Part shown: positions 1 through 64,000 of the stretch, in pieces
How positions within the stretch are numbered: the stretch's first letter is position 1
Layout of the letters: each line of letters starts with the position of its first letter
Assembly: GCA_028875225.1 (NCBI GenBank)
Contig: JAPPFB010000004.1
Coordinates: 1 to 64,000 of the forward strand
From: Chloroflexota bacterium
Lineage (GTDB): Bacteria > Chloroflexota > Dehalococcoidia > Bin125
Length of the DNA stretch: 64,000 nucleotides
Direction: 5' to 3'
Notes under the pieces: generated by a model
What the model was told of the DNA's origin: nothing
The model's input: only the letters and a program-made list of their open reading frames with translations
Database searches by the model: none
Made by a program: the position numbers and the translations under genes

Positions 1-204
1 GAGGTTGCTGCTCAGGAAGGGCGCGGGGCTGACCTGCTCGGCGGTGTCGAGGAAGGTGGATTCGGCCCGCTCGGTCTCGAACACGAAGAGCACGAGCGGC
101 AGCTGGCCACCGTGGTCGGGCCGCGCGTAGGCGCTTTGGAAGTAGCGTCGGTAGGCGTGCAGCCGCTCGGGCACACGCCGGGGCGTCGTGGCGCGGCGTT
201 CGGA
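1..204 (-). pseudogene. replication-relaxation-like protein, C-terminal fragment running off the window
   Basis: The minus strand is open from a TAG at 205-207 to the window edge and encodes 68 residues. It contains ERLHAYRRYF, then a hydrophobic strand LPLVLFVFETERAE, then FLDTAEQVSP. This looks like the distal part of replication-relaxation family proteins (winged-helix, plasmid/ICE-associated), where an arginine-rich helix precedes a VLFV-type strand. The stop immediately upstream and the absence of the N-terminal winged-helix part suggest a truncated relic; only a GTG at 174-172 could start it. The related longer gene at 13862-15576 stops just before this part of the family, so the two pieces are complementary in coverage. 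Family assignment is from memory of motif style only. Confidence 0.45.
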
Positions 205-1088
205 CTAGCTACCCGGGCCCGATGTCAACTGGGCGACATTGTCCAGGAACTGTCCAGGGTTCGCAGCCATACCCGTGTACAGGGAAAGGGACTCTCTGGA
301 CAGTTGTCAATCAGGCATGAAGACCAGTGTTTTCCAGGGCGAACGCCGTCCAGGCTGCTGGATCGGGCAGGCGGATTGTGCGCGTGCTGGTTCCGGCGAT
401 TTTGGACAACGTTGTGTGTCGGCGTCAACAGGGCGTTGCTGATCAAGGGCGGGTGGGCTCGTTCGAGGTCGGGGGCGTGTACAGGAAATCGGGTGTTGTG
501 GCAGTGGGGCAGACGGGCACGATCTTCAGTCCAGGACTGAACGAACGCCGTGGCAGGCAAGGTCGATTTCAAGGGGCGGGGTGGAAGGGCCAGTTCCGGG
601 GATATGGGGCAGTTTGAGCCCGAAATGGGGCAATTGGAACACGCGGGGCGGGGTGGGGCGGCCCCCTACCGGACCCCTGCCGCCCTGTCCGCGGGAGCTT
701 CTGTCAAATAGGCCACACGACCCGGGGTGGTGGTGCTAGGCACTGAGGGGCTTCGGGCGAAAGGGTGGACACCCCACTACAGCTACGCGGCCACGCCATC
801 AACCGACCGGTTGGCTCACACAGACGAAGGAGGCTGCTGCGGAGAACACGGGGCGCGACGCTCAAGCCCCGCAGGTGAACGATGCCGCATCCGGGTCCGT
901 TTCACTCGACCGCCGGGACGAGGGTGGAACTGGGCATGATGACTCACTGATTCCATTCCTCCGGCGGGCAGCCGCCGAGCAGGTCAACACCAAGACCGTC
1001 CAGCACTTGGGCGTCGACGGCACGGCTGTCCGACGGGGTCCGGCGCGGGACCTGCGGACGGTCATGGACGGCAGTTCGCTGGGCGGTT
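205..1088. other. long stretch without a convincing gene; holds repeat module A
   Basis: No reading frame here has convincing protein character. The stretch contains an inverted repeat AACTGTCCAG (248-257) / CTGGACAGTT (296-305). It also holds module A, in three blocks: GGGGGCGTGTACAGGAA at 471-487, a 19-bp block at 521-539, and GGGGCGGGGTGGGGCG at 645-660, with short TGGGGCA-type repeats between and around them. A weak frame at 875-1174 (QVNTKTVQHLGVDG) could be a gene remnant but shows no recognisable domain. Confidence 0.4.
471..660. repeat. iteron-like module A (paralogous to 4124-4339)
   Basis: Block 1 GGGGGCGTGTACAGGAA (471-487) and block 2 GATCTTCAGTCCAGGACTG (521-539) start 50 bp apart, exactly as in module B. 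Block 3, GGGGCGGGGTGGGGCG, is at 645-660. Between the blocks are TGGGGCAG (505-512), TGGGGCAG (605-612) and TGGGGCAA (626-633); the last two are 21 bp apart, two helical turns. Shared frame blocks with copy-specific short repeats suggest a protein-binding cis element, such as a replication origin or incompatibility region, a transfer origin, or a regulatory array. Function is inference. Confidence 0.5.
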
Positions 1089-1352
1089 TCAGTCCGCGAC
1101 GCGGGGAGCGCCCCCTACCCTTGGCCGCAACGATTCAGAGCTGGCGTTGGGCGGTGGAGCGGCATCCGGTGTGAAGATGTCCTCGATCCGCTGGCCGAAG
1201 ACGGCGGCCAGCTTGAAGGCCAGGGGCAGGCTGGGGTCGTACTTGCCGCGCTCGATGGCGTTGACGGTTTGGCGCGAGACACCGAGCCGGCTGGCCAGGG
1301 CCGCCTGCGACCAGTCGCGCTCGGCGCGCAGCACCCTGAGCCGGTTGTTCAT
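1089..1352 (-). CDS. XRE-family helix-turn-helix regulator
   Basis: This is an 87-residue small Cro/CI-type repressor. Residues about 4-60 form the HTH: RLRVLRAERDWSQ, then ASRLGVSRQTVNAIERGKYDPSLPLAFKLA, then FGQRIEDIF. This matches the YgzD-like subfamily of stand-alone XRE regulators that usually sit beside a small membrane protein. The C-terminal 25 residues are proline-rich and not conserved. The start ATG (1352-1350) overlaps the stop of the upstream membrane-protein gene as ATGA, so the two are translationally coupled. The operon promoter carries a 14-bp palindrome (1772-1785) that is a likely autoregulatory operator. Regulation is inferred from that layout. Confidence 0.88.
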   Translation of the reverse strand: MNNRLRVLRAERDWSQAALASRLGVSRQTVNAIERGKYDPSLPLAFKLAAVFGQRIEDIFTPDAAPPPNASSESLRPRVGGAPRVAD

Positions 1353-1729
1353 CGGTAGCGGCGCTTCGTGTGCAGGCCGGCCAGGATCCAGGACGCGCCC
1401 ATGACCGCCCAGACCCACCACCAGTTGATATGCGGCAGACCCGCGTGCTCTAGGAATCCGTAGCCGAAGGTGATCGCGGCGGTCGCACCGAAGGCGATCG
1501 CGAGTGCTTCTAGCGCCATGCGGCGCTCGAGTTCGTCGACCTCGCGCAGGTAGCGGACGTAGGCGGTGATGCCGTAGCCGAACGGAGCCATCGGGATGAC
1601 GGCCAGCGGGTACCGCCAGATGCTGTCGGGGAACGCCTCGGTGAGGGAGACGGAGAGGGCGACGAGTACGGCATAGCCCAGGAAAGCGAGCGTCATTCGC
1701 TTCGAGAACTGTTTTCGGGCGTGGTCCAT
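1349..1729 (-). CDS. small integral membrane protein cotranscribed with XRE regulator
   Basis: The product has about 126 residues. It has hydrophobic segments near the N-terminus (TLAFLGYAVLVALSVSL), in the middle (YPLAVIPMAPFGYGI; ALAIAFGATAAITFGYGF) and at the C-terminus (WWWVWAVMGASWILAGL), giving about four membrane spans, with an acidic/basic stretch RYLREVDELERRM between them. I chose ATG 1729 because GGAAGG lies about 6 nt upstream; a TTG six codons earlier has no comparable site. Small four-helix proteins paired with YgzD-like XRE regulators are common in bacteria and archaea and their function is unknown. It is the first gene of the operon and overlaps the regulator by ATGA. Confidence 0.8.
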   Translation of the reverse strand: MDHARKQFSKRMTLAFLGYAVLVALSVSLTEAFPDSIWRYPLAVIPMAPFGYGITAYVRYLREVDELERRMALEALAIAFGATAAITFGYGFLEHAGLPHINWWWVWAVMGASWILAGLHTKRRYR

Positions 1730-1767
1730 GGGCGCGACCTTCCGCAAGCTTGATGGGGGTGCCGGGG

Positions 1768-1796
1768 AGTATCAAGTGTACTTGACTATATGTCAA
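1768..1796 (-). promoter_or_regulatory. promoter with palindromic operator for the XRE operon
   Basis: On the minus strand, TTGACA (1796-1791) is followed after 17 bp by GATACT (1773-1768), a good -35 with a fair -10. The spacer and the edge of the -10 are covered by the perfect inverted repeat TCAAGT-GT-ACTTGA (1772-1785). Operators of small XRE repressors are often CAAGT...ACTTG palindromes, so repressor binding here would block its own operon. The -10 lies about 40 bp upstream of the chosen start codon. Confidence 0.6.
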
Positions 1797-1799
1797 TGG

Positions 1800-2554
1800 T
1801 AATCGACAGATCGTCGGCATTCGCTCGGCTGCGCGGCGGGGTCGCGACAGCTGCAGTGGCGAAGCGACCGGTTGCACAGAGTCGCGTCAAGGATGTGCTG
1901 ACGGGATGAATCGCGGCGCAACACCCAAGACCCGCAGGTGAACGACGCAGGCTTGGGCTCCGCTCCACCCGGCCGCCCCAGGGAACAAGTTGGCCCCGAC
2001 CTGTTGATCGTGAATCTCCACCAACCGAGCGACGTATACGGCGATCCGAGGGGAGTCGTGCCAACAGATCGGGATGGAGAGCAGCTCTACCGTGAAGAGG
2101 ACGCCGTGAGCGACGTGTGAACGCTGGCGTTGTTGCGGGGGCATCGGCTCGCTGGCGCAGCCTTGCTGCGATGGGGACGAGCATGAAACTCACCCGCCTG
2201 CCGCCTACAAGCTTGGGTGGACCGAGGAGTGGGGCATCGTCATGTTCGCGCCGCCGCGAGGGGCCTGGGACGGCTTGGCCGATGATGCATCGGTGATCGA
2301 ACTCACGCTCAGCGGCGTGAGCGAGCCGGAACTCCAGGGCGACGCCGCCTTCAACGGCGATGGTTATCGGCTGCTCCGGTGTGTGAGCGGCACCGCGTCG
2401 TTGAGCGACTGCGTTCCGGCGTCCTGAAGCATCCACTTCAAGGCGGGCAGCGGTGATTCGGCCACCAGGTCGCCGAGTACTACAGTGTGCGGCATACCGC
2501 ATAGGGCCCGCAGCTATCGAACCCCGCGGGTCGGCCGGTGAACCGAGTTGAGTG
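1800..2554. other. intergenic stretch, no convincing gene
   Basis: There are two short frames, 1938-2120 (with DLLIVNLHQPSDVYGD) and 2242-2427 (with WDGLADDASVIELTLSG). They have some protein-like character but no recognisable domain or ribosome-binding site, and may be gene remnants. The phrase CCCGCAGGTGAACGA recurs here (about 1930) and near 870, hinting that the two stretches share ancestry. I see nothing else that I can support. Confidence 0.3.
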
Positions 2555-3127
2555 ATGCGCCCCGGCAGGATCTGGTTGATCGGCGCGATAGCGTTCTTCG
2601 CTGGGGCTTCTGGGTGCTGCGCGGCGTGTTCGGCGGGTCTGGACGATTCGCTACCCGAGTCGCGCAAGGCGTCGAGACAGTCCGCGCCAGTGGTGGAGCA
2701 AGTCGAGGCGCAGGAGATGGTCGTCGAGCTGGTGGAGCCCCCGTCCTTGGCGAGAACGCTCTCGCCGACTGGAATCCTGCGACGCATGTACCCCTCGCTC
2801 CGTGTCGCCGAAGGGTTCTGCTGGGAAGAGGCCGAGGCCGCCTACGAAGGCGAATCACCGCGGATCGATACGGGACTGGCGCCTGGAGCGGATCCGCCTG
2901 CCGATCTCTTGGCGTTCTTCGAAGGCCAGGGCGAGAGCTATGACGACTACGAGCACCGGTGGTTCAATCGCAATCAGCTGCTGTTCATGCACCAGGAGAT
3001 GTTCGTCACTGAAGGAGGACGACGCGGTCCCAGAGCGGTCGTGACGAGAATTGTGCGCCGGGAGGGCCCCGATGGTCAGCAGTTCTGGGAGGAGTACGAC
3101 GCCGCGGCGATGTACCCGTGCGACTAG
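2555..3127 (+). CDS. putative secreted or lipoprotein, unknown function
   Basis: The product has 190 residues from ATG 2555 (a GTG lies directly before it). The N-terminus is MRPGR followed by a hydrophobic stretch (WLIGAIAFFAGASG) and a run of cysteines (GCCAAC) that could serve as a lipobox. The mature part is acidic: QVEAQEMVVELVEP, then CWEEAEAAYEGE, ADLLAFFEGQGESYDDYEHRWF, and a C-terminal FWEEYDAAAMYPCD. I recognise no family. Consistent acidic composition and a clean signal-like N-terminus support a real exported protein. It stands alone within a remnant-rich stretch. Confidence 0.5.
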   Translation: MRPGRIWLIGAIAFFAGASGCCAACSAGLDDSLPESRKASRQSAPVVEQVEAQEMVVELVEPPSLARTLSPTGILRRMYPSLRVAEGFCWEEAEAAYEGESPRIDTGLAPGADPPADLLAFFEGQGESYDDYEHRWFNRNQLLFMHQEMFVTEGGRRGPRAVVTRIVRREGPDGQQFWEEYDAAAMYPCD

Positions 3128-3608
3128 TGACCGACAACCACAGCTCCGGGACGCCACTGCACCGGTAGAGCACCGTCCGTAATCGCCGTGCGATTCGCGA
3201 AGCAACGCATGGCGGTCGTTGCAGCGACGAGGTCTGCCCAGCGCTGGCTGTACAAGTCAGGATTCAAGCTCGTATCCATTAGCGTGGGCCGCGACCGCTG
3301 GCGGCTATGCGCGGCTCCGGCTGAGGCGGCCGTTCCCGCTCTCCAGGGAACCATTGCCGCTGCGCCCGATCCCGGCTTGCGGTTCGTGACCTCAACGACG
3401 ACGTTCGGGGGCGCATGTTGCCAGGACAATGGCGTCGCTCAAGGTCTGTTTAGGTGCCCAACCAACACGACCCGGCATCGATTCGGCCGCGATCCACTCG
3501 TCGCCCTGAGCACAGCGGGCGACGCAGAACAATGTTGGAAAAGCGCGTTCGCTCGCCTGTTCCTCGTCTCGCCCCGTTTGGCGAGAGGCATGCCCTTCCT
3601 GCTCTTCC
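3128..3608. other. intergenic stretch, no gene seen
   Basis: Frames are open on both strands, but none has convincing protein character, a start site or a recognisable motif. No repeat of note was seen. Confidence 0.35.
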
Positions 3609-3899
3609 CTACCGGACTTCCCGTTCGCCTATCGGCAATGCTGATTCGGCCTCCGGCCGCGAGAACAGTGCCAGCTGCGAGACGTGGCAGGTCTCGCACC
3701 AGAAGGCCCACCGCAACACCCGGGGGTCGCCGAAGAATGGGACTACACGCTCCAGGGTGACTTCATGACCGGCGTGGCCCCAGGCGCTCAGCTCGTTGTT
3801 GGCCCGCTCGGCCAAGAGCGCTAGGGCGCTTGGCTGGTACTTGGTCTGCGGTTCCGCCAGCGCCAACGCCGTCTCGACCTGTTCCGCCGTGATCGTCAT
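3609..3899 (-). CDS. conserved-looking small cytoplasmic protein, unknown function
   Basis: The product has 96 residues starting MTITAEQVETALALAEP. I chose ATG 3899 because CGGAG lies about 6 nt upstream; the open frame extends 22 codons further without a good site. It has two amphipathic helical stretches, then the distinctive WGHAGHEVTLERVVPFFGDPRVLRWAFWCETCHVSQLALF. The CETCH motif could bind metal or heme, but with one Cys-pair only that is a guess. No neighbour is obviously in an operon with it. I do not recognise the family. Confidence 0.5.
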   Translation of the reverse strand: MTITAEQVETALALAEPQTKYQPSALALLAERANNELSAWGHAGHEVTLERVVPFFGDPRVLRWAFWCETCHVSQLALFSRPEAESALPIGEREVR

Positions 3900-4389
3900 C
3901 GCATCTCCGCCCGCAGAGCATAGACCGCCTTCAGAACGGGCCAAGGGAGTGTCAACGTTTTCCACGTGAAACCGGGCCGCGACGGGCCTCCGGTGACTTG
4001 CAGCAGGGAGTCAATCTGGAGAGCTCGTCAGCGGCGAAGCCCCGTACGATCAGCGGGTCGGGTGCTCGAACCGTTTCCGATGGGAATGTTGCCCGCGACA
4101 CTCTCGAATTGGCCGGGCAGCCCGATTGCAGTCTTGGGAGCCGGGGGCGTGTACAGGAATCCGGACTCGATTGCTTAAGCAATCTGAGGCCGGATCTCCA
4201 GTCCAGGGCTGGCCTTCGTGGCTCCTATCGGACGTGAACGGCCACGAGTTGGGTGAGGGGGCTCCTTCCCCCGAGATTGCAGTGAGATTGCACTTAGATT
4301 GCAGTTCTGGCCCGCTTGTCCCGGGGGCGGGGTGGGGCGCTGGACAGTTGCCGCATGTGTTCCAGGCAACAGCAACAGGAGGGGAGGGG
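3900..4389. other. non-coding stretch holding repeat module B
   Basis: There is no convincing gene. The second half (4124-4339) is module B, described separately. The first half shows no feature that I can support. Confidence 0.4.
4124..4339. repeat. iteron-like module B (paralogous to 471-660)
   Basis: It shares block 1 GGGGGCGTGTACAGGAA (4143-4159), block 2 GATCTCCAGTCCAGGGCTG (4193-4211; 17 of 19 as in module A) and block 3 GGGGCGGGGTGGGGCG (4324-4339). Its private short repeat is GATTGC: GATTGCAGT at 4124-4132, a perfect palindrome GATTGCTTAAGCAATC at 4169-4184, and three direct copies starting at 4275, 4286 and 4297, an exact 11-bp period. Phased direct copies plus an inverted pair are typical of iteron-type initiator or repressor binding sites. 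CTGGACAGTTG follows directly at 4340-4350, and CTGGACAGTTG also occurs near module A at 296-306. Confidence 0.55.
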
Positions 4390-4551
4390 TTGAGTGTGTC
4401 GCACGGGGCGCAGGCGGGGCCCGGCCGACGACGTGTTGCTGGAGGCGCTGAGGCGGAGGCGTTGGCGACGGAGTTCGTTGCGACTACTCGCGTTGGGATT
4501 GTGGAGTATCTGAAGGGTCGTGGCGGATCGCGACGTTCGAGCGCCGACTAG
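4390..4551 (+). CDS. possible short peptide downstream of module B
   Basis: The frame begins with TTG 4390 or GTG 4396, preceded by the purine tract AGGAGGGGAGGGG, which is a strong ribosome-binding site. It encodes about 51-53 residues, including AEAEALATEFVATTRVGIVEYLKGRGGSRR. The segment ALATEFVATTRVGIVEYLKGR is plausibly helical and basic at its end. I recognise no family. It lies just after the repeat module, where a plasmid-type initiator or regulator would be expected, but it is too short to assign. Confidence 0.35.
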   Translation: MSVSHGAQAGPGRRRVAGGAEAEALATEFVATTRVGIVEYLKGRGGSRRSSAD

Positions 4552-4655
4552 CTAAAGCGAATTGGGCAGACAAGCGAATGACGCCTCGGCAACCGAGCGA
4601 GTTCTATCGACCTTGCCACGATCAAGGAACCAGCGCCGGAGGACTCATCGTCCTA

Positions 4656-7600
4656 TCAGTCGCGACCGAAGATTCGCTCCCTCTTCTCCTCTTTGACGGC
4701 AAAGGACTTGTAACTCTCGAAGGCGATGATGCACGCCTCTAGTACATCGACTGTTGTTTCGCGCGCATTGTTGGACGCGAGGCTCCGCAGCTCCTCCAGA
4801 AGCGCGATTCTTCGCTGCCATTCCGCGCTCTCGTCACCGGACCAACTGAATCCACCAGACATGGTCCATTGGGCGATCTGCTCAGCGGTGCATCCCGCCT
4901 GCCGTGCAAGTTCGGCGCGGCGTAGCCACTGCTCGTCGATGTCGCCCTCAAAGATCGCGCCTCGTAAGCGCTTCAGGTCGCTTCGTTGCAGAAACTGCCG
5001 AGTCAACTCATCGTCTCCGCCGATTAGTCCGCGAACCAGCCGACCGACGCGAACCGAGGAGAGTTGCGGCGGCAAGGCTTCCACCAAATACCGCCTTTGC
5101 TCAGCCGTGAGAGTATCGGCGACATCTTCGATCTCACGAGGGAGCCACTCGGATTCGCCTTGAACCGCAGAGCTCATCCAGATCTCGATCCACTCGGTGC
5201 AGAGTGCCGAATCGCGGCGCAGCACTTGCTCAAGCATCCAACCTTGATGCGAGTCCGAGAATGGCCTATGGCGATAGCCGGCGACACGAGTGCGACACGC
5301 CGCACTGAGAGAATCCGGAAGGAACAATCCATCTCTGTGCGCCGCGCTCGCGCCGTGCAATGCGCTCAGCGCGACCTCCTGTCCCAATCGAGCTTCGGAG
5401 TCTTCCACGATCGCCTGCAGCTCGTGTGTGGCGATCATGCCGATCTCGAAGTAGAACACGACATCGTCCGCTTGGTCGGGCCGAAGAGCTTCGATGGTGA
5501 GGATGCGGACGGCAGTAGAAGCGCCAGACTGGAGACCAAGTCGTGTGCCGATTCGGTAGTACCGGTCGTCGGACAGCATCTGTTCGATCAGGTTCTGGAA
5601 GTCCGATGATGGCTCTGGCGGCAGAGCCGAGGTTGCGGCGTCCACGACCCAGGGATGGCTGTGTCGTTCGACCAAGGCACGCGCGAACCCGACCGGAGAC
5701 TCCACGCGAGCCGCAACTTCGGCCGCGTACATCTGGAGCAGAGGTGGGAGTCCGACCCCGACAGCGACGGTCTCCGCCTCGACGCCGACGATCTCGTCGG
5801 CCAAGTCGGAAGGACCAGCTAGGGCGCGCTGACTCGCGATCAGTCGGATGGCCTCTTTGGCGTCTTCCGTGGGCTCATCGGTAGTGGCGATGCGGTCGTC
5901 CTCTTGCGGGTCGCGGGATGCGTAGAGCGCGTCAATGAACGGCTTGCTCGATGGCTCAACGTCTACGTCGACCCGTGTCGCCATCCTGGACAGCCGTCTC
6001 ATCGCGATCGGTCGAGCATCGTAGATGCTCGCCAGTTGCGGGACGACTCGACGTGCGGTCTCTCGCAACGTCTGTCTCGTCTCGAAGGGGATGGGTCCTC
6101 CATCGCGCATTGTGCCTGGAGCCACCCAGGGGTGGAGCGCATCGAGCACGAGCCTGGGCGGTATCGCCGGATGCTCCCTGAGAAAGTGGAGTAGCTGCTC
6201 CCACACGGATTCAAGTTCACGGAGGAAGTCGAGCGGTTGAACCCCGTAGTAGATCGAAATCCGGTCCTGGTTGACGGGGTCGAGTTCGCTGTCGTCGACC
6301 CTGGGGCTGACAGACGCCATCGCCGCCGCGGCCGCGACTTCCAGGTTCCCGCCCTGCTCAGCCCAGTGCCTCGCCGCCTGCACGACAACCATCCGGTCCG
6401 CCAAGGCAGCATCGCGCGAGGACAGGTGGCTGCGAACGATTGCCAGAGGATGATCCGAATCGGCCTCGCGCCTGGATTTCATGGGCTCGGCTGCGTCGAG
6501 AAGCGCCGTGAGCAGTCTCTCGCTGAGCCCGTGGGTGCGGATAGCGGCCCGCGCGATTCTGGGCAAGTGTCGCGGCGCCTTCACAGCGGCCTGCTCAAAC
6601 TCTTCGAGGCCGAGTTCCGCGTAGACGGCAACGGAATCGGCATCATTCCAGTCGATCAGGCGGGTGATCAAACGGCGATCGAGGGCACATTCCTCTGCGG
6701 CGACGACAGTCAGCGGTATGGCGGCAGCCGCCGGATTCTCAAGCTTCTCAAGAACTCGTTCCAGATCAAGCGATCCGAGACCGCCAAAGAACGCCTCGCG
6801 GACAAGTCCAAATCTCAAGCTCCTCGGCTGCACACGCAACCGGCGGCGATCGAATGGGTGACTCTCAAGGCTGCCGCTCGACCCGGCCTGTCGAATCGCG
6901 TTGGCTACTGTCCGATTGTCAGCACCGAGTGCCTCTGCAACCTGCTCCAGACTCAGGCCATCTTCGTCCATAATCGCAATCACACCGAGCTCGTACAGGA
7001 AGTCGTCAGAGAAGAGACGCTCATTGAACTTCAGTGCCTGTCTGGTCAGCATCCTGCCTGTGACGACATCCCAGCCTCGACCCTCCCGGGACGCACGCGC
7101 CAAGGTGACAGCGAGCCCCACGCGTCCGCGTGCCTGCTTGACGATCTCGGCGACGAGCTGGGGTGGTCCGTAGACATCCATCTTCTGAAGGACGGCGCCA
7201 ATGTCGCTTCGTTCCATCAGAGGGATTTGCTCTGTGCCAGCCCCGGGAAGGCGCTCCGCCAGTTCTTCCGTTCGGTCCTCCCAGCAACAGGCGACGATTG
7301 CAAACGGGTGCGCGATCTCTTGTCGCAGTTGCAGTAGACGGGTGAGCAATTGCAGGCCGGAGTCGAAGTGCGCGTCATCGACAATGACCCGGACGGGCCG
7401 TTCCTCCGCGATCTCGTCGGCCAGCTCGGGGATCGATTGGTCGTGATCGCGGACTAGCCATCCCCAGTCGTGTTCCCTACAAAGCTGTTCAAGCAGGTAG
7501 GACTTCCCTGCGCCCGGCCAACCGAAGACGATCAGGTCGCCGCTCGCACCAATCAGTGCCTGGAGTTCCGCATCTCGACCTATGAGGCCGAGCGAGAGGT

Positions 7601-8087
7601 CGGCATGGACACGCTGAAATCGGCGGGTCAGGGCGCCGACGGGTCCGTGGGTCAGATTCAGCAGTCGCTTGCACCACGCGGGATGTTCCGAGAGCAGCTC
7701 GACGAACGATTCCTGCTCGAGAATCTCCAGCACCTCGACGCCGAACTCCTCCTTGATATCCGTGGGCAGCTCCAGCCGCCTGCGCCCAGACACTGGCCGA
7801 CTTGTGGCCAGGACGACCGCTTGGAGATCGCCTCCTGCATCCTGATAGCTGCTGATGCTGCGGCGCAGGTTGCGGCTAAAGTCCTTCGCCGTCGTCACGA
7901 CGAAGAGGAACGTGGTTCCTTCATGGGTCTCTCCGAGACCGTCCTGTCCGGCGTCATTCGAACCGGGTACCCAGGTCAGCGACGCATATCTAGGGCGCAG
8001 CAGCTCGGTGGCGCAAACTTCGAACAGTTCCGTGTCCAAGCGATCGGCAAGGGCGATCCTGATCCGGTCTCGCACACTGCCATCCAT
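4656..8087 (-). CDS. nuclease-STAND NTPase, probable antiphage defence protein
   Basis: The product has 1143 residues from ATG 8087. Residues about 15-140 look like a restriction-endonuclease fold of the Mrr/REase type: GSNDAGQDG (D49) followed by the strand FLFVVTTAKD (T66-A-K68, in place of the usual E/QxK). The NTPase follows: Walker A GWPGAGKS at 189-196 and Walker B VRVIVDDAH at 232-240, then a winged-helix-like part (LSLEQVAEALGADNRTVANAIRQ). The remaining ~700 residues are helical repeats, as expected of a STAND sensor. Known relatives (Avs/AVAST and other nSTAND proteins) recognise phage proteins, oligomerise and switch on the N-terminal nuclease. That role here is inferred from architecture and from the defence-rich surroundings. 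It is transcribed divergently from the coiled-coil gene at 8184. Confidence 0.78.
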   Translation of the reverse strand: MDGSVRDRIRIALADRLDTELFEVCATELLRPRYASLTWVPGSNDAGQDGLGETHEGTTFLFVVTTAKDFSRNLRRSISSYQDAGGDLQAVVLATSRPVSGRRRLELPTDIKEEFGVEVLEILEQESFVELLSEHPAWCKRLLNLTHGPVGALTRRFQRVHADLSLGLIGRDAELQALIGASGDLIVFGWPGAGKSYLLEQLCREHDWGWLVRDHDQSIPELADEIAEERPVRVIVDDAHFDSGLQLLTRLLQLRQEIAHPFAIVACCWEDRTEELAERLPGAGTEQIPLMERSDIGAVLQKMDVYGPPQLVAEIVKQARGRVGLAVTLARASREGRGWDVVTGRMLTRQALKFNERLFSDDFLYELGVIAIMDEDGLSLEQVAEALGADNRTVANAIRQAGSSGSLESHPFDRRRLRVQPRSLRFGLVREAFFGGLGSLDLERVLEKLENPAAAAIPLTVVAAEECALDRRLITRLIDWNDADSVAVYAELGLEEFEQAAVKAPRHLPRIARAAIRTHGLSERLLTALLDAAEPMKSRREADSDHPLAIVRSHLSSRDAALADRMVVVQAARHWAEQGGNLEVAAAAAMASVSPRVDDSELDPVNQDRISIYYGVQPLDFLRELESVWEQLLHFLREHPAIPPRLVLDALHPWVAPGTMRDGGPIPFETRQTLRETARRVVPQLASIYDARPIAMRRLSRMATRVDVDVEPSSKPFIDALYASRDPQEDDRIATTDEPTEDAKEAIRLIASQRALAGPSDLADEIVGVEAETVAVGVGLPPLLQMYAAEVAARVESPVGFARALVERHSHPWVVDAATSALPPEPSSDFQNLIEQMLSDDRYYRIGTRLGLQSGASTAVRILTIEALRPDQADDVVFYFEIGMIATHELQAIVEDSEARLGQEVALSALHGASAAHRDGLFLPDSLSAACRTRVAGYRHRPFSDSHQGWMLEQVLRRDSALCTEWIEIWMSSAVQGESEWLPREIEDVADTLTAEQRRYLVEALPPQLSSVRVGRLVRGLIGGDDELTRQFLQRSDLKRLRGAIFEGDIDEQWLRRAELARQAGCTAEQIAQWTMSGGFSWSGDESAEWQRRIALLEELRSLASNNARETTVDVLEACIIAFESYKSFAVKEEKRERIFGRD

Positions 8088-8183
8088 ACCTTGAGCCTAC
8101 GGCACCGTCATTCGCCGACTCCACTCGACAACCATCCCCTTGCAGGACCTCCGGCAGCCAGATAGTCGGCCGACCGGCTGGGG

Positions 8184-8962
8184 GTGACCTACCGCACGGC
8201 ATCCAACTGCCTTGAGTCGCGTCACGTCAGCCGGAAGATGCGCGAGGCGCTGGGTAAGCATGTGCGTCAGCAGTCGGAGCAGTCGGAGCGGTCGGAGGAA
8301 CAGGTAGACCAGGCGACCACGACAGAGCCAGAGGGTGCCGCGACGGAGGAGGCGGGGGTGGGGAGGAGGGTCCCGGCCTACAGGAGCCTGGGGAGGCCGT
8401 GCGACGGGAGGTCGAGGCCCTGCGGGCGGAAGTGGCGTCCCTACGCGAACGGGTGGAGGCGGTCGAGGGTCTCGTGTCACAGGGACAAGGAGTCAGGAAC
8501 GGCAACATCGAGGTGGACGGTGTGGATGAAGGCAACGACGAGCCACAGCGTGCAGTGCAGGCGCCCCGCCGTGTCTTCCCTGAACTGATCACCGAGGAGG
8601 CCGAGGAGGCCGAGGAGGCCGAGGAGGCCGAGGAGGGCGAGGAACAGGTCTACGGGGCGGCGGCGGAGACGGTTGTCGAGTGGCGGGACGCCTGGGCCGC
8701 ACGCAAGCGGGCGCGTCTCACCCTGGACTGGCTGCGGGCAGAGCGATGGCGGCTGCAGTTGGAGCTTCGGCTGGTCGGGGAGTTCGGGCTGACCCCGCCC
8801 CCGGCTGACGCGCCCTGGCGGGAGCGGCGACGCGACAGAGAGCTGGACTGGCGCCGGCGGGCACTGTGGCGGCTGCGCTGGCAGATTCCGCTGACCTGGG
8901 TGCTACACAAGCTGCTTCGGGCGATCACGCTTGGGCTGTGGGGGCGGGCGAGCGCGCACTGA
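8184..8962 (+). pseudogene. HTH-like/coiled-coil protein, frameshifted (or frameshift-regulated)
   Basis: From GTG 8184 one frame encodes TYRTASNCLESRHVSRKMREALGKHV, which reads like a DNA-binding helix pair, followed by a Gln/Glu-rich stretch (QQSEQSERSEEQVDQ). From about 8350-8365, a G-rich tract with GGGGG and GGGG runs, the protein-like sequence continues in another frame: EALRAEVASLRERVEAVEGLV, an obvious coiled coil. That frame then carries an EEAEEAEEAEEAEE repeat and a basic helical C-terminus ending in WRLRWQIPLTWVLHKLLRAITLGLWG. The second frame could start alone at GTG 8399. Either a frameshift in a single gene of about 255 residues, or a programmed slip on the G runs, would explain the pattern. 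No family is recognised. Confidence 0.5.
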
Positions 8963-8987
8963 CGGGTAAGTGAGTTGCGGGAGGGAG

Positions 8988-9042
8988 CGGGGCTCAAGGC
9001 CCTCACGGGACCGGTGCGCTATTGCGCCGGGGCTCAAGGCCC
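8988..9042. repeat. 15-bp direct repeat pair
   Basis: CGGGGCTCAAGGCCC occurs at 8988-9002 and 9028-9042, 40 bp apart, just after the coiled-coil gene. Each copy contains the inverted pair GGGC/GCCC. Its purpose is unknown; it may be a transcription-end structure. Confidence 0.4.
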
Positions 9043-9208
9043 GCGCCGGTCGCGGGCTCCCTCCCGAACTCCAGCGTAGCGCGCTTGCAGTCATCTAGGT
9101 CTGCCCAAGGACGAAATGCACACGTCTCGATCGCGGTCTGGAAGACAGGAGGACACTCGTGAAGATGGCTGATCGAGAGGCCGACGCTGGCGGGGTGGCT
9201 GCGAGGCT

Positions 9209-9658
9209 TCAGAGGTTCAAGGACGGCGGCCACATTGCAGTCTCGGCCTCGACCAACAACCCCACAACGTCGTCTTGGCCACTATCGCCGGCCTTGACCA
9301 ACTTCCACAGCCGGTAGAGGTCCGTCGTAGGCACGCAGACGGCGCCGACGATTCTGGCGCTCTCGTCAATGTCTTTGCCCGGGGCAGGTCGATCTGATGG
9401 ATCCATCTCACGCCATGGGTTGGCCAACCAGATCGTCAGGTTCGGCTCTTGTCCCATTTCCGCGCTGTAGCGATCTCGGTGCATCCGAACCTGTTGGGCA
9501 TCGTTGGCCTTGACTCCCTTGGTGTAGCCCTTGACCTCGACGATGGCCTCCCAGTCGGGGTAATCCGCGAGCCGCAGCCGCAGGTCTTCGTGCTTCGCAT
9601 CGTGGGGTTGCTTCGCGTCGTCCATCCGCTCGACCGCGAACCCCATCTCCTCCAGCAT
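9209..9658 (-). CDS. PD-(D/E)xK nuclease-like protein
   Basis: The product has 149 residues from ATG 9658. It shows a restriction-endonuclease-like core: HEDLRLRLADYPDWEAIVEVKGYTKG, with D25 and E41-V-K43 as the likely catalytic set, then an amphipathic helix DAQQVRMHRDRY and a strand NLTIWLANPWRE. Protein-like sequence in the same frame continues 45 codons upstream (ALVLPSLERADDAVRRTIWQDGDELVDAVGEM) to the TAG that ends the membrane-protein gene. The true protein is therefore probably longer, either with its start lost or originally joined to the upstream gene. Its position near the STAND gene suggests a defence or mobile-element role (inference). Confidence 0.55.
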   Translation of the reverse strand: MLEEMGFAVERMDDAKQPHDAKHEDLRLRLADYPDWEAIVEVKGYTKGVKANDAQQVRMHRDRYSAEMGQEPNLTIWLANPWREMDPSDRPAPGKDIDESARIVGAVCVPTTDLYRLWKLVKAGDSGQDDVVGLLVEAETAMWPPSLNL

Positions 9659-9790
9659 CTCGCCGACCGCGTCGACCAGCTCATCGCCGTCCTGCCAGAT
9701 CGTGCGGCGGACAGCGTCGTCGGCGCGTTCCAGGGAGGGGAGTACCAGGGCAAGTTCTACATCGCTGCGGCGAAAGCTAGTCCGCTCCTC

Positions 9791-10387
9791 CTATCGCCAC
9801 TCTTCTCCATCCAACGCCCTCTGAGCTGCGACTCGCACCGAAGGCGATCTTGCGTTGGCTCGGAGGTCATCCAACTGTTCTTCGCTATAGGATTCCAAGA
9901 ACACCACGATCCTGCCGTTGACGAACTCCTCACCGACATATCTCGCGTCCTCGATCCGGTCTATCTGGCATCTCTGGACGGTTTCACGCGCACTTTCAGC
10001 GCTTCCCGCCAGCTGGATCAGCTCCTTGATTGATTGCTGGAGCTCCTGCAGTTGGCGCTCATACTGAGGCCTCACGGCACCGTCGAAGTCAAAGCCACTA
10101 CGTCTAGCGAAGTTGCGAGTCGCTGCTCGGTTCGACCGCAGCCGAAACAGCCGGCGCCCAACATGTTCAAACGCGTAGAACCTGGCGATACTCAGAGGAA
10201 TGGCCGTCACCTTCCAGAATGCGGCGACGACGATGGCTATCAGCAACACTTGAAGCTCGCTTGCGTTGTTGATCTCCGCAATCCCGTAGTGCCAGGCGGC
10301 AAATCCGGCCACTGCCGCAGTCGCCAGCCAGAGCAGCGCTGCGGCGGGAAGCCACCATCGGTCGATCGGTCGTTCTTCATTTGCCAT
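9791..10387 (-). CDS. two-span membrane protein with helical cytoplasmic tail
   Basis: The product has 198 residues from ATG 10387, preceded by GAGGAAACAC. Two hydrophobic segments lie within the first 70 residues (WWLPAAALLWLATAAVAGFAAW and LQVLLIAIVVAAFWKVTAIPL). An arginine-rich region and a coiled-coil-like helix (QYERQLQELQQSIKELIQLAG) follow. The C-terminus is acidic and ends ALDGEEWR. The TAG stop is followed, in the same frame and without a new start codon, by the nuclease-like sequence of the next gene. The pair may be an operon or a single split protein. Function unknown; membrane helices plus a nuclease partner resembles effector pairs in defence loci, which is speculation. Confidence 0.55.
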   Translation of the reverse strand: MANEERPIDRWWLPAAALLWLATAAVAGFAAWHYGIAEINNASELQVLLIAIVVAAFWKVTAIPLSIARFYAFEHVGRRLFRLRSNRAATRNFARRSGFDFDGAVRPQYERQLQELQQSIKELIQLAGSAESARETVQRCQIDRIEDARYVGEEFVNGRIVVFLESYSEEQLDDLRANARSPSVRVAAQRALDGEEWR

Positions 10388-10559
10388 GTGTTTCCTCTTT
10401 CGCAGAGCCTGCAACGAGATCTCAGCTTCTCATGCAATGAGTCGCGATCACCGACTTGGCCCACCTCCACGGCCAAACGTATTCGTCCCGCCAACTTCGC
10501 AGACCGACATGAAGGATCTTGAAGACCGTAACCGCCGCCGAACTATAGCCGCTGCTCAA

Positions 10560-11208
10560 GAGGCTCAAGCTGAGCGCCGTCCTTGACACCCTGCCTGAAC
10601 GGGTCGCCTTGCCCCGCCGCGAATAGCTCGGCTACTTCGACTTCCTGTAGAACATCCTGGCCGACGCGGTCAGCCGCCGCGACCACCGGCGGCTCGCACT
10701 GCGCCTGCGACAGGCCGGTTTCGAACAGGTCTGCCGGCTGAAGGATTTCGACCGGTCCGCCCAGATCACGCTCGACCGCCGCGAACAGATGCTGCTCGTC
10801 GATCCGGTTGGGTTGGGCAAGAGCTTCCTCGCCCAGTCGCTCGGCCACGACGCTGTCCGCGCCTGCCGACCGCTCCATCGACAAGACCTTCCGCAGCTTC
10901 CTCGCGCCCGGACTCTTGATCCTCGACCACCACGGCCTGTATCGGCTCGACCACCAACAGTCGATCGACCTTTACGAACTCGTCTTAGCCCGCCACGGCA
11001 CGGCCAGCTTTGTGCTCACCTCCAGCCATGACGTCGAATAGCGGCTCGGTCTCTTCGACAATCCGATCCTCAAGGGCAGCTCCCACAACCGGCTCGCCAA
11101 CACCAGCTGCCGGATCGTCATCGACGGCGAGAGCTACCGCCAACGGCTCTCGCCCCACTGGGCACTGCTCGAACAGAGGGAGGTGGTTGACGCCCCAACC
11201 GCACACTG
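10560..11208 (+). pseudogene. istB: IS21-family istB helper ATPase relic
   Basis: Reading across frames gives a recognisable IstB-like ATPase: LDTLPERVALPRRE, then LGYFDFL, AVSRRDHRRLALRLRQAGFEQVCRLKDFD, a P-loop remnant LLVDPVGLGKSFLAQSLGHDA, a gap, then SFLAPGLLILDHHGLYRLDHQQSIDLYEL, and the C-terminal RLANTSCRIVIDGESYRQRLSPH. In-frame stops (TAG at 10624 and 10648, TAG near 11038), a frameshift after the P-loop and an apparent internal deletion show that it is dead. The lysine of the P-loop is kept but its first glycine region is degraded. No istA was found beside it, so only a fragment of the element survives. Confidence 0.75.
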
Positions 11209-12050
11209 AAACTCAACCACCTACCGGCCGCTCACCTGGTCTGATGACTGTGGCGATGAGTGGGCAACAGACCCTGGCCATCGACATTCGCGGCGCTGGG
11301 CGTGGGCCATGAACACGCCCGAGGCATCCTGACCACCGGCGCGGTCTACTGCTGACTCCACAGTCCGACCGCAGCGCCAGCGGCGCTGACATATCGCTAG
11401 ACACGGCTCGAGTATCGGCGACCGACCCGCCTAGATTTTCTCGCGGCGGGAAAGAGACGCAGCGGCATTTGGACCGTCGAGGCCGGTTATGCCACGAGCG
11501 GCGGACGCAGATCGGAACGATCGCTCGGCTCGAATGCTGTCCGCGAGCGGCGGCGCGAACCGACTGTTCTATCGAGCGTTCGCGCGGACGCCGCCGCAAG
11601 GCGTCCCTGATTGGAACATGTTCTGAGTGGCGGCCGGGCCTGACCTGGACACGGATTGTTCGCTTGGCGGCGGGAGAGCCAGTGCGGCGCTGAGACTGGT
11701 CGGGTGAATGCCTGCGTCGTCGATCTCAATCAGGCCCGCCGGGAACGCGAGCTCGATCGACGCGTTGGCCGAGGCTTTGCGAGCCGAGATCTGGCCCTGC
11801 GTGCGGCCCCTGTCGCCGTCATAGTCCGCAATGACTATGCTGCTGTTGTACCAGCGGTTGTCGACCATGGCGGGGGTCATCGAGGGGACGACTGATGCCC
11901 TGATTGCGATGCAGGAGGGGTACGTGGAGTGGTCTCCGTAGCCCATGCGCGGTCAGTGTTCAATATCGCGCTTACTCGACCAGGTAGGGCGGTAATGCGA
12001 ACCTTCGCGGGCGGCGGGGAGGTCCCGCTGGCAAGTAAAGGGATGCTGCC
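11209..12050. other. intergenic stretch, probable IS21 end and unassigned DNA
   Basis: The first 130 bases after the istB relic may be the outer end of the old insertion element, but I could not recognise terminal repeats. A minus frame at 11569-11946 (with DNRWYNSSIVIADYDGDRGRTQGQ) has slight protein character but no start signal or known motif. I see nothing else. Confidence 0.3.
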
Positions 12051-12944
12051 TTGCAGCTTCGTCGAGGTCCGACCACAGGTTCGTATTGGATTGTGGGGGC
12101 GCTCGTCCCGCTGATTGCCTTGGCAATCGCGGCGGCGATGGCACTCTCACCGGGCGAGACTCGAGCGGAGTCGGAGTCGGGGGAGACCCCAGCGGCCGTC
12201 TGTGAGGGTCTCGGCGGGATCACGATGGGCGTCAACACCGTGACGCTCAAGCAGAACGGTACGATGACCAAGACTTCGCAGTCCTCGGATGGCGAGTGCA
12301 AGATGTCGCTGACGCTGGTGGATGTGTCGTCCGAGGACAACCCGGCAAACAAGACGAAGTCATGTACGGTCACGGCGACGCCCGTTTGGGAAGACCATGC
12401 GTTTGACTTGTCGCACACCGAGTCCGGCGATTGCGACACCGTGGACGTATCGGTAGGGATGACCTACGGGGACGCTCTGGGCACGTGGAGGCCTTACACG
12501 CCGCCAGAAGACGGCGATCCGGAGCCTACCACCGCACGGTCTACCAACGGTCAAGGCATCCGGGGGCAGAGCGGATGCAACTACACCACCGACGGCGACC
12601 CCCCGCACATCTCGAGCACGGGCGTCCATGTGTCGACACACGGCTGGTGGACTGACGACGACAATGGCAATGGCGGCTGCCCGAGGCTGGCGGACGTGAC
12701 GGTGTGGCTGAAGGCGCACGCCTGCCACTGGTGGGGATGCCGCTGGCACACCGTCAGTTACAACAAGCAACGCGTCCGCGCGCGGAACCTCTCGAGGAAC
12801 TGGGTGAACGCGAGGGACTACTGCGGTCCTGCCACGTCGACAACCGGCTACCGTGGGGTGGTTGATGTCGATCTGGTCGGCCAATGGGACTGGTGGGACA
12901 AGTACACCACCCCGCACCGAAACCTCTGGTGCAATCCCCTCTGA
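12051..12944 (+). CDS. secreted cysteine-rich protein, unknown function
   Basis: The product has up to 297 residues from TTG 12051; GTG 12087 is an alternative. A basic N-terminus and a 20-residue hydrophobic segment (IVGALVPLIALAIAAAMAL) form a signal peptide or anchor. The mature part has ten cysteines, many tryptophans and threonines, for example GECKMSLTLVDVSSEDNP, HACHWWGCRWHTVSYN and a C-terminal WDWWDKYTTPHRNLWCNPL. An even number of Cys and a Thr/Asn-rich beta-like composition suggest a disulfide-stabilised extracellular domain. It lies 44 bp upstream of the next plus-strand gene, a likely operon. No family is recognised; the location in an island suggests a transferred gene. Confidence 0.6.
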   Translation: MQLRRGPTTGSYWIVGALVPLIALAIAAAMALSPGETRAESESGETPAAVCEGLGGITMGVNTVTLKQNGTMTKTSQSSDGECKMSLTLVDVSSEDNPANKTKSCTVTATPVWEDHAFDLSHTESGDCDTVDVSVGMTYGDALGTWRPYTPPEDGDPEPTTARSTNGQGIRGQSGCNYTTDGDPPHISSTGVHVSTHGWWTDDDNGNGGCPRLADVTVWLKAHACHWWGCRWHTVSYNKQRVRARNLSRNWVNARDYCGPATSTTGYRGVVDVDLVGQWDWWDKYTTPHRNLWCNPL

Positions 12945-12988
12945 GTCGATCGCTCGTGAACGACTAGAGGCGTAAGGGGGCGCCCGAC

Positions 12989-13864
12989 ATGTCGACAACG
13001 CTGTTCGTTGAGGCATTCGGGCGCCTCTCGCCGATCCCATCGAGGGTTGGCCCTGACTACGAGGCGACTCCCCCGCAGGGACCCGAGGGGTACCTATGGA
13101 GCGTGTTTCGTGACCGATCGGCTCAGATGGGGTGGTCGGGGACCGACGTCGGAGGGCCAGCGCGCCTCTGGGATGTGGAAGATGCGGAACTGACCTACCA
13201 TCTCGGCCAGACGCGCATCGGCTTCGCCCAGGTTGGACTCGATGTGAACCCCGCTACTGCTCTTGCGGTTTCACACGCACCGGCTCGCTGGTCCTGGGGG
13301 AGGCGAAGGCGCTGGTCTGAGGTACCCACGCTTGACGATGCAGGCCCGCCCACGGACCCTGCGTTAGCGATCACCCCACTCGTGCAGTGCCTCGACGACT
13401 CGCTCCGCTGGTTTGGCGCGACCGAGGTACAGGCGGTTCAGGTGTCAGGGCTTGGCCTTCGGCAAGCACGGGAGGTCGGCCGGCGTCACCTCGTCTCAAC
13501 GCTGAGCTGGTTCAGCGTCATCGAGGGGGCACCGATGGGTGCCGTGCTCTCGCTGGCATCCACACGGGCGACCGATCGCCTCGTCTCCCGTGTAGTTGAT
13601 GTGCTCCAGGACATCACCAGTGGACGGTTCGAGTTCGGGCCACTGGTGCCACGGGACCCGGGGTACGACGCGGGTCCGGACTGGCGGATGCTCAAGTGGA
13701 GCGGCACCGGCGATAGCATGATGGTGGTGTCGATGCCGGAGTGGTCGGCGGCGGCGGTCGGGTGGGCCATCGGGCAGGTGTTCGACGTGGCCCTGTCACT
13801 CGACCAGCCCCCGGAGCAACTGTCGGTCCGGGTGGCGCGCCATGAGATCTCGACGACAGTGTGA
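12989..13864 (+). CDS. uncharacterised protein paired with the secreted Cys-rich protein
   Basis: The product has 291 residues from ATG 12989, with a purine-rich AGGGGG site 13 nt upstream. It has no signal peptide or membrane span. It shows mixed alpha/beta character: LSPIPSRVGPDYEATPP, DAELTYHLGQTRIGFAQVGL, LVQCLDDSLRWFGATEVQAVQVSGLGL, WSGTGDSMMVVSMPEWSAAAVGWAIGQVFDVAL. The regular spacing of structured segments and normal composition support a real gene. I cannot name the family. Its 3' end abuts the truncated 3' end of the minus-strand replication-relaxation gene, so insertion of this two-gene unit may have cut that gene. Confidence 0.55.
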   Translation: MSTTLFVEAFGRLSPIPSRVGPDYEATPPQGPEGYLWSVFRDRSAQMGWSGTDVGGPARLWDVEDAELTYHLGQTRIGFAQVGLDVNPATALAVSHAPARWSWGRRRRWSEVPTLDDAGPPTDPALAITPLVQCLDDSLRWFGATEVQAVQVSGLGLRQAREVGRRHLVSTLSWFSVIEGAPMGAVLSLASTRATDRLVSRVVDVLQDITSGRFEFGPLVPRDPGYDAGPDWRMLKWSGTGDSMMVVSMPEWSAAAVGWAIGQVFDVALSLDQPPEQLSVRVARHEISTTV

Positions 13865-15576
13865 TTGACGTAAGCGGGCCACCACTTCACCAGGCGCGCG
13901 CGACGCTCGAACTCCAGGAGGCACCAGTGCCAGTCGTCATGGGCGCGGAACTGGAATGAGGAGTCGGGGTAGAGCGGGTAGCGGGTCCACTGGTGCTCGT
14001 AGCTGATCTGCGAGCGCTGGGCGGGCAGCAGGTCGAGTAGTTCGTGCTCGGGGGAGCGGGCGGCTTCAGCGCTGAGCCGGGCGCAGAACCAGGTCACCCC
14101 GGCCTGGTGCCGGTGCTGGTTGGCGGCGGTCTGCACCAGCGAGCCGATGTAGCCCTCGTCGTCGCGCAGGGGCGTCCAGCGGTCGAGGGTGGGGCCGACG
14201 GCGGCGCGGTCGCGGCGGGCGAGAGCGGTCAACCCCGCGTCTGAGCACAGGTACCCCAGCTCCTCGCGCTGGATCAGCCCGTGCTCTCGGAGGGCATGGA
14301 GCAGCTGGTTGGCGCGGCGCTCCGAGACCCCCTCCATCAGTCCGGCCAGCTGCGCGGGCGAGTAGAAGGACCAGCCGGCGACGAGGTCGAGCGCACGTTT
14401 CTCGGCGCGGCTGAGCCTGAGCGACAGGGCCGACGGGGCGTGGTCGAGCTGCTCGGCCGGGTCGGGCAGGTCGCTGCGGGACCCGCTTGACGGTCCTCGC
14501 ATCGGCGCACGGCTGAGGCTGGGATAGCCTTCGGCGAGCCGGTGCACGTGGGCGACGATGGTGGACAACGGGACGTCCGGTGCAAGCGTCGGCGTCGAGG
14601 CGAACCCGTAGCCGCCCTGCTGCCAGACCCGGGGCTCGCCCCCGACCCCGACGGCGATCACTTCGCCCGTGACCGCGACCATCGTCCCCGTGTGCGCGGA
14701 CGGGTCGGCGATCCTGCGCAGGACGCGGCGCATGTCCTGCTCCGAATCGGTCAGGATCAGCGTGAGCAGCGGCCGCTCGGTCGCATCCATCCGCTCGATC
14801 GTGCGGATGCGGTAGCGCAGGCTGGCGTTGGTCAGCATCGGTCCCTGGCGCACGAGGCCGATGGTGCCTCCGCTCGGCAGACGCAGCAAGAGGTCGTAGG
14901 GGCCCGTCCGTCAATGGGTGACGACGACCGGCGCGTCGCTCGCGTCCAGCGCCGCGATGATGGAGGCGACGCGGTACAGCGCCGCCACGGCGTCGAGACG
15001 CTCCCCCAGGACCCGGAACCACTGCCGCGAGATCGGGTAGAGCCGCATCAGTCGCTCGGTCCCGGCGCCCTCGCCACCTGCCAGGGCGACAATGCCCTCC
15101 CGCGTCGGGAAGAACCGCCGCTGCGGTCGCGCGCCCAGCAACTGCAGGCGGAGCGGGCGCGAGTCGGCGAGTCCCTTGCCCGCCAGCCGCGCGAGCCGTT
15201 CCCGCAGCGTGTTTGCCGGCAGCCTGATGAACGCCGCCATCTCGTCGACCGTGGCCAGTGGCGTGTGGCAGAGCAGCTCCACGCTCTGCTTGTCCGCGCT
15301 CGTCAGCCTTGGGCGTGGTCGGTTCGTCTCGACCGCCCCGTTCAGCGAGCGCAAGCGCTCGGCCGCGCGACGCAACTCCGAGGTTGACGCGCCGACCTCG
15401 GCAGTGACGGCGGCGAGCAGCTTCGGGCTGACGTGCTCCGTCCACAGGAACCGCCACAACGTGGAGCGTGACACGCCGTACTCATCTGCGGTGCGCTGTA
15501 CGCCTCGCCACCACGCGCGGGTGCGCAGGTACTCGCGGACCGCATAAGTCTGATCGGCGGATGGCTCTCCCTGCAC
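13862..15576 (-). pseudogene. replication-relaxation family protein, broken by in-frame TGA and 3' truncation
   Basis: From GTG 15576 the frame encodes an N-terminal HTH (ADEYGVSRSTLWRFLW) and a winged-helix segment (LATVDEMAAFIRLPANTLRERLARLAGKGLADSR). It then reads DAVAALYRVASIIAALD and hits TGA at 14913-14911. The same frame continues RTGPYDLLLRLPSGGTIGLVRQGP, a second winged helix (FYSPAQLAGLMEGVSERRANQLLHALREHGLIQ) and EFERRAR near 13890, where family resemblance ends. Such proteins are found on plasmids and ICEs and are thought to act in replication or transfer. One nonsense codon plus loss of the C-terminal part seen at 1-204 make this a probable pseudogene, unless TGA is a sequence error. 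Confidence 0.6.
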
Positions 15577-15720
15577 GGCGTATCGAACCTCTCTTGCGGA
15601 CGCACGTAGGTTCTAGTGTGCCTGCCATTGAGCCGTTTGATCACGGCGCAGGCGTCGGGTTCGGCACGCTCAGAGCGGTACCCCGACATCGACGACACAT
15701 TCACCCACGAGGACGCAGCC

Positions 15721-15991
15721 ATGACATTGACTAGGACCGCCCACGAAGTCGCCCGCATCGGCGGCGAAATCTACGAGCGCGACATCCGCGCCTAGGTCGA
15801 GGCCGAGCACCGCGGCGAGATCGTTGCAATCGATGTCGAGAGCGGCTGCTGGGGGCTCGGCAAAACGGCGACGGAAGCGCGGGCACAGTTCGACCGTCAG
15901 CGCGCCGGCGTCACGGACGTGTGGGGGTGTGCGAATCGGCTTCCGCGCGCTGCACCACTTCGCCGGGCGTCCCATCCGGAGCGATCGTTGA
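15721..15991 (+). pseudogene. small protein paired with an aspartic protease, decayed
   Basis: ATG 15721 encodes MTLTRTAHEVARIGGEIYERDIRA, a TAG at 15793-15795, then VEAEHRGEIVAIDVESGCWGLGKTATEARAQF. A frameshift near 15930 leads to RIGFRALHHFAGRPIRSDR and TGA at 15989. The intact family is a roughly 85-residue protein with YERDIRP, GEIVAIDV and a C-terminal RIGFRAL-GGR element, usually encoded directly before a clan AA aspartic protease. That order is kept here. One nonsense codon and one frameshift mark it as broken. Confidence 0.6.
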
Positions 15992-16224
15992 TCACCGCGT
16001 GTGTGAACGCCGACTACGAGGCGGTCGTCGTTCTCGACCTGCAAGGACACGCGGGCGAGTCGCAACGGCTTGAAGCAGTCGTCGACACGGGCTCCAGTGG
16101 GTTTCTGACTGTAGCCCCCATCGTCACCGACCAGGACTCAGGCGCGGTTCCCGCTAAGCCTGTGGCCAGCCGTCGAGCATCGCCTTGTCTAGCCCCAACT
16201 ATGCGTGGTTCAGCATCCTGCTAG
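15988..16224 (+). pseudogene. clan AA (retropepsin-like) aspartic protease, truncated relic
   Basis: The sequence LITACVNADYEAVVVLDLQGHAG, then LEAVVDTGSSGFLTVAP, contains the catalytic DTG flanked by the expected strands. Family members have about 110-120 residues with a second conserved half. Here the sequence loses resemblance after SGFLTVAPIVT and stops at 16224, about 79 residues from the TTG at 15988. It overlaps the stop of the upstream partner, as in intact pairs. It is a relic rather than an active protease. Confidence 0.6.
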
Positions 16225-16323
16225 GTCTTCGGTGACAACCGGCTGACCACGTTCCTGTTCGACCAGTTCGGCCGCCATGACCACATCCTCCCGTACCCTG
16301 CTCCAGGACAGGAGTGGAACGGC

Positions 16324-18433
16324 ATGAACGTCCAGACGCACGGCGAACTGGCGAACTTCATCTGGAGCATCTGCAACCTGCTGCGGGGGCCATACAAGCG
16401 GAATGAGTACCGCAAGGTCATCCTGCCACTCACCGTGCTCCGACGGTTCGACTGCATCCTGGCGGACACCAAAGACGATGTACTTGCGGCAGCCGAGAGA
16501 ACCAAGGACCAGACCCAGACCATGCAGGACATGGCGCTGAAGAGTGCCTCGAAGCGCGGGTTCTACAACACATCGAGGCTCGACTTTCAGAGACTTCTCG
16601 ACGATCCGAATCAGATCGCGCAGAACCTGAACGCCTACATCGCCGAGTTCTCGGAAGACGTGCGAACGGTCATAGAACGCTTCGGCTTTGGCGAGCAGAT
16701 CGCGAGGATGGACGAGAAGAATCTGCTCTTCCAGGTCATCCAGGCCTTCGCCAACGTCGACCTCTCTCCAGAGCGCGTCGACAACGTGCAGATGGGATAC
16801 GTGTTCGAGGAACTGATCCGGGTCGGCGCCGAGCAGGCGAACGAGGAGGCGGGAGAGCACTTCACCCCACGCGAAGTGATCCGCCTCATGGTCAGCCTGC
16901 TCTTATCGGACGAACCGGACCTGGGCCGCAGCCACGTGGTCAAGCGCATCTACGACCCAGCTTGTGGCACCGGCGGCATGCTGTCCGTGGCGGAGGAGTT
17001 CCTGCGCGAACACAACCTGGAGTCGTTGCCGGTGCTCTTCGGACAGGACCACAACGACGAGGCGTGGGCGGTCTGCAAGTCCGACATGCTGATCAAGGGC
17101 GGGAACGCCGAGAACATCATTCTTGGCGACACCTTCAGAGCCGACCACTACCAGTTCCACCCTGACGGGACCAAATGGACCTTCGACTACATGCTCGCCA
17201 ACCCGCCTTTCGGCGTGGAGTGGAAGCAGCAAGAGCGGGATATCAGGCAGGAGGCCGACACGCTCGGCTTCGACGGCCGCTTCGGCGCCGGACTGCCGCG
17301 CATCAATGACGGCTCTCTGCTGTTCCTGCAGCACATGCTCTCGAAGATGCAGCCTGTCGACGACGGCGCCGGCGGCAGCCGGATCGCGATTGTGTTCAAC
17401 GGCTCGCCCCTGTTCACAGGTGACGCCGGCAGCGGCGAGAGCAACATCCGGCGCTGGATCATCGAGAACGACTGGCTCGAAACGTTCGTCGCGCTGCCCG
17501 ACCAGCTCTTCTACAACACCGGAATCTCGACCTACATCTGGATTCTGACCAGCCGCAAAGAGGAACGCCGGCGGGGCAAGGTGCAACTGATCGACGGGCG
17601 CCAGTTCTTCGTCAAGATGCGCAAGAGCCTGGGCAACAAGCGTAACGAGCTGTCGCGCGAACAGATCTCGGACCTGACCCGCATTCACGGCAACTTCGAG
17701 GACGGCGAGACCCGCGACCTGCCTTACGAAGACCCGGTCACGCACGAGACCCGATTGCGGCCGCGAGTGGTCAGCAAGGTCTTTGCGAACGAGGAACTCG
17801 GCTACCAGAAGGTGACGGTCGAGCGGCCGTTGCGGCTGAACTTCGCCGCGACCGCTGAGCGCATTGCCCGGCTGGAGGACGTCAAGGCGTTCCAGAATCT
17901 TGCGAAGAGTCGCAAGCGAGTTGGCGCAGCGCATGACGCCGATGTCGCGGCGGGCTGGGCCCGCCAGCGTGAGCTTCGAGAGCTGCTCCACGCGCTGCAT
18001 GAGAATACCGACGGCGCCTCCTATGACGACCGCGAGGTGTTCGTTTCGACGCTGGGTGACGTACTCAAGGCGCGCAAGTCCAAACCTCTCGGCGGCGGAG
18101 CGCAAGGCGGTGCTCGCGGCGTTGGGAGAGCGCGACCCCGACGCCGAAGTCTGTCTCGACCGTCGCGGCAATCTCGAGCCGGATCCCGAGCTGCGCGACA
18201 CCGAGAATGTGCCACTTGGCGAGGAGATCGACGATTACATGAAGCGCGAGGTTCTGCCTCACGTGCCCGACGCCTGGGTCGACCACAGCAAGACGAAGAT
18301 CGGCTACGAGATCCCGCTCAACCGACACTTCTACGTCTACGAGCCGCCACGCCCGCTGGAAGAGATCGAGGAGGACATTCAGTCGTTGGAGACGGAAATC
18401 GTCGGCCTGCTGGGCGAGATTGGGAGGAGCTGA
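16324..18433 (+). CDS. hsdM: Type I restriction-modification DNA methyltransferase subunit, apparent frameshift near the C-terminus
   Basis: ATG 16324 is preceded by GGAG. An N-terminal HsdM helical domain (residues 5-150) is followed by FTPREV (180-185), the SAM-binding motif DPACGTGG (211-218) and the catalytic NPPF (293-296), so this is an N6-adenine methyltransferase. Near 18065-18090 the protein-like sequence changes frame. The starting frame reads ARKSKPLGGGAQGG and becomes arginine-rich nonsense. The +1 frame continues NLSAAERKAVLAALGERDPDAEV and ends with the typical NRHFYVYEPPRPLEEIEEDI to TGA 18431-18433. Without a shift, the product would run to 18462 with a wrong tail. The KAP NTPase starts 3 nt later, then hsdS. 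Sequence error, real inactivation and slippage are all possible. Confidence 0.85.
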
Positions 18434-18436
18434 CTG

Positions 18437-19867
18437 ATGTTAGACGAAGCCGACGAGGTTGAGAAGGGTCTAACGAGGCCGGCGCTCAAGGTGGTTGAGC
18501 CTGAGATAGATCCGAACGATATCTGGTTCGAGGACAAGCTCGAACGAGAGAGAATCGCGGAGCGCCTGACGACCATTGTCCAGGACGAGCAAGCGCCGTT
18601 CGTGATCAGCCTGGACGGGCGATGGGGGACAGGCAAGACCTTCCTGCTCAAGCGCTGGCGGGCGCAATTGGAAGATGATGAGTTTCAGGCCATCTACTTC
18701 AATGCCTGGGAGGACGATTTCTGTGATGACCCGCTGCTGGCGATCATTGGCCAGCTCTCCGAGCATTTCAGCGATGGCAAGTTCAAGGAGTTGGCTCTGA
18801 AGATCGCCGACGTTGCCCTAGGGCTGCTTACGAAGTCGTTGATCGGTGAGGCAGTCAAGCTGGAGGACGTGAAACCGCAGGGCATACTGCGCGATTACCA
18901 CGAACAACGGAAGATGAAGGAGGAAGTGAAGGGACAGTTGACGCAACTGGCCGCCGAGGTGCGGAGCGAAACCGGTCACCCACTGATCTTCATCGTCGAC
19001 GAGTTGGACCGCTGCCGTCCGACATTCGCGATTGAGTTGCTGGAGCGGGTCAAACACATCTTCGACGTTCCCAACATCGTCTTCGTCTTCGGGATCAACC
19101 GAGCCGAACTGGTGAAGTCTCTGCAATCGGTCTTCGGCGAGATCGACGCTGACGAATACCTTCGGCGCTTCTTCGACATGCCTTTCATCCTGCCGAACCC
19201 TGATTCGGCAAGGTTCTGCAGATTCCTCGTAGGAATGTATGATCTCGACTCGTTCTTCGATGACATGAGCAAAACTGCTAACAACGACATTCATATCAAG
19301 GATTTCAGAAGCTTGTCTGAGACGCTACCGCGGATTCTGGGACGGATGGGGCTCTCACTCCGTGACATGGATTACTGCGTGAGACTGGTTGCTCTAGCAG
19401 CAAAAGGATTGAAGGAGCGCCACACCATGTTTCCGGCGGTGCTTGCCCTCCTTGTCGCAGTAAAGATCACCGACCCCGATCTTTACCAGCGGTTCGTTCT
19501 CGGCATGGCTCGGGGTGCCGAGATCATTGATCACATGAACGAGCGTCACCAGCTTTACGGAGGAGACGAGCCCGACAGAAACAGGCGAGACCTCGAGTGG
19601 GCGGAGGCGGGAATCTATTTCGCCGACAACAGGAGAACTACATGGGTGCAACTTGGATTGCTGAGTGAAGGCAAACAGTTGACTCGACCAGAACTACTAG
19701 CCGAAGCCACGCGCGGATTGAGCGCTGATGACGAGTCAGACAAGAGGAGGATCGATAACCTGCTGGGGGGGATGAACTGGTTTTCTCAACAGGGAGTGAA
19801 CTACCAAGGGAGCGTCGGTTACCTAGCCGAGCTGATCGACCTCTACGACAACAGCTCGAGCCGGTAG
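18437..19867 (+). CDS. KAP-family P-loop NTPase within the Type I RM operon
   Basis: The product has 476 residues, starting 3 nt after the hsdM stop. Walker A is GRWGTGKT (61-68), the KAP signature FNAWEDD is at 88-94 and the Walker B region IFIVDELDRCRP is at 184-195. VFVFGINRAELV and RRFFDMPFILP follow, all typical of KAP NTPases. The hydrophobic piece between Walker A and B (KIADVALGLLTKSLIG) is weak for a membrane insert. KAP NTPases are recurrent in defence loci, for example RloA-like proteins in Type I RM operons and various phage-resistance systems. hsdS starts 2 nt after its stop, so it is cotranscribed with the RM genes and probably modulates or backs up the system (inference). Confidence 0.85.
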   Translation: MLDEADEVEKGLTRPALKVVEPEIDPNDIWFEDKLERERIAERLTTIVQDEQAPFVISLDGRWGTGKTFLLKRWRAQLEDDEFQAIYFNAWEDDFCDDPLLAIIGQLSEHFSDGKFKELALKIADVALGLLTKSLIGEAVKLEDVKPQGILRDYHEQRKMKEEVKGQLTQLAAEVRSETGHPLIFIVDELDRCRPTFAIELLERVKHIFDVPNIVFVFGINRAELVKSLQSVFGEIDADEYLRRFFDMPFILPNPDSARFCRFLVGMYDLDSFFDDMSKTANNDIHIKDFRSLSETLPRILGRMGLSLRDMDYCVRLVALAAKGLKERHTMFPAVLALLVAVKITDPDLYQRFVLGMARGAEIIDHMNERHQLYGGDEPDRNRRDLEWAEAGIYFADNRRTTWVQLGLLSEGKQLTRPELLAEATRGLSADDESDKRRIDNLLGGMNWFSQQGVNYQGSVGYLAELIDLYDNSSSR

Positions 19868-19869
19868 CG

Positions 19870-21234
19870 ATGCAACCGTACCCCACCTACTGCGATCCTG
19901 GTGTCGAGTGGCTCGGTGAAGTGCCGGGGCACTGGGATGTGGGTAGGTTGAAGTACGTCACATCCATCAATGACGACGCACTCTCCGATAGCGAAGAGCC
20001 CCTCAGGCCAATGTCATACGTTGACATCAGTTCGGTCGATTCAACTCGCGGCATTACCCACATCGAGGAGATGGTCTTTGAGGACGCTCCGTCCCGAGCC
20101 AGGAGGCTGGTTCGCGACGGCGACACCATCGTCTCGACCGTCAGAACTTATCTACGAGCAATTGCGCCGATCACCGATCCACCGCCCACGATGGTCGTTT
20201 CTACCGGCTTCGCGGTCATTCGACCTCGAGACCTCGATCCTAGTTTCTCGGCTTGGGCGCTCAGAGGGCACGGATTCATCGAGGAAGTCGTCGCTCGCTC
20301 AGTCGGCGTCAGCTACCCGGCTATCAATGCGTCGGAGATTGGCAACATCCCGATTGCTGTCCCACCCCTCGACGAGCAGCGCGACATCGCCGCCTTCCTC
20401 GACCGGGAGACGGAGCGGATTGACTCGCTGATTGCGAAGAAGCTGCTGCTGATTGAGCGGCTGCAGGAGTATCGGACGGCGCTGATCACGCGCACGGTGA
20501 CGCGCGGTCTCCCACCAGAGGCCGCCCGCGCCGCCGGCCTCGACCCATCGCCCCGCCTCAAGCCCTCAGGCGTGGGGTGGTTAGGGGATGTCCCGGAACA
20601 TTGGTCTACACCCAAGCTAAGCACGCGATACGACATCGCCTTGGGAAAGATGCTGGACGAGTCCAGGATCACCGGAGAGCATCTCGTTTCCTATCTGCGC
20701 AACGTTGATGTGCAGTGGGACAAGATCAACCTCCTTGACCTCCCTGAGATGGATTTTCGGCCCAGAGAGTTCGGGCGGTACACGGTTCGCGAAGGCGATC
20801 TCTTGGTGTGCGAGGGAGGAGAGCCAGGTCGCTCAGCAATAGTCCCTCCAGGGGTGAGCGCAATCGGCTTTCAGAAGGCGCTGCATCGACTGCGTCCTCT
20901 CAACGCGGAAGAGTGTCCGAGGTACCTCTTCTACACGCTCTCATTCGCTGCTTCCTATGGCGTGTTTGAGGCACGCGGCAATCCCAACACCATTCTTCAT
21001 TTGACAGGTGACATGCTCCGGGAGTATCGGTTTCCGCGTCCGCCCAGGGATGAGCAGCTAGCCATCGCCGACTTCCTTGATCGCGAGGTGGGTCGCATCA
21101 ATGACCTTTCAGAGCGAATCAAGGCTGCAATAGATCGCCTCCAGGAGTACCGCACTGCCCTCATCGCGGCCGCAGTGACGGGCAAGATCGACGTTCGAGA
21201 CGAGGTTTCGGTCACCGCAGATCGCGCCGAATAG
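19870..21234 (+). CDS. hsdS: Type I restriction-modification specificity subunit
   Basis: The product has 454 residues with the usual two-repeat HsdS plan. TRD1 opens with GVEWLGEVPGHWDVGRLKYV, and the first conserved helix follows IPIAVPPLDEQRDIAAFLDRE and ends in ERLQEYRTALI. TRD2 opens with GVGWLGDVPEHWSTPKL, and the second helix follows YRFPRPPRDEQLAIADFLDRE, ending in DRLQEYRTALIAAAVTGKIDV. The two helices pack as a coiled coil to bind the two HsdM subunits, and each TRD reads one half of a bipartite site. The 3' end overlaps the convergent toxin-like gene (21212) by 23 bp. Confidence 0.93.
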   Translation: MQPYPTYCDPGVEWLGEVPGHWDVGRLKYVTSINDDALSDSEEPLRPMSYVDISSVDSTRGITHIEEMVFEDAPSRARRLVRDGDTIVSTVRTYLRAIAPITDPPPTMVVSTGFAVIRPRDLDPSFSAWALRGHGFIEEVVARSVGVSYPAINASEIGNIPIAVPPLDEQRDIAAFLDRETERIDSLIAKKLLLIERLQEYRTALITRTVTRGLPPEAARAAGLDPSPRLKPSGVGWLGDVPEHWSTPKLSTRYDIALGKMLDESRITGEHLVSYLRNVDVQWDKINLLDLPEMDFRPREFGRYTVREGDLLVCEGGEPGRSAIVPPGVSAIGFQKALHRLRPLNAEECPRYLFYTLSFAASYGVFEARGNPNTILHLTGDMLREYRFPRPPRDEQLAIADFLDREVGRINDLSERIKAAIDRLQEYRTALIAAAVTGKIDVRDEVSVTADRAE

Positions 21235-21586
21235 CGGCCTTGACCGGTTCCCGGGCCTTAGAGATCAAGGCTCCGAGTTGAATTCGTTCTAGTAACGGAG
21301 CGGAAACCGGCTCGTGTGCCTCATAGCGTCCACTTGCCACGTGCTCACGGATCAGGCTCAGATCGGGAAGCGCCGCTCGCTGATAGAAGATGCACGAGTC
21401 ATGCGTCGGATAGGGGTGTTCGCCCGGACCAATGACAAGGCAATCGGCGCCGCAATGAGATCGCCGGACTGGGTCATGGGTTGTGAAGTTGACGGCGGCA
21501 ACCCTGCCGTCGTCGCCAGCTTCGGACACGATGATCCAGAGATGGCCCTTCTGGTCGAGGCCGAAGAACGTGTCGCCAATGTTCAC
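21212..21586 (-). CDS. putative toxin partner of the Panacea antitoxin (PemK-like barrel?)
   Basis: The product has 124 residues, with a start codon overlapping the stop of the upstream Panacea gene (ATGA). MNIGDTFFGLDQKGHLWIIVSEAGDDGRVAAVNFTTHD resembles the beta-barrel opening of MazF/PemK-type or related SH3-like proteins (GD...HLWIVIS...VNLTT). HPYPTHDSCIFYQRAAL follows, then a helical tail. Panacea-domain antitoxins pair with many unrelated toxins and are usually encoded first, as here. Toxicity and ribonuclease activity are inference. The gene runs against hsdS and overlaps its 3' end by 23 bp, so the pair is nested tightly within the RM locus. Confidence 0.6.
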   Translation of the reverse strand: MNIGDTFFGLDQKGHLWIIVSEAGDDGRVAAVNFTTHDPVRRSHCGADCLVIGPGEHPYPTHDSCIFYQRAALPDLSLIREHVASGRYEAHEPVSAPLLERIQLGALISKAREPVKAAIRRDLR

Positions 21587-22137
21587 CCGGCGCGCACCAG
21601 CTGGGTGTGCATCTGGTAGATGGCCTCGGCGTTATCCGTCACCAACTCGATCGCATACTCGCTATAGCCGGCGTAGCGCAGGATGTCGGCTGGGTCGATC
21701 GGGATGGGGGATTTCTCCGGGTCACGCCATTCAGGCAGCGCCTGGGTCTGACTGACCACCTGCGAGGCGCGCAATTTGCCGTAGGTCTCGTACGTGTCGT
21801 TTAGCAGCTCCACGCTTGACTCGGAGAGCTGCTCCCATTCGACTGGCCCGCAGAGGTGGGCGACGAAGTGCTCGCGCTTGATGTAACGATGCCAGATCGA
21901 TTCTTCGCGCGGCTGCTCTTGCAAAATCAGTTCAAGCACCTGGCAGGGCGTCGGTCCATGCTTCATTGAGGCGTAGTGATCGTCGGTGATCGGCACTTCC
22001 GTCTCGATCAGAGAGGCGCGGTCGGCAAGGTAGAGCAACTTGACCAGCTTGAGGTAGTCCATGGAACCCCCGGCGCGGTCGAGCAGAATCGACGCAGCCT
22101 GCGCAGCGCGGCGCTCGTCGAAGGCGAATCTCATCAT
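21583..22137 (-). CDS. Panacea-domain (SocA-like, DUF4065) antitoxin
   Basis: The product has about 184 residues from ATG 22137 (ATG ATG; an upstream TTG is less likely). Core features are SILLDRAGGSMDYLKLVKLLYLADRASLIET, then ITDDHYASMKHGPTPCQVLELI, the hallmark order of the Panacea/DUF4065 fold (KLLYLAD and MKHGP). Panacea proteins neutralise diverse toxins in toxin-antitoxin pairs and also occur in phage defence. It is divergent from hsdR, with about 117 bp between the two starts, and coupled to the downstream toxin-like gene by ATGA. It could guard the RM locus against loss. Confidence 0.85.
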   Translation of the reverse strand: MMRFAFDERRAAQAASILLDRAGGSMDYLKLVKLLYLADRASLIETEVPITDDHYASMKHGPTPCQVLELILQEQPREESIWHRYIKREHFVAHLCGPVEWEQLSESSVELLNDTYETYGKLRASQVVSQTQALPEWRDPEKSPIPIDPADILRYAGYSEYAIELVTDNAEAIYQMHTQLVRAG

Positions 22138-22254
22138 GGCGGTCACTCTATCCCTTAGCGGCAAGTGTCGCGCGGGCGATCCAGGTCGTCAAGACAGCGA
22201 GCCGCTCAGCGGTATCGTGTTCACAGTTCGATTGTGCCAATAGAGACGGTAGTC

Positions 22255-25200
22255 ATGAGCACCCAGACCAAGGAAAAGGCGTTCGAGGACACCGTTGAGT
22301 CGATGCTGCTGAACGTCGGCTGGATCAAGGGTGTGCTCGAGGACTGGGATGTCGAGCGGGCGCTGTTCGCGGAACCCGCCATCGCCTTCATGCGCGACAC
22401 GCAGCCCGAGCAGTGGAACAGGGCCGCACAACTGCTCGGGGACGATCTCGAGTCGCGGATCGTCGAAGTCCTGCTCAAGGAGCTCGACAACAAGGGATCG
22501 CTGCACGTTCTGCGGCATGGATTCAGGTTCCACGGCCAGACTTTCCATCTTGCCTACTTCAAGCCGGCGCACGGGCTCAACGACGAGGCTTTGAACCGAT
22601 TCGAGCGCAATGAACTCTCGGTCACTCGCCAGGCGCTCTGCCATCCGAATCAGGGCCACACGATCGACCTGCTGTTCGCACTCAACGGCATCCCGGTCGC
22701 GACCTGTGAGCTCAAGAATCCAATGACCAATCAGACGTGGAAGAGCGCCATTCGCCAGTACCAGCAGGACCGCGACCCCAACGCCCTGCTGTTCCAATTC
22801 AAGAAGCGCGCCCTCGTCCACTTCGCGGCCGACACGGACGAAGTCCACATGAGCACTCGGCTGCAGAGAGAGAAGACACGCTTCCTCCCGTTCAATCGAG
22901 GCAGCAATCCGGGCGGCATCGAGTGCGGCGCCGGCAATCCGCCGCATCCATCCGGATACCGCACGACGTACTTCTGGCAAGAGGTCCTGGAGCGCGAGCG
23001 CTTCCTCGACATCATCGGGTCCTACATCTTCACCGAGACGCGTGAAGAGAAGGTTGAGGACGAGAAAGGCGTGCGAACGGTCAAGAGCGAGTCGGTGATC
23101 TTCCCGCGCTTCCACCAGCTCGATTCCGTAAACCGGCTTGTCGGCACGGCGAGAGTCGAAGGCGCGGGCCACAACTACCTGATCCAGCACTCGGCCGGCA
23201 GCGGCAAGACGAACAGCATCTCCTGGCTCTCGCACCGACTGGCGAGTCTGCACACCGAGGCGGACGTGAAGGTCTTTGATTGCGTAATCGTAATCACCGA
23301 CCGTCGCGTGCTCGACCGTCAGCTCCAGGACGCGATCTACCAGATCGAACACGCCCAGGGCGTGGTCAAGCCAATCGACCAGGACTCGCGACAACTCGCC
23401 GAGGCGCTCGTCGACGGCACCAAGATCGTGATCACGACGTTGCAGAAGTTTCCCTTCGTCATGAGGGGCCTCTTAGTTGTGGCAGGCGCCGAATCGCCAG
23501 ATGCTCCGTCCGAGTCCGACCTTGAGCGACAGAGTGAATGGCGGAAAGAGATCGCGCAGCGCCGGTACGCAGTGATTGTCGACGAGGCGCACTCCAGTCA
23601 GTCGGGCGAGTCCGCCCGCGAGATGAAGGGTGTTCTCGGCTCCCGCGCGCAAGAAGCGCTTGAGGCCAGCGAGGACGACGAGGATGTGCTCAACGCGGTC
23701 GTTGAGTCACGCGGGCCACAGCCCAATCTCTCGTTCTTCGCCTTCACAGCTACTCCAAAGGGCAAGACGCTGGAGCTGTTCGGTCGCAAAGCCGCGTCGG
23801 AACTGAATCCGGTCCCATTCCACCTCTACAGCATGCGCCAGGCGATTGAGGAAGGATTCATCCTCGATGTCCTGCAGCATTACATCGACTACGACGCCTA
23901 CTTCAAGCTGGTCAAGGAGGCTGAGGACGATCCGGAGTTGCCTAAGCGCCGCACAGCCACGGCGATAGCCAAGTTCGCGCACCTGCACGAGCACAACATC
24001 GCGCAGAAGACAGAAGTGATCGTCGAGCACTTCCGCAACCACGTGCGCTTCCTCATGGGCGGCCGGGCCAAAGCGATGGTGGTCACGTCGTCGCGTCTGC
24101 ACGCCGTGCGCTACATGAAGGCCTTCAAGAAGTACATCGCTGAAAAGGAATACGACGATGTGCGCCCGCTGGTGGCCTTCAGCGGGACGGTTCACGATCC
24201 GGACACGGGCGAGGACTTCACTGAGCCCGGCATGAACACTGATGCCGTGACCGGCAAACCGATCAGCGAGTCCGCGCTGCCTGCACGATTCGATTCGTCC
24301 GACTACAACGTTCTGCTCGTGGCAGAGAAGTACCAGACCGGTTTCGATCAGCCGCTGCTCCAGGCGATGTACGTCGATAAGCGCCTTGACGGTGTCCAAG
24401 CCGTGCAGACGCTCTCCCGTCTCAACCGCACCGCAGCCGGTAAGCAGCCGCCGTTCGTCCTCGATTTCGTCAACGATCCCGAAGACATTCGCAGCGCGTT
24501 CAAGCCCTACTTCGACCAGACTCAGCTGCTGGAAGAGTCCGATCCTTACCGCTTGGAAGAGCTAAAGCACGAGCTCGACCAGATGCAGGTCTACCACTGG
24601 AGCGAGGTCGAGGCGTTCGCTCAGGCTTTCTTCAGCGCTGGCCCCGGAGGTGTGAAGAGCGTTCATGCCCAGCTGGTGAGTCTGCTGCAGCCGACCGTCG
24701 AACGATTCCGCGAGTTGGAAGAAGAAAGACAGCAGGAGTTTCGCGATCGTCTGCAAGCGTTCGTGAATCTCTACGCCTTCCTGAGCCAGATCATCCCCTA
24801 CGGCGACCATGATCACGAACGCCTCTCCGCATTCGGACGCGCCCTCCTCCCACTCGTGCGCCCAATCCGCGAGGACATCATCGAAATCGGAGACGATGTT
24901 GAGCTTGAGTTCTACCGGCTCACGCGCCAGTCGTCCAGATCTATCTCGATTGCCGAGGGATCCCCCGAATACGTCACCAGTCCTACTGAGGTCGGCACCG
25001 CCAATCCGGAGGAGGAACGGGCGCCGCTCTCGGAGATCATCGAGAACCTCAACGATCGATTCGGTACGGAGTTCACCGAAGCGGATCGGCTGTTCTTCGA
25101 GCAGATCAAAGAGAGCGCCATCGAGAACGAGACGATTCGCCAGACGGCCCAGGCAAACTCGCTTGACAACTTCAAGCTCGTCATCAGCCCCCGGATTCAA

Positions 25201-25407
25201 CACCTCATGTACGAGCGAATGAGCGAGAACGACGCGCTCGTGTCGCGATTCATGAACGAGCAGGACTTCCAGGAGATCGTGCTCGCCGGCTTGGTCCGCG
25301 AGATTCACGAGGCGGCCAGCGGTTTGTCGCCGCTTGACAACGACACGTTCAGCCGCTCGCCCGGCTCACTACCTCTGAGCGCATCGACTACAGCGAAACA
25401 GTCTTGA
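22255..25407 (+). CDS. hsdR: Type I restriction endonuclease subunit R
   Basis: The product has 1050 residues from ATG 22255 (MSTQTKEKAFEDTV); the open frame extends upstream without a better start. The nuclease domain has HTIDLLFALNGIPVATCELKN with D138 and E152-L-K154. The helicase motor has SAGSGKTN (313-320), the box IVDEAHSSQ (DEAH 443-446), FAFTATPKGKTLELFG and YQTGFDQPLL. The C-terminal helical part binds the methylase. Length and motifs are complete, so the subunit should be active. It is separated from hsdS by the antisense toxin-antitoxin pair and probably has its own promoter in the 22138-22254 gap. Confidence 0.94.
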   Translation: MSTQTKEKAFEDTVESMLLNVGWIKGVLEDWDVERALFAEPAIAFMRDTQPEQWNRAAQLLGDDLESRIVEVLLKELDNKGSLHVLRHGFRFHGQTFHLAYFKPAHGLNDEALNRFERNELSVTRQALCHPNQGHTIDLLFALNGIPVATCELKNPMTNQTWKSAIRQYQQDRDPNALLFQFKKRALVHFAADTDEVHMSTRLQREKTRFLPFNRGSNPGGIECGAGNPPHPSGYRTTYFWQEVLERERFLDIIGSYIFTETREEKVEDEKGVRTVKSESVIFPRFHQLDSVNRLVGTARVEGAGHNYLIQHSAGSGKTNSISWLSHRLASLHTEADVKVFDCVIVITDRRVLDRQLQDAIYQIEHAQGVVKPIDQDSRQLAEALVDGTKIVITTLQKFPFVMRGLLVVAGAESPDAPSESDLERQSEWRKEIAQRRYAVIVDEAHSSQSGESAREMKGVLGSRAQEALEASEDDEDVLNAVVESRGPQPNLSFFAFTATPKGKTLELFGRKAASELNPVPFHLYSMRQAIEEGFILDVLQHYIDYDAYFKLVKEAEDDPELPKRRTATAIAKFAHLHEHNIAQKTEVIVEHFRNHVRFLMGGRAKAMVVTSSRLHAVRYMKAFKKYIAEKEYDDVRPLVAFSGTVHDPDTGEDFTEPGMNTDAVTGKPISESALPARFDSSDYNVLLVAEKYQTGFDQPLLQAMYVDKRLDGVQAVQTLSRLNRTAAGKQPPFVLDFVNDPEDIRSAFKPYFDQTQLLEESDPYRLEELKHELDQMQVYHWSEVEAFAQAFFSAGPGGVKSVHAQLVSLLQPTVERFRELEEERQQEFRDRLQAFVNLYAFLSQIIPYGDHDHERLSAFGRALLPLVRPIREDIIEIGDDVELEFYRLTRQSSRSISIAEGSPEYVTSPTEVGTANPEEERAPLSEIIENLNDRFGTEFTEADRLFFEQIKESAIENETIRQTAQANSLDNFKLVISPRIQHLMYERMSENDALVSRFMNEQDFQEIVLAGLVREIHEAASGLSPLDNDTFSRSPGSLPLSASTTAKQS

Positions 25408-25897
25408 TCACTGCGACGATCTTGTCCGGTAAGCCCAACCTCGCGGTTGCCCTTTGGCTTGAAGCCGCAAGTCGCCGCCCGCGGGACGCCTTCGTCTCCC
25501 GCGCGATCTGATCGAGGCCCGCGGCGAACTCACGCACACCCGCCTGAACCAGCGCTACCTGCGGGTCGTTGTCCTGAACGTCGACGAACTCCGCGTTGCA
25601 CCCTGTGAGTGGGATATCACCGAGATGCGCAGTTCTACGATCTCTACCTCGAACCTCGCGCTCACCGTGTGGCTTCGAGTCTTCGGCGACGAGAAGCTGA
25701 CCACCGCCTTGCTCGTCCGGCTCGTCCGCCAGCGCACACATCCTCACGAGCAACGGTCAGTCATATCGACACGGCACGCTCGTCAGCAACCCGCGTTGGC
25801 GCCCCAACGGGCAGGAGGTGAGGCCCTAGCGCTGACGCTGGCTGGCATCGATTTCCTGAAACGGATTTTCTGATAACCTGCGATCTGCGAGGAGAAG
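25408..25897. mobile_element. gap with IS21 istB C-terminal scar
   Basis: Around 25660-25775 the plus strand reads VWLRVFGDEKLTTALLVRLV and, after a frame change, HILTSNGQSYRHG. This matches the C-terminal end of IS21 IstB ATPases (W..VFGDEKMTTALLDRLTHH..IL..G.SYR). Only this tip remains, so the element is dead. Before it, a minus frame (25388-25600, with ALVQAGVREFAAGLDQIARE) may be the end of another lost gene. The rest has nothing that I recognise. The scar lies exactly between the RM locus and the STAND operon. Confidence 0.55.
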
Positions 25898-28800
25898 ATG
25901 GACCAACAAAGAACCAGCGTCGGAGCAGCGAGATCAGGATTCGACTACCAGGACCTGGTAGCGGCGGAGTCGTTCATTCGAGTCCTGGAGCGCCCATCGC
26001 GGTATCGGTGGGTCAAGCTCGAGGCGAAGGAAGCCGGAAAACTCGACGACGTCGTTGTCTTGCGCGCCGATGGGCTGGTCGAAGCGACTCAGGTGAAGTT
26101 CTCGAGAGACGCCCTGGCCGAGAACGTCGCATGGACGTGGCGCCGGCTGCTCGACAAGAAGGACGAGCAGAGCAAGTCACTATTGCAGGACTGGTGTGAG
26201 TCAGTCGCGCTGCTCGATAGTCGATACGAGCGCACAATCCCAAGGCTGGTCTCGAATCGTCGAGCAGGGTTCGACCTCTATCTGCAGGCCGACGGCCACG
26301 TAGACAAGAGCCAAACGGACTCCAAGGTGCTTACCAAGGTGCAAGAGCAGTTGGGTGACTCAGCAGACGACTTTCTTGAGCGGTTTACCTTTTCGGTGAA
26401 CCATCAGGATCATGAGGATTTCGAGGAGTTACTCCTCCGAAGATTCGAAGCGCTGCGTCTCACGGACGACAAATGGTACCGCTTCAAGGACAGAATCAGA
26501 GACTGGATACGGGGCCAGGGCCTACCGAAGTCAGGGGAGCTGAGCATCGATCTGATCAGGAATGCTTGTGGATGGCGCCAGCTGCGCCCACTTCCGCAGG
26601 GATTGGAGATTCCCAAGGACTTCACGCTCCCAAGTGAGAGGTTTCATGCCGAGTTTCGAGAGCGGGTCGAAACGGGCTACGGAACGGCCATCGTGCTAAC
26701 TGCCGGCCCCGGTGTGGGAAAGAGTACTTACCTCAGCTTCCTTGTTCAGGAACTGCAAAATGCGGGCCATCCTGTAGTTCGACATCACTACGCCCTGTCT
26801 GTCGCGAACGACGATGCCGAGCGTCTCGACGCGCGCCGCGCCGCTGAGTCGCTCATGGAACAGATAGCGAGTGCGCTGGACTCAGAGATCACAGATTTGG
26901 GAACGCAACATCTAGATCCCGATGACCTCCGTCAATGGCTGTCAAAGGTCGGAGAGGACTTGGTGGCCGAAGGTAGAGGAGTCGTAGTCATCATTGACGG
27001 CCTTGACCACGTGTGGAGAGAGACGGGCTCCAATGAAGCCCTGAGAGAGCTGTTCCAGCAGCTCTTGCCTCCACCCGACGGGGTCGCGATCGTCGTCGGC
27101 ACGCAACCAGTCGAGGATCAGCAGCTTCCACCCTCATTGCTCAGGCACGTCCCCTCCGATGACAGGGCGATGTTGCCAAAGTTTGACCCGGCCGGCATAG
27201 CCGAGTGGCTTCGCGCACGGCAGGGCATGGAAGAACCCGACGACGACGAGCCGGCGGCGAGGGCACTTCGGGATGTAGCAGCTGCGCTCTACGCGAAGAC
27301 CAACGGGCATCCCTTGCTGATGCGATTTGCAGTCGATCAGATCGAATACGGAAACGAGGCTCTGTCCGAGGACGCAGTCGCGGCACTGCCTGAAACGCTC
27401 GGCGGCAGCGTCGAGGACTACTACCGATCGCTTTGGAGGGGGCTCCCAGCGGCAGGCAGGGATGTCGCGTACCTGGTTGCCACAGCCAGTTTCCCCTGGA
27501 TCCAACAAGGGCTTCTAGAATGCCTGTCGCTCGCCGGATACGAGCGGGGTGGTGCGACTGCGGGCCTCGCGGCGCTGCAGCACTTACTGGCTGAAGACGA
27601 GCTCGGTCTTTCGCCTTTCCACAGCAGCTTTCTCGTGTTTGTTCGTAAGCAAGGTGACTTCGCCGCCCGTGCGTCGGAGCTTCGCGAGCTTGCCATTCGA
27701 TGGCTCCAAGAGAAGGCGCCTGAACACTGGAGGCGCTCTTATCTCTGGAAGCTGCAGCTTGAGGCGGGCGATCCGAACCCACTATTGGACGAATCAACGC
27801 GTGAATGGGCGGTTGAAGCCATTGCTGTTGGCCACGCTCCTGAGGAGGTTGTGGAGATTCTGCAAGAGGCCGCGTGGACTGCGATCGAACACCGCGATCT
27901 GCCAAAGTACGTAGATCGCGGAATTCTTGCAGATGCAATCCGCGAAAGCACGATCCACGAAGATGCGTACTCCCTGATGTTCTCAGCCCAGCTCGCGACA
28001 GCGAGCGACGAGCATCTCGAGGCTCGCTGTCTGGCCAAGCTCCATGGCCTGAGCGATCCACAGATAGTCATGTTGGCCAGTCACCTCAAGTCCAGAGATG
28101 GTGCACACGACCCGCTTGTCTGCTTGGAGGAAATGGTCCGAAGGATCCGCGGGCGCATCAAGTCAGGTCGCGGAGAGGCCAATGGCTTGACACGAGCGAG
28201 AGCCTTTGCCGTGCTCGCAGGCCTCACGCAGCGCGATTCCTCGAAAACAGCCAACTTCATCAACCAGTTCGAATCAGACGACACTCGAGCCGTCGTGGTC
28301 GAGGGATGGGTCGAAGGTCTCCGTCAAGCTCAGGATGTTGGTTCCTCAGTCGCGGCGCTTGGCGATTCCGTCGGAGTTCGCGGCGGTCGGTACCTGTCTC
28401 ACCATGTGGCGTTGATGGCCCTTGAACAGAGAGCGTCCTTGCAACCGGAGATTGTCGACTCACTGCATCCGTTGTACGCGGCCATCTACAACATGGCCTG
28501 CGGGATCCCTCTCGGACCAGCGATACCTGATGAGCCAGACTCCTCGCGATCGAGTGATGCGCTACTGCTCGACCAAGCCGAACGAAGCTTCACCGTCTCG
28601 ATCCACGACATCTTCTTCTTCCTCGTAGTACGAGAGTTGCAGTCACCGGGTTTCTCAGAATCCTGGCGTCCTGCCGGTTCAGTGCGACCATGGCTCCTCT
28701 CGGCGATTCGGCAACTTGCCACAGGTGCCGTTCGTGTCGCCGAAGAGTTGAAGCGGGGTCGAGAGATCAACGTGACTGCGGCGTTCGAATCTACAAGGTC

Positions 28801-30259
28801 GCTATCGCCACAGCGCATGGTGCATCCGCTAGAGGACTATGAGAGCTCGGCGGGCCTCCGGCGCGCGCTCGTATCTATCACGGAGGATTTGTTGGTCATT
28901 CGCGGTCGGCAAGGTGGAAGCCCGCGACTGGACTGGCCAGAGGTAGAGCAGGTTGTTTCGCACAGGTTTTCAAACGCACTCGATGTCCTTGAGTGCGCGG
29001 CGAAGCAGCAGCTGAAGCTCGAAAACCGGTCGGTGTTACGCCTATGTGAGCGTGTGGACGAAGAGCTATCCCGCGTCGTGGAACCCTTTAGTGAGCGAGC
29101 CAAGGCATACTCCGTTCTTGCCGCAGTCGCGGCTCAGCACGGGAGGGACGAAGAGGCCAACACTTACCTCCGTCGCGCCGCCGAAAATCTCGTTTCCCAC
29201 GGCTACCACAAGGACATGGTCGTTCACTCGGCTCTTGACGCCATCGAGGCCAGCGCAGACCGATTTACGACACGGGACTCCTTGTGGTTGAGGCTTGCAC
29301 CGGTGATCGCTTCAATGGACCAGTTCACCGACGGCGACGAGACTCGGCACCTTCCATCGCGTCTCGGATCACTCTTGCTCGACTTCGATCAACAACTTGG
29401 TGTCGAGTACCTGGCCTGGCTGCTCGACACTGAGGAGTTTCATGATGTCGAAAGCGTGTTGAACGACATCGTCAGGAACGACGATCTGACGGATCCAGTC
29501 CTCCGGGCTCTGGTCGCAACCTGCATCGACCCGGAGTCACTCTACGCGCTTGAACAACGCCGAGACGACGCGTCCTTGAGGATTCAGGAGCTTCTTGATC
29601 TCAGCCCGCGCTACTCCGCCACTTTGGCAGAGGCGAACACCCGTTCATCCGACGATCGAAGCTTCGCGCCGTCAGCAGATGAAAACAACGACAAGTATCT
29701 CACGTACCCCCCGGATCAACTCGACAAACTGATCGAGTCAGAAGATCTTGCCTGGATACCGACCAGAGGCAAGGCGCTATGCATGTGGCTAGTTGCGTGG
29801 GCTGCTACCCCTCAGGCTCATGCAGCGCTCAACGCGGTCGAGCCCTATTTCAGAAACGACAATCGATTGCGAGTGAGCATTGAAACCGTTGCAGCGGTGG
29901 CCGACATTGCCGGCCGGGAGCGCAGCTACGATTGGTTGGTCTGGTCTCAGAGGACGAACAACGGTTGGTACGAATACTGGACGAGCGAAGCCGAGGCCGA
30001 ACAAAGATGGGCTCTGCTGAAGCGTGACTTTCCGGACCGATGGCACCATTTCCTCACCGAATCGGTTCGGCCCGTACCCGGCTGGACGTCACACTTCGGC
30101 CCCACGATTGCCAGAATCGTCCGCTTCCTCGTCCTGTTAGAGGAAGACGAGGAAGCCCGTGCGGCGACTTCTCAGGTCGTAGCCACGGTCAGCGGTTTGG
30201 TGGCCGGACAAGATCTGCCGGTCCCTCGCTGGGCCCAACGCCTGAAGGACGAGTCATGA
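25898..30259 (+). CDS. DUF4297/Cap4-like nuclease fused to STAND NTPase, probable antiphage effector
   Basis: The product has 1453 residues from ATG 25898 with GAGGAG upstream. The N-terminal ~220 residues match the DUF4297/Cap4 dsDNA endonuclease plan: GFDYQD (14-19), KLDDVVV (D50/D51) and EATQVK (Q65-V-K67). The NTPase follows: Walker A AGPGVGKST (269-277) and Walker B VVVIIDGLDHV (363-373), a typical STAND/NACHT form. More than 900 residues of helical repeats, the expected sensor, complete it. Related Avs2/Avs3-type proteins sense phage proteins and then cut DNA. The next gene overlaps by ATGA, so this is a two-gene unit. The role is inferred from domain order and location beside Type I RM. 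Confidence 0.82.
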   Translation: MDQQRTSVGAARSGFDYQDLVAAESFIRVLERPSRYRWVKLEAKEAGKLDDVVVLRADGLVEATQVKFSRDALAENVAWTWRRLLDKKDEQSKSLLQDWCESVALLDSRYERTIPRLVSNRRAGFDLYLQADGHVDKSQTDSKVLTKVQEQLGDSADDFLERFTFSVNHQDHEDFEELLLRRFEALRLTDDKWYRFKDRIRDWIRGQGLPKSGELSIDLIRNACGWRQLRPLPQGLEIPKDFTLPSERFHAEFRERVETGYGTAIVLTAGPGVGKSTYLSFLVQELQNAGHPVVRHHYALSVANDDAERLDARRAAESLMEQIASALDSEITDLGTQHLDPDDLRQWLSKVGEDLVAEGRGVVVIIDGLDHVWRETGSNEALRELFQQLLPPPDGVAIVVGTQPVEDQQLPPSLLRHVPSDDRAMLPKFDPAGIAEWLRARQGMEEPDDDEPAARALRDVAAALYAKTNGHPLLMRFAVDQIEYGNEALSEDAVAALPETLGGSVEDYYRSLWRGLPAAGRDVAYLVATASFPWIQQGLLECLSLAGYERGGATAGLAALQHLLAEDELGLSPFHSSFLVFVRKQGDFAARASELRELAIRWLQEKAPEHWRRSYLWKLQLEAGDPNPLLDESTREWAVEAIAVGHAPEEVVEILQEAAWTAIEHRDLPKYVDRGILADAIRESTIHEDAYSLMFSAQLATASDEHLEARCLAKLHGLSDPQIVMLASHLKSRDGAHDPLVCLEEMVRRIRGRIKSGRGEANGLTRARAFAVLAGLTQRDSSKTANFINQFESDDTRAVVVEGWVEGLRQAQDVGSSVAALGDSVGVRGGRYLSHHVALMALEQRASLQPEIVDSLHPLYAAIYNMACGIPLGPAIPDEPDSSRSSDALLLDQAERSFTVSIHDIFFFLVVRELQSPGFSESWRPAGSVRPWLLSAIRQLATGAVRVAEELKRGREINVTAAFESTRSLSPQRMVHPLEDYESSAGLRRALVSITEDLLVIRGRQGGSPRLDWPEVEQVVSHRFSNALDVLECAAKQQLKLENRSVLRLCERVDEELSRVVEPFSERAKAYSVLAAVAAQHGRDEEANTYLRRAAENLVSHGYHKDMVVHSALDAIEASADRFTTRDSLWLRLAPVIASMDQFTDGDETRHLPSRLGSLLLDFDQQLGVEYLAWLLDTEEFHDVESVLNDIVRNDDLTDPVLRALVATCIDPESLYALEQRRDDASLRIQELLDLSPRYSATLAEANTRSSDDRSFAPSADENNDKYLTYPPDQLDKLIESEDLAWIPTRGKALCMWLVAWAATPQAHAALNAVEPYFRNDNRLRVSIETVAAVADIAGRERSYDWLVWSQRTNNGWYEYWTSEAEAEQRWALLKRDFPDRWHHFLTESVRPVPGWTSHFGPTIARIVRFLVLLEEDEEARAATSQVVATVSGLVAGQDLPVPRWAQRLKDES

Positions 30260-31716
30260 TTGAACTGCTGGTCGAGAGGTTGCGATGGCCTGCACCATTG
30301 GTTCGTGAGCGCACAGCGACTCAGATCGGTGGGCTGATAGCGGGCGGAGACAAATCGGTGATCGAGGCTCTCCTTGGATGGATAGCTCGACAAGAACTCG
30401 AGAGCCTAGTCGCTGTTGGGTTGCTTCCGCTCGTGCATGCGGCCAGCCAGGATCGCACCCATTTGCCATCGGTGCAAAGAGTGGCGTCTGCTTGCCGGGC
30501 CTCGTCGTTGCTTTCTGAGCTCCTGCTGACCGAGTATGACCCGTCCTACGCGCCGCGACTCTCGAACTGTCGACACTCCGACTCGCAAACCAACTCGCTT
30601 CAGCTGGATGCCCAAGAGGGGAGAGATCCCACTGGGCCATTCCGCGACTATCTGCGTGAACAGCTGGAGCGAGTTGGGCAGATGACGAATGTAGCCCTGG
30701 GGCTGCAATTCGATCGTGAAGTTGCACACTTGAGGTCCCGCCATGGCTGGTCCTCGTCGACAGCGTTCGGCGCGGCGCGATCCGGCTACTACGGCCGGCA
30801 CCCCGGTTGGAGTCCACTCACGTCTGAGATTCTCCGATCCGCCTATCTGCGTTCGCTGTCTTACGGAGCAAGCAGATTGGGTGCTGACAGCGAATGGCTC
30901 ACTGACTCAGCCGCCAGAGAGGCGCCAGTAGACCTCGACCTTTGGCGACTGCCAACGGGAGATAGACCTCACTGGTGGCCAGCGATAAGGTCTGCTGACC
31001 ATCAAGGCGAATTTGATGTAGAGGTGGCGGAAGCTCTCGGGCAGGTAGAGCTGGCTACGCGCATGTGGGACTCGGAGAGTGAGGTTGTGTTGGCAGCCAG
31101 TGGATGCATCTCTCAGAGCATCAGAGGGCAGCATGAGCTTGAGGTACGGTCCTGCATTCAGAAGCCTGTAGGCCCCCTCAGCCCTGAGCCGGAGGAACTC
31201 TTCGAGTTTGTCCGCAATGGTGACGCGTATGTCATACCCAAACGCACGCCATTGCGGTTTGAGGGCGCCGTTGGAATGGAAGCCTCTCCAGAACTCCTCG
31301 CCGACTGGATTATCGATATCTGTTCAGGTACTGCGTATCCGATCTCGCTTCACTTCTGGCAAGGCTGGCGTCGCCTCCGGGGGATCGAATGCCCGTCACC
31401 GCTGCTCTCGAACGGCCCAGTTGAGGCCGTCGCCGCAGAGAGATCACTGGACTTTGTGGGAGAAGAGGGACTTGTGGCCCGGTGGACTGATTGGACCTCC
31501 GAAATGTCCGCACTCTTGGTCAAAGGCCTGCCGCCTTCCAGCGGATGGGTTCTGACAGCGCCCCGTGACATCGTCGCCCGTGTCGAACTGGAGGCGGGAG
31601 GACAGTTTGCCAGGTGCTGGGAACTCACAAGCTACTTCCGGGAAAGTGGAATCGGAGAGTTCAAGGAGCACAAGAGCCATGGCGCTGTTGGGACGAGCCG
31701 AATCATTCGCCTGTGA
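30256..31716 (+). CDS. unknown partner protein translationally coupled to the DUF4297-STAND gene
   Basis: The product has 486 residues from ATG 30256, which overlaps the STAND stop (ATGA). The N-terminus looks like HEAT-type helices (RLRWPAPLVRERTATQIGGLIAGGDKSVIEALLGWIARQELESLVAVGLLPLV). The middle is rich in aromatic and charged residues (GYYGRHPGWSPLTSEILRSAYLRSL; LWRLPTGDRPHWWPAIRSAD). The C-terminus has strands and ends WELTSYFRESGIGEFKEHKSHGAVG. It has no signal peptide, membrane span or nucleotide motif. I do not recognise a family. Tight coupling suggests it forms a complex with the NTPase, as sensor, adaptor or second effector (inference). Confidence 0.7.
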   Translation: MIELLVERLRWPAPLVRERTATQIGGLIAGGDKSVIEALLGWIARQELESLVAVGLLPLVHAASQDRTHLPSVQRVASACRASSLLSELLLTEYDPSYAPRLSNCRHSDSQTNSLQLDAQEGRDPTGPFRDYLREQLERVGQMTNVALGLQFDREVAHLRSRHGWSSSTAFGAARSGYYGRHPGWSPLTSEILRSAYLRSLSYGASRLGADSEWLTDSAAREAPVDLDLWRLPTGDRPHWWPAIRSADHQGEFDVEVAEALGQVELATRMWDSESEVVLAASGCISQSIRGQHELEVRSCIQKPVGPLSPEPEELFEFVRNGDAYVIPKRTPLRFEGAVGMEASPELLADWIIDICSGTAYPISLHFWQGWRRLRGIECPSPLLSNGPVEAVAAERSLDFVGEEGLVARWTDWTSEMSALLVKGLPPSSGWVLTAPRDIVARVELEAGGQFARCWELTSYFRESGIGEFKEHKSHGAVGTSRIIRL

Positions 31717-32245
31717 GAGAATTCCCAATCAAGTGGCCAGCGCAAGTCTGCCTGGTTTTGCGGAGATGCGAGTCGCGACGAGCACAGTGACCTACAAGTC
31801 CTCGCTCTGTCTGAAGTCGGTGCAATGAGAGTGCCCACTCTGTGGACAGATCCGCCCGAGGCTCAGTCACCCAGGGCCAAGGCGGTGGATGTGCATCTCA
31901 TTGGCGAATGACCAGTCCTCGGCCAGAGACGTACTCGCTCATGTCCGTCCGTGGACTCCGAACGCCCTACAGGTCGATTTCCCAAAGGAAAGTTCGCAGT
32001 TCGGTACACGACGGCCCACCAAGCTTCCTAAAAGCAAGAACCTTCGAGTTGACCTTCCCGGGTGATGGCCGTTCGTCATCCCGACCAGCGCCTCCCGTCA
32101 GCGCCCGCGGCGGCGGCGGACTGGCCGGCGACGCCATCGTGTCATTCATCATCGTGCTGGGCGGGAGCGTGATCGGCGGTCTGGTCGCGCACTTTGGCAA
32201 TCGCATTCGACTGGCCGAGGCCAGGCAGCCGGACTCAGACGGGTG
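31717..32245. other. stretch after the STAND operon with first copy of the 41-bp repeat
   Basis: There is no firm gene. A frame reaching 32246 ends GDAIVSFIIVLGGSVIGGLVAHFGNRIRLAEARQ, one clear membrane helix, and overlaps the start of the next gene by GTGATG. A short membrane peptide starting at an internal GTG is possible. The repeat copy is at 31981-32021. Confidence 0.35.
31981..32021. repeat. 41-bp direct repeat, copy 1
   Basis: It is 38 of 41 identical to 32929-32969, with the last 30 bases (31992-32021) perfectly matched and ending CGGCCCACCA. The two copies bracket the OB-fold lipoprotein gene, 948 bp apart. The CCA end recalls a tRNA end, but no tRNA can be folded around either copy. 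An attachment-site or duplication scar is the likeliest reading. Confidence 0.6.
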
Positions 32246-32662
32246 ATGCTGCGCGCCGCTCTATTGGCCGCAATTGCGGCGGCCGCGCTCCTGGTCGCTT
32301 GCGGCGGCGACGACCAGGCCGAGGAGCGTCCGAGCAATGCCCGAGAGGTATCAGCGTCAACCCTTACTCGGGCCTATGAGGAAAACAATGTCGCGGCGCA
32401 GCGTGACTATGGGGACCAGCGCTATGCGATCACAGGCGTAGTGCGCGATGCGGGCGTGGACGATGACGGCGACACGATTGTCCGACTGCAAGGGCATCGA
32501 GAGAGCCTCGGGATTCCTTGGGTCGTCGAATGCGTCATGCGTGACGGCGCAGGCGGCGCGGCGGCAGACCTTCAACCTGGCGACAGCGTCTCGGTTGAAG
32601 GCGTGGTGCAAGGGCCGTGGATCGGCTACATCATCAGGGCGCGAGATTGCGAGTTGCGCTAG
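32246..32662 (+). CDS. OB-fold (tRNA_anti-like) lipoprotein
   Basis: The product has 138 residues from ATG 32246. The lipoprotein signal is MLRAALLAAIAAAALLVACGG with C20 as the lipobox cysteine. The mature part reads STLTRAYEENNVAAQRDYGDQRYAITGVVRDAG, then GDTIVRLQG and LQPGDSVSVEGVVQGPWIGYIIRARDCELR. This is the tRNA_anti-like OB-fold pattern (AYEENEVAADKKYKGK...VTG.V..I....G....V.L, then GD.VTV.G...G). Such lipoproteins are surface-anchored and their function is unknown. It sits between the two copies of the 41-bp repeat and may have moved with them. Confidence 0.75.
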   Translation: MLRAALLAAIAAAALLVACGGDDQAEERPSNAREVSASTLTRAYEENNVAAQRDYGDQRYAITGVVRDAGVDDDGDTIVRLQGHRESLGIPWVVECVMRDGAGGAAADLQPGDSVSVEGVVQGPWIGYIIRARDCELR

Positions 32663-32928
32663 ACCGCCGATGCGCCGCTTGGCAGTTGGGCGCATCCCCT
32701 TGGCAGATCTCCACTTGCCTCGCCTCCGCCACCGAGCGGTCGCACCGAACGCGCCGAGATGTCCGCGGCTGGTTCCAGAAGCTCGAAGCAACGCTGCTGA
32801 GTCGATCTTCACATTCAGAGGCCTGAGTTTGAGCGCATGCTGAGTCTGTGCCAATCCGTAGAGCGCTCTCTATCTTGGCTCCCGCTGTCCGTAGTTCAAC
32901 AGCACATTTGGTGCCTACAGTGGCAGGA

Positions 32929-32969
32929 CCCATCGGAAGGTTCGCAGTTCGGTACACGACGGCCCACCA
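32929..32969. repeat. 41-bp direct repeat, copy 2
   Basis: It matches 31981-32021 at 38 of 41 positions; the mismatches fall in the first eleven bases. It lies at the apparent boundary between the defence island and ordinary chromosomal genes. Confidence 0.6.
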
Positions 32970-33015
32970 TCACGTACTGACCCGCACACCAACTCGTTTC
33001 TAACGATCGTGAACC

Positions 33016-33052
33016 ACAACAGAGGGCACGCATGATGCGTGCCCTCCGTTGT
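33016..33052 (-). terminator. strong hairpin after the dioxygenase gene
   Basis: A 17-bp stem (33016-33032 with 33036-33052, one G/T-type mismatch) with a TGA loop lies 22 bp past the stop of the minus-strand gene at 33074. There is no long T run, so it may act with Rho or as an RNA 3' end. Confidence 0.6.
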
Positions 33053-33073
33053 GTTGCTCAGCCTCGCGGGTGG

Positions 33074-33979
33074 TTACGCGAACTGATCCTGTCCAGGGGC
33101 CATCATGTCCATGATCTTGTCCGGCTTGTCGACATGCTCACGGAATGGATAAGGATGGTCGTAGCCAAGGATCTTGTGCAGCTCGGGATAGCGCTCCAGC
33201 CGCTCCGGCGACACGGCGCCGTCGTCCCACATGTTGAGCCGCTGCATGTATGAGCGAATCCAGACGAGGACCATCGTCACGCGCAAACCGGTGCTCTCGC
33301 GGTTCATCGCGCCGTGCCAGGTGTTGCCGCCCCAGACGGCGAGCGATCCGGCTTTGGCCTCAATCGGTACGGGCTCGTAGAGCCGGTCTTCGCCTTCCCA
33401 CTCCCAGAAATTCGTCTCGTGCGGCGCAGGAGCCCGGCCCCAGCGGTGTGAACCTGGAACGAAGACCGTTGGGCCGTCCTCGCGCGAAGCGTAGTCGGTC
33501 AGCACCCAGCTGGTGTTCACCAGGTGTGTGTACGCGGCCTGGGGCGGCGGCACGCCGTGCGTGTCGTTATGGATCGCCAGGTAGTTCTTCTCGTGCGGCG
33601 GCTTGATGATCGACGAGGTCCCGCCCAGAATCGCGCTCTGGCCGCAGTGCCAGCGTGCCATCGTCAACACCACCGGGTTGAGCACCGCCTCGGTGATCAC
33701 GTCATCCTCGTCGACCAGCTGCCAGGCGCGCTCGTTCGGCGCTGGCAGGTCGGCCGTGCGCCAGTCGTCGATCTCGACATTGTGACGCTTCTGGAAGGTG
33801 TTCAGGATCGCGTCGCGCAAGCGCTCGGCGAAGCCCGGCGAGGTGCCCAGCTTCTCAGGCGGAATGACGGTGAAACCATAGGCGTCGAGTTCGACGATGT
33901 GGCGGGCAAGGTCATGCTCCATGATCGTCTTGACCAGTGAGTCTGCATTTGGAGATTTCTCCAGTGCGGCGATATCCAT
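33074..33979 (-). CDS. phytanoyl-CoA dioxygenase (PhyH) family enzyme
   Basis: The product has 301 residues. It is a non-heme Fe(II)/2-oxoglutarate dioxygenase: facial triad H137-N-D139 (AIHNDTHG) and distal H222 (WGGNTWHGAM), with R233 as the likely 2-oxoglutarate contact. GPTVFVPGSHRWGR is the usual loop before the second half of the barrel. The substrate cannot be read from the sequence; family members hydroxylate phytanoyl-CoA, ectoine or other small molecules. Length and motifs are complete. It is monocistronic with a strong hairpin behind it. Confidence 0.9.
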   Translation of the reverse strand: MDIAALEKSPNADSLVKTIMEHDLARHIVELDAYGFTVIPPEKLGTSPGFAERLRDAILNTFQKRHNVEIDDWRTADLPAPNERAWQLVDEDDVITEAVLNPVVLTMARWHCGQSAILGGTSSIIKPPHEKNYLAIHNDTHGVPPPQAAYTHLVNTSWVLTDYASREDGPTVFVPGSHRWGRAPAPHETNFWEWEGEDRLYEPVPIEAKAGSLAVWGGNTWHGAMNRESTGLRVTMVLVWIRSYMQRLNMWDDGAVSPERLERYPELHKILGYDHPYPFREHVDKPDKIMDMMAPGQDQFA

Positions 33980-34090
33980 CTCTGCTCCAGCCGGTGCGAG
34001 CGCGAGGAACGCGCGGCGCTCGCGAACGCGCGCAGTCTAGTGCCTGAAGCACACAACCCTGCAGCCCACACCGTGCGGAAGGACTGCGTC

Positions 34091-35488
34091 TTACTCGCAA
34101 ACGGGTTCGAAGACGTATCGCTGGCTGCTGAGAATCTTCATGGCGGCCCGCAGCCCCTCGATCGTTTGACCCCGACTCCGGCCGCCGTCATGCAGCACCA
34201 GGATCGCGTTCGGCTTGGCGCTGGCGACGATGTTGGCGGCAATCACGTCGGCGCCGGGACGCCGCCAGTCGTCGGTCACGCCGGTGTTGAGCACCATCTC
34301 CAGACCAAGCGCTGCGGCCTGTCGGACCGTGTTCTGGTCGAAGCGGTAGTTGGGAGGGCGGAAGCAGGGCGTCGCATGGTCGCCCAGGGCCGCCTGCGTG
34401 CGAAGCAGGGTGCGTGCAACCGCTGCGTCGCTCATCCCCAGCAGATCGTCGTGGGCCCAGGTGTGGTTGGCCAGCGTGTGACCCTCGCTCACCATTCGCT
34501 CAATCAGCTCGGGGAAGTAGGTCACACTGCGCCCGACGACGAAGAAGGTGGCTCGCGCGTCATGCTCCGCCAGGATGTCCAGGATGACCGGTGTATTGAA
34601 CGGATCCGGACCATCGTCGAAGGTGAGGTGAATCGTCGCAGGCGGTAGTCGGAGGCTGTGAGCCGCTGGAATCCTCCGCAACTCCAGGCAACCCGGGTGT
34701 TCGGCGGGACACGCCGCCGAGTTTTCGAGTGTGAGCACCAGGTCCTCGCTCGATACCGGAATCAACACCGCTTCCCAGAGGTCATGCCGACCCTCGATCC
34801 TTCGCAACTGATCGAGCCGCCCTGCAATCACCTGCAATCCCTGATCTTCAAGCGTTCGAGCCATGACGAAGACTGGTTCGCTGAACGCGATCCGCACCGG
34901 AATCCGGTCGAGCCCGCTGTGAAACTCGGGCGCCTCGAGGAATTCCGCGGAGAGCGGCGGCCCCGGCACGATTGCCCTGGCCAGGTTCGACAGCGGGAGC
35001 AAGAAGTGCGTGCACACGGAGCCGCTGTCGGCGCAAGGTCTGGCGCCTGACAACGCAATCTGAACACTCGACCTGCCGTCGGGTACGACATCCACGCTCC
35101 ACAAATCCCCACGGCCCTCGATCTGTTCGACTGACGTGGCAATACCCGCTGTGACGGTCAGCGCCTGGGTTCGCAGCGTTTCGCCAGACAGAGTGATCGG
35201 TTGGCTGAAACGCAAGCTCAGCGAGAACCCGGCGGTTGAGTGTTCTTGAGGAACATCCTCAAGCCGAGCCGTGAGGATCTGCTTCGGACGGAGCGCAGCT
35301 CCAACTCCCGGATCCGCTCGGTCGCCGCCGGTACCCAGCGAGTCACTCATCTGGCCGTCGCCGTTCGAGACCTGCTGGCTGATCACCCACGCCGGCTCCG
35401 GACCTCCAAACTGCGCGCCGACCAGCGTCGCCCAGGCGAACGTCATCCAGATCGCCGCCAGAGCCAGCGTCCCGCCGAGCATCGTCAC
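34091..35488 (-). CDS. secreted polysaccharide deacetylase with duplicated N-terminal beta domains
   Basis: The product has 465 residues. An N-terminal anchor (TLALAAIWMTFAWATLVGA) is followed by two related beta modules (about 75-165 and 185-265), each with FS.P, an INDENT-like G..LW core and GR.DLW; they look like a duplicated Ig-type domain. The NodB catalytic domain starts near 285: TFDDGPD (289-295), the metal-binding NHTWAHDD, FRPPNYRFD, DDWRRPG and the final VLHDGG. All five NodB motifs are present, so it should be an active zinc-dependent N- or O-deacetylase acting on a cell-surface or environmental polysaccharide. It is divergent from the ABC exporter. Confidence 0.9.
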   Translation of the reverse strand: MTMLGGTLALAAIWMTFAWATLVGAQFGGPEPAWVISQQVSNGDGQMSDSLGTGGDRADPGVGAALRPKQILTARLEDVPQEHSTAGFSLSLRFSQPITLSGETLRTQALTVTAGIATSVEQIEGRGDLWSVDVVPDGRSSVQIALSGARPCADSGSVCTHFLLPLSNLARAIVPGPPLSAEFLEAPEFHSGLDRIPVRIAFSEPVFVMARTLEDQGLQVIAGRLDQLRRIEGRHDLWEAVLIPVSSEDLVLTLENSAACPAEHPGCLELRRIPAAHSLRLPPATIHLTFDDGPDPFNTPVILDILAEHDARATFFVVGRSVTYFPELIERMVSEGHTLANHTWAHDDLLGMSDAAVARTLLRTQAALGDHATPCFRPPNYRFDQNTVRQAAALGLEMVLNTGVTDDWRRPGADVIAANIVASAKPNAILVLHDGGRSRGQTIEGLRAAMKILSSQRYVFEPVCE

Positions 35489-35650
35489 GAGCGTCAGATT
35501 ACTCGCCCATACGAAGCGCGCGAGGGGTCTTCCAGCGACAGAAGGCAGAGCGGTTCAGCCAGCCTTGCGGTCGGCCGGTCGCTTTCTAGACTGAGGGCGG
35601 CCCACGTCCTCGTCGACATTGCGTGGCGGCCACCGCTCAAGGATCAACCG

Positions 35651-38600
35651 ATGACTTTTTCCTGGGACCTCTGGCGCTTCACCGAGGGCGTCCGCTGGCG
35701 AATTGCCCTGGCGGTGTCCGTCGGCCTGTGTGCGGTGGCCGCCGGCGTTGCCCGCCTGGCCTTGCTCGGCTGGATCGGCGCGCGCATCTTCCAGGGCGAC
35801 AGCTTCGGCGACCTGGTCCCATTGATCATCGCGACCGCCGCCTCGATCGCGGCCCGCTCCCTGTTCCTCTACGCCAAGGAAGAGATCGCAAATGGCACCG
35901 CGCTCCAGGTGCAGTTCGCCCTCCGGCAGCGACTCTTCGACCAGGTCACCCGCCTGGGGCCGTCGCATTTCGACCGGCAGCGCACCGGCGACGTGACGGT
36001 CGGCGTGATCGAGGGCGTGGAGCAGCTGGAGACCTTCTTCGGCCAGTACTTGCCGCAGCTGATCGTCGCCGCGCTGGCGCCGATCGGGATCTTCATCTTC
36101 ATGGGCTGGCTCGACCTGCCGGTGGCCGCGATCTACTTCGGGTTCGCGCTGGTCACGTTGGTCCTGCCCCAACTGCTCAAGCAGAAGAACGCCGAAGCCT
36201 CGATCAAGCGGCGCGACGCATACGGATCGTTCGCCGCCGACTTTCTCGATTCGGTGCAGGGTCTGGCGACGCTCAAGGCGTTCGGCCAGAGCGGGCGGCG
36301 CGGGTCGGAACTGGCGGAGCGGGCGCAAGAAGTGTTCCGCTCGACGATGGGCGTGCTCTTCCACAATGCAATCGCTCAGGGACTCACGATCCTCGCGATC
36401 ACGGTCGGCGCTGCAGTCGCGCTCTACGTTGGTGCGCTACGCGTCGAGAGCGGCGCGATGGAGCTCGCCGAGCTGCTCGTCGTGCTGATGCTCGGCGTCG
36501 AAGTCTTCCGACCGCTGAGGGAACTGAGCCAGCTCTTCCACCAGGGATTGCTCGGCGTCGCAGCCGCCGAGAGTGTGCTCGACGTCGACCGGGCCAAGCC
36601 GTTGACGCCCGACGCTGAGGTGCAACCGGTTGAGCGGCTGGAACCACGGATCGAATTCGACAACGTCACCTTCAGCTATCCGACAGGCCGTCGGCCGGCA
36701 CTCGAGGGGGTCTCCTTCACGGTTGAGCCGGGCAAGCGGGTTGGAGTCGTCGGGCGCTCCGGCTCGGGCAAATCGACACTGCTCTGGCTGTTGCAGCGCC
36801 TCTACACGCCGCAGCATGGAACGATCAGGCTGGGCGGACGCGACCTGAACGAGCTGCGCTTTGCGGACATTCGCGCCCAAATGGCGGTGGTACTGCAGGA
36901 CACATACCTGTTCCACGGGTCGGTCCTGGCCAACCTGCGCTTTGCCCGTCCCGAGGCGACGGAGGACCAGATCCGTGAAGCAGCCCAGGCGGCGAACGCC
37001 CACGAGTTCATCAGCTCCCTCCCCGAGGGCTATGCCACCGTGATCGGCGAGCGCGGACACCGGCTGTCGGGTGGAGAGCGCCAGCGCATCGCGATCGCGC
37101 GGGCGCTGTTGCGCGACGCACCGATGTTGATCCTCGACGAAGCGCTGTCCAGCGTGGACGCCGAGAACGAGGCCACGATTCAGGGTGCGCTCGACCGCTT
37201 GATGCAAGGCCGGACCACGCTGATCATGGCTCACCGGCTGTCCAGCGTGCGCGACTGTGACGAGATCCTGGTGCTGGACGAGGGTCGCCTGGTCGAGCGC
37301 GGTGACCACGAAACGCTGCTGGCGGAGGGCGGCGTCTACGACTGGCTGATGGCCGGTCAGATGACCGATCCGAGCATTGACGGGTTCGTCGATGACGTCC
37401 CGCTGGCCGAGCGGTCCGAACCGGCCGCGTCCAGTTCGCTGGCCATCCGCGACCACGGAGGCGGCGCGACCGAAGCCATCGTCCGAGCCGAAGGCATGGG
37501 CTGGCAAGAGACATCGACCCGGCTGCTGGCGCTCGCCGCGCCCTACTGGTTCAAGACCACACTCTCCTTCCTGACCGGCGTCGCCCATTTCTTTGGCGCA
37601 ATCGCCGTTGGCGTGATCGGCGCGCTGATGGTCGCCAACGTTCGCGACGGCGATTCCATCACCCTCCTGGCGGCCCTGCTGATCGTGGTCGCCGTGCTGA
37701 CGGGCCTGTTCCGCTTCCTCGAGAACTGGGTCTCGCACGACATGGCCTTCCGCTTGCTCGCCGATATGCGGATATCCCTGTTCCGCAAGCTGGACCAGCT
37801 CGCCCCGGCCTATCTGCTGCGCCGACGCACGGGCGACCTGGTCTCGATGGCCACGCAGGACGTGGAGACGGTCGAGTACTTCTTCGCCCATACGATTGCC
37901 AACGCGTTCGTCAGCGTGGTGATTCCCGGAGTGGCGCTGGTCACGCTGTTTGTGGTCGACTGGCGACTGGGGCTCGGCCTTGCGCCGTTGCTGATCATCG
38001 CCGCGCTCAGTCCATTGTTCACCCGCAGAATCGTTGACCGGCTCGGCTCGCGTTCGCGCGATCACCTGGGGGCGCTCAACGCCCACATGGTCGACACCCT
38101 GCAGGGTCTGCGAGAGGTCACGGCGTTCCAGCGAGAACAGGAACGCAAGGCCGAGTTCGAAGGACTCATGCGCGATTACATGCCGATTCGCGGCGGCTTC
38201 AACCGGCAGATTTCCGCACAGCGGACGCTGCTTGAGGGTCTCACGGGTTACGGCGGTCTCGCGGTCCTGACCATCGGCGGCGCGCTGGCGGTTCGCGGCG
38301 ACATCGACTCTTCACTGGCGCCGCTGCTCACGCTGTTGGCGATGGGCGCATTCATGCCGGTGGCCGAACTGGCGCAGGTCGGCCGCCGACTCGGCGACAC
38401 GCTCGGTGCGACACGGCGATTGACGGCGGTTCACTCCGAGGCGGTGGCGGTGGTCGATGGCACCGGAACCGGAGCGAACGACAGATCGACTGACGGCGCC
38501 GGCGTCTCGGAAGGAGCGTTCGCCTCTGTCGGATTCACCTATGAGGACACGCCACGAGCAGCGCTGGATGAAGTCTCGTTCGACCTCAAGCCCGGCGGCA

Positions 38601-39244
38601 CCGTGGCGCTGGTCGGACCGTCGGGCGCGGGCAAGACGACGGCCGCCCACCTGATGCTCCGCTTCTGGGATCCACAGGAGGGCAGAATCACGCTTGAAGA
38701 CGCCGACCTGCGCACGTATCGGTTGGACGACTTGCGCGGACAGGTGGCGTTGGTCGCGCAGGACACGTATCTGTTCAACGCGTCGATCCGGAACAACCTG
38801 CTGGTGGCGAAGCCCGAGGCGGACGAAGGTGAGTTGTTGCTCGCGATCGAGCGGGCCGGCCTGGCCGACTTCGTCGAGTCGCTGCCGGACGGTCTTGATA
38901 CGCCGGTCGGCGAACGCGGCGCGCAGCTGTCGGGCGGCCAGCGCCAGCGAGTCGCGATTGGCCGCGCGCTGCTCAAGGACGCACCGGTGCTGATCCTCGA
39001 CGAAGCCACATCGCATCTCGACGGACTCAATGAACGACTCGTTCGCAATGCGCTGGACGAGCTGATGTCGGATCGGACCACGCTCGTAATCGCCCACCGG
39101 CTGTCCACTGTCCGGGACGCCGATCAGATCGTGGTATTGGACGCCGGCAACGTGGTCGAAATCGGCCAGCACGATCAGTTAGCGTCAGAGGACGGACTGT
39201 ATTCGCGACTGGTGCGCCGGCAGTTGTCGGCGGCGAAGCGATAG
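35651..39244 (+). CDS. fused double ABC exporter (two membrane-ATPase halves in one chain)
   Basis: The product has 1197 residues from ATG 35651 (MTFSWDLWRFTEGVRW); sequence upstream in frame is not protein-like. Half 1 has six membrane helices, then an ATPase with GRSGSGKST near residue 365, LSGGERQR near 472 and LILDEALSSVD near 493. Half 2 repeats the plan with GPSGAGKTT near 988, LSGGQRQR near 1093 and LILDEATSHLD near 1114. In half 1 the glutamate after Walker B is kept (DEA) and both sites look active. The layout resembles CydDC or lipid/drug exporters joined head to tail. The cargo is unknown. The linker (about 580-600) is acidic and serine-rich. Confidence 0.9.
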   Translation: MTFSWDLWRFTEGVRWRIALAVSVGLCAVAAGVARLALLGWIGARIFQGDSFGDLVPLIIATAASIAARSLFLYAKEEIANGTALQVQFALRQRLFDQVTRLGPSHFDRQRTGDVTVGVIEGVEQLETFFGQYLPQLIVAALAPIGIFIFMGWLDLPVAAIYFGFALVTLVLPQLLKQKNAEASIKRRDAYGSFAADFLDSVQGLATLKAFGQSGRRGSELAERAQEVFRSTMGVLFHNAIAQGLTILAITVGAAVALYVGALRVESGAMELAELLVVLMLGVEVFRPLRELSQLFHQGLLGVAAAESVLDVDRAKPLTPDAEVQPVERLEPRIEFDNVTFSYPTGRRPALEGVSFTVEPGKRVGVVGRSGSGKSTLLWLLQRLYTPQHGTIRLGGRDLNELRFADIRAQMAVVLQDTYLFHGSVLANLRFARPEATEDQIREAAQAANAHEFISSLPEGYATVIGERGHRLSGGERQRIAIARALLRDAPMLILDEALSSVDAENEATIQGALDRLMQGRTTLIMAHRLSSVRDCDEILVLDEGRLVERGDHETLLAEGGVYDWLMAGQMTDPSIDGFVDDVPLAERSEPAASSSLAIRDHGGGATEAIVRAEGMGWQETSTRLLALAAPYWFKTTLSFLTGVAHFFGAIAVGVIGALMVANVRDGDSITLLAALLIVVAVLTGLFRFLENWVSHDMAFRLLADMRISLFRKLDQLAPAYLLRRRTGDLVSMATQDVETVEYFFAHTIANAFVSVVIPGVALVTLFVVDWRLGLGLAPLLIIAALSPLFTRRIVDRLGSRSRDHLGALNAHMVDTLQGLREVTAFQREQERKAEFEGLMRDYMPIRGGFNRQISAQRTLLEGLTGYGGLAVLTIGGALAVRGDIDSSLAPLLTLLAMGAFMPVAELAQVGRRLGDTLGATRRLTAVHSEAVAVVDGTGTGANDRSTDGAGVSEGAFASVGFTYEDTPRAALDEVSFDLKPGGTVALVGPSGAGKTTAAHLMLRFWDPQEGRITLEDADLRTYRLDDLRGQVALVAQDTYLFNASIRNNLLVAKPEADEGELLLAIERAGLADFVESLPDGLDTPVGERGAQLSGGQRQRVAIGRALLKDAPVLILDEATSHLDGLNERLVRNALDELMSDRTTLVIAHRLSTVRDADQIVVLDAGNVVEIGQHDQLASEDGLYSRLVRRQLSAAKR

Positions 39245-39257
39245 CGAGGAGATCGGC

Positions 39258-39569
39258 ATGAAGACGCTCATCCTGGAACTGATCACCCTGGTCGTGTTCT
39301 TTCCGCTGCGAATCGTCTCGCGGCTCTTTGGTCGTCGCGCCAACGCCAAGGTGCGCGACTGGCAGGACGGCATGTGGACCTGGGTGCTGGGCGCTGCGGC
39401 CGTGGGCTACATGGTCGGCGATCACCACGCCGGCGACGCCGGACATGGGGTCGCCGGATATGACCCTGGCCAGTTCGACGGCGGGCACCACGGAGGTCCG
39501 CACGACACCGGAGGAGGCTTCGACGGAGGAGGATTCGGCGGAGACATCGGCGGCGGCGGGATCGGTTAG
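39258..39569 (+). CDS. small Gly/His-rich membrane-associated protein
   Basis: The product has 103 residues from ATG 39258, 13 bp after the exporter stop, with GAGGAG upstream. The N-terminal hydrophobic helix (LILELITLVVFFPLRIV) is followed by RRANAKVRDWQDG, a short hydrophobic segment (WTWVLGAAAVGYMVG) and a low-complexity tail rich in Gly, His and Asp (DHHAGDAGHG; GGHHGGPHD; GGGFDGGGFGGD). The His-rich tail could bind metal. It is probably cotranscribed with the exporter. No family is recognised. Confidence 0.7.
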   Translation: MKTLILELITLVVFFPLRIVSRLFGRRANAKVRDWQDGMWTWVLGAAAVGYMVGDHHAGDAGHGVAGYDPGQFDGGHHGGPHDTGGGFDGGGFGGDIGGGGIG

Positions 39570-39629
39570 AGCGGGACCGAATCTGATTCCCAATCCACCC
39601 GCGCAGCCGCGTCATAGTAAGGTCAGCGC

Positions 39630-39947
39630 ATGACGGCCGATTCGCCCAACGACGCTCAGCGCACCGTGAACGCAGATGAGTTCCAGGCGCGCTGCCTGGC
39701 ATTGATCGACGAGGTCGCCGAGACCGGCGAGCCAATCACGATTACCAGGGATGGGCAGCCGCTGCTACGTCTGGTCCCCTGCACCGACGACGTGCCGCCC
39801 CGCAAAGGCCCGCCCTTCCCCAGTCCACTCGGCGCAGACCGGGGGTTGATCAAGATCGCGGAGGGGGTCGATCTCGATGAGATCTCAGTGTTCGACGACG
39901 ACTGGGAGGAGCAGTGGGAGCAGAAGTGGGATGAACGACTGCGGTGA
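39630..39947 (+). CDS. Phd/YefM-family antitoxin
   Basis: The product has 105 residues. The N-terminal Phd fold reads RTVNADEFQARCLALIDEVAETGEPITITRDGQPLLRLVP, the standard helix-strand pattern that binds DNA as a dimer and autorepresses the operon. The C-terminal acidic tail (DLDEISVFDDDWEEQWEQKWDERL) would wrap the toxin. The toxin gene starts at GTG 39944 and overlaps the antitoxin stop by 4 nt, as expected for such pairs. Confidence 0.92.
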   Translation: MTADSPNDAQRTVNADEFQARCLALIDEVAETGEPITITRDGQPLLRLVPCTDDVPPRKGPPFPSPLGADRGLIKIAEGVDLDEISVFDDDWEEQWEQKWDERLR

Positions 39948-40342
39948 TCCTGCTCGATACGCAGGTGTTGCTCTGGTTGAGGTCGCCGGATACTCGGCTC
40001 GGGTCGCGGGCACGAAGTCTTGCCGACCAAGCGTGGAAGCGAGGCGACGCAGCGGTATCCGCGATCACGTTCTGGGAGTTGACGATGCTGTGGACAAAGT
40101 CGCGTATCGCGCTCCCCACCGATCCTCGCACCTTTCGGAGGAGCCTGCTGGATAGCGGGTTGGCAGAAATCCCCTTTGATGGAGCAATCGGCATCCGCGC
40201 GGGCTTGCTCTCTAATCTGCACGGCGATCCGGCTGACCGCATCATCGTGGCTACGGCTCAGGACGGGCATCAGTTGCTGACAACAGACCGGCGCATCCTC
40301 GCGTGGGACGGGCCGCTGGATCGGGTCGACGCGAGACAGTAG
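39944..40342 (+). CDS. vapC: PIN-domain toxin (VapC family)
   Basis: The product has 132 residues from GTG 39944. PIN-domain acidic residues are present: D5 (LLDTQVLLW), E45 (TFWEL), D95/D98 (GDPADRIIVATA) and D115 (TTDRRIL). VapC toxins are Mg-dependent ribonucleases, often cutting tRNA or rRNA. Translation is coupled to the Phd-type antitoxin. The gene looks intact. Confidence 0.92.
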   Translation: MILLDTQVLLWLRSPDTRLGSRARSLADQAWKRGDAAVSAITFWELTMLWTKSRIALPTDPRTFRRSLLDSGLAEIPFDGAIGIRAGLLSNLHGDPADRIIVATAQDGHQLLTTDRRILAWDGPLDRVDARQ

Positions 40343-40347
40343 CACGG

Positions 40348-41982
40348 CTAGAGCGGGACGGCGCAGCCGTCGGCTCGGGGGTCGGAGCCTCCCCAGAGGA
40401 CGCCAGAGTCCGGATCGCGGTAGATGATCTGGCCCTTGCCGACGACGCCGGTTCGCATGGCGCCGCTGGCGGGGACGACCGGGTGGCCGAGTTGGGCGAG
40501 GGCGGAGAGCATTTCGATGCCGAAGGTGTCCTCGACGTAGATGGGTCCGTTGGGCGGTTCTTCGTACATCGAGACGCGCGGAGCGTCGATCGCGGTCTGA
40601 GCGTCCATGCCGCGGTCGATCAGGTTGAGCACGACCTGCGTCTGTCCCTGGGGCTGATTCCAGCCGCCCATCACGCCGTAGCTGGCGAAGAGGCTGCCGT
40701 CCTGGCGGGTGATCATCGAGGGCATGATCGTGTGATAGGGCCTCTTGCCGCCGGCCAGGGCGTTGGGATGGTCGGGATCGTCAACGACGAATCCTGCGCC
40801 TCGGTTCTGCAGACTGAAGCCGCAATCGCGCGGGACGATGCAGCTTCCGAACCCCTCGTAGTTCGAGTTGATGAACGAGCAGGCGTTGCCTTCGCCGTCG
40901 GCGGCCGAGAGATAGACCGTGTCGGACTGGCCGGGCAGGATTCCTGAGGAAGCGAGTTCGATTGCCTGGTCTTCGCAGATCAGTTGCCGTCGTTTGGCGG
41001 CGTAGGACTTGCTCAGCATCTCCTCGACCGGTACGTCTGATTTGGCCGGATCGGCAACCAGTGCGCGGGCGTCGGCGAAGGCGAGCCTCAGCGCCTCGAT
41101 GATGATGTGCAGGACTTCGGGCGAGCGCGCCTCGTATTCGCCGATCTCGAATCCCTCGAGGATGTTGAGCGCCATCAACGTCGTGATGCCCTGCCCGTTT
41201 GGCGGACATTCCCAAACCCGGTGGCGGCGGTACGTGGTCGAAATGGCGTCGTCGAAGGTGGAGCAGTGACCGGCGAGATCGCTCAGCGCCATGACGCCGC
41301 CATTGTGTTCGATCGCTTCAACGATGCGTTCGGCGGGTCGTCCCCGATAGAAGGCGTCAGGGCCACCTTCCGCCACCTCGCGCATGACGCGGGCAATGTG
41401 CTGGTTGGTCCAGACCTCCCCGGCCCTGGGCGCATTGCCGTTGAGCAACAGATCCTGTCCGGCTGGCCCTTTCTCCGCCAACAGCTCGGCCTGGAAGTCC
41501 CAGCCGCGGGCGATGGCCGGCGTCATGGCGAAGCCTTGCTCGGCATGTTCGATGGCCGGCTGGAGCACATCGGCCAGCGGCATCCGGCCGAAGCGGTTAA
41601 CCGTGTCGTGCCAACCCATGATCGAGCCTGGCACGGTCACCGCGTGCGGACCCTGCCGCTCCCAGCCGCCGCAACGTTCGACCACATCGAGATCCAGCGC
41701 CGCCGGCGAGCGGCCGCTGCCGTTGAGGGCGGACACGGACTGATCCTCGGACCTGTAGAACAGCGCAAAACAGTCGCCGCCGATGCCGGTCGACGTTGGT
41801 TCAACGACGGCCAGGGTCGCCGCCGCCGCGACCGCGGCGTCGGCGGCGTTGCCACCCTCGGCCAGGATGCGCAGGCCGGCCATCGAGGCGAGCGGTTGGC
41901 TGGTCGCGACGATGCCCTTCCTTGAGAGGACCGGGGAGCGTCGGGACTCGAAGCGGAAGTGGTGTTGGGGCAGGTTTGTCAT
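40348..41982 (-). CDS. ggt: gamma-glutamyltransferase family Ntn-hydrolase
   Basis: The product has 544 residues from ATG 41982; the open frame runs 41 codons further upstream but is Pro/Thr-rich and unlike the family. Key features are RILAEGGNAADAAVAAAATLAVVEP, TGIGGDCFALFY, NGSGRSP, VPGSIMGWHD and the autoprocessing site SDTVYLSAADGEGNACSFINS, whose Thr near residue 353 is the nucleophile of the small subunit. GVMGGWNQPQGQTQV follows. No signal peptide is seen, so this may be a cytoplasmic acylase of the superfamily rather than the periplasmic glutathione enzyme. The substrate is therefore uncertain. Confidence 0.88.
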   Translation of the reverse strand: MTNLPQHHFRFESRRSPVLSRKGIVATSQPLASMAGLRILAEGGNAADAAVAAAATLAVVEPTSTGIGGDCFALFYRSEDQSVSALNGSGRSPAALDLDVVERCGGWERQGPHAVTVPGSIMGWHDTVNRFGRMPLADVLQPAIEHAEQGFAMTPAIARGWDFQAELLAEKGPAGQDLLLNGNAPRAGEVWTNQHIARVMREVAEGGPDAFYRGRPAERIVEAIEHNGGVMALSDLAGHCSTFDDAISTTYRRHRVWECPPNGQGITTLMALNILEGFEIGEYEARSPEVLHIIIEALRLAFADARALVADPAKSDVPVEEMLSKSYAAKRRQLICEDQAIELASSGILPGQSDTVYLSAADGEGNACSFINSNYEGFGSCIVPRDCGFSLQNRGAGFVVDDPDHPNALAGGKRPYHTIMPSMITRQDGSLFASYGVMGGWNQPQGQTQVVLNLIDRGMDAQTAIDAPRVSMYEEPPNGPIYVEDTFGIEMLSALAQLGHPVVPASGAMRTGVVGKGQIIYRDPDSGVLWGGSDPRADGCAVPL

Positions 41983-42067
41983 GCGCAACAGTCTAGGCAT
42001 CGGGCACGGCGGAGCTGGAGGGAGGCGGTCCTCTGGGAAAAAGAAAAACGGGGCGAGTTGGGGGTGA

Positions 42068-42415
42068 CTACAAGGGGTCGTCGTCCTCGTCGGAGGATTC
42101 GTCATCGAGCGGCGCGGCCCCCGCCTGCGCGGGGGCGACTTCTGTGGTTGCGGGGGCGACTTCTGTGGTTACGAGGGCAGGGCCTTCCCAAGCAGGGGAG
42201 GCGTGGTCGTAGAGGTCTCGGAGGTGGTGTCGGGCGACGTCGTAGGGGTCAGTGGCAAGGTAGAGCTGGTGGTTTTGGCGGGCGCGATCGTTCGGGGCGA
42301 AGAGTTCGCGGACGACGGCGTCGAGGGACTTGAGGCGTCGGTAGGCCGGGGCGTCGGAGTTGGCGTGCCGCCAGAGGCGGTCGATGCGGGCTTTGAGGTG
42401 GTAGGGGTTGGGCAT
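42068..42415 (-). CDS. small basic protein with repeat-encoded C-terminus, unknown function
   Basis: The product has 115 residues from ATG 42415. The N-terminal part is MPNPYHLKARIDRLWRHANSD, then PAYRRLKSLDAVVRELFAPNDRARQNHQLYL, TDPYDVARHHLRDLYDHAS. It is basic and helical and could bind nucleic acid. Protein-like sequence continues upstream in frame (TYVLYKQNARA) without a start codon I trust. The C-terminus contains the heptad TTEVAPA twice, created by a 19-bp direct repeat next to a palindrome (42118-42135), and ends in an acidic DDESSDEDDD tail. No family is recognised. Confidence 0.6.
   Translation of the reverse strand: MPNPYHLKARIDRLWRHANSDAPAYRRLKSLDAVVRELFAPNDRARQNHQLYLATDPYDVARHHLRDLYDHASPAWEGPALVTTEVAPATTEVAPAQAGAAPLDDESSDEDDDPL
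42118..42170. repeat. palindrome and tandem 19-bp repeat inside a gene end
   Basis: CCCCCGCCTGCGCGGGGG (42118-42135) is an imperfect-centred palindrome with 7-bp arms. GGGGGCGACTTCTGTGGTT occurs at 42131-42149 and 42152-42170. Together they look like a REP-type element that has been captured into the 3' end of a coding sequence. Confidence 0.55.
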
Positions 42416-42565
42416 GGCTCGCGCGTTCTGCTTGTAGAGGACGTATGTTCTGATAGTAGCGCGATTGGTTCGGAGCGGCTGGGCCCCGCATCGAGTGCGG
42501 GGCATCGGTAAGAACGTGGGGCCGGGGAGCCTATGATTGGGGGTGATATCGCACGAGGAGTTGCC

Positions 42566-43483
42566 ATGACCACCGCCGCCGCACCGACGATCACCCAGGA
42601 GCAGGTCGACTTCTATCACGAGAACGGCTTCCTGCTGATGCCCAAGCTGCTGCCTGACGACGTGCTGCAGGCGCTGCGCGACGAAACGGACCGGATCGTG
42701 GCCGAGGCGGCCGGGCTGACCGATCACAACGCGCAGTACGACCTCGAGGACTCGCACACGCCGGAGGAACCGCGCGTCCGGCGGTTGAAGTCGCCGTCCT
42801 GGCACTGGCCGTTCTTCCGCGAGTTGGCCGAGCATCCGCTGCTGATGGAGGTCGTCACGGCGCTGATCGGGCCCAACGTGCGGTTGCAGAACGACAAACT
42901 GAACATGAAGGCGGCCGAGTACGGCGCGCCGGTCGAGTGGCACCAGGACTGGCCCTTCTACCCGCACACCAACGACGACCTCGTCGCCGCAGGCATCCTG
43001 CTCGACGACTGCTATGCGATCAATGGTCCGCTGCTGGTGGTGCCGGGATCCCACAAGCGCAAGATCTACGACCATCACCACCCTGAGGGGCGATACTTCA
43101 CCGGCGCCGTCGAGCCGGAAGAGTTCGACTGGGACATGGAGAAGGATCTGGTGGCCCTGGAGGGGCCGGCCGGATCGGTCTCCTTCCATCATGTGCGCAC
43201 GATGCACGGTTCTGCCTTGAACCGCTCGGAGAATCCGCGCCGCCTGCTGCTCTACGGCTATGCCGCCGCCGACGCCTGGCCGATCATGGGTCTGGGCCCG
43301 CAGACACTGGAGCAGTACTGGAGCTTCATGTGCGCCGGCGAACCGGTCGAGCAACCGCGCCAGACGGAGGTTCCCGCCTATCTGCCGCTGCCGGCGTCGC
43401 CCAAGCAGGGATCGATCTACGAGAACCAGAAGACGGTCAAGAACCGCTACTTCGAGACGTACGAGGATCGCCGTAAGGGGTAG
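42566..43483 (+). CDS. phytanoyl-CoA dioxygenase (PhyH) family enzyme
   Basis: The product has 305 residues from ATG 42566, with GAGGAG 7 nt upstream. It has facial triad H126-Q-D128 (VEWHQDWPFYPHTND) and distal H214 (RTMHGSALNRS), with R225/R226 nearby for 2-oxoglutarate. GPLLVVPGSHKRKIY is the conserved central loop. It differs clearly from the PhyH protein at 33074, so it is a separate subfamily. The N-terminal QVDFYHENGFLLMPKLLPDDVL matches the canonical opening of the family. The substrate is unknown. It is a single-gene unit with palindromic repeats behind it. Confidence 0.9.
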   Translation: MTTAAAPTITQEQVDFYHENGFLLMPKLLPDDVLQALRDETDRIVAEAAGLTDHNAQYDLEDSHTPEEPRVRRLKSPSWHWPFFRELAEHPLLMEVVTALIGPNVRLQNDKLNMKAAEYGAPVEWHQDWPFYPHTNDDLVAAGILLDDCYAINGPLLVVPGSHKRKIYDHHHPEGRYFTGAVEPEEFDWDMEKDLVALEGPAGSVSFHHVRTMHGSALNRSENPRRLLLYGYAAADAWPIMGLGPQTLEQYWSFMCAGEPVEQPRQTEVPAYLPLPASPKQGSIYENQKTVKNRYFETYEDRRKG

Positions 43484-43520
43484 CGCCTCTGCAGGCGCAG
43501 GTTCGCCTACCGCGCTTCCA

Positions 43521-43550
43521 CGTCATTCCCGCGCTTGCCGCGGGAATCTC
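43521..43550 (+). repeat. palindromic repeat family 1, copy a
   Basis: It reads CGTCATTCCCGCG, then CTTGC, then CGCGGGAATCTC, a stem-loop with an asymmetric end. Related copies are at 43639-43668 (inverted) and 57016-57046. It resembles REP-type intergenic palindromes. Confidence 0.6.
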
Positions 43551-43638
43551 GCTGTGTTGTGCTAGTTGCTGGCTGCTATGGGAGTCCTTATTCAAGTGAA
43601 GCGCTCGTTCGGTTCCAGGACGGCGTGCGGACCATTGC

Positions 43639-43668
43639 GAGATACCCGCGGCAAGCGCGGGTATGACG
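43639..43668 (-). repeat. palindromic repeat family 1, copy b (inverted)
   Basis: On the minus strand it reads CGTCATACCCGCG, CTTGC, CGCGGGTATCTC. The compensating change T-to-A on both arms relative to copy a keeps the pairing, which supports selection for the RNA or DNA hairpin. Confidence 0.6.
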
Positions 43669-43756
43669 GTGTTGTGTGGGCTTGACAGTTCTGCGCAGAC
43701 GTAGCGCTATTGCTGGCCTGGCGGGCTTGACAATCCGGTCGATTTGAATTCGTTAG

Positions 43757-43779
43757 CCTCCCGCTAAACGAGCGGGAGG
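43757..43779 (+). promoter_or_regulatory. hairpin sequestering the ribosome-binding site
   Basis: CCTCCCGCT (43757-43765) pairs perfectly with AGCGGGAGG (43771-43779) over a 5-nt loop. The Shine-Dalgarno GGGAGG (43774-43779) is buried in the stem, 6 nt before ATG 43786. Such a structure would limit translation unless opened by a protein, by temperature or by ribosome traffic. Confidence 0.55.
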
Positions 43780-43785
43780 TAGCTC

Positions 43786-45663
43786 ATGTCGAACTCGAAC
43801 TACTGGAAGCGAATGCGAAACCGGCGGCTGTCTCGCCGGGCGGTGCTGCGATCGGCGGCGACGGCAGGCGTCGGCGCGGCCGGGCTGGCCTTGGTCGGCT
43901 GCGGCGACGACGACGATGACGACCAGCCGCAGGCCGTCGCTCAGCAGCAACAGCAACAGGATCAGCCGCAAGCGGCCGCCCAGCAACAACAGGATCAACA
44001 GCAGGAGGCGCAGGCGGCGCAGCAAGCGGCCGACCAGGCTGATCAGCAGGAGCAGGCCGCCGCGCAACAGGACGCGGCCCAGCAGCAACAGCAGCAGGCG
44101 GCGACCGCGCAGGCTCAGCAAGAGCTGGAAGCGCCGCCAATCGGCGGGGAACTGAGGATTTCCGACACCTCCGACCTGGCCTCGTTTGACGGCTTCCTGA
44201 CATTTGGTTACAAGGCGTTCCTGCACGGGCACAACTGCTACCCGATGCTGACCCAGTTCTCGAACAACCCGGGATAGTCGTCGATCGACTTCCAGCCCGA
44301 GTTGTGGCTGGCCGAGTCGTACGAACGGCCGGACGACACAACCTGGTTGTTCAACATCAAGGAAAACGCCGTCTGGGAGGACCGCGAGCCGGTCAACGGT
44401 CGCAACGTGACCGCCGAGGATGTCGCGTTCTCGTTCGAGGAGGAGCGCTATGGCGGCTACCCGAATCGCGGCGCAATCCAGCCCAGCCTGGTCGGAGTTG
44501 ACGCCCCCGATGAGCGCACGGTCCGATTCGACCTGAGCGGACCGCTGGCGCCCTTCCTGCTCTATCTCGGCCACCACGCCGGACCGTACGTGATGCCGCC
44601 CGAGCTGCTGGTCGACGAGATGTCGCGCCAGACGATGATCAGCGCCGGACCGTTCCTGCTGGACGAGTATGAGCCCGGTTCCCGGGTGATCTACAAGCGC
44701 AATCCGAACTACTTCGACGCGCCCAAGCCGTACGCGGATTCACTGGTGATCAACTTCATCGGCGACAACTCAGCAATTGCCGCCGCGTTCCTGAGCGGCG
44801 AGCTGAACACGACCTGGTTCGGCGTGGCTCCGCCCATCGTGGAGGAGTTGGAGAACGGCATTCCGGGGGCGACCTGGGAGTACCAGCCGAGCCTGGTGAT
44901 CGGCGGCGTGTTCCCCGACCTCGCACTGGAGCCGTTCAACGATCCGCGGGTGCGCCAGGCGATGTCGGTGGCCATTGATCGCGATGCGATCCTGACCGTC
45001 GGCGGGGCGCTCGAACGTGGACAGTGGTCGACGGCGCTGCCGCCGCTGGCCGGCTGGTGGGTCGATCCGAAGGAGGACGACGCGCTTGGCGAGTTCTATC
45101 GCTACAACCCCGAGAAGGCGATGCAGCTGCTCGACGCCGCGGGCGTCGACGGGTTGGACGGCGTGCCGTTCCACACAACCACGGCCTACGGACCGATTTT
45201 CGCCGAGCAGTCACAGGTCGTGCAGGCCAATCTGCTCCAGGTCGGGATCAGCGTCGACCTGGTGGTCAACGAACCAACGGTGCACTACTCGACGATCTTC
45301 AACGGCAGCAACACCGGCGTCATCGGCCACACGCTGTCGGTGGCCTCGATCGAGCCCGACGAAGCGCTGCGCAACGTCTTCATCCCCGACAGTCCGCGTT
45401 CGCCGATTCCCAACGGCGAGCTGATGGCCGACGACCAGCAGATGCTGGACCTGCTCAATGCGCAACGCACCGAGGGCGACGTCGAGACGCGGAAGAAGCT
45501 GCTCTACGACCTGCAGCTGCACATCGCCAGCCAGATGTACTCGGTGCCCTGGGTCAACCCGCCGATCTCACAGGTCGCGCGGCCGGAACTGTCGGGCGTG
45601 CAGTTCATCCAGACCTTCGCCCCGTCGCCGTCGCTGGAGGACATGTGGTTCAACGATCTGTAG
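43786..45663 (+). pseudogene. Tat-exported peptide-binding lipoprotein (SBP family 5) with in-frame TAG
   Basis: ATG 43786 opens a twin-arginine signal (NRRLSRRAVLRSAATAGVGAAGLALVGCG) with a lipobox cysteine. A linker of about 75 residues follows that is almost only Gln, Ala, Asp and Glu, and then the family-5 domain (IGGELRISDTSDL). At 44275-44277 the frame reads NNPG-TAG-SSIDFQPELW and continues without disturbance through NVTAEDVAFSFEEER, the typical SBP_bac_5 core, to a TAG at 45661-45663. A tryptophan codon changed to TAG is likely. The domain is otherwise complete at about 625 codons, so the gene is recently broken, read through, or mis-sequenced. Its permeases follow directly. Confidence 0.8.
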
Positions 45664-45715
45664 GCCATTAGGCAGCACAGCCTGAGCACTCGAGCGACGG
45701 GCGGGGAGGCGGCAG

Positions 45716-46666
45716 ATGCGCGGCTACCTCGTCCGTCGCTTGCTGCTCGCGGTTCTGACGCTCTTCGGGATCAGCCTGATCGTCGCCGGCGTGATGCGCA
45801 CGCTGCCGGGCGACGTCGTCGACGTCCTCGCGGCAGAAGCCTTCTACAACGACGCGGAGAAGGAGCGGTTGCGCGAGGAGCTCGGCCTCGAGGCGCCGTT
45901 CATCGAGTACTTCGGCGACTGGCTGGTCAATGCGCTGCAGGGAGATTTCGGACGGGCGCTGCGCACGCAGCGCAGCGTCGGCGACGACCTGGTCAATCGG
46001 ATCGACGTCACGTTGGAGTTGGCATTCCTGGGGCTGATCATCGCCACGGTGATCTCGGTGCCGCTGGGGATCGTGGCGGCGCTGCAGCGCAGCCGCTGGC
46101 CGGATTATGCCGCGCGCAGCATTGCCGTGTTCGCGCTGGCGATTCCGGGGTTCTGGCTCGCGACCCTGGCGATCGTGTTCGGCGCCAAGTGGTTCACCTG
46201 GTCTCCGCCGCTGGGCTACCAGGCCATCTGGGAGGCGCCGCTGACCAATCTGCAGCAGATGTGGCTGCCGGCGCTGTTGTTCGGACTCATCCTTGCCGGC
46301 GTGCAGACGCGGATCCTTCGTACCGCATTGCTCGACGTGTTGCGGCAGGACTACATGCTGACCGCGCGGGCGAAAGGATTGTCCCGAGTCATGCTGTTGC
46401 GCCGCCATGCGCTGCGTAACTCGTTGATCCCCTTCATCACCGTGATTGGAGTGCAGTTTCCGGTGGTGCTCGGCGGTTCGGTCGTGTTTGAGTTGATCTT
46501 CGCCTTGCCGGGTGTCGGCATCTATCTGCTCGACGGGATTGCGAACCGCGACTACATCGTCGTACAGGCTGTCAACGTCTGGATCGCCGGCGCGGTGATC
46601 CTGACGAACCTGATCGTGGACGTGTCCTATGGCTTCCTCGACCCACGCATCCGCGTCAGTAGCTGA
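45716..46666 (+). CDS. dppB: oligopeptide ABC transporter permease, DppB type
   Basis: The product has 316 residues with six membrane helices. The N-terminal LVRRLLLAVLTLFGISLIVAGVMRTLPGD is the DppB hallmark. The cytoplasmic EAA-like loop is YMLTARAKGLSRVMLLRRHALRNSLIPFI. It pairs with the DppC-type permease, whose start overlaps this gene's 3' end by 38 nt. The ATPase genes (dppD, dppF) are not nearby, so they must be elsewhere or lost. The substrate is set by the upstream binding protein, which carries a stop codon. Confidence 0.92.
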   Translation: MRGYLVRRLLLAVLTLFGISLIVAGVMRTLPGDVVDVLAAEAFYNDAEKERLREELGLEAPFIEYFGDWLVNALQGDFGRALRTQRSVGDDLVNRIDVTLELAFLGLIIATVISVPLGIVAALQRSRWPDYAARSIAVFALAIPGFWLATLAIVFGAKWFTWSPPLGYQAIWEAPLTNLQQMWLPALLFGLILAGVQTRILRTALLDVLRQDYMLTARAKGLSRVMLLRRHALRNSLIPFITVIGVQFPVVLGGSVVFELIFALPGVGIYLLDGIANRDYIVVQAVNVWIAGAVILTNLIVDVSYGFLDPRIRVSS

Positions 46667-47534
46667 GCCTCGGGCTCTGGACGCGCGGCGCGTTGGCGTC
46701 GCGCTGTTCCGCGTCGTCCGGCGCTATCCATTTCCCTGCCTGGTGACGCTCGTGCTCTTCCTGATCGGCGCCGGCTCGGGGCTGGCCGACTTCGTCGCGC
46801 CCTACGATCCCAACGCGATCAATCCGGCCGACCGGCTGCAGGGTCCGAACTCGACCTACTGGATGGGCACAGACGCGCTCGGCCGGGACGTGTTCACCCG
46901 CGTCCTGTACGGCGGCCGCGCCTCGCTGGGAGTCAGCGTGACTTCGGTGGCGCTTGGCGTGGTCGTCGCAACCGCGGTCGGGCTAGTCAGCGGCGCGCTG
47001 GGCGGCTGGTTCGACGTGCTCGTCCAGCGGATCGTCGACATGCTGATGGCGTTCCCGGGACTGATCATCGTGATCTCGCTGACCGCCTTCTTCGGCACCA
47101 GCGTCTCCTTGCTGGTGGTCGTCATCGCGATTGCGTTGTTGGGCGGCGGGATCCGGATCTCGCGGGCGGCGGCGATCCAGGTCGGGTCGCAGCCCTACAT
47201 CGAGGCGGCGCGGACGATCGGTGCGACCACACCGCGGATCATCGTGCGTCACATCCTGCCCAACGCGCTGCCACCGATCATGGTGATTGCGACCGCGTAT
47301 CTCGGGGTGGCGATCCTGATCGAGGCATCGGTGTCGTTCCTCGGCTACGGGATCCAGCCGCCGGCGGCGTCGTGGGGCTTCATGCTCGGCGCGGAGGCGC
47401 GGATCCACATGATCGAGCAGCCCTGGCTCTCGGTCTGGCCGGGCCTCGCCATTTTCCTGACCGTGTTCTCGTTCAACATCATCGGCGACGCGCTCAGGGA
47501 CGCGTTCGATCCTCGGCTGCGCGGCGCGGGCTGA
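46629..47534 (+). CDS. dppC: oligopeptide ABC transporter permease, DppC type
   Basis: The product has 301 residues. MGTDALGRDVFTRVLYGGRASLGVS is the DppC/OppC signature, and the EAA loop is YIEAARTIGATTPRIIVRHILPNALPPIM. The end, VFSFNIIGDALRDAFDPRLRG, is canonical. It overlaps dppB by 38 nt. A palindromic repeat (47561-47600) follows and probably ends the transcript. Confidence 0.93.
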   Translation: MASSTHASASVAEPRALDARRVGVALFRVVRRYPFPCLVTLVLFLIGAGSGLADFVAPYDPNAINPADRLQGPNSTYWMGTDALGRDVFTRVLYGGRASLGVSVTSVALGVVVATAVGLVSGALGGWFDVLVQRIVDMLMAFPGLIIVISLTAFFGTSVSLLVVVIAIALLGGGIRISRAAAIQVGSQPYIEAARTIGATTPRIIVRHILPNALPPIMVIATAYLGVAILIEASVSFLGYGIQPPAASWGFMLGAEARIHMIEQPWLSVWPGLAIFLTVFSFNIIGDALRDAFDPRLRGAG

Positions 47535-47560
47535 CGCCGGGTCGAGGCGCACGGCAGTCC

Positions 47561-47600
47561 GACCCCCTCAGCCTTCGGCAGCTCCCCCTGCAAAGGGGAG
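47561..47600 (+). repeat. palindromic repeat family 2, copy a
   Basis: It has the form CCCCCTCAG-CC-TTCGGCAGCTCCCCCT followed by an AAAGGGGAG arm. Related copies are at 51244-51286 and 58576-58616. All three lie just outside gene ends and contain GGCAGCTCCCCC or GGCACCTCCCCC plus the complementary GGGGGAG. Confidence 0.6.
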
Positions 47601-47663
47601 CGGGTAAGAGAACTGCGAAATGCCTAGAATTCCAGCACGTGAAGTCTGGAGAGGAGCGCGATT

Positions 47664-48773
47664 ATGGCCACCGGACGAGTTGTCGTTGTCAAGGAGTATC
47701 AGCAGCCGTTTGTGATTGAGGAGTATCCGGTCCCCGAGCCGGAACCCGGAGCGATCGTGCTTCGGATCACCCAAGCGGGCGTGTGCGGATCCGACCTGCA
47801 CACCTGGCGCGGCGACATGGTCGAGACGCCGCTGCCCTCAAACGGACGGGTGATGGGACATGAGGGCACCGGAGTCGTCCACTCGTTGGGCGACGGTGTT
47901 TCGACCGACTCGCTGGGCCGCGATATCGAAGTCGGCGACCGCTTGATGTACTCGGCGATCACTCCTTGCGGTCGCTGCTACCAGTGCTCACGCGGCGAGC
48001 CCAACTGGTGCTCGGACCGCGGCGCATGGTCGCGCGAAGCTGGCGCACATCCCTACTTCACCGGCACCTATGCCGACTACTACTACCTGAAGCCGAATCA
48101 CCCGGTCTTCAAAGTGCCGGACGAGTTGCCCGACGAGGTGCTCGGCTTCGTCAACTGTGCGATGGGCACCACGACCGAGGGTCTGATGCGAGCGGGCTGC
48201 AAGGAGAACGATTTCGTCGTGATCCAGGGCGCCGGCGGCCTGGGCCTCAACGCGACCGCGATGGCCAAGGACATGGGCGCGCACAAGGTGATCGTGCTCG
48301 ATCGCCTGCCCCAGCGCCTCGCGCTGGCCGAGGAGTTCGGCGCCGACCACACGATCAACATCGAGGAGTTCAACACACCCGAGACGCGCCGCCGCGCGGT
48401 CTGGGACCTGACCGAGGGTCGGGGCGCGAACATCGTGATGGAACTGGTCGGCCGGGCCGAGCTACTGGCAGAGGGGCTGACCTACCTGGCCAATGGCGGC
48501 ACCTTCGTCGAGATCGGCGATATCGTGCGCGGGCGCACGGTGGAGATCGATCCCAGCACCATCCTCAGTGGGAAGAAGATCATGGGCTCGGTCATGTACC
48601 GTCCGCACCTACTGCCGCTGATGATGGACATGCTGCTCAAGAATCAGCGAGACATCCCCTACGACAAGATCGTCTCCCACACCTACCCGCTGGCCGAGGT
48701 CAACCAGGCCTTCGAGGACAGCGAGTGGCACGAGCGGGATACCAACGTATCGAGGTCGATGCTGGTGCCGTAG
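47664..48773 (+). CDS. zinc-dependent medium-chain alcohol dehydrogenase
   Basis: The product has 369 residues. Catalytic zinc ligands are in AGVCGSDLHTW and MGHEGTG; the structural zinc site is CGRCYQCSRGEPNWC, with four cysteines. The Rossmann fingerprint GAGGLGLNATAMAKDMGAHKVIVLD indicates NAD preference (D after the second strand). The C-terminal half fits the sorbitol/threonine dehydrogenase-like branch. The substrate is not evident. It is a single gene preceded by GGAGAGGAG. Confidence 0.92.
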   Translation: MATGRVVVVKEYQQPFVIEEYPVPEPEPGAIVLRITQAGVCGSDLHTWRGDMVETPLPSNGRVMGHEGTGVVHSLGDGVSTDSLGRDIEVGDRLMYSAITPCGRCYQCSRGEPNWCSDRGAWSREAGAHPYFTGTYADYYYLKPNHPVFKVPDELPDEVLGFVNCAMGTTTEGLMRAGCKENDFVVIQGAGGLGLNATAMAKDMGAHKVIVLDRLPQRLALAEEFGADHTINIEEFNTPETRRRAVWDLTEGRGANIVMELVGRAELLAEGLTYLANGGTFVEIGDIVRGRTVEIDPSTILSGKKIMGSVMYRPHLLPLMMDMLLKNQRDIPYDKIVSHTYPLAEVNQAFEDSEWHERDTNVSRSMLVP

Positions 48774-49010
48774 GCTCTGTTGACCGGGCCACGGGAGTCG
48801 GGGCGGTCGAACCTAGATCGTCCAAATTCGGCAAGTGCCGAGTCCATGGGGTATTGTGCGAGTAAGAGACGGCACACCACGCATTTGCGGGTGTGCCGTG
48901 TTCATTTTGTACACTTGGCTGCGGTTCGAATATCCAATCTTGAAGACGAGACGCAAGGGCTCTACCTTGTGAGTGTGGATAGCGGAGTGTCGCTATCGCG
49001 AGAGCGCTGC

Positions 49011-50108
49011 CTACGGGCGGCGCAATCGTTTCCGAACATTTTCACGTTGTTGCTCCACCACATCTTCGATTCCCAGTGTGGGAAACACCTTCAAGCCGTA
49101 CTTTCCGCTACGAAGGTCTCCTCGGCGATAGAATTTGGATTCGAAAATAGACCAACGGGGCGGATCCCTCTCGCAATCGGAGCGGACCCACTCGAATACG
49201 TCCCGAGCGAGCATGTCGCTCAGTTCAGTTGGGTGCGATCCATCCTTGCCCACGAACCGCAGGCCGGTTTCCAGATAGCTGCGAAAGGCGCTGTCCGGGA
49301 CCCACTGGGTGCCTTGCAAGTGAAGTTCGACAAAGGCCTGCTGATGCTCCGCATCCTCGCGAGATCCCTGCGCTTCCAAGGTCACCCGCCCGCGCCAATC
49401 CTGATCTTCATGGTGTAGATAGTCGATGTAGCGCTCGAGCAACATCTGCAAGGCAATCTCATAGGCGCCGCCAGGCAAGTAGGAATCCTGTTGCTCCTCA
49501 CCGGCCATCAACTCCCACTTGCGGATCCCAACAGCGAAGGCGACGAAGCCTGAATCTGAGACCAGCTCGTCCAGCGCCTCCGTGAATTTGCGCTGTCGCT
49601 CCTCATCTCCTCCAAAACTGAAATCTTGACGGTGGGTTCTCATGAGGGGTTCATGCAAGGTGACGTCTGTTCGGTCGAAGAACCGCCGCTTCAGTGCATC
49701 TGAAGCTTCGGTGTATGTCAACGCCTGACCCGGCGACATGCCAATGCCAGCCAGCGCGAACCAGGCTTCTTTGTCTGGATCCGAAGGTGGTTGGCTAGTT
49801 CCTGATTCATCAAGAAACAGCAGGTGGCGTGGTCGGTTTTCGCGCAAGGGATTGCCGCCTGAGTTGGGTCGTCTGAATCGAGACCGCGATTCCAGTCGGC
49901 CCGAAGAGCGTTGAAGTGCGATCGCCTCGGCGGCGGCTACATTCTGTTCCAACGTTCTGGCGTTGGCGACTTCTGACGAGCCCGCCCTTTCTAGCAGCAC
50001 ACGCAGCAGCTTGGCCACTCGACCGGCGTGTTCCAGTTCACGCGCTTCATGTTGTGCGCGGCGTCGACCCTCGGGATCGCCTGAAACCACTGCCTCTACT
50101 CGACCCAA
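49011..50108 (-). CDS. DUF3800 protein
   Basis: The product has up to 365 residues from TTG 50108. The first ~90 residues are charged helices (RRRAQHEARELEHAGRVAKLLRVLLERAG). The DUF3800 domain opens with HLLFLDESGTSQ, a variant of the YSDESG motif, and includes TLHEPLMRTHRQDF, YLPGGAYEIALQMLLERYIDYLHH and HPTELSDMLARDVFEWV, the last resembling the conserved distal Asp motif. DUF3800 is thought to be RNase H-like and occurs often in mobile or defence neighbourhoods. The start overlaps the nitroreductase 3' end by 13 bp. Function unproven. Confidence 0.8.
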   Translation of the reverse strand: MGRVEAVVSGDPEGRRRAQHEARELEHAGRVAKLLRVLLERAGSSEVANARTLEQNVAAAEAIALQRSSGRLESRSRFRRPNSGGNPLRENRPRHLLFLDESGTSQPPSDPDKEAWFALAGIGMSPGQALTYTEASDALKRRFFDRTDVTLHEPLMRTHRQDFSFGGDEERQRKFTEALDELVSDSGFVAFAVGIRKWELMAGEEQQDSYLPGGAYEIALQMLLERYIDYLHHEDQDWRGRVTLEAQGSREDAEHQQAFVELHLQGTQWVPDSAFRSYLETGLRFVGKDGSHPTELSDMLARDVFEWVRSDCERDPPRWSIFESKFYRRGDLRSGKYGLKVFPTLGIEDVVEQQRENVRKRLRRP

Positions 50109-50728
50109 TCCGGCGTCGCGCCCCAGGCGTCCTCCGAGACGATGTCCCGCAATGGCTTCCGATTGAGCGGGCCGAAGCGGCCTCGGGGGTATCCGAGGGG
50201 GACGCAGTAGACGATCTGAGCCTCGTCGGGGATGTCGAAGAGGGCCTTGGTCCGCTCGTCCACGACCGGATGCAGTGTCGTGATGGTCCCGCCGATGCCG
50301 AGGCCTCGCGCGGCCAGCAACATGTTCTGCACCGACGGAATCACCGACTGCGCGGTCCCGGCGCCCGGCGCCGTGGCGCAGAGCAGGATCATGACCGGGA
50401 CGTCGCCAATCTCGTCCGCCAGCCGCATGGCCGAGCGGCGGACGGGGTTCTCGAATGCGGGATGGTCGGGACCTTCGATTCCCTCATCGGCGCGCTTGGC
50501 CCACCATGCTTCGTGGTAGAGCGTCCCTAGTTCCGCCTTCTTCGCCGGATCCCGCACCACCAGGAAATGCCACGGCTGCGCATTGCCGCCATTGGGCGCC
50601 TGACGGGCGGCGTCGAGGATGATCTCCAGGTCTTCGTCGGAAATCGGGTCGGGTCGCATTCGCCGGATGGCGCGCATTGAGTACATGGCTTCGTAGAGCG
50701 GCAGGCCGAGTCGTCCATAGCGGGGCAT
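50096..50728 (-). CDS. nitroreductase family flavoprotein
   Basis: The product has about 210 residues from ATG 50728 (MPRYGRLG), chosen because AAGGA lies 8 nt upstream; another ATG is three codons earlier. FMN-binding features are SMRAIRRMRPDPI, AARQAPNGGNAQPWHFLVVRD, and SVQNMLLAARGLGIGGTITT. It ends in CVPLGYPRGRFGP. Nitroreductase-fold enzymes reduce nitro groups, quinones or related compounds with NAD(P)H. The exact substrate is unknown. It is divergent from the RidA-like gene. Confidence 0.9.
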   Translation of the reverse strand: MPRYGRLGLPLYEAMYSMRAIRRMRPDPISDEDLEIILDAARQAPNGGNAQPWHFLVVRDPAKKAELGTLYHEAWWAKRADEGIEGPDHPAFENPVRRSAMRLADEIGDVPVMILLCATAPGAGTAQSVIPSVQNMLLAARGLGIGGTITTLHPVVDERTKALFDIPDEAQIVYCVPLGYPRGRFGPLNRKPLRDIVSEDAWGATPDWVE

Positions 50729-50827
50729 GTTCTGCATCCTTCGTCGATCAGGCGGGCGATTGCATTCGACGCTATCGTAAGCGTCCAACGAGACCGATTC
50801 TTCCGGCACACCGACACAGGAGCATCA

Positions 50828-51226
50828 ATGGCACTGGAACACATTCTTCCCGACGGCCTGGTCAACATGAGGTCGTTCACGCAGGTCGTTGCGGCGACCG
50901 GCAGCAAGACGATCTACATCTCGGGACAGGTCGCCTGGGACGTCGATGGTGGAATCGTCGGCGAGGGCGATTTCGCCGCCCAGGCGAAGAAGGCCTACGA
51001 GAACCTGGCCGTAGCGCTCGAAGCCGCCGGCGCGACGCCGGCCGACGTCGCGAAGACCAATGTCTACATCGTCAACTACGACCCGTCGATGGGTCCGACA
51101 TTGAATGACGCTCGCAAGGCGATCTTCGAAGGCGCCACCGCGCCGGCCAGTACCCTGATCGGCGTGCAAGCGCTGGCGGCCCCGGAATTCATGATCGAGG
51201 TTGAGGCGATCGCTGTTCTGGACTGA
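50828..51226 (+). CDS. RidA/YjgF-family protein lacking the canonical arginine
   Basis: The product has 132 residues from ATG 50828 with AGGAGC upstream. It has the typical trimeric-barrel sequence (IYISGQVAWDVDG; AAQAKKAYENLAVALEAAGATPADVAKTNVYIV). In active RidA imine deaminases the motif PARS carries the catalytic Arg; here the aligned segment reads PASTLIGVQALA, so the Arg is replaced by Ser. It is probably a Rid subgroup with a different reaction or a binding role (inference). Confidence 0.88.
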   Translation: MALEHILPDGLVNMRSFTQVVAATGSKTIYISGQVAWDVDGGIVGEGDFAAQAKKAYENLAVALEAAGATPADVAKTNVYIVNYDPSMGPTLNDARKAIFEGATAPASTLIGVQALAAPEFMIEVEAIAVLD

Positions 51227-51243
51227 TCGTGGGCATCTCGGCG

Positions 51244-51286
51244 GGCCCCCTCAGCCGCTTCGCGGCAGCTCCCCCAGAGGGGGAGC
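51244..51286 (+). repeat. palindromic repeat family 2, copy b
   Basis: It has GGCCCCCTCAGCCGCTTCGC, then GGCAGCTCCCCC, AGA and GGGGGAGCT. It lies between the RidA-like and SnoaL-like genes, and the right hairpin ends just 25 bp before the next start codon. Confidence 0.6.
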
Positions 51287-51311
51287 TCTCGAACCAGTTA
51301 GGAGACGGACA

Positions 51312-51728
51312 ATGGGCAAGATTTCACTGGAAGACCGATTCGCAATCATCGACCTCTGCTCGGTCTACAACTACACCGTCGACCAGGCCGACGGCGAGGG
51401 CTGGGCGGCCACGTTCACCGAGGACGGCGTCTTTGCTGGTCCGGCCGGCCAGGCCGAGGGCCGCGAGGCGCTGGTCGCGTTCTGCGGGCAACTCGCCGAG
51501 GCCTTCCCCGGCGGCATGCATTTCACTGACAACCACCTCTTCGAGATCGACGGCGACACCTGCAACCACAAGTGCTTCCTCGACTTCAAGGTGCCGTCGC
51601 CAGACGGGTCGGTGGCGTCGATCTTGCTGGGTTACGAGGATGTCATCGTCAAAGTCGACGGTGAGTGGCTGTTCCAGCGCCGCGATGTGGTCTCGGTGAC
51701 CGGTTACCAGCAGTCGCTGCCCGACTAG
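51312..51728 (+). CDS. SnoaL/NTF2-like fold protein
   Basis: The product has 138 residues from ATG 51312, with GGAGACGG upstream. The pattern ISLEDRFAIIDLCSVYNYTVDQADGEGWAATFTEDGVFAGP, then EGREALVAFCGQLAEAFPGGMHFTDNHLFEIDGDT, then VDGEWLFQRRDVV, is the classic SnoaL_4/NTF2-like cone. Such proteins are small isomerases, dehydratases or hydrolases. The catalytic set cannot be read with confidence. The stop overlaps the convergent acyltransferase gene by 4 bp. Confidence 0.88.
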   Translation: MGKISLEDRFAIIDLCSVYNYTVDQADGEGWAATFTEDGVFAGPAGQAEGREALVAFCGQLAEAFPGGMHFTDNHLFEIDGDTCNHKCFLDFKVPSPDGSVASILLGYEDVIVKVDGEWLFQRRDVVSVTGYQQSLPD

Positions 51729-54250
51729 TTGCCAATCGACCGCGTGATCTCTGGATACACCGCCAACTGAGCTGGCGGGCGGCTGACGATCGCCGCAAGA
51801 ATGCTGTCGGTGTACAGCTGACGGCCGAGCGCGTTCAGGTGCGTGCCGTCCCATGAGACCTCGTCCTCGCGGCCATCGGTAATCTCGTTCCAGTCCACCA
51901 GGGTGACCCAATCGTGTTTGGCGACCTCTTCGCGCAGCATCCGGTTGGTGTCGCGCTCGTAGCTCAACAGCGGTTCACGAGGCGGGAACTGCCGAGTCAG
52001 GACAATCAGGTGTCGGACGCCCTCGGCGGCGTCGAGCAGTTTCTGAAAGCCCCGAGCATCGAGGAAACTGGTGCCCACCGCATGAATGATGACGGTGTCG
52101 CGGGGACCGTTTCGAGCACGGTCTTCCCTCAGAATCGAGATCGCCGTATGGGCCAGCCGCCCGACTTCGGCGTCGACCTCGATTCCGACCTGTTCCAGAC
52201 GCGACCTGGCGCCGACCATCACGGAGTCGCCAATCGCCAGGGGAGGCAGTCCGAAATTCAGGCTTAGCACCGTGGGACGCAGCGACTGCTCGTCGATGTG
52301 GTCAAGCAGCAGCGTGAAGCCCAACGACTCGGTCTGGTCACCGTCCCCCCACGACCAGGTCGGCATGGCGTCGAGCGGCCCGCCCGGCTCGGCCATGAAC
52401 CGCATCGGCAAATCGACGAGGAACGCCGACGACTGGCAAACGCGTTCCGTTAGGCCCTCGTCTTGCCAGCTCAGACATCCATGGCCGCGCTGCTCAATCT
52501 GAACGAACGCGCACGGAGCAGTGCCGGGGCAGGGAACGATCAACACGTCGCCTGGATGGATGATTCGCAAAGCGTTGTCGCCATTCAGCTCAATGAACCG
52601 CTGTCGGCTCAATTGGAAGCGATTTATGAGACCGTACGGCGAATCGCCTGGCTCGACGGTGTAGCGGGTGTAGTACTCGCCCGGCGGATACTGGATCAAG
52701 GAGTGGTCAGCAGCGAACCGCGCCGGAGAATCCGGCTCCGGCTGCGCCTCACTCGACTGAGGAATCGACCAGGCCGCCGAGATCGGCGCGACCTCTACCC
52801 CCGATACTCCGCTCGCCGAGCTCACGATCGCCGTGTCCCCGGAGTCGCCAGACAGCGACGGGCCGGCTTGGCCCTCAACCTCGGAGGCATGCCGATTGTT
52901 GCTGGTGATGACGCGCTGAACGGTGGTCCGACCAGCTTCGAGATCGGTCGAGCGGTCCGGCTCGACTGCCTGGCTCAGTGCCGACTGCTCGGCCGAGGCG
53001 GAGAACAGCAAATCTGATGGCGACCGTCCGGGCAACACGATGAACCCGATCACCAGGCCCAGAAACACCGCCAGGGATCCCGAAGCCGCGACCGCGACCA
53101 GTGCACGCCGGTTCGCCCGCACCACGCGGAATCGGGCGTTGGCCCAGAACTCGGGCCGACGCATGGGCGCCTCAACGAGCCGATAACTCAATTCCGACAG
53201 CAAGAACGTGGCCGCGAGCGCCGCGGCGACGATCGCGACCGTGTTGGGCACAAAGTTGAACTCCCACTGCAGGGCCAGCAACACCGGCCAGTGCCAGAGA
53301 TAGATGCTGTAACTCCGCTGGCCCATCCACCGCAGCGGCGGAGTCTCCAGAGCGCGCCCCACCAGGGAGCCCGGCCGGACGACGAACGACACCACCACGA
53401 TCGCCGCTGCCGAAATGCCCAGCAGACCCCACGGATACATCCAGTCGCTCCAGTGGCGACCGATGACCATGATCACGACGATCATCGCCAGGCAGAGAAC
53501 GGCGGTGACGTCCATGGCGATCCCGACCGGTCGATCCCAGCTGTAACGCCAGGGCCTCCAGACCAGGCCGACCGCCACCCCGATCAGGATCGTGAACGCC
53601 CGGGGATCGCTGCCAAAGTAGACCCGCGACGGATCCGCGCCCGGCGTGAACAGGATCACCATCCAGATCAGCGACATCACCGCCAGGGCCGCAACCATGC
53701 ACCACAACCAGCGCAGATTGAGGAAGCGCATGACCACAGCGAACAGGATGGGCCAGACGATGTAGAACTGTTCCTCGACCGCCAGCGACCACAAGTGCCG
53801 CAGTTGCGACGGCCGCTCGAACATTTCGAAGTACGACACCCCGCGCAGGATCAAATCCCAATTGGTGAAGTACACCGCGGCCATCAACACGTCATGCAGG
53901 TGCTGACCGAGCGTGTCGCCGAGCATTCGCGCGGCATAGACCGTGGTCACGATCAGGACAAGAGCCAGGACCGGCAGCAGCCGACGCGCGCGGCGCAACC
54001 AGAATCGGGCCAGGTCCGTGTCGGAATGACGCTCGCGCTCGGCAATCAGCAACGCGGTGATCAGGAATCCCGAGACGACGAAGAAGACGTCAACGCCAAG
54101 AAATCCGGCCGGCAGCCAGGCAACGCCGGCGTGAAACAGCACCACGGCGAGCGCCGCCAGACCGCGGATTCCGTCGAGGCCTGCCAGGTGCGGCAGACCG
54201 CGCTCGCCTGCTGTCGATTCACGCTGCAGGTCGACGCCCGGGCCCAACAT
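51725..54250 (-). CDS. acyltransferase-3 / LysM / SGNH-hydrolase fusion
   Basis: The product has 841 residues. Residues 20-405 form an OafA-type acyltransferase-3 membrane domain with about ten helices and the catalytic R29-x10-H40 motif (GIRGLAALAVVLFH) and VDVFFVVSGFLIT. A Ser/Gly-rich linker follows. Residues about 526-572 are a LysM peptidoglycan-binding module (TRYTVEPGDSPYGLINRFQL; NGDNALRIIHPGDVLIVP). The C-terminal part is an SGNH esterase/transferase domain with GDS at 674-676 and DGTH at 801-804. OafA-like fusions to SGNH domains O-acetylate surface glycans; the LysM insert between them is unusual and would hold the SGNH domain at the wall. It begins 6 bp after the carboxylase stop. 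Confidence 0.88.
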   Translation of the reverse strand: MLGPGVDLQRESTAGERGLPHLAGLDGIRGLAALAVVLFHAGVAWLPAGFLGVDVFFVVSGFLITALLIAERERHSDTDLARFWLRRARRLLPVLALVLIVTTVYAARMLGDTLGQHLHDVLMAAVYFTNWDLILRGVSYFEMFERPSQLRHLWSLAVEEQFYIVWPILFAVVMRFLNLRWLWCMVAALAVMSLIWMVILFTPGADPSRVYFGSDPRAFTILIGVAVGLVWRPWRYSWDRPVGIAMDVTAVLCLAMIVVIMVIGRHWSDWMYPWGLLGISAAAIVVVSFVVRPGSLVGRALETPPLRWMGQRSYSIYLWHWPVLLALQWEFNFVPNTVAIVAAALAATFLLSELSYRLVEAPMRRPEFWANARFRVVRANRRALVAVAASGSLAVFLGLVIGFIVLPGRSPSDLLFSASAEQSALSQAVEPDRSTDLEAGRTTVQRVITSNNRHASEVEGQAGPSLSGDSGDTAIVSSASGVSGVEVAPISAAWSIPQSSEAQPEPDSPARFAADHSLIQYPPGEYYTRYTVEPGDSPYGLINRFQLSRQRFIELNGDNALRIIHPGDVLIVPCPGTAPCAFVQIEQRGHGCLSWQDEGLTERVCQSSAFLVDLPMRFMAEPGGPLDAMPTWSWGDGDQTESLGFTLLLDHIDEQSLRPTVLSLNFGLPPLAIGDSVMVGARSRLEQVGIEVDAEVGRLAHTAISILREDRARNGPRDTVIIHAVGTSFLDARGFQKLLDAAEGVRHLIVLTRQFPPREPLLSYERDTNRMLREEVAKHDWVTLVDWNEITDGREDEVSWDGTHLNALGRQLYTDSILAAIVSRPPAQLAVYPEITRSIGN

Positions 54251-54256
54251 CGCCCG

Positions 54257-55921
54257 TCACATCCGGAACACGCCGAAGTTGGACTCCGGCACCGGCGCAT
54301 TGCGAGCCGCCGCCAGGCCAACGGCGAGCGCTTGTCGGGTGTCGATTGGATCGAGGATGCCGTCGTCCCAGATTCGGGCCGAGCCGTAGTAGGCCGCGCC
54401 TTCCTCTTCGTACTTCTCCAGCGTGGGCGCCATGAACTCGCGTTGCTCGTCCGACGTCATCTCCTCGCCCTGCCGCGCGAGCGCGTCCTGCCGAATCGTG
54501 AGCAACACGTTCGCCGCCTGCTCGCCGCCCATCACCGAGACGCGGGCGTTGGGCCAGGTCCAGAGCAGGCGCGGCGAGTATGCCCGTCCGCACATCGCAT
54601 AGTTGCCGGCGCCGAACGATCCGCCGAGCACGATTGAGAACTTGGGCACCTCGGCGCAGGCGACGGCCGTCACCATCTTCGCGCCGTGCTTGGCGATGCC
54701 CTCGTGCTCGTAGCGGCGGCCGACCATGAACCCGGTGATGTTCTGGAGGAACAGCAGCGGCGTCCCCCGCTTGGCGCAGAGCTGGATGAAGTGCGCTCCC
54801 TTGAGCGCCGACTCCGAAAACAGAATGCCGTTGTTGGCCACGATCCCGACCGGATGGCCCATCACCCTCGCAAACCCACAGACGAGCGTACTCCCGTATG
54901 AGGGCTTGAACTCATGCAAGCGCGATCCGTCCACGATCCTGGCGATCACTTCGCGCACGTCGTACGACTTGCGCGTCGATTGCGGAACGATGCCGTAGAT
55001 CTCATCGGGGTCGTATAGCGGAGGCTCGATCTGATCGGGGGGAGAAACCGGCCAGTCGGCGGCGGCCTCGCTGCCCAGGTTCGCGACAGCGGCGCGCACG
55101 AGTTCCAGCGCATGCTCGTCGTCTTCGGCCAGGTGATCGGCGACGCCCGACACCTGCGTGTGGACCAGACCGCCGCCGAGTTCCTCGGCCGAGATTTCCT
55201 CGCCCGTCGCCGCCCGAACCAGGGGCGGTCCGCCCAGGAAGATGGTGCCGACGCCGTCGACGATGATCGCTTCATCCGACATCGCCGGGACATACGCGCC
55301 GCCCGCCGTGCAGGATCCCATCACCGCGGCGATCTGCGGGATGCCCGCGGCCGACATCGTGGCCTGGTTGTAGAAAATGCGGCCGAAGTGATCGCGGTCG
55401 GGGAACACGTCGGCCTGCATCGGCAGAAATGCCCCGCCGGAATCGACCAGGTAGACACAGGGCAGCCGGTTCTGCGCGGCGATCTCCTGCGCCCGCAAGT
55501 GTTTCTTCACCGTCACCGGGTAATAGCTGCCGCCCTTCACCGTCGCGTCATTGGCGACGACCATGATCTCGCGTCCAGCGACACGGCCGATTCCCGTGAC
55601 AATGCCGGCGCCAGGCGCCTCGTCGCCGTACATGCCGTTCGCGGCGAGCGGCGACAGCTCCAGGAAGGGCGAGTCGGGATCCAGCATGCGCTCGATCCGT
55701 TCTCGAGCGAGCAGCTTGCCCCGTGAGTGGTGTCGGTCGACGCTGCGTTGGCCTCCGCCGTCCCGGACGACGGCCTCGCGCTCGCGCAACTCCTCGACCA
55801 GGCCGCGCATCCAGGCCGCGTTCTCGCGGAACTCAGCCGAGCCGGTATCGACCGTCGATTGAATCGGCGTCGATGCGTCGATTCGATAGGAGAGTTCGGG
55901 AGATTCGCCGCCGTCGGTCAT
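54257..55921 (-). CDS. acyl-CoA carboxylase carboxyltransferase (beta) subunit
   Basis: The product has 554 residues from ATG 55921 ([13 protein letters not shown]). The carboxyltransferase fold shows [16 protein letters not shown], then [75 protein letters not shown] and [38 protein letters not shown]. It is closest in style to the methylcrotonoyl- or propionyl-CoA carboxylase beta chain. No biotin carboxylase or carrier gene lies beside it. It transfers CO2 from biotin to an acyl-CoA. Confidence 0.93.
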
Positions 55922-56043
55922 GGGACGCTCCAGAGAACGCACCTGTTCGGCACCATGTGAGCAGCGTATTGGCGGGCTAGACTCCTCCGCAGGCCGTCTG
56001 ATGGCCGACCTCGTAAACCACAGCAAGAGACCGGAGCATAACG

Positions 56044-56985
56044 ATGCCAGCGCAACTTTCTGACGGGAACTACACCTACAGCGCGCTCGACATATGGGAG
56101 CAACTGCCCGACGGCATAACGCTGGTCGAGTGTCCGGGCGTGGCCGTCGACGCCAATGACGCCGTCTATGTGTTGACCCGCAACACCGAGCATCCGGTCA
56201 TGGTGTTCGACGCCGACGGCACGTGGCGGGGCAGTTGGGGACAGGGCAACTTCACCGATCGGTCGCACGGCATCTGGATCGGTCCCGAGGGCGATGTCTG
56301 GGGCGCCGACGACGGGACCCACACGATCACCCGCTGGTCGCCCGACGGAGAACTGCTGCAGACGCTGGGCGACCCCTACAATCCCGCTCCCGCCTGGGCC
56401 GGCAAGCCGTTCAACCGTCCCACCCATGCGGCGGTGAGCCCGAAGTCCGGCGACATCTTCGTCACCGACGGCTATGGCAACAGCTGCGTCCACCGCTTCG
56501 ACGCCGACGGCAATCACAAGCAGACCTGGGGCACGCCCGGCATCGACGCGGGTCAGTTCATCCGCCCGCACAACATCGCGATCGACGAAGACGGGCTGCT
56601 GTACATCGCCGACCGCGAGTGCCATCGCGTGCAGATCTTCTCGGAATCGGGCCAGTTCGTGACGATGTGGAACAACATCCACCGTCCGGACGGCCTGACG
56701 CTCGCGCCCGACGGCAACATCTACATCGGCGAACTGAACGAAATGGGCGGCATGCAGGACGCGCCCGGCCTGGGCCACCGGGTCAGCGTTTACGACCGCT
56801 CCGGCAACCGCCTCGCCCTCCTCGGTCACCCCGACGAGGGCGACGAAGCCGGCAAGTTCATCGCCCCCCACGGCATCGCCGTCGACTCAAAGGGAGACAT
56901 CTACGTCGGAGAAGTCTGCAACACGATCCGAGGCAAAGCCCTCGGCGTCGAGCTCCACTCCCTCAGCAAGCTCGTTCGCCAATAG
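56044..56985 (+). CDS. NHL-repeat beta-propeller protein
   Basis: The product has 313 residues. About six NHL blades are visible, for example [92 protein letters not shown] and [17 protein letters not shown]. There is no signal peptide. Related proteins are peptidylglycine alpha-amidating lyase-like, and this gene could belong to that group. The function is not evident. It is divergent from the carboxylase gene. Confidence 0.88.
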
Positions 56986-57015
56986 CCGTCCCGGAACCCC
57001 GGCGTTTCACCCCCT

Positions 57016-57046
57016 CGTCATACCCGCGCTCGAGCGCGGGTATCTC
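57016..57046 (+). repeat. palindromic repeat family 1, copy c
   Basis: It reads CGTCATACCCGCG, CTCGAG, CGCGGGTATCTC, with a perfect stem. The arms match copy b, while the loop differs. Confidence 0.6.
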
Positions 57047-57085
57047 GCGGTGCGCGGCACGGACGAAGCACGGCAACACGACTGC

Positions 57086-57838
57086 TCAGCTGTGGCTACG
57101 TTGCAGCCGATATCGAAGGAACGCTTCACCGTTCCCGGCCGTAATCGCGTGGACCAGCGACAGCTGCCTGATCCCCTCGGCCGTCGGCTCGCCGGGCCAC
57201 TGGACGGCGGGGTGAGCGCTCTCGCCACCCGCGATCCTCGGCGCGAGGGTGAGGAAGTACTCGTCCACCAGGCCGTGTCGCATCAGATCACCGTTCAGAG
57301 TTGCGCCGCCCTCGACCAGCACCCGCGATGCTCCCAACTCGCCCTTCGTGTGAGCCAGCGCGGCGACCGCTTCGCTTCCCTCTTGCACGCTGACCACCGG
57401 CCGGCCGCGAGTCTCCAATTCGCGGCGAACGGCGTCGGGAGCGGCGCTGGACAAATAGATCACGGCTTCGAATCCGTCGTCGGTGAAGAATCGTCGCTCC
57501 GGCGGCAGATCTCCGCTTCGGGTCAGCACCGCGGCGATCGGTGACGGGGTCATTCCGCGATCCAGACGCCACTGTTCCAGGCCGGGATCGTTGAGCCGGG
57601 CCGAAGTGCCCGAGGCGCGGAATGTCGCGCCGCCGTTCATCACCACGTCGAAGTGGACGCGCAGCTCGCGCATCAGACGCTGGTCGAGCTTCGACCCAAG
57701 GCCGCGCTCGGTGCCGTCGATCACCGTTCGTCCGTCGGCGGACATGACCATGTTGATCGCGACGAACGGCCGATCCGGCGGTGGATCGGGAAAGCTCAGC
57801 GCGGTGTAATCGATCTCTCCGGGATCGAGTTGTGGCAT
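57086..57838 (-). CDS. RibD C-terminal / dihydrofolate-reductase-like reductase
   Basis: The product has 250 residues. FVAINMVMSADGRTVIDGTERGLGSKLDQRLMRELRVHFDVVMNGGATFRA is the standard opening of the RibD_C family, and VLVEGGATLNGDLMRHGLVDEYFLTLAPRI is its NADPH-binding region. It is probably a 5-amino-6-(5-phosphoribosylamino)uracil reductase-like enzyme or a related NADPH reductase without the deaminase half. No riboflavin genes are nearby. Confidence 0.9.
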   Translation of the reverse strand: MPQLDPGEIDYTALSFPDPPPDRPFVAINMVMSADGRTVIDGTERGLGSKLDQRLMRELRVHFDVVMNGGATFRASGTSARLNDPGLEQWRLDRGMTPSPIAAVLTRSGDLPPERRFFTDDGFEAVIYLSSAAPDAVRRELETRGRPVVSVQEGSEAVAALAHTKGELGASRVLVEGGATLNGDLMRHGLVDEYFLTLAPRIAGGESAHPAVQWPGEPTAEGIRQLSLVHAITAGNGEAFLRYRLQRSHS

Positions 57839-57860
57839 GGGCTCATGCTAGGTTGCGGGC

Positions 57861-58103
57861 ATGTCGGATCAGGAGCAGGAAGCCCCGGTAGTCGACGAGG
57901 AAGCGTCGCAAGAGCCCGACCGCAACTTTCCCATCTCCGAGAACGCCCGATTCACGATCGGCGGCAAGCCGCTCGTGCTGGACGACTTCATCGACATCAC
58001 AACCGGCGACATCGCCAGCCGGCCAAGAGTCGAGCCGCAACCGCAGCCCCAACCCCTGCCGAAGCAAGTGATCTGGAACGCCCGCCGACCGGTCGAGGAC
58101 TAG
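57861..58103 (+). CDS. small acidic protein, unknown
   Basis: The product has 80 residues from ATG 57861. The N-terminus is acidic (QEQEAPVVDEEASQEPDRN). The middle contains ISENARFTIGGKPLVLDDFIDITTGDIAS, which looks folded. The tail is Gln/Pro-rich (EPQPQPQPLPKQVIW). It is convergent with the OsmC-like gene and overlaps its stop by 4 bp. No family is recognised. Confidence 0.5.
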   Translation: MSDQEQEAPVVDEEASQEPDRNFPISENARFTIGGKPLVLDDFIDITTGDIASRPRVEPQPQPQPLPKQVIWNARRPVED

Positions 58104-58570
58104 TTGTCCCCGTAGTCGGCTTCCCAGGTGATATCGATGGCGTCCTTGACGCTCTCGTGCGCGGGACAGCCGGGCGCATGGAACTTGACCGCTCTGTCGG
58201 CGGCAGCTCGCTGTTCGTCGGCGATGCCCGGGATGTGGAAGATGACGTGGATCTTCGTGATCCGAATCGTCTGGTTGTCTTCGCCCTCGATCGTGCCCAG
58301 GACGTCGGCCTTGTAGGTGTTGGGGTCGAACTCGACCTTGCGCGCGGACATCGCCCGTGCGAGCGTGCCGTACATTCAACCGCCGACCGCGGCGACGATG
58401 TGGTCGAGCGTGGCCGTCATCGGCGGCGCGGACTCGGGCACGCCGTAGTGCTCCTTGAGCTTGCCCTGGACGCCGTAGACGACCTGCTCAGGCACCTCGC
58501 CGAGCGTCGCATGGCGCAACCCGTTCTTCAGTTCGAGCTTGTTGCGTGAGATGTATTCGAATCTGGGCAT
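58100..58570 (-). CDS. OsmC-like thiol peroxidase with UGA at the peroxidatic position (candidate selenoprotein)
   Basis: One frame of 157 codons is interrupted only by TGA at 58378-58376 (codon 65). The flanks read DHIVAAVGG-UGA-MYGTLARAM. In OsmC-like proteins the peroxidatic Cys sits exactly in this AA.GGC..GTL context at the start of the long helix. The resolving Cys is present at residue 135 (HAPGCPAHESV). The downstream sequence is fully OsmC-like (ITKIHVIFHIPG; KDAIDITWEADY). If UGA is read as selenocysteine, the product is a 156-residue peroxidase; Sec-containing OsmC-like proteins are reported from marine metagenomes. If not, the gene is split by a nonsense codon. A hairpin at 58342-58361 follows the UGA. 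Confidence 0.75.
58342..58361 (-). promoter_or_regulatory. candidate bacterial SECIS hairpin
   Basis: On the minus strand, CGCACGG (58361-58355) pairs with CCGCGCG (58347-58341) with one A/C mismatch. The 7-nt loop GCGATGT (58354-58348) contains GU at 27-28 nt after the UGA, within the range known for bacterial SECIS elements. High local GC makes a chance hairpin possible. Confidence 0.35.
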
Positions 58571-58575
58571 CTGGG

Positions 58576-58616
58576 ACCCCCTCCGCCTGCGGCACCTCCC
58601 CCTTCAAGGGGGAGGG
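58576..58616 (+). repeat. palindromic repeat family 2, copy c
   Basis: It reads GACCCCCTCCGCCTGC, GGCACCTCCCCC, TTCAA, GGGGGAG. It lies between the OsmC-like and aminotransferase genes and may act as a boundary of the upstream transcript. Confidence 0.6.
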
Positions 58617-58626
58617 CATGTAGTGA

Positions 58627-59799
58627 CTAGCCGTTCGCCAACAGGGTACGCATTCTGTCGACGCCTTCGACGATTTCCTCGAGCGATGCGGCGTAGCTGA
58701 AGCGCAGGTAGCCCTCGCCCAGGTGGCCGAAGCTGGTTCCCGCGATCACGGCCAAGCCGGCCTCTTCCAGCAGGCGTTCCTGCAACGTGCGAGCGTCGAT
58801 GCCCGTTTCGGAGATGTTGGGGAAGGCGTAGAACGCACCGAGCGGGGTGACGCAACTGACGCCGGGCACGTCGTTAAGCTCCTTCACGATCACCTGGCGG
58901 CGCTCGTCGAAGGCGGTCGTCATGATGTCGACCGCTTCCTGAGGGCCGTCCAGCGCCTCGATTGCGGCGTACTGCGTGGCGGCGTTGGGACAGGAATAGC
59001 TGTTGATCGCGAGCCGCTCGGCGAAGGGAAAGAGGTCCGGCGGGAAGATGCCGAAGCCCAGCCGCCAGCCGGTCATCGCGTAGGTCTTGCTCCAGCCGTC
59101 GAGCACGATCAAACGGTCGCGGAGCTGCGGATAGTTGAGCCAGGAAGTGTGCTCCAGACCTTCATAGAGGATGCGCGAATAGATCTCGTCGCTCAGGATG
59201 ACCACATCCGGCCATCGTTCGAGGCCCTCAACCAGCCGCTCGACCTGGTCACGAGAATAGACCCCGCCGGTCGGATTGGCCGGGCTATTGAGAATGATCA
59301 ATCGGGTGCGTTCGTTGATCTGGCTCAGCACTTGATCGGGGTCGAACGTAAAGCCGTCAGACTCATGCAGCTCAATCGGTACCGGCGTCGCGCCGGAGAA
59401 GCGGATCACCGACTCATAGATTGGGAAGCCGGGATTCGGATACATGATCTCCGCGCCCGATTCGCCCATCAACAGCGCGGCAAAGAACATCACCGGCTTT
59501 GCTCCTGGCGTGATCAGCACCGATTCCGGGTCCACCGCAGCGCCGTGGCGGCGTTGCAGGTCGCGGGCGACCGCGTCGCGAAGTTCCGGAATCCCGGCGC
59601 CGGGCGTGTAACCGTGCTTGCCGTCGGCGAGCGCCTGCTCGCCAGCGCGGACAATGTTGTCGGGCGTGGAGAAGTCGGGCTGTCCGATGCCGAGATTGAT
59701 GATCGAGCGTCCCTCGGCGGCAAGCTTGTTTGCTCGCGCCAGCACTTCGAACGCGGTCTCCGTGCCCAGGTTCTGCGCTGCGGCTGTGGGGAGCACCAT
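58627..59799 (-). CDS. class I/II PLP-dependent aminotransferase
   Basis: The product has 390 residues. It is of aspartate aminotransferase fold type I: INLGIGQPDF, GYTPGAGIPELRDAV, N175 in NSPANPTGG, D204 and Y207 in ILSDEIY, and Schiff-base lysine K238 in DGWSKTYAMTGWRLG. The final Arg is in YLRFSYAAS. It is close in style to aspartate/alanine/aromatic transaminases of the AspC/AlaT type, and the exact amino donor is not readable. Both ends are clean. Confidence 0.94.
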   Translation of the reverse strand: MVLPTAAAQNLGTETAFEVLARANKLAAEGRSIINLGIGQPDFSTPDNIVRAGEQALADGKHGYTPGAGIPELRDAVARDLQRRHGAAVDPESVLITPGAKPVMFFAALLMGESGAEIMYPNPGFPIYESVIRFSGATPVPIELHESDGFTFDPDQVLSQINERTRLIILNSPANPTGGVYSRDQVERLVEGLERWPDVVILSDEIYSRILYEGLEHTSWLNYPQLRDRLIVLDGWSKTYAMTGWRLGFGIFPPDLFPFAERLAINSYSCPNAATQYAAIEALDGPQEAVDIMTTAFDERRQVIVKELNDVPGVSCVTPLGAFYAFPNISETGIDARTLQERLLEEAGLAVIAGTSFGHLGEGYLRFSYAASLEEIVEGVDRMRTLLANG

Positions 59800-59889
59800 G
59801 AACGACCTCCGATCTCGCCTCGTTCTGCATCGAGGGTACTTGCCAACTGCCGTTCAGCCACTGGATACCATTGGCCCACGGAGGTTGCG

Positions 59890-60405
59890 GTGAGGCGCTG
59901 GAGTCAGACCTCGCTCGTCCTGGCCGCTTCGGCTGCATTGGCCGCGTTGGTCACCTTGTCCGCCCTGATCGCCGGCTGCGGCGAACCCGAACCGCTCGCA
60001 GTCCCGTCGTCGGAACAATCGGAGGACATCAGCGGACCACGAACCGGCTCGCAAATTTTCGCATCGACCTGCGCCGTCTGTCACGGAGACGGCGGAGAGG
60101 GCGCCGACGACTGGATGGTGCGCGACGAGGACGGCCGCCTGCCGCCGCCGCCGCTTAATGGCGACGGGCACACCTGGCACCACTCGGACGGCGTGCTCTA
60201 CGGCATCGTCAGCGATGGCGGCGCGGGCATCGGCTTCGGCAGCAACATGCCCGGCTTCAAGGACGAGCTCTCGCACGAAGAGATTGTTGCGGTGCTCGAC
60301 TTCGTGAAGACCCTGTGGGAGGGCAAGGAGATCGACGGGTTCTCGATATTGGAGTCGCAACGGGAGCTGAGTGAAGTTGACCCCTATCCCGTCGCCGGCG
60401 GTTGA
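59890..60405 (+). CDS. cytochrome c lipoprotein
   Basis: The product has 171 residues from GTG 59890, preceded by GGAGG. The signal ends in LSALIAGC (C30, lipobox). The heme site is C61-A-V-C64-H65, and the distal methionine is likely M120 (FGSNMPGF). SHEEIVAVLDFVKTLW is the typical C-terminal helix of class I cytochrome c. The product is an outer-leaflet electron carrier. No oxidase genes are nearby. Confidence 0.88.
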   Translation: MRRWSQTSLVLAASAALAALVTLSALIAGCGEPEPLAVPSSEQSEDISGPRTGSQIFASTCAVCHGDGGEGADDWMVRDEDGRLPPPPLNGDGHTWHHSDGVLYGIVSDGGAGIGFGSNMPGFKDELSHEEIVAVLDFVKTLWEGKEIDGFSILESQRELSEVDPYPVAGG

Positions 60406-60410
60406 CGCTC

Positions 60411-61712
60411 TCAGTCACCTGCCTCCACGCCGATCGCCCCATCCTCGCGCAGCGCGGAGATCTCCGCCTCGCTATAGCCGTGCTCGCGGAGGATGGCGTC
60501 GGTATCGCCGTCGAAGATCGGCGAGGGGCCGCTCGCCTCGGGCGGAGAGTCCGACATCCGATAGACCGGACCAACCATCTGCTCGGGACCTGTGAGCGGA
60601 TGTTCGATCTCGGCGATCACGCCAATCGCCTGGACCTGCGGATCGTCGATCATGTCTTCCGGCAGATTGACCTGAGAGGCCGGCGCGCCGACGGCATCCA
60701 GTTTCTCGATCCAATTGGCGGTCGTGTCGCCGCGGAACCGGGCTGCGATTGTCGTTCGCGTTTGCTCGACGACGTCGAGCGATGCGGGGTCGAGGGGATT
60801 GAAGCTGTCGGAGTCTGTGGGATCGTGTTCCTCGGTCAGTGCAATCGCCTGTCGCACCTGTTGTCGATTAAGCGGGGTCAGGCATCCGAGCATGATCGCG
60901 CCGTCGGCGGTCTGGTAGCTGCCGTAGTAGAGCGCGAAGGCTGCGCCGATCATCGAGCGCACGCCGGTGCGCGCCTCAAGGATCTCGCTATACGTGCCGC
61001 CTCGTTGACGAACCGCCTGGACCTCGTCGAGGGAGGATTGCAGGAAGGTCGCGTCGCTGACCGGCAACCGGGCGACGGCGAAGTTCTGCAGCTGCAGCGC
61101 GGCGCCCAGCAGTGACGTTTCGATCCGCTGTCCCCGGCCCGTCCGTTCGCGATGAAACAGGGCGGCGCAGATGGCCATGGCAATGGTCCAGGCGGCGCCG
61201 TAGTCGGCCGGCGTCGTCGCCGTGATCTGGATTGGTCCGCCCTGTTCGTCGACCTTCTCGTCACCGACCATGAGTCCGGAGTAGGCCTGCGCAATGATGT
61301 CCGCTCCGGCGCGCCCGGCCGAGGGGCCCTCCGGTCCGAAGGCCGTGTTCTCGAGGTAGATCAGTTGCGGATTCTGTTCGCTCAGGGTCTGATAGTCGAC
61401 TTGCAGGCGTTCCGCGACGCCGGGCCGCGCGTTGATCAGGAAGACATCGAAGCTGCGAATCAGGCGCTGGACGACCGCGCGCCCCTCTGGCGTCCGCAGA
61501 TTGAGGACGATGCCGCGCTTGCCCCGGTTGTAGACGTGGAAGACCTTCGACTCGTTGGGAATGAACTGTCCCACGCCGCGCGTGGCGTCGCCCTGCGGCG
61601 ACTCGATCTTGACGACGTCCGCGCCGAGATCGGAGAGCATCACGCCGCACATCGGTCCGGCGATGATCTGTGTCAGTTCGAGAACCTTGATCCCGTCGAG
61701 CGGTCCGGGCAT
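60411..61712 (-). CDS. CaiB/BaiF class III CoA-transferase
   Basis: The product has 433 residues. The family opening is GIKVLELTQIIAGPMCGVMLSDLGADVVKIE, followed by NRGKRGIVLNLRTPEGRAVV and DVFLINARPGVAERL. The region TPADYGAAWTIAMAICAALFHRERTGRGQRIETSLL carries the catalytic Asp (D in PADYG). The C-terminus is FDGDTDAILREHGYSEAEISALREDGAIG. It transfers CoA between carboxylates, substrates unknown. It is the downstream member of a tandem with the next gene (9-bp gap) and is closely similar to it. Confidence 0.94.
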   Translation of the reverse strand: MPGPLDGIKVLELTQIIAGPMCGVMLSDLGADVVKIESPQGDATRGVGQFIPNESKVFHVYNRGKRGIVLNLRTPEGRAVVQRLIRSFDVFLINARPGVAERLQVDYQTLSEQNPQLIYLENTAFGPEGPSAGRAGADIIAQAYSGLMVGDEKVDEQGGPIQITATTPADYGAAWTIAMAICAALFHRERTGRGQRIETSLLGAALQLQNFAVARLPVSDATFLQSSLDEVQAVRQRGGTYSEILEARTGVRSMIGAAFALYYGSYQTADGAIMLGCLTPLNRQQVRQAIALTEEHDPTDSDSFNPLDPASLDVVEQTRTTIAARFRGDTTANWIEKLDAVGAPASQVNLPEDMIDDPQVQAIGVIAEIEHPLTGPEQMVGPVYRMSDSPPEASGPSPIFDGDTDAILREHGYSEAEISALREDGAIGVEAGD

Positions 61713-61721
61713 TCAGCGATC

Positions 61722-63017
61722 CTAACCGTCGGCCGGCAAACCGACCGCGCCCGACGACCGCAGTGCGGCAACTTCCTCCTCGGTGTAGCCGTACTCGATC
61801 AGCACGTCGTCGGTGTCGCCGTCGAGCATGGGCGACGGGCCTGAGGCCTCGGTCGGCGTCGCCGACATACGGAAGGCGGGGCCGATCGCCTCTTCGGGAC
61901 CGGTCATTGGATGGTCGAGCGAGCTGATAATGCCCAGCGCCTGCACCTGCGGGTCGTCCAGGATCTCCTCGCCGAAGTTGACCTGCGAGGCCGGCGCGCC
62001 CACTTCGTCCAGCCTGGCGACCCAGTGCTCGGTGGATTGAGACTTGAACAGCGCCGCGATCTCCGACCGTACCTGCGCCACGATCTCCTCTGAGCCGTCA
62101 TCGAAGGGATTGAAGTCGGGCGCGGAGGTCGGGTCCTCCGAAAGGCCGATTGCGTCGCGCACCTGTTGACGGTTGGCGGGCGAGACGCAGCCCAGCATGA
62201 TCGCCCCATCCGAGGTCTCGTAGCCGCCGTAGTAGAGCATGAACGCCCCGCCCACCAGCGAACGCAGGCCGCCGCGCGCGCCTACCATCTCGCGATAGGA
62301 GCCGCCCCGAGAGCGGATCTCGGCCAGTCGGTCGAGGATCGGCTGCTGGATCACGGCATCGACCGCGGGCAGCCGCATCACAAAGGCATTCTGGAGCGTC
62401 AGTGCGCCGCCCAACAGCGACGTGTCGATCTTCTGGCCTTCGCCCGTCCGCTCGCGGTGGAACAGCGCTGCGCAGACGGCCATCGCCGAGATCCAGGCGG
62501 CCGAGAAATCGGCCGGCGTGGTCGCGGTGATCAGGTCCGGTCCGCCGTGCTCGTCCACCTTCTCGTCGCCCGCCATCAGGCCCGAATAAGCCTGCGCGAT
62601 GATGTCGGCCCCGGCGCGGTGCGCAGACGGTCCGTCGGGTCCGTAGGCCGTGTTCTCCAGGTAGATCAGCGCCGGGTTGTGCGCACGCAGGGTGTCGTAG
62701 TCGACGCCGATGCGTTCGGGCACGCCCGGTCTCGCATTGATCAGGAACACGTCGAAATCTGGGATCATACGGTGGACAATGGCTTGTCCCTCGTCGGAGG
62801 CGAGGTTGACGACCATCCCGCGTTTTCCGCGATTGAACGCGTGGAATCCCTTCGACTCGTTGGGCGCGAACTGTCCCAGCAGCCGCATCCCGTCGCCGGT
62901 CGGCGGCTCGATCTTGACCACGTCCGCGCCCATGTCGGAGAGCAGCACGCCGGCGAACGGCCCGGCAATGATCTGCGTGACCTCCAGGACCTTGACTCCA
63001 TCAAGCGCACCAGGCAT
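61722..63017 (-). CDS. CaiB/BaiF class III CoA-transferase (paralogue)
   Basis: The product has 431 residues with the same plan and motifs as the gene at 60411: GVKVLEVTQIIAGPFAGVLLSDMGADVVKIEPP, TPADFSAAWISAMAVCAALFHRERTGEGQKIDTSLLGGAL, and LDGDTDDVLIEYGYTEEEVAALRSSGAVG. The two are clear tandem duplicates. Class III CoA-transferases can act as dimers; a heteromeric pair is possible but unproven. Confidence 0.94.
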   Translation of the reverse strand: MPGALDGVKVLEVTQIIAGPFAGVLLSDMGADVVKIEPPTGDGMRLLGQFAPNESKGFHAFNRGKRGMVVNLASDEGQAIVHRMIPDFDVFLINARPGVPERIGVDYDTLRAHNPALIYLENTAYGPDGPSAHRAGADIIAQAYSGLMAGDEKVDEHGGPDLITATTPADFSAAWISAMAVCAALFHRERTGEGQKIDTSLLGGALTLQNAFVMRLPAVDAVIQQPILDRLAEIRSRGGSYREMVGARGGLRSLVGGAFMLYYGGYETSDGAIMLGCVSPANRQQVRDAIGLSEDPTSAPDFNPFDDGSEEIVAQVRSEIAALFKSQSTEHWVARLDEVGAPASQVNFGEEILDDPQVQALGIISSLDHPMTGPEEAIGPAFRMSATPTEASGPSPMLDGDTDDVLIEYGYTEEEVAALRSSGAVGLPADG

Positions 63018-63454
63018 CAGAACCTCCTCACATACGTCGATCGACTGGAACGAGGATAGGCAACCGGGGTCCGCTCGCCCTCACGCTCAACCCGGCGGCA
63101 GTTCGATTTGAACGAACCGAATCGGCCTGGAGAGGAAATTCTGCGGGATTGGCTCGGATCTTCAGTGATTTGCTGAGGATCGTGCGCTCGGGCGAGCGAG
63201 ATAGTCCAGATCTGTCCAGATTTGTCCAGATTCGTCCAGTTATGTCTACGTCATTGGCGGGAATGTGAGGAAGGATCCGGGTCAGTCCGGGACTGTGCAG
63301 GCTGGGATCGAGGGATTCGTGAAGCATCGGAACCGCCTGCCCATTATGTTCGCATGTATGTTCTCATCTACGTACGCATGGTATCGCGATTCGGTTCCCG
63401 GAGAGCGATCGGTGCGGTCCAACAGCTGACCAACCGGGTCGGGCGACGCAGGGA
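63018..63454. other. intergenic stretch with four phased 10-bp repeats
   Basis: There is no gene. It contains four tandem 10-bp units starting GTCCAG at 63204, 63214, 63224 and 63234 (the first three share GTCCAGAT). ATGTTC occurs twice near 63348-63366 around GCATGT. The stretch separates the second and third CoA-transferase genes. Confidence 0.45.
63204..63243. repeat. four tandem 10-bp repeats
   Basis: Units are GTCCAGATCT, GTCCAGATTT, GTCCAGATTC and GTCCAGTTAT. The period is close to one DNA turn, so a protein could bind all copies on one face. They lie upstream of the CoA-transferase gene pair (start 63017) and could be a regulatory array. Confidence 0.55.
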
Positions 63455-64000
63455 TCAATCGCTCTGCGAGACGCCGATCGCGCCGGATTGCCTGAGACTG
63501 TCGATCTGGTCTTCTGTGAAGCCATGCTCGAGCAGGATCGCGTCCGTGTCGGCATCGAGCAGAGGCGACGAACGATCGGAGCCGGTTGTGGTCTTCGACA
63601 TCCGGACCAGCGGCCCGACCTGGCGCTCGGGACCGCTGAGGGGATGGTCGAGCGAGGGCATCATATCCATCGCGACCACCTGGGGATCGTCGGCCATGTC
63701 TTCCAGCCAGTTGACCGGTGAGGCGGGCGCGCCGGCGGCGTCGAGTCTCGCCATCCACTCCTCCATTGTGCCGTTCGCCAGTGTCGATCTGATTTGCGCT
63801 TCGACCCGCGCAACGATGGCGTCGGCGTCCGGACCTATGGCGTTGAAGTCATCGTCGTCCGTCGGGTCGTCCGTGATGGCCAGCGCCTGGCGGATCTGGT
63901 CGCGATTCTGCGGCGTCAGCGCTCCGAGGATGATCGCGCCGTCCTTGACCGGATAGCCGGAGTAGTAGATGCGAAACGCCCGACCCTGGTTCGGACGGCT
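63455..64000 (-). CDS. third CaiB/BaiF CoA-transferase, 5' part outside the window
   Basis: The frame is open from the window edge to a stop at 63455. It encodes the last ~181 residues: IYYSGYPVKDGAIILGALTPQNRDQIRQALAI, then ARLDAAGAPASPVNWLEDMADDPQVVAMDM, and LDADTDAILLEHGFTEDQIDSLRQSGAIG. These match the C-terminal halves of the two CoA-transferases downstream, with somewhat lower similarity. Its catalytic part lies beyond position 64000. Confidence 0.92.
   Translation of the reverse strand, partial: SRPNQGRAFRIYYSGYPVKDGAIILGALTPQNRDQIRQALAITDDPTDDDDFNAIGPDADAIVARVEAQIRSTLANGTMEEWMARLDAAGAPASPVNWLEDMADDPQVVAMDMMPSLDHPLSGPERQVGPLVRMSKTTTGSDRSSPLLDADTDAILLEHGFTEDQIDSLRQSGAIGVSQSD

What the first reader, a model, noticed from the sequence alone, without database searches (positions are those of the whole stretch)
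4656..8087. nSTAND protein with a variant PD-(D/E)xK centre
The REase-like N-terminus keeps D49 and K68 but has T66 where E or Q is expected (VVTTAK). Either an atypical active nuclease or an inactivated one is fused to an intact P-loop (GWPGAGKS) and Walker B (VIVDDAH).
Basis: partly seen in the sequence, partly recalled or inferred. Interest (0 to 1): 0.58.

Follow-up and report, generated by a model that had tools for sequence, protein, structure and literature searches.

The report
Phage sensor with altered nuclease domain
This is a bacterial immune-sensor-like protein whose front 'weapon' domain has the fold of a DNA-cutting enzyme but, across its whole family, lacks two of the usual cutting residues and keeps a different invariant set instead, so it is either an unusual enzyme or a non-cutting adaptor.

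Summary
The gene is real, on the minus strand (4656-8087, 1143 aa). P-loop and Walker B are intact. The N-terminal ~145 residues have a predicted PD-(D/E)xK fold, closest to the Avs4 nuclease domain; the whole model's best Foldseek hits are Avs4 and Avs3.

K68 is not conserved: it is E in a 79%-identical homologue and K/E/R/A/Q among ten full-architecture homologues. With bridging relatives, canonical Q-x-K falls on V63 and T65.

Three groups emerge: canonical Mrr-like (Q-x-K, 9 rows); a group with Ser/Thr at 65 (9 of 10) and Lys on the next helix at 73 (10 of 10); and the window clade (10 rows), with V/I63, invariant D45, D49, T65, N73 and no conserved Lys/Arg column. So the centre is changed clade-wide.

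One relative of the same STAND and C-terminal region carries SEFIR instead, and the gene lies ~8 kb from a defence island. Best reading: an Avs-like immune sensor with a non-canonical REase-fold effector; whether it cuts is untested. Inactive REase domains in NACHT proteins are already known (Pfam NA-iREase1), so this is a new variant of a known kind.

The parts
4656..8087 (-). nSTAND gene, 1143 aa: REase-like domain, STAND NTPase, all-alpha C-terminal region
   Evidence: homologues
7653..8087 (-). REase-like (PD-(D/E)xK fold) N-terminal domain, residues 1-145
   Evidence: AlphaFold2 pLDDT 76.6, pTM 0.71; Avs4 nuclease domain Z 8.7
8019..8021 (-). E23, helix A (E in 9 of 10, Q in L032)
7953..7955 (-). 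D45, invariant in all three groups (29 of 29 rows)
7941..7943 (-). D49, invariant in all three groups (29 of 29 rows)
7899..7901 (-). V63, at the position of canonical Gln (V/I in the clade)
7893..7895 (-). T65, at the position of canonical Lys; invariant in the clade
7884..7886 (-).
7869..7871 (-). N73 on helix B, invariant in the clade; Lys in group 2
7053..7595 (-). STAND NTPase core, residues 165-345
   Evidence: AAA+/STAND chains, best rows Z about 13
7500..7523 (-). P-loop GWPGAGKS
   Evidence: G189, P191, G194, K195 invariant in 10 of 10
7368..7388 (-). Walker B VIVDDAH
   Evidence: D237, D238, H240 invariant in 10 of 10
4656..6827 (-). C-terminal all-alpha region (residues 421-1143, small beta hairpin 596-616), presumed sensor
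   Evidence: conserved full length in relatives

Best explanation
A single-gene, Avs-like immune sensor. The C-terminal helical region presumably recognises an invader protein (inferred). The STAND NTPase then binds ATP and oligomerises (inferred from intact motifs and from Avs proteins). Clustering switches on the N-terminal REase-fold domain. That domain keeps its acidic residues (E23, D45, D49) but across the whole clade has lost canonical Gln and Lys, having V/I63, T65 and N73 instead. I think it more likely than not still an effector in its own right, using a non-canonical, Lys-free site on nucleic acid or nucleotides, rather than a decayed nuclease. Shown here: architecture, motifs, fold prediction, clade-wide pattern, effector exchange with SEFIR in one relative. 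Inferred: defence function, trigger, oligomerisation, catalysis. My split: immune STAND sensor about 0.85; N-domain is the effector about 0.7; catalytic by a non-canonical site about 0.45-0.5.
For: REase fold and Avs4/Avs3 as best structural matches. Ten full-architecture homologues at 22-57% pairwise identity, apart from one pair at 78%, keep D45, G47, D49, G50, T65, N73, L74 without exception. These were among 14 invariant columns of 145; three prespecified site positions (49, 65, 73) all being invariant has chance 7e-4 if columns were interchangeable. Group 2 has Lys at 73 in 10 of 10 and S/T at 65 in 9 of 10. The acidic residues are retained, which a simply discarded nuclease need not do. 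In L020 the same STAND and C-terminal region follow a SEFIR domain (bSEFIR 3.5e-53), so the N-terminal slot is an exchangeable effector slot. Purifying selection on the domain, dN/dS 0.28. A type I R-M system and a Cap4-NACHT gene lie at 16.3-30.3 kb.
Against: By the established chemistry of PD-(D/E)xK enzymes, loss of both E/Q and K normally means no cutting. No column of residues 1-145 is K/R in all ten rows. T65 and N73 could be structural. Inactive REase domains linked to NACHT proteins are known (Pfam NA-iREase1, name seen). The register V63/T65 depends on the bridging group 2: without it canonical Q-x-K aligns to gaps, and hhalign puts Gln opposite T65. No coordinates were available, so clustering of D49, T65 and N73 in space was not measured. 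SEFIR exchange rests on 1 of 11 homologues. Defence function is untested.
Confidence: 0.5

Rival explanations
1. The N-domain is a catalytically dead REase fold used as an oligomerisation, DNA-binding or recruiting module; killing is done by another protein or by the assembled STAND itself.
For: V/I63 and T65 replace Q and K, and the helix Lys of group 2 is Asn in 10 of 10. No conserved basic residue in the domain. Precedents: RecC nuclease-like domain (PMC1185551, abstract seen); a degenerate HamA (dHamA) domain proposed to drive protease oligomerisation in a Hachiman system (PMC12799240, passages seen); Pfam NA-iREase1.
Against: Acidic residues D45 and D49 stay invariant. T65 and N73 are invariant rather than drifting. 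I saw no conserved partner nuclease gene beside the L019 homologue; the one conserved neighbour seen is a 189-191 aa protein of unknown function.
Confidence: 0.37
2. A conventional nuclease in which K68 is the catalytic Lys and T66 stands in for E/Q.
For: K68 is present in 4 of 10 homologues (window, L022, L027, L034) and Arg in two.
Against: Glu, Ala or Gln in the other four, including Glu in the 79%-identical homologue; entropy rank 106 of 145; strand 3 of the model ends at 65, so 66 and 68 lie outside it.
Confidence: 0.04
3. The gene is not defence but a regulator: a STAND transcription regulator-like protein whose N-domain binds DNA.
For: Three relatives (L027, L030, L031) carry an in-frame HTH domain before the REase domain. 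STAND regulators such as MalT exist (recalled).
Against: No HTH in the window protein's N-terminus; best structural matches are Avs4 and Avs3; SEFIR replaces the domain in L020; defence-island setting.
Confidence: 0.08

Closest known systems
Avs4 / Avs3 (AVAST) STAND defence proteins
   Same: Order nuclease-fold domain, STAND NTPase, long all-alpha C-terminus. Best Foldseek matches of the full model: 8dgf_B Avs4 2.9e-8, 8dgc_A Avs3 1.8e-6. The N-domain's best VIA match is Avs4, Z 8.7 over 138 residues.
   Different: No Avs model of PADLOC matches at E<=1. Canonical Q and K lost. Sequence not recognisably related to a solved Avs chain.
Mrr_cat restriction endonuclease family (PF04471)
   Same: Helix-A FE, GxxDxGxD, same order of secondary structure; sub-threshold best match for 6 of 10 clade members.
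   Different: The window protein itself has no match at E<=10; Q-x-K absent.
NA-iREase1, NACHT-associated inactive restriction endonuclease (PF22722)
   Same: A REase-fold domain without its catalytic residues associated with a STAND/NACHT NTPase; the same kind of thing by its name.
   Different: None of the ten clade domains matches the model at E<=10; this clade keeps D45 and D49 and has an invariant T65/N73. How NA-iREase1 lost its site was not examined.
bSEFIR / SEFIR-STAND proteins
   Same: L020 has the same STAND and C-terminal region (27% identity) behind a SEFIR domain.
   Different: The effector domain is unrelated to REase.

Membership tests
PD-(D/E)xK (REase-fold) superfamily | alpha-beta-beta-beta-alpha-beta core | tested here: met
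   Predicted order H19-30, E38-41, E48-53, E59-65, H70-83, E90-95, H101-115, E118-123; PD-(D/E)xK enzymes head the VIA list, though only two rows pass Z 8.
PD-(D/E)xK (REase-fold) superfamily | Asp on strand 2 plus (E/Q)xK on strand 3 (active members) | tested here: not met
   D49 met in 10 of 10; (E/Q)xK absent in every register tried.
STAND NTPase | intact Walker A and Walker B | tested here: met
   G189, P191, G194, K195 and D237, D238, H240 invariant in 10 of 10.
STAND NTPase | match to a curated STAND/NACHT profile | tested here: inconclusive
   Window: AAA_16 7.3e-5, below cut-off; L022: nSTAND3 8.8e-5, below cut-off; fold match to AAA+/STAND chains with best rows Z about 13.
Avs (AVAST types 1-5) | match to Avs profile models | tested here: not met
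   No Avs model among PADLOC matches at E<=1. So: works like Avs is plausible, is an Avs type is not claimed.
Avs (AVAST types 1-5) | tripartite N-effector, STAND, C-terminal repeats | tested here: met
   tripartite definition from PMC12931631 passages.
Avs (AVAST types 1-5) | senses a phage protein and protects cells | not testable with these tools
   needs plaque assays
NA-iREase1 (PF22722) | match to the Pfam model | tested here: not met
   0 of 10 clade domains at E<=10.
Mrr_cat (PF04471) | match above the gathering score | tested here: not met
   Best clade score 18.2 bits against a cut-off of 21; window none.

The most novel reading that the evidence does not exclude
A Lys-free REase-fold effector with an altered, conserved Asp-Thr-Asn centre (D49, T65, N73, with E23 and D45), reached in two steps: Lys moved from strand 3 to helix B (group 2), then was replaced by Asn (window clade). 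The assembled STAND protein would use it for a reaction other than ordinary Lys-assisted DNA cleavage.
Probability: 0.3. Interest if true: 0.72.

Novelty: new variant of a known kind. Interest (0 to 1): 0.47.

Why it matters
If the site is active, it adds a Lys-free variant to a very large nuclease superfamily and shows that motif-based filters would discard a working immune effector as dead. If it is inactive but kept under constraint, it is a clean case for asking what a dead nuclease domain does in an immune receptor. Either way the three-group series gives named residues (D49, T65, N73 against Lys at 73) with which to ask it.

Tried and rejected
Rejected: T66-x-K68 as the centre. A link to ubiquitin: profile search of solved structures gave E down to 3e-9 only by summing weak repeats of poly-ubiquitin, no single stretch significant. 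The mad1 match at 1051-1075 covers 25 residues and was not followed. The Smc3 match (E 0.005) is taken as a chance coiled/helical match.

Led nowhere: single-protein scan of genome contigs (none); plasmids and phages by tblastn with the window protein (none) and plasmids with L022 (none); viral contigs with two alignments (none). SEFIR in the own genome: none, but the 14 controls did not ring either, so it is no evidence of absence. PADLOC Aga_REase-TIR family in 247 Acidobacteriota genomes mostly matched the TIR part. The tree of the STAND part leaves the SEFIR row unresolved: only 3 of 8 inner branches are well supported, so whether SEFIR or REase came first is not shown.

Rows dropped before the three-group count: L084 (60-aa fragment), L085 (reads QAK, canonical-like), L091 (reads QCV), L092 (no GxxDxGxD frame found by my filter), L057 (short frame, QCL), L017 and L099 (copies of L016 and L005). 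Rows were sorted into groups 1 and 2 by eye from their letters, so group identity is not independent of the motif; the position-73 result in group 2 is therefore a description of those ten rows.

Not settled: spatial closeness of D49, T65, N73 (no coordinates could be read). Papers not held and so only recalled: Gao et al. 2022 on Avs and the 2012 PD-(D/E)XK survey. Paper searches that showed no description of this domain in what they listed; most subscription papers are not in that library, so I do not claim it is unpublished.

Full report
What is there. The ORF at 4656-8087 is real and lies on the minus strand: 1143 aa, ATG start. The host is a member of Chloroflexota by inference: genomes that the tool calls same phylum or same class hold proteins identical to ones in records titled Chloroflexi.

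Relatives. The gene is rare and patchy. Among 100 close genomes, 3 match at E<=0.001: the own genome, one with a full STAND match (G026), one with only a paralogous N-domain (G004). Among 400 Chloroflexota genomes, 6 match, of which 2 (G000, G252) are full-length and the rest short P-loop matches. Among 347 Acidobacteriota genomes, 17 match; 6 genomes hold near full-length genes (G470 two of them), 3 hold C-terminal pieces, 8 only short matches. The nearest homologue, in a Bryobacterales MAG (L019), is 79% identical along the STAND and C-terminal part. Window 4618-8282 is 82% identical in DNA to L019, and three further blocks match in a different order. That suggests exchange between phyla, though mis-binning of a MAG is not excluded. 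No plasmid or phage record matched.

Fold. AlphaFold2 on residues 1-164 with four rows gave pLDDT 76.6 and pTM 0.71, with the order expected of a REase fold; D49 is on the second strand (48-53), T65 ends the third (59-65), N73 is in the next helix (70-83). Second-look alignment puts Avs4's nuclease domain first (Z 8.7, 138 residues), then LlaBIII 8.3, EcoT38I, AspBHI, FokI, MspJI; only two rows pass Z 8, and unrelated folds (RNA polymerase Rpb5-like chains) score nearly 7, so this is good but not overwhelming. Foldseek on the same model ranks Avs4 only 8th and 11th, E about 0.02. The full model (pLDDT 72.2, pTM 0.45) has Avs4 (2.9e-8) and Avs3 (1.8e-6) as its two best Foldseek matches, and an AVAST5 filament at rank 14; the global TM-scores are low (0.14-0.21), as expected for a poorly packed large model. 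The STAND core matches AAA+/STAND chains, best rows Z about 13, including plant NRC3 and Apaf-1. Sequence searches of solved structures found no true relative.

The centre. I aligned ten full-architecture homologues (window, L019, L021, L022, L027, L030, L031, L032, L033, L034), 22-57% identical apart from one pair at 78%. Fourteen of 145 columns are invariant, among them D45, G47, D49, G50, T65, N73, L74; the same 14 stay invariant without L019. Position 66 is T in 8, S and I in the others. Position 68 is K,E,R,K,K,A,R,K,E,Q, rank 106 of 145. No column is K/R in all ten; only position 75 is K/R in eight. E23 is E in nine, Q in L032.

Three groups. A profile of these rows plus two paralogues reached both canonical Mrr-like proteins and an intermediate set. 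I tabulated 9 canonical rows, 10 intermediate rows (one in the window's own genome, G000:C18; five from plasmids of Rhodococcus, Streptomyces and haloarchaea) and the 10 clade rows. Canonical: Q at 63 and K at 65, 9 of 9. Intermediate: S/T at 65 in 9 of 10 (R in L100), K at 73 in 10 of 10. Clade: V/I at 63, T at 65 and N at 73, 10 of 10. D45 and D49 are invariant in all 29. Three canonical rows tested (L083, L093, L098) are Mrr_cat above cut-off. Four of four MAFFT modes on all 29 rows give Q to V63, K to T65, helix Lys to N73. Canonical plus clade rows alone put Q-x-K against gaps in four of four. Intermediate plus clade rows alone give Lys to N73 in four of four. hhalign confirms N73 opposite Lys in group 2 (E 4e-17) and, against canonical rows, puts Gln opposite T65 with Lys in a gap. 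So the exact register at strand 3 depends on the bridge, but in none of these alignments does K68 meet the canonical Lys, and in no register does the clade keep (E/Q)xK. Groups 1 and 2 were sorted by eye from their letters, which weakens the evolutionary order to a suggestion.

Effector slot. L020 (Chloroflexi MAG) has the same STAND and C-terminal region at 27% identity behind a SEFIR domain (SEFIR 3.6e-14, bSEFIR 3.5e-53). Three Acidobacteriota relatives put an HTH domain in frame before the REase domain. This mirrors the tripartite STAND plan with exchangeable N-terminal effectors described for Avs proteins (PMC12931631, passages) and other conflict systems (PMC7159879 and PMC8195603, passages).

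Setting. At 16324-25407 lies a type I R-M system with a KAP NTPase (PDC-S20) between M and S genes, and at 25898-30259 a 1453-aa protein with a Cap4-like nuclease end and a NACHT region. From about 33 kb on, the genes I scanned are metabolic. So the gene sits some 8 kb from a defence island rather than within a proven operon.

How it works, and how sure. Sensor, STAND switch and N-terminal effector are inferred from architecture and from Avs. The domain is under purifying selection (dN/dS 0.28). Retained acids plus an invariant T65 and N73 argue for a kept site; loss of Q and K argues against ordinary cleavage. I lean slightly to a non-canonical active effector over a dead adaptor, but the two are close, and only an assay can decide.

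Compared with what is known. It works like Avs3/Avs4, but no Avs profile matches it. Inactive REase domains with NACHT proteins are already a named Pfam kind, NA-iREase1 (name seen), which does not match this clade. Hence a new variant of a known kind, not a new kind.

Noticed in passing
window 16324-25407 (+): Type I R-M system (HsdM, HsdS, HsdR) with a KAP-family NTPase (PADLOC PDC-S20) encoded between M and S.
   Followed up: partly
window 25898-30259 (+): 1453-aa protein with a Cap4-like nuclease N-terminus and a NACHT region; PADLOC Avs1b matches its NTPase part (3.6e-18).
   Followed up: no
window 9209-9658 (-): 149-aa ORF with VEVKGY looks like the truncated C-terminal part of a 451-aa protein that is intact in L019 15800-17155; the latter has a weak Mrr_cat match.
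   Followed up: partly
window 2199-3130, 4142-4450, 8164-9727 against L019: Blocks 74-76% identical to a Bryobacterales MAG contig but in a different order: shared, rearranged island or mis-binned contig.
   Followed up: partly
window 2552-3127 (+): 191-aa protein of unknown function whose homologue (L019 11321-11890) also lies next to, and convergent with, the STAND gene.
   Followed up: no
G000:C18, L005 5575-8634 (-): 1019-aa protein of the same genome with a group-2 REase-like N-domain (Lys at 73) and no Pfam or PADLOC match for the whole protein.
   Followed up: partly
L102 3950-5068: Group-2 REase-like protein on a Halomarina plasmid between a KwaB-like gene and BREX genes.
   Followed up: no
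L027, L030, L031 N-termini: HTH_3/HTH_31 domain in frame before the REase-like domain, as if the sensor carried its own DNA-binding or regulatory part.
   Followed up: partly

Follow-up and report, generated by a model that had tools for sequence, protein, structure and literature searches.

Enzymes of the OsmC/Ohr superfamily work with a peroxidatic and a resolving cysteine, and their chemistry is established. OsmC-like selenoproteins with a UxxT motif are known from two surveys, Sargasso Sea (PMC1088965) and GOS (PMC2398784), and reviews include them as well (PMC9312934; PMC13188914); selenocysteine (Sec) forms are usually rarer than Cys forms (PMC1088965). In the class Dehalococcoidia, members of NF041052, annotated as "OsmC-related (seleno)protein", contain one TGA each within motifs such as FULLTQ, and judging by this motif NF041052 would correspond to the UxxT family. 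Here we analyzed an OsmC-like gene with an in-frame UGA in a 64,000-nucleotide stretch of DNA from a Chloroflexota bacterium (contig JAPPFB010000004.1), in the following called the window. We consider it highly probable that the product of this gene is a functional selenoprotein belonging to the OsmC/Ohr superfamily, in which UGA 65 is read as Sec by SelB, tRNA-Sec(UCA) and a bSECIS element and Sec65 acts together with Cys135 as a peroxidase.

The window protein shares with the UxxT/NF041052 proteins the PF02566 domain, a Sec-UGA at the peroxidatic position, the second Cys and the bacterial class. It differs in its score against the NF041052 model (19.9 bits versus a cut-off of 95 bits), in its motif, which is UxxGT instead of UxxT, and in its position in the unrooted tree, where its subfamily (support 100/100) and NF041052 (99/95) form separate clades. 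Filing the gene under NF041052 was therefore ruled out by score, motif and tree. The subfamily is also separated from Cys OsmC proteins (100/100), which were retrieved with the NF041052 model, so that the sampling leans towards the NF041052 side. With the Cys-dependent OsmC/Ohr peroxidases (PF02566; TIGR03562 for OsmC, TIGR03561 for Ohr) the protein has the fold and the two redox positions in common, but it has Sec in place of the peroxidatic Cys, and it stays below the cut-offs of the subfamily models (TIGR03562, 12.8 versus 85.8 bits). The initial annotation had pointed to Sec-containing OsmC-like proteins of marine metagenomes; such proteins have indeed been described, but they would belong to the UxxT family (NF041052), which forms a clade apart from that of the window gene. 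Judged by sequence, the window gene belongs to a new subfamily, dominated by Sec forms, within a known kind of selenoprotein. A literature search found no paper naming a UxxGT subfamily or treating selenoproteins of sponge Chloroflexota. As standard gene callers would cut the gene at the UGA, a widespread peroxidase candidate of the Chloroflexota would escape annotation or enter it as a fragment.

An OsmC-like gene with an in-frame UGA codon

The minus-strand frame from 58570 to 58100 contains TGA only once, at residue 65 in the context VAAVGG-U-MYGTLARAM, exactly as the initial annotation had described it, and is otherwise open up to its TAG end (Table 1). The Pfam OsmC model (PF02566) matches the window protein with 38.1 bits (cut-off 27.5), all 24 members of alignment A1 are matched too, and the gene is the only OsmC match found in the genome. 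The second conserved Cys, which had been reported as intact, is present in the context APGCPAHES.

Table 1. Position of the OsmC-like gene, its sequence elements and its neighbors in the window.
Feature	Coordinates	Strand	Remark
OsmC-family gene, proposed selenoprotein	58100..58570	(-)	156 residues + TAG stop; UGA proposed to be decoded as Sec
In-frame UGA, codon 65, at the peroxidatic-Cys position	58376..58378	(-)	TGA in 67/69 homologues
Codon of Cys135, second (resolving) Cys	58166..58168	(-)	invariant, 69/69 homologues
Codons +9 to +19 after the UGA	58319..58351	(-)	zero synonymous change, 15 congeneric genomes
Predicted bSECIS-like hairpin	58341..58361	(-)	apical loop GAU 58352-58350, 23 nt past UGA; one A.C mismatch
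Dispersed G-rich repeat copy	58577..58616	(-)	between aminotransferase gene and OsmC start codon
Upstream gene, class I/II aminotransferase	58627..59799	(-)	same neighbor in 14/14 congeneric loci
Downstream gene, RibD C-terminal-domain reductase	57086..57838	(-)	same neighbor in 14/14 congeneric loci

Homologues in Chloroflexota

Homologues were collected from 393 genomes of the class and, with a profile, from 400 genomes in a search across the phylum; the sensitive search covered Chloroflexota only. This resulted in 69 alignable sequences, with the fragment matches L104 to L107 left out. In the column of codon 65, the position of the OsmC peroxidatic Cys, we found TGA in 67 sequences, a Cys codon in one (L103) and a Trp codon in one decayed copy (L102). 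The G at position +3 after Sec is present in all 69 homologues (UxxGT). The initial annotation had regarded a chance nonsense hit at this codon as unlikely, and this is borne out by homologues that share the TGA column with the window protein down to about 33% identity. Exactly this TGA is also kept in 14 congeneric genomes and in more distant relatives, and no stops elsewhere in the gene were observed in them. The named close relatives are metagenome-assembled genomes of Chloroflexota/Dehalococcoidia, and the bin names suggest that some of them come from marine sponges. A search of plasmids, phages and viral contigs for relatives gave no useful match.

The Cys form L103 shares about 45% identity with its closest relative as well as the second Cys and the flanking residues with the Sec subfamily, and differs from it by Cys instead of Sec in the column. 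In the tree it falls inside the subfamily clade, where its position next to L110 is weakly supported (91/63), and its genome (G722) still contains SelA and SelB. Within the phylum as sampled there are 67 Sec forms for one Cys form, against the usual rarity of Sec forms (PMC1088965). It is likely, as far as the sequences tell, that Sec was gained in this subfamily independently of the UxxT/NF041052 family. For the wider scenario, in which an OsmC lineage with an independent gain of Sec is almost wholly Sec-encoded throughout the Chloroflexota, reversing the usual majority of Cys forms, and the lone Cys member is a reversion, we see an even balance between acceptance and rejection. As Sec occupies the same position in both OsmC clades, which are separate in the tree, the reason for its use there is directly testable.

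The decayed copy L102 (G658:C49) has TGG in the Sec column and has lost both its N-terminus and the near-invariant Arg at +12, while SelA and SelB are kept in its genome; it looks decayed or misassembled. Genome G025 contains three genes of the OsmC type that have an in-frame UGA, two of the UxxGT subfamily and one of NF041052 (L042, L071 and L122). In another genome the gene is present in two near-identical copies separated by about 20 kb (L077 and L111, G637:C1).

Selenocysteine machinery

The genome of the window (3.22 Mb, 29 contigs, 96% complete) encodes SelA (520.6 bits), SelB (324.1 bits), SelD (353.8 bits) and a tRNA-Sec (68.2 bits), for which ARAGORN gave the anticodon tca. All four of the genes named in the initial annotation (selA, selB, selC and selD) are therefore present, and together with the retention of the exact TGA in relatives this supports its reading of the UGA as selenocysteine. 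The selD gene (L020, G000:C23:272746-273687) has an in-frame UGA of its own in the context LARCGGUGSKFGPEG, at a position that we take to be the usual Sec/Cys site of the SelD family. SelD is itself a selenoprotein candidate, and with a UGA at this site the genome would have an independent, recognised selenoprotein.

Furthermore, selA was detected in 32 of the 34 class genomes with the UGA form versus 222 of the 359 others (Fisher p = 5e-5, with ancestry ignored) and in 30/31 UGA carriers outside the class. The three carrier genomes without selA are G023 (81% complete, with SelB), G031 (86%) and G477 (95%), and G023 and G031 are incomplete MAGs.

Predicted bSECIS element

Decoding of codon 65 by SelB and the tRNA-Sec(UCA) would be directed by a bSECIS hairpin that is located just downstream of the UGA within the coding sequence. 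According to the bSECIS model, the hairpin lies 16-37 nt after the UGA with a G early in a loop of 3-9 nt (PMC13188914). This model is passed by 48 of the 67 family copies versus 20.9 expected from codon resampling, and in each clade the consensus fold is stronger than in alignments with resampled codons, of which 0 to 1.5% were as low. For the genus we predict a stem GCGCGGGC/GUCCGYGC with a three-base loop 23 nt past the UGA. The site of this hairpin overlaps with the codons that are frozen in the 15 congeneric genomes (Table 1). Between codons +7 and +18, an interval picked after inspection, one codon is variable versus 8.0 expected, and none of 20,000 permutations was as low; for codons +1 to +14 the synonymous constraint has a p-value of 0.008.

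Outside the genus the stem is shifted about three bases further downstream. In these relatives, position 3 of the Ala+8 codon is paired with position 2 of codon +11, and the pair occurs as C-G, G-C or A-U; the exchange in codon +11 also alters the encoded residue, which is Ala, Gly or Val. As many of the sequences are related by descent, there are few independent compensatory events, perhaps two. A column-permutation test for covariation, in which codons were shuffled within columns, gave no significant result for the genus or clade B, and the case for the SECIS element therefore rests on the frozen synonymous codons, the codon resampling and the few compensatory pairs. The hairpin of the window copy is weaker than those of its relatives (z -0.62 against synonymous shuffles). 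For the bSECIS prediction that the initial annotation had proposed as a check, the window copy gives a divided picture: in one folding frame the loop GAU lies at a distance of 23 nt from the UGA, and a strict bSECIS scan fails in another.

Reading of the UGA codon and proposed function

A TGC or TGT codon is a single step away from TGA and the assembly is a draft, so one might see in the gene a pseudogene or a sequencing error, i.e., an ordinary OsmC gene whose Cys codon has been hit by a nonsense mutation or miscalled. This is very improbable, as the identical TGA recurs in 67/69 homologues from separate assemblies and the frame has no second stop. Moreover, dN/dS in the 15 congeneric genomes is 0.087 upstream and 0.102 downstream of the UGA, and these similar values indicate that the region past the presumed stop is equally constrained. 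For the family, this explanation was rejected on conservation and selection. A genome-wide reassignment of UGA to Trp or Gly, which would turn codon 65 into an ordinary sense codon, could refer to the TGG (Trp) in the decayed homologue L102. We give this practically no weight: TGA also serves as ordinary stop codon and terminates 12 of the 26 long open reading frames of the window, the tRNA-Sec has the UCA anticodon and is accompanied by the full Sec machinery, and the intact sense homologue has Cys rather than Trp or Gly. The reassignment was rejected on stop usage.

What the Sec residue does is a separate matter. The best AlphaFold2 model reached a pLDDT of 78.5 with a shallow alignment (the other four 52 to 59), and Foldseek placed only OsmC/Ohr proteins among its top matches (best E-value 5e-6, TM-score about 0.5). 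Sequence similarity to characterised OsmC/Ohr proteins is low, and a single-sequence phmmer search against solved structures returned noise only. It is unlikely, but deserves attention, that the OsmC scaffold, instead of acting as a peroxidase, has taken on a different Sec chemistry, for example that of a reductase or of selenium/sulfur transfer. This would be in line with the weak similarity to characterised members (12.8 bits against TIGR03562, and matches to solved structures reached by profile only), with the subfamily's own UxxGT motif around Sec and with an aminotransferase and a RibD_C reductase as neighbors instead of stress genes. On the other hand, both OsmC/Ohr redox positions are filled (Sec65, Cys135), the 24 aligned sequences share an N-terminal Arg without exception and the fold matches point to the same superfamily. 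As Sec65 and Cys135 occupy the sites of the peroxidatic and the resolving Cys, a selenol peroxidase with a selenenylsulfide seems to be the most likely mechanism. By analogy to the Cys enzymes, the selenol of Sec65 would attack the peroxide, the oxidised Sec65 would be resolved by Cys135 via a selenenylsulfide, and this would then be reduced by an external thiol. The sequences themselves show the UGA column with its Cys counterpart, the Sec machinery of the genome, purifying selection past the UGA, constrained codons and, in relatives, a supported stem. The insertion of Sec, the activity as a peroxidase, and the substrate and the reductant are parts of this model that we infer, the peroxidase function from the predicted fold and the conserved residues.

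Genomic context

None of the genes beside the OsmC locus, in the window and in the 14 congeneric loci, indicates a substrate. The G-rich repeat in front of the gene has an inverted-repeat arm, and its end GGAGGGGG would occupy the position expected for a ribosome-binding site. The 26-base core of the repeat is present in 45 genomic copies (up to three mismatches), whereas a reversed control pattern gave 0. Elsewhere in the window, positions 60411-63017 contain two adjacent open reading frames of similar length on the same strand, one of which belongs to the CoA-transferase family III (CaiB-like), and this pair looks like a tandem duplication.
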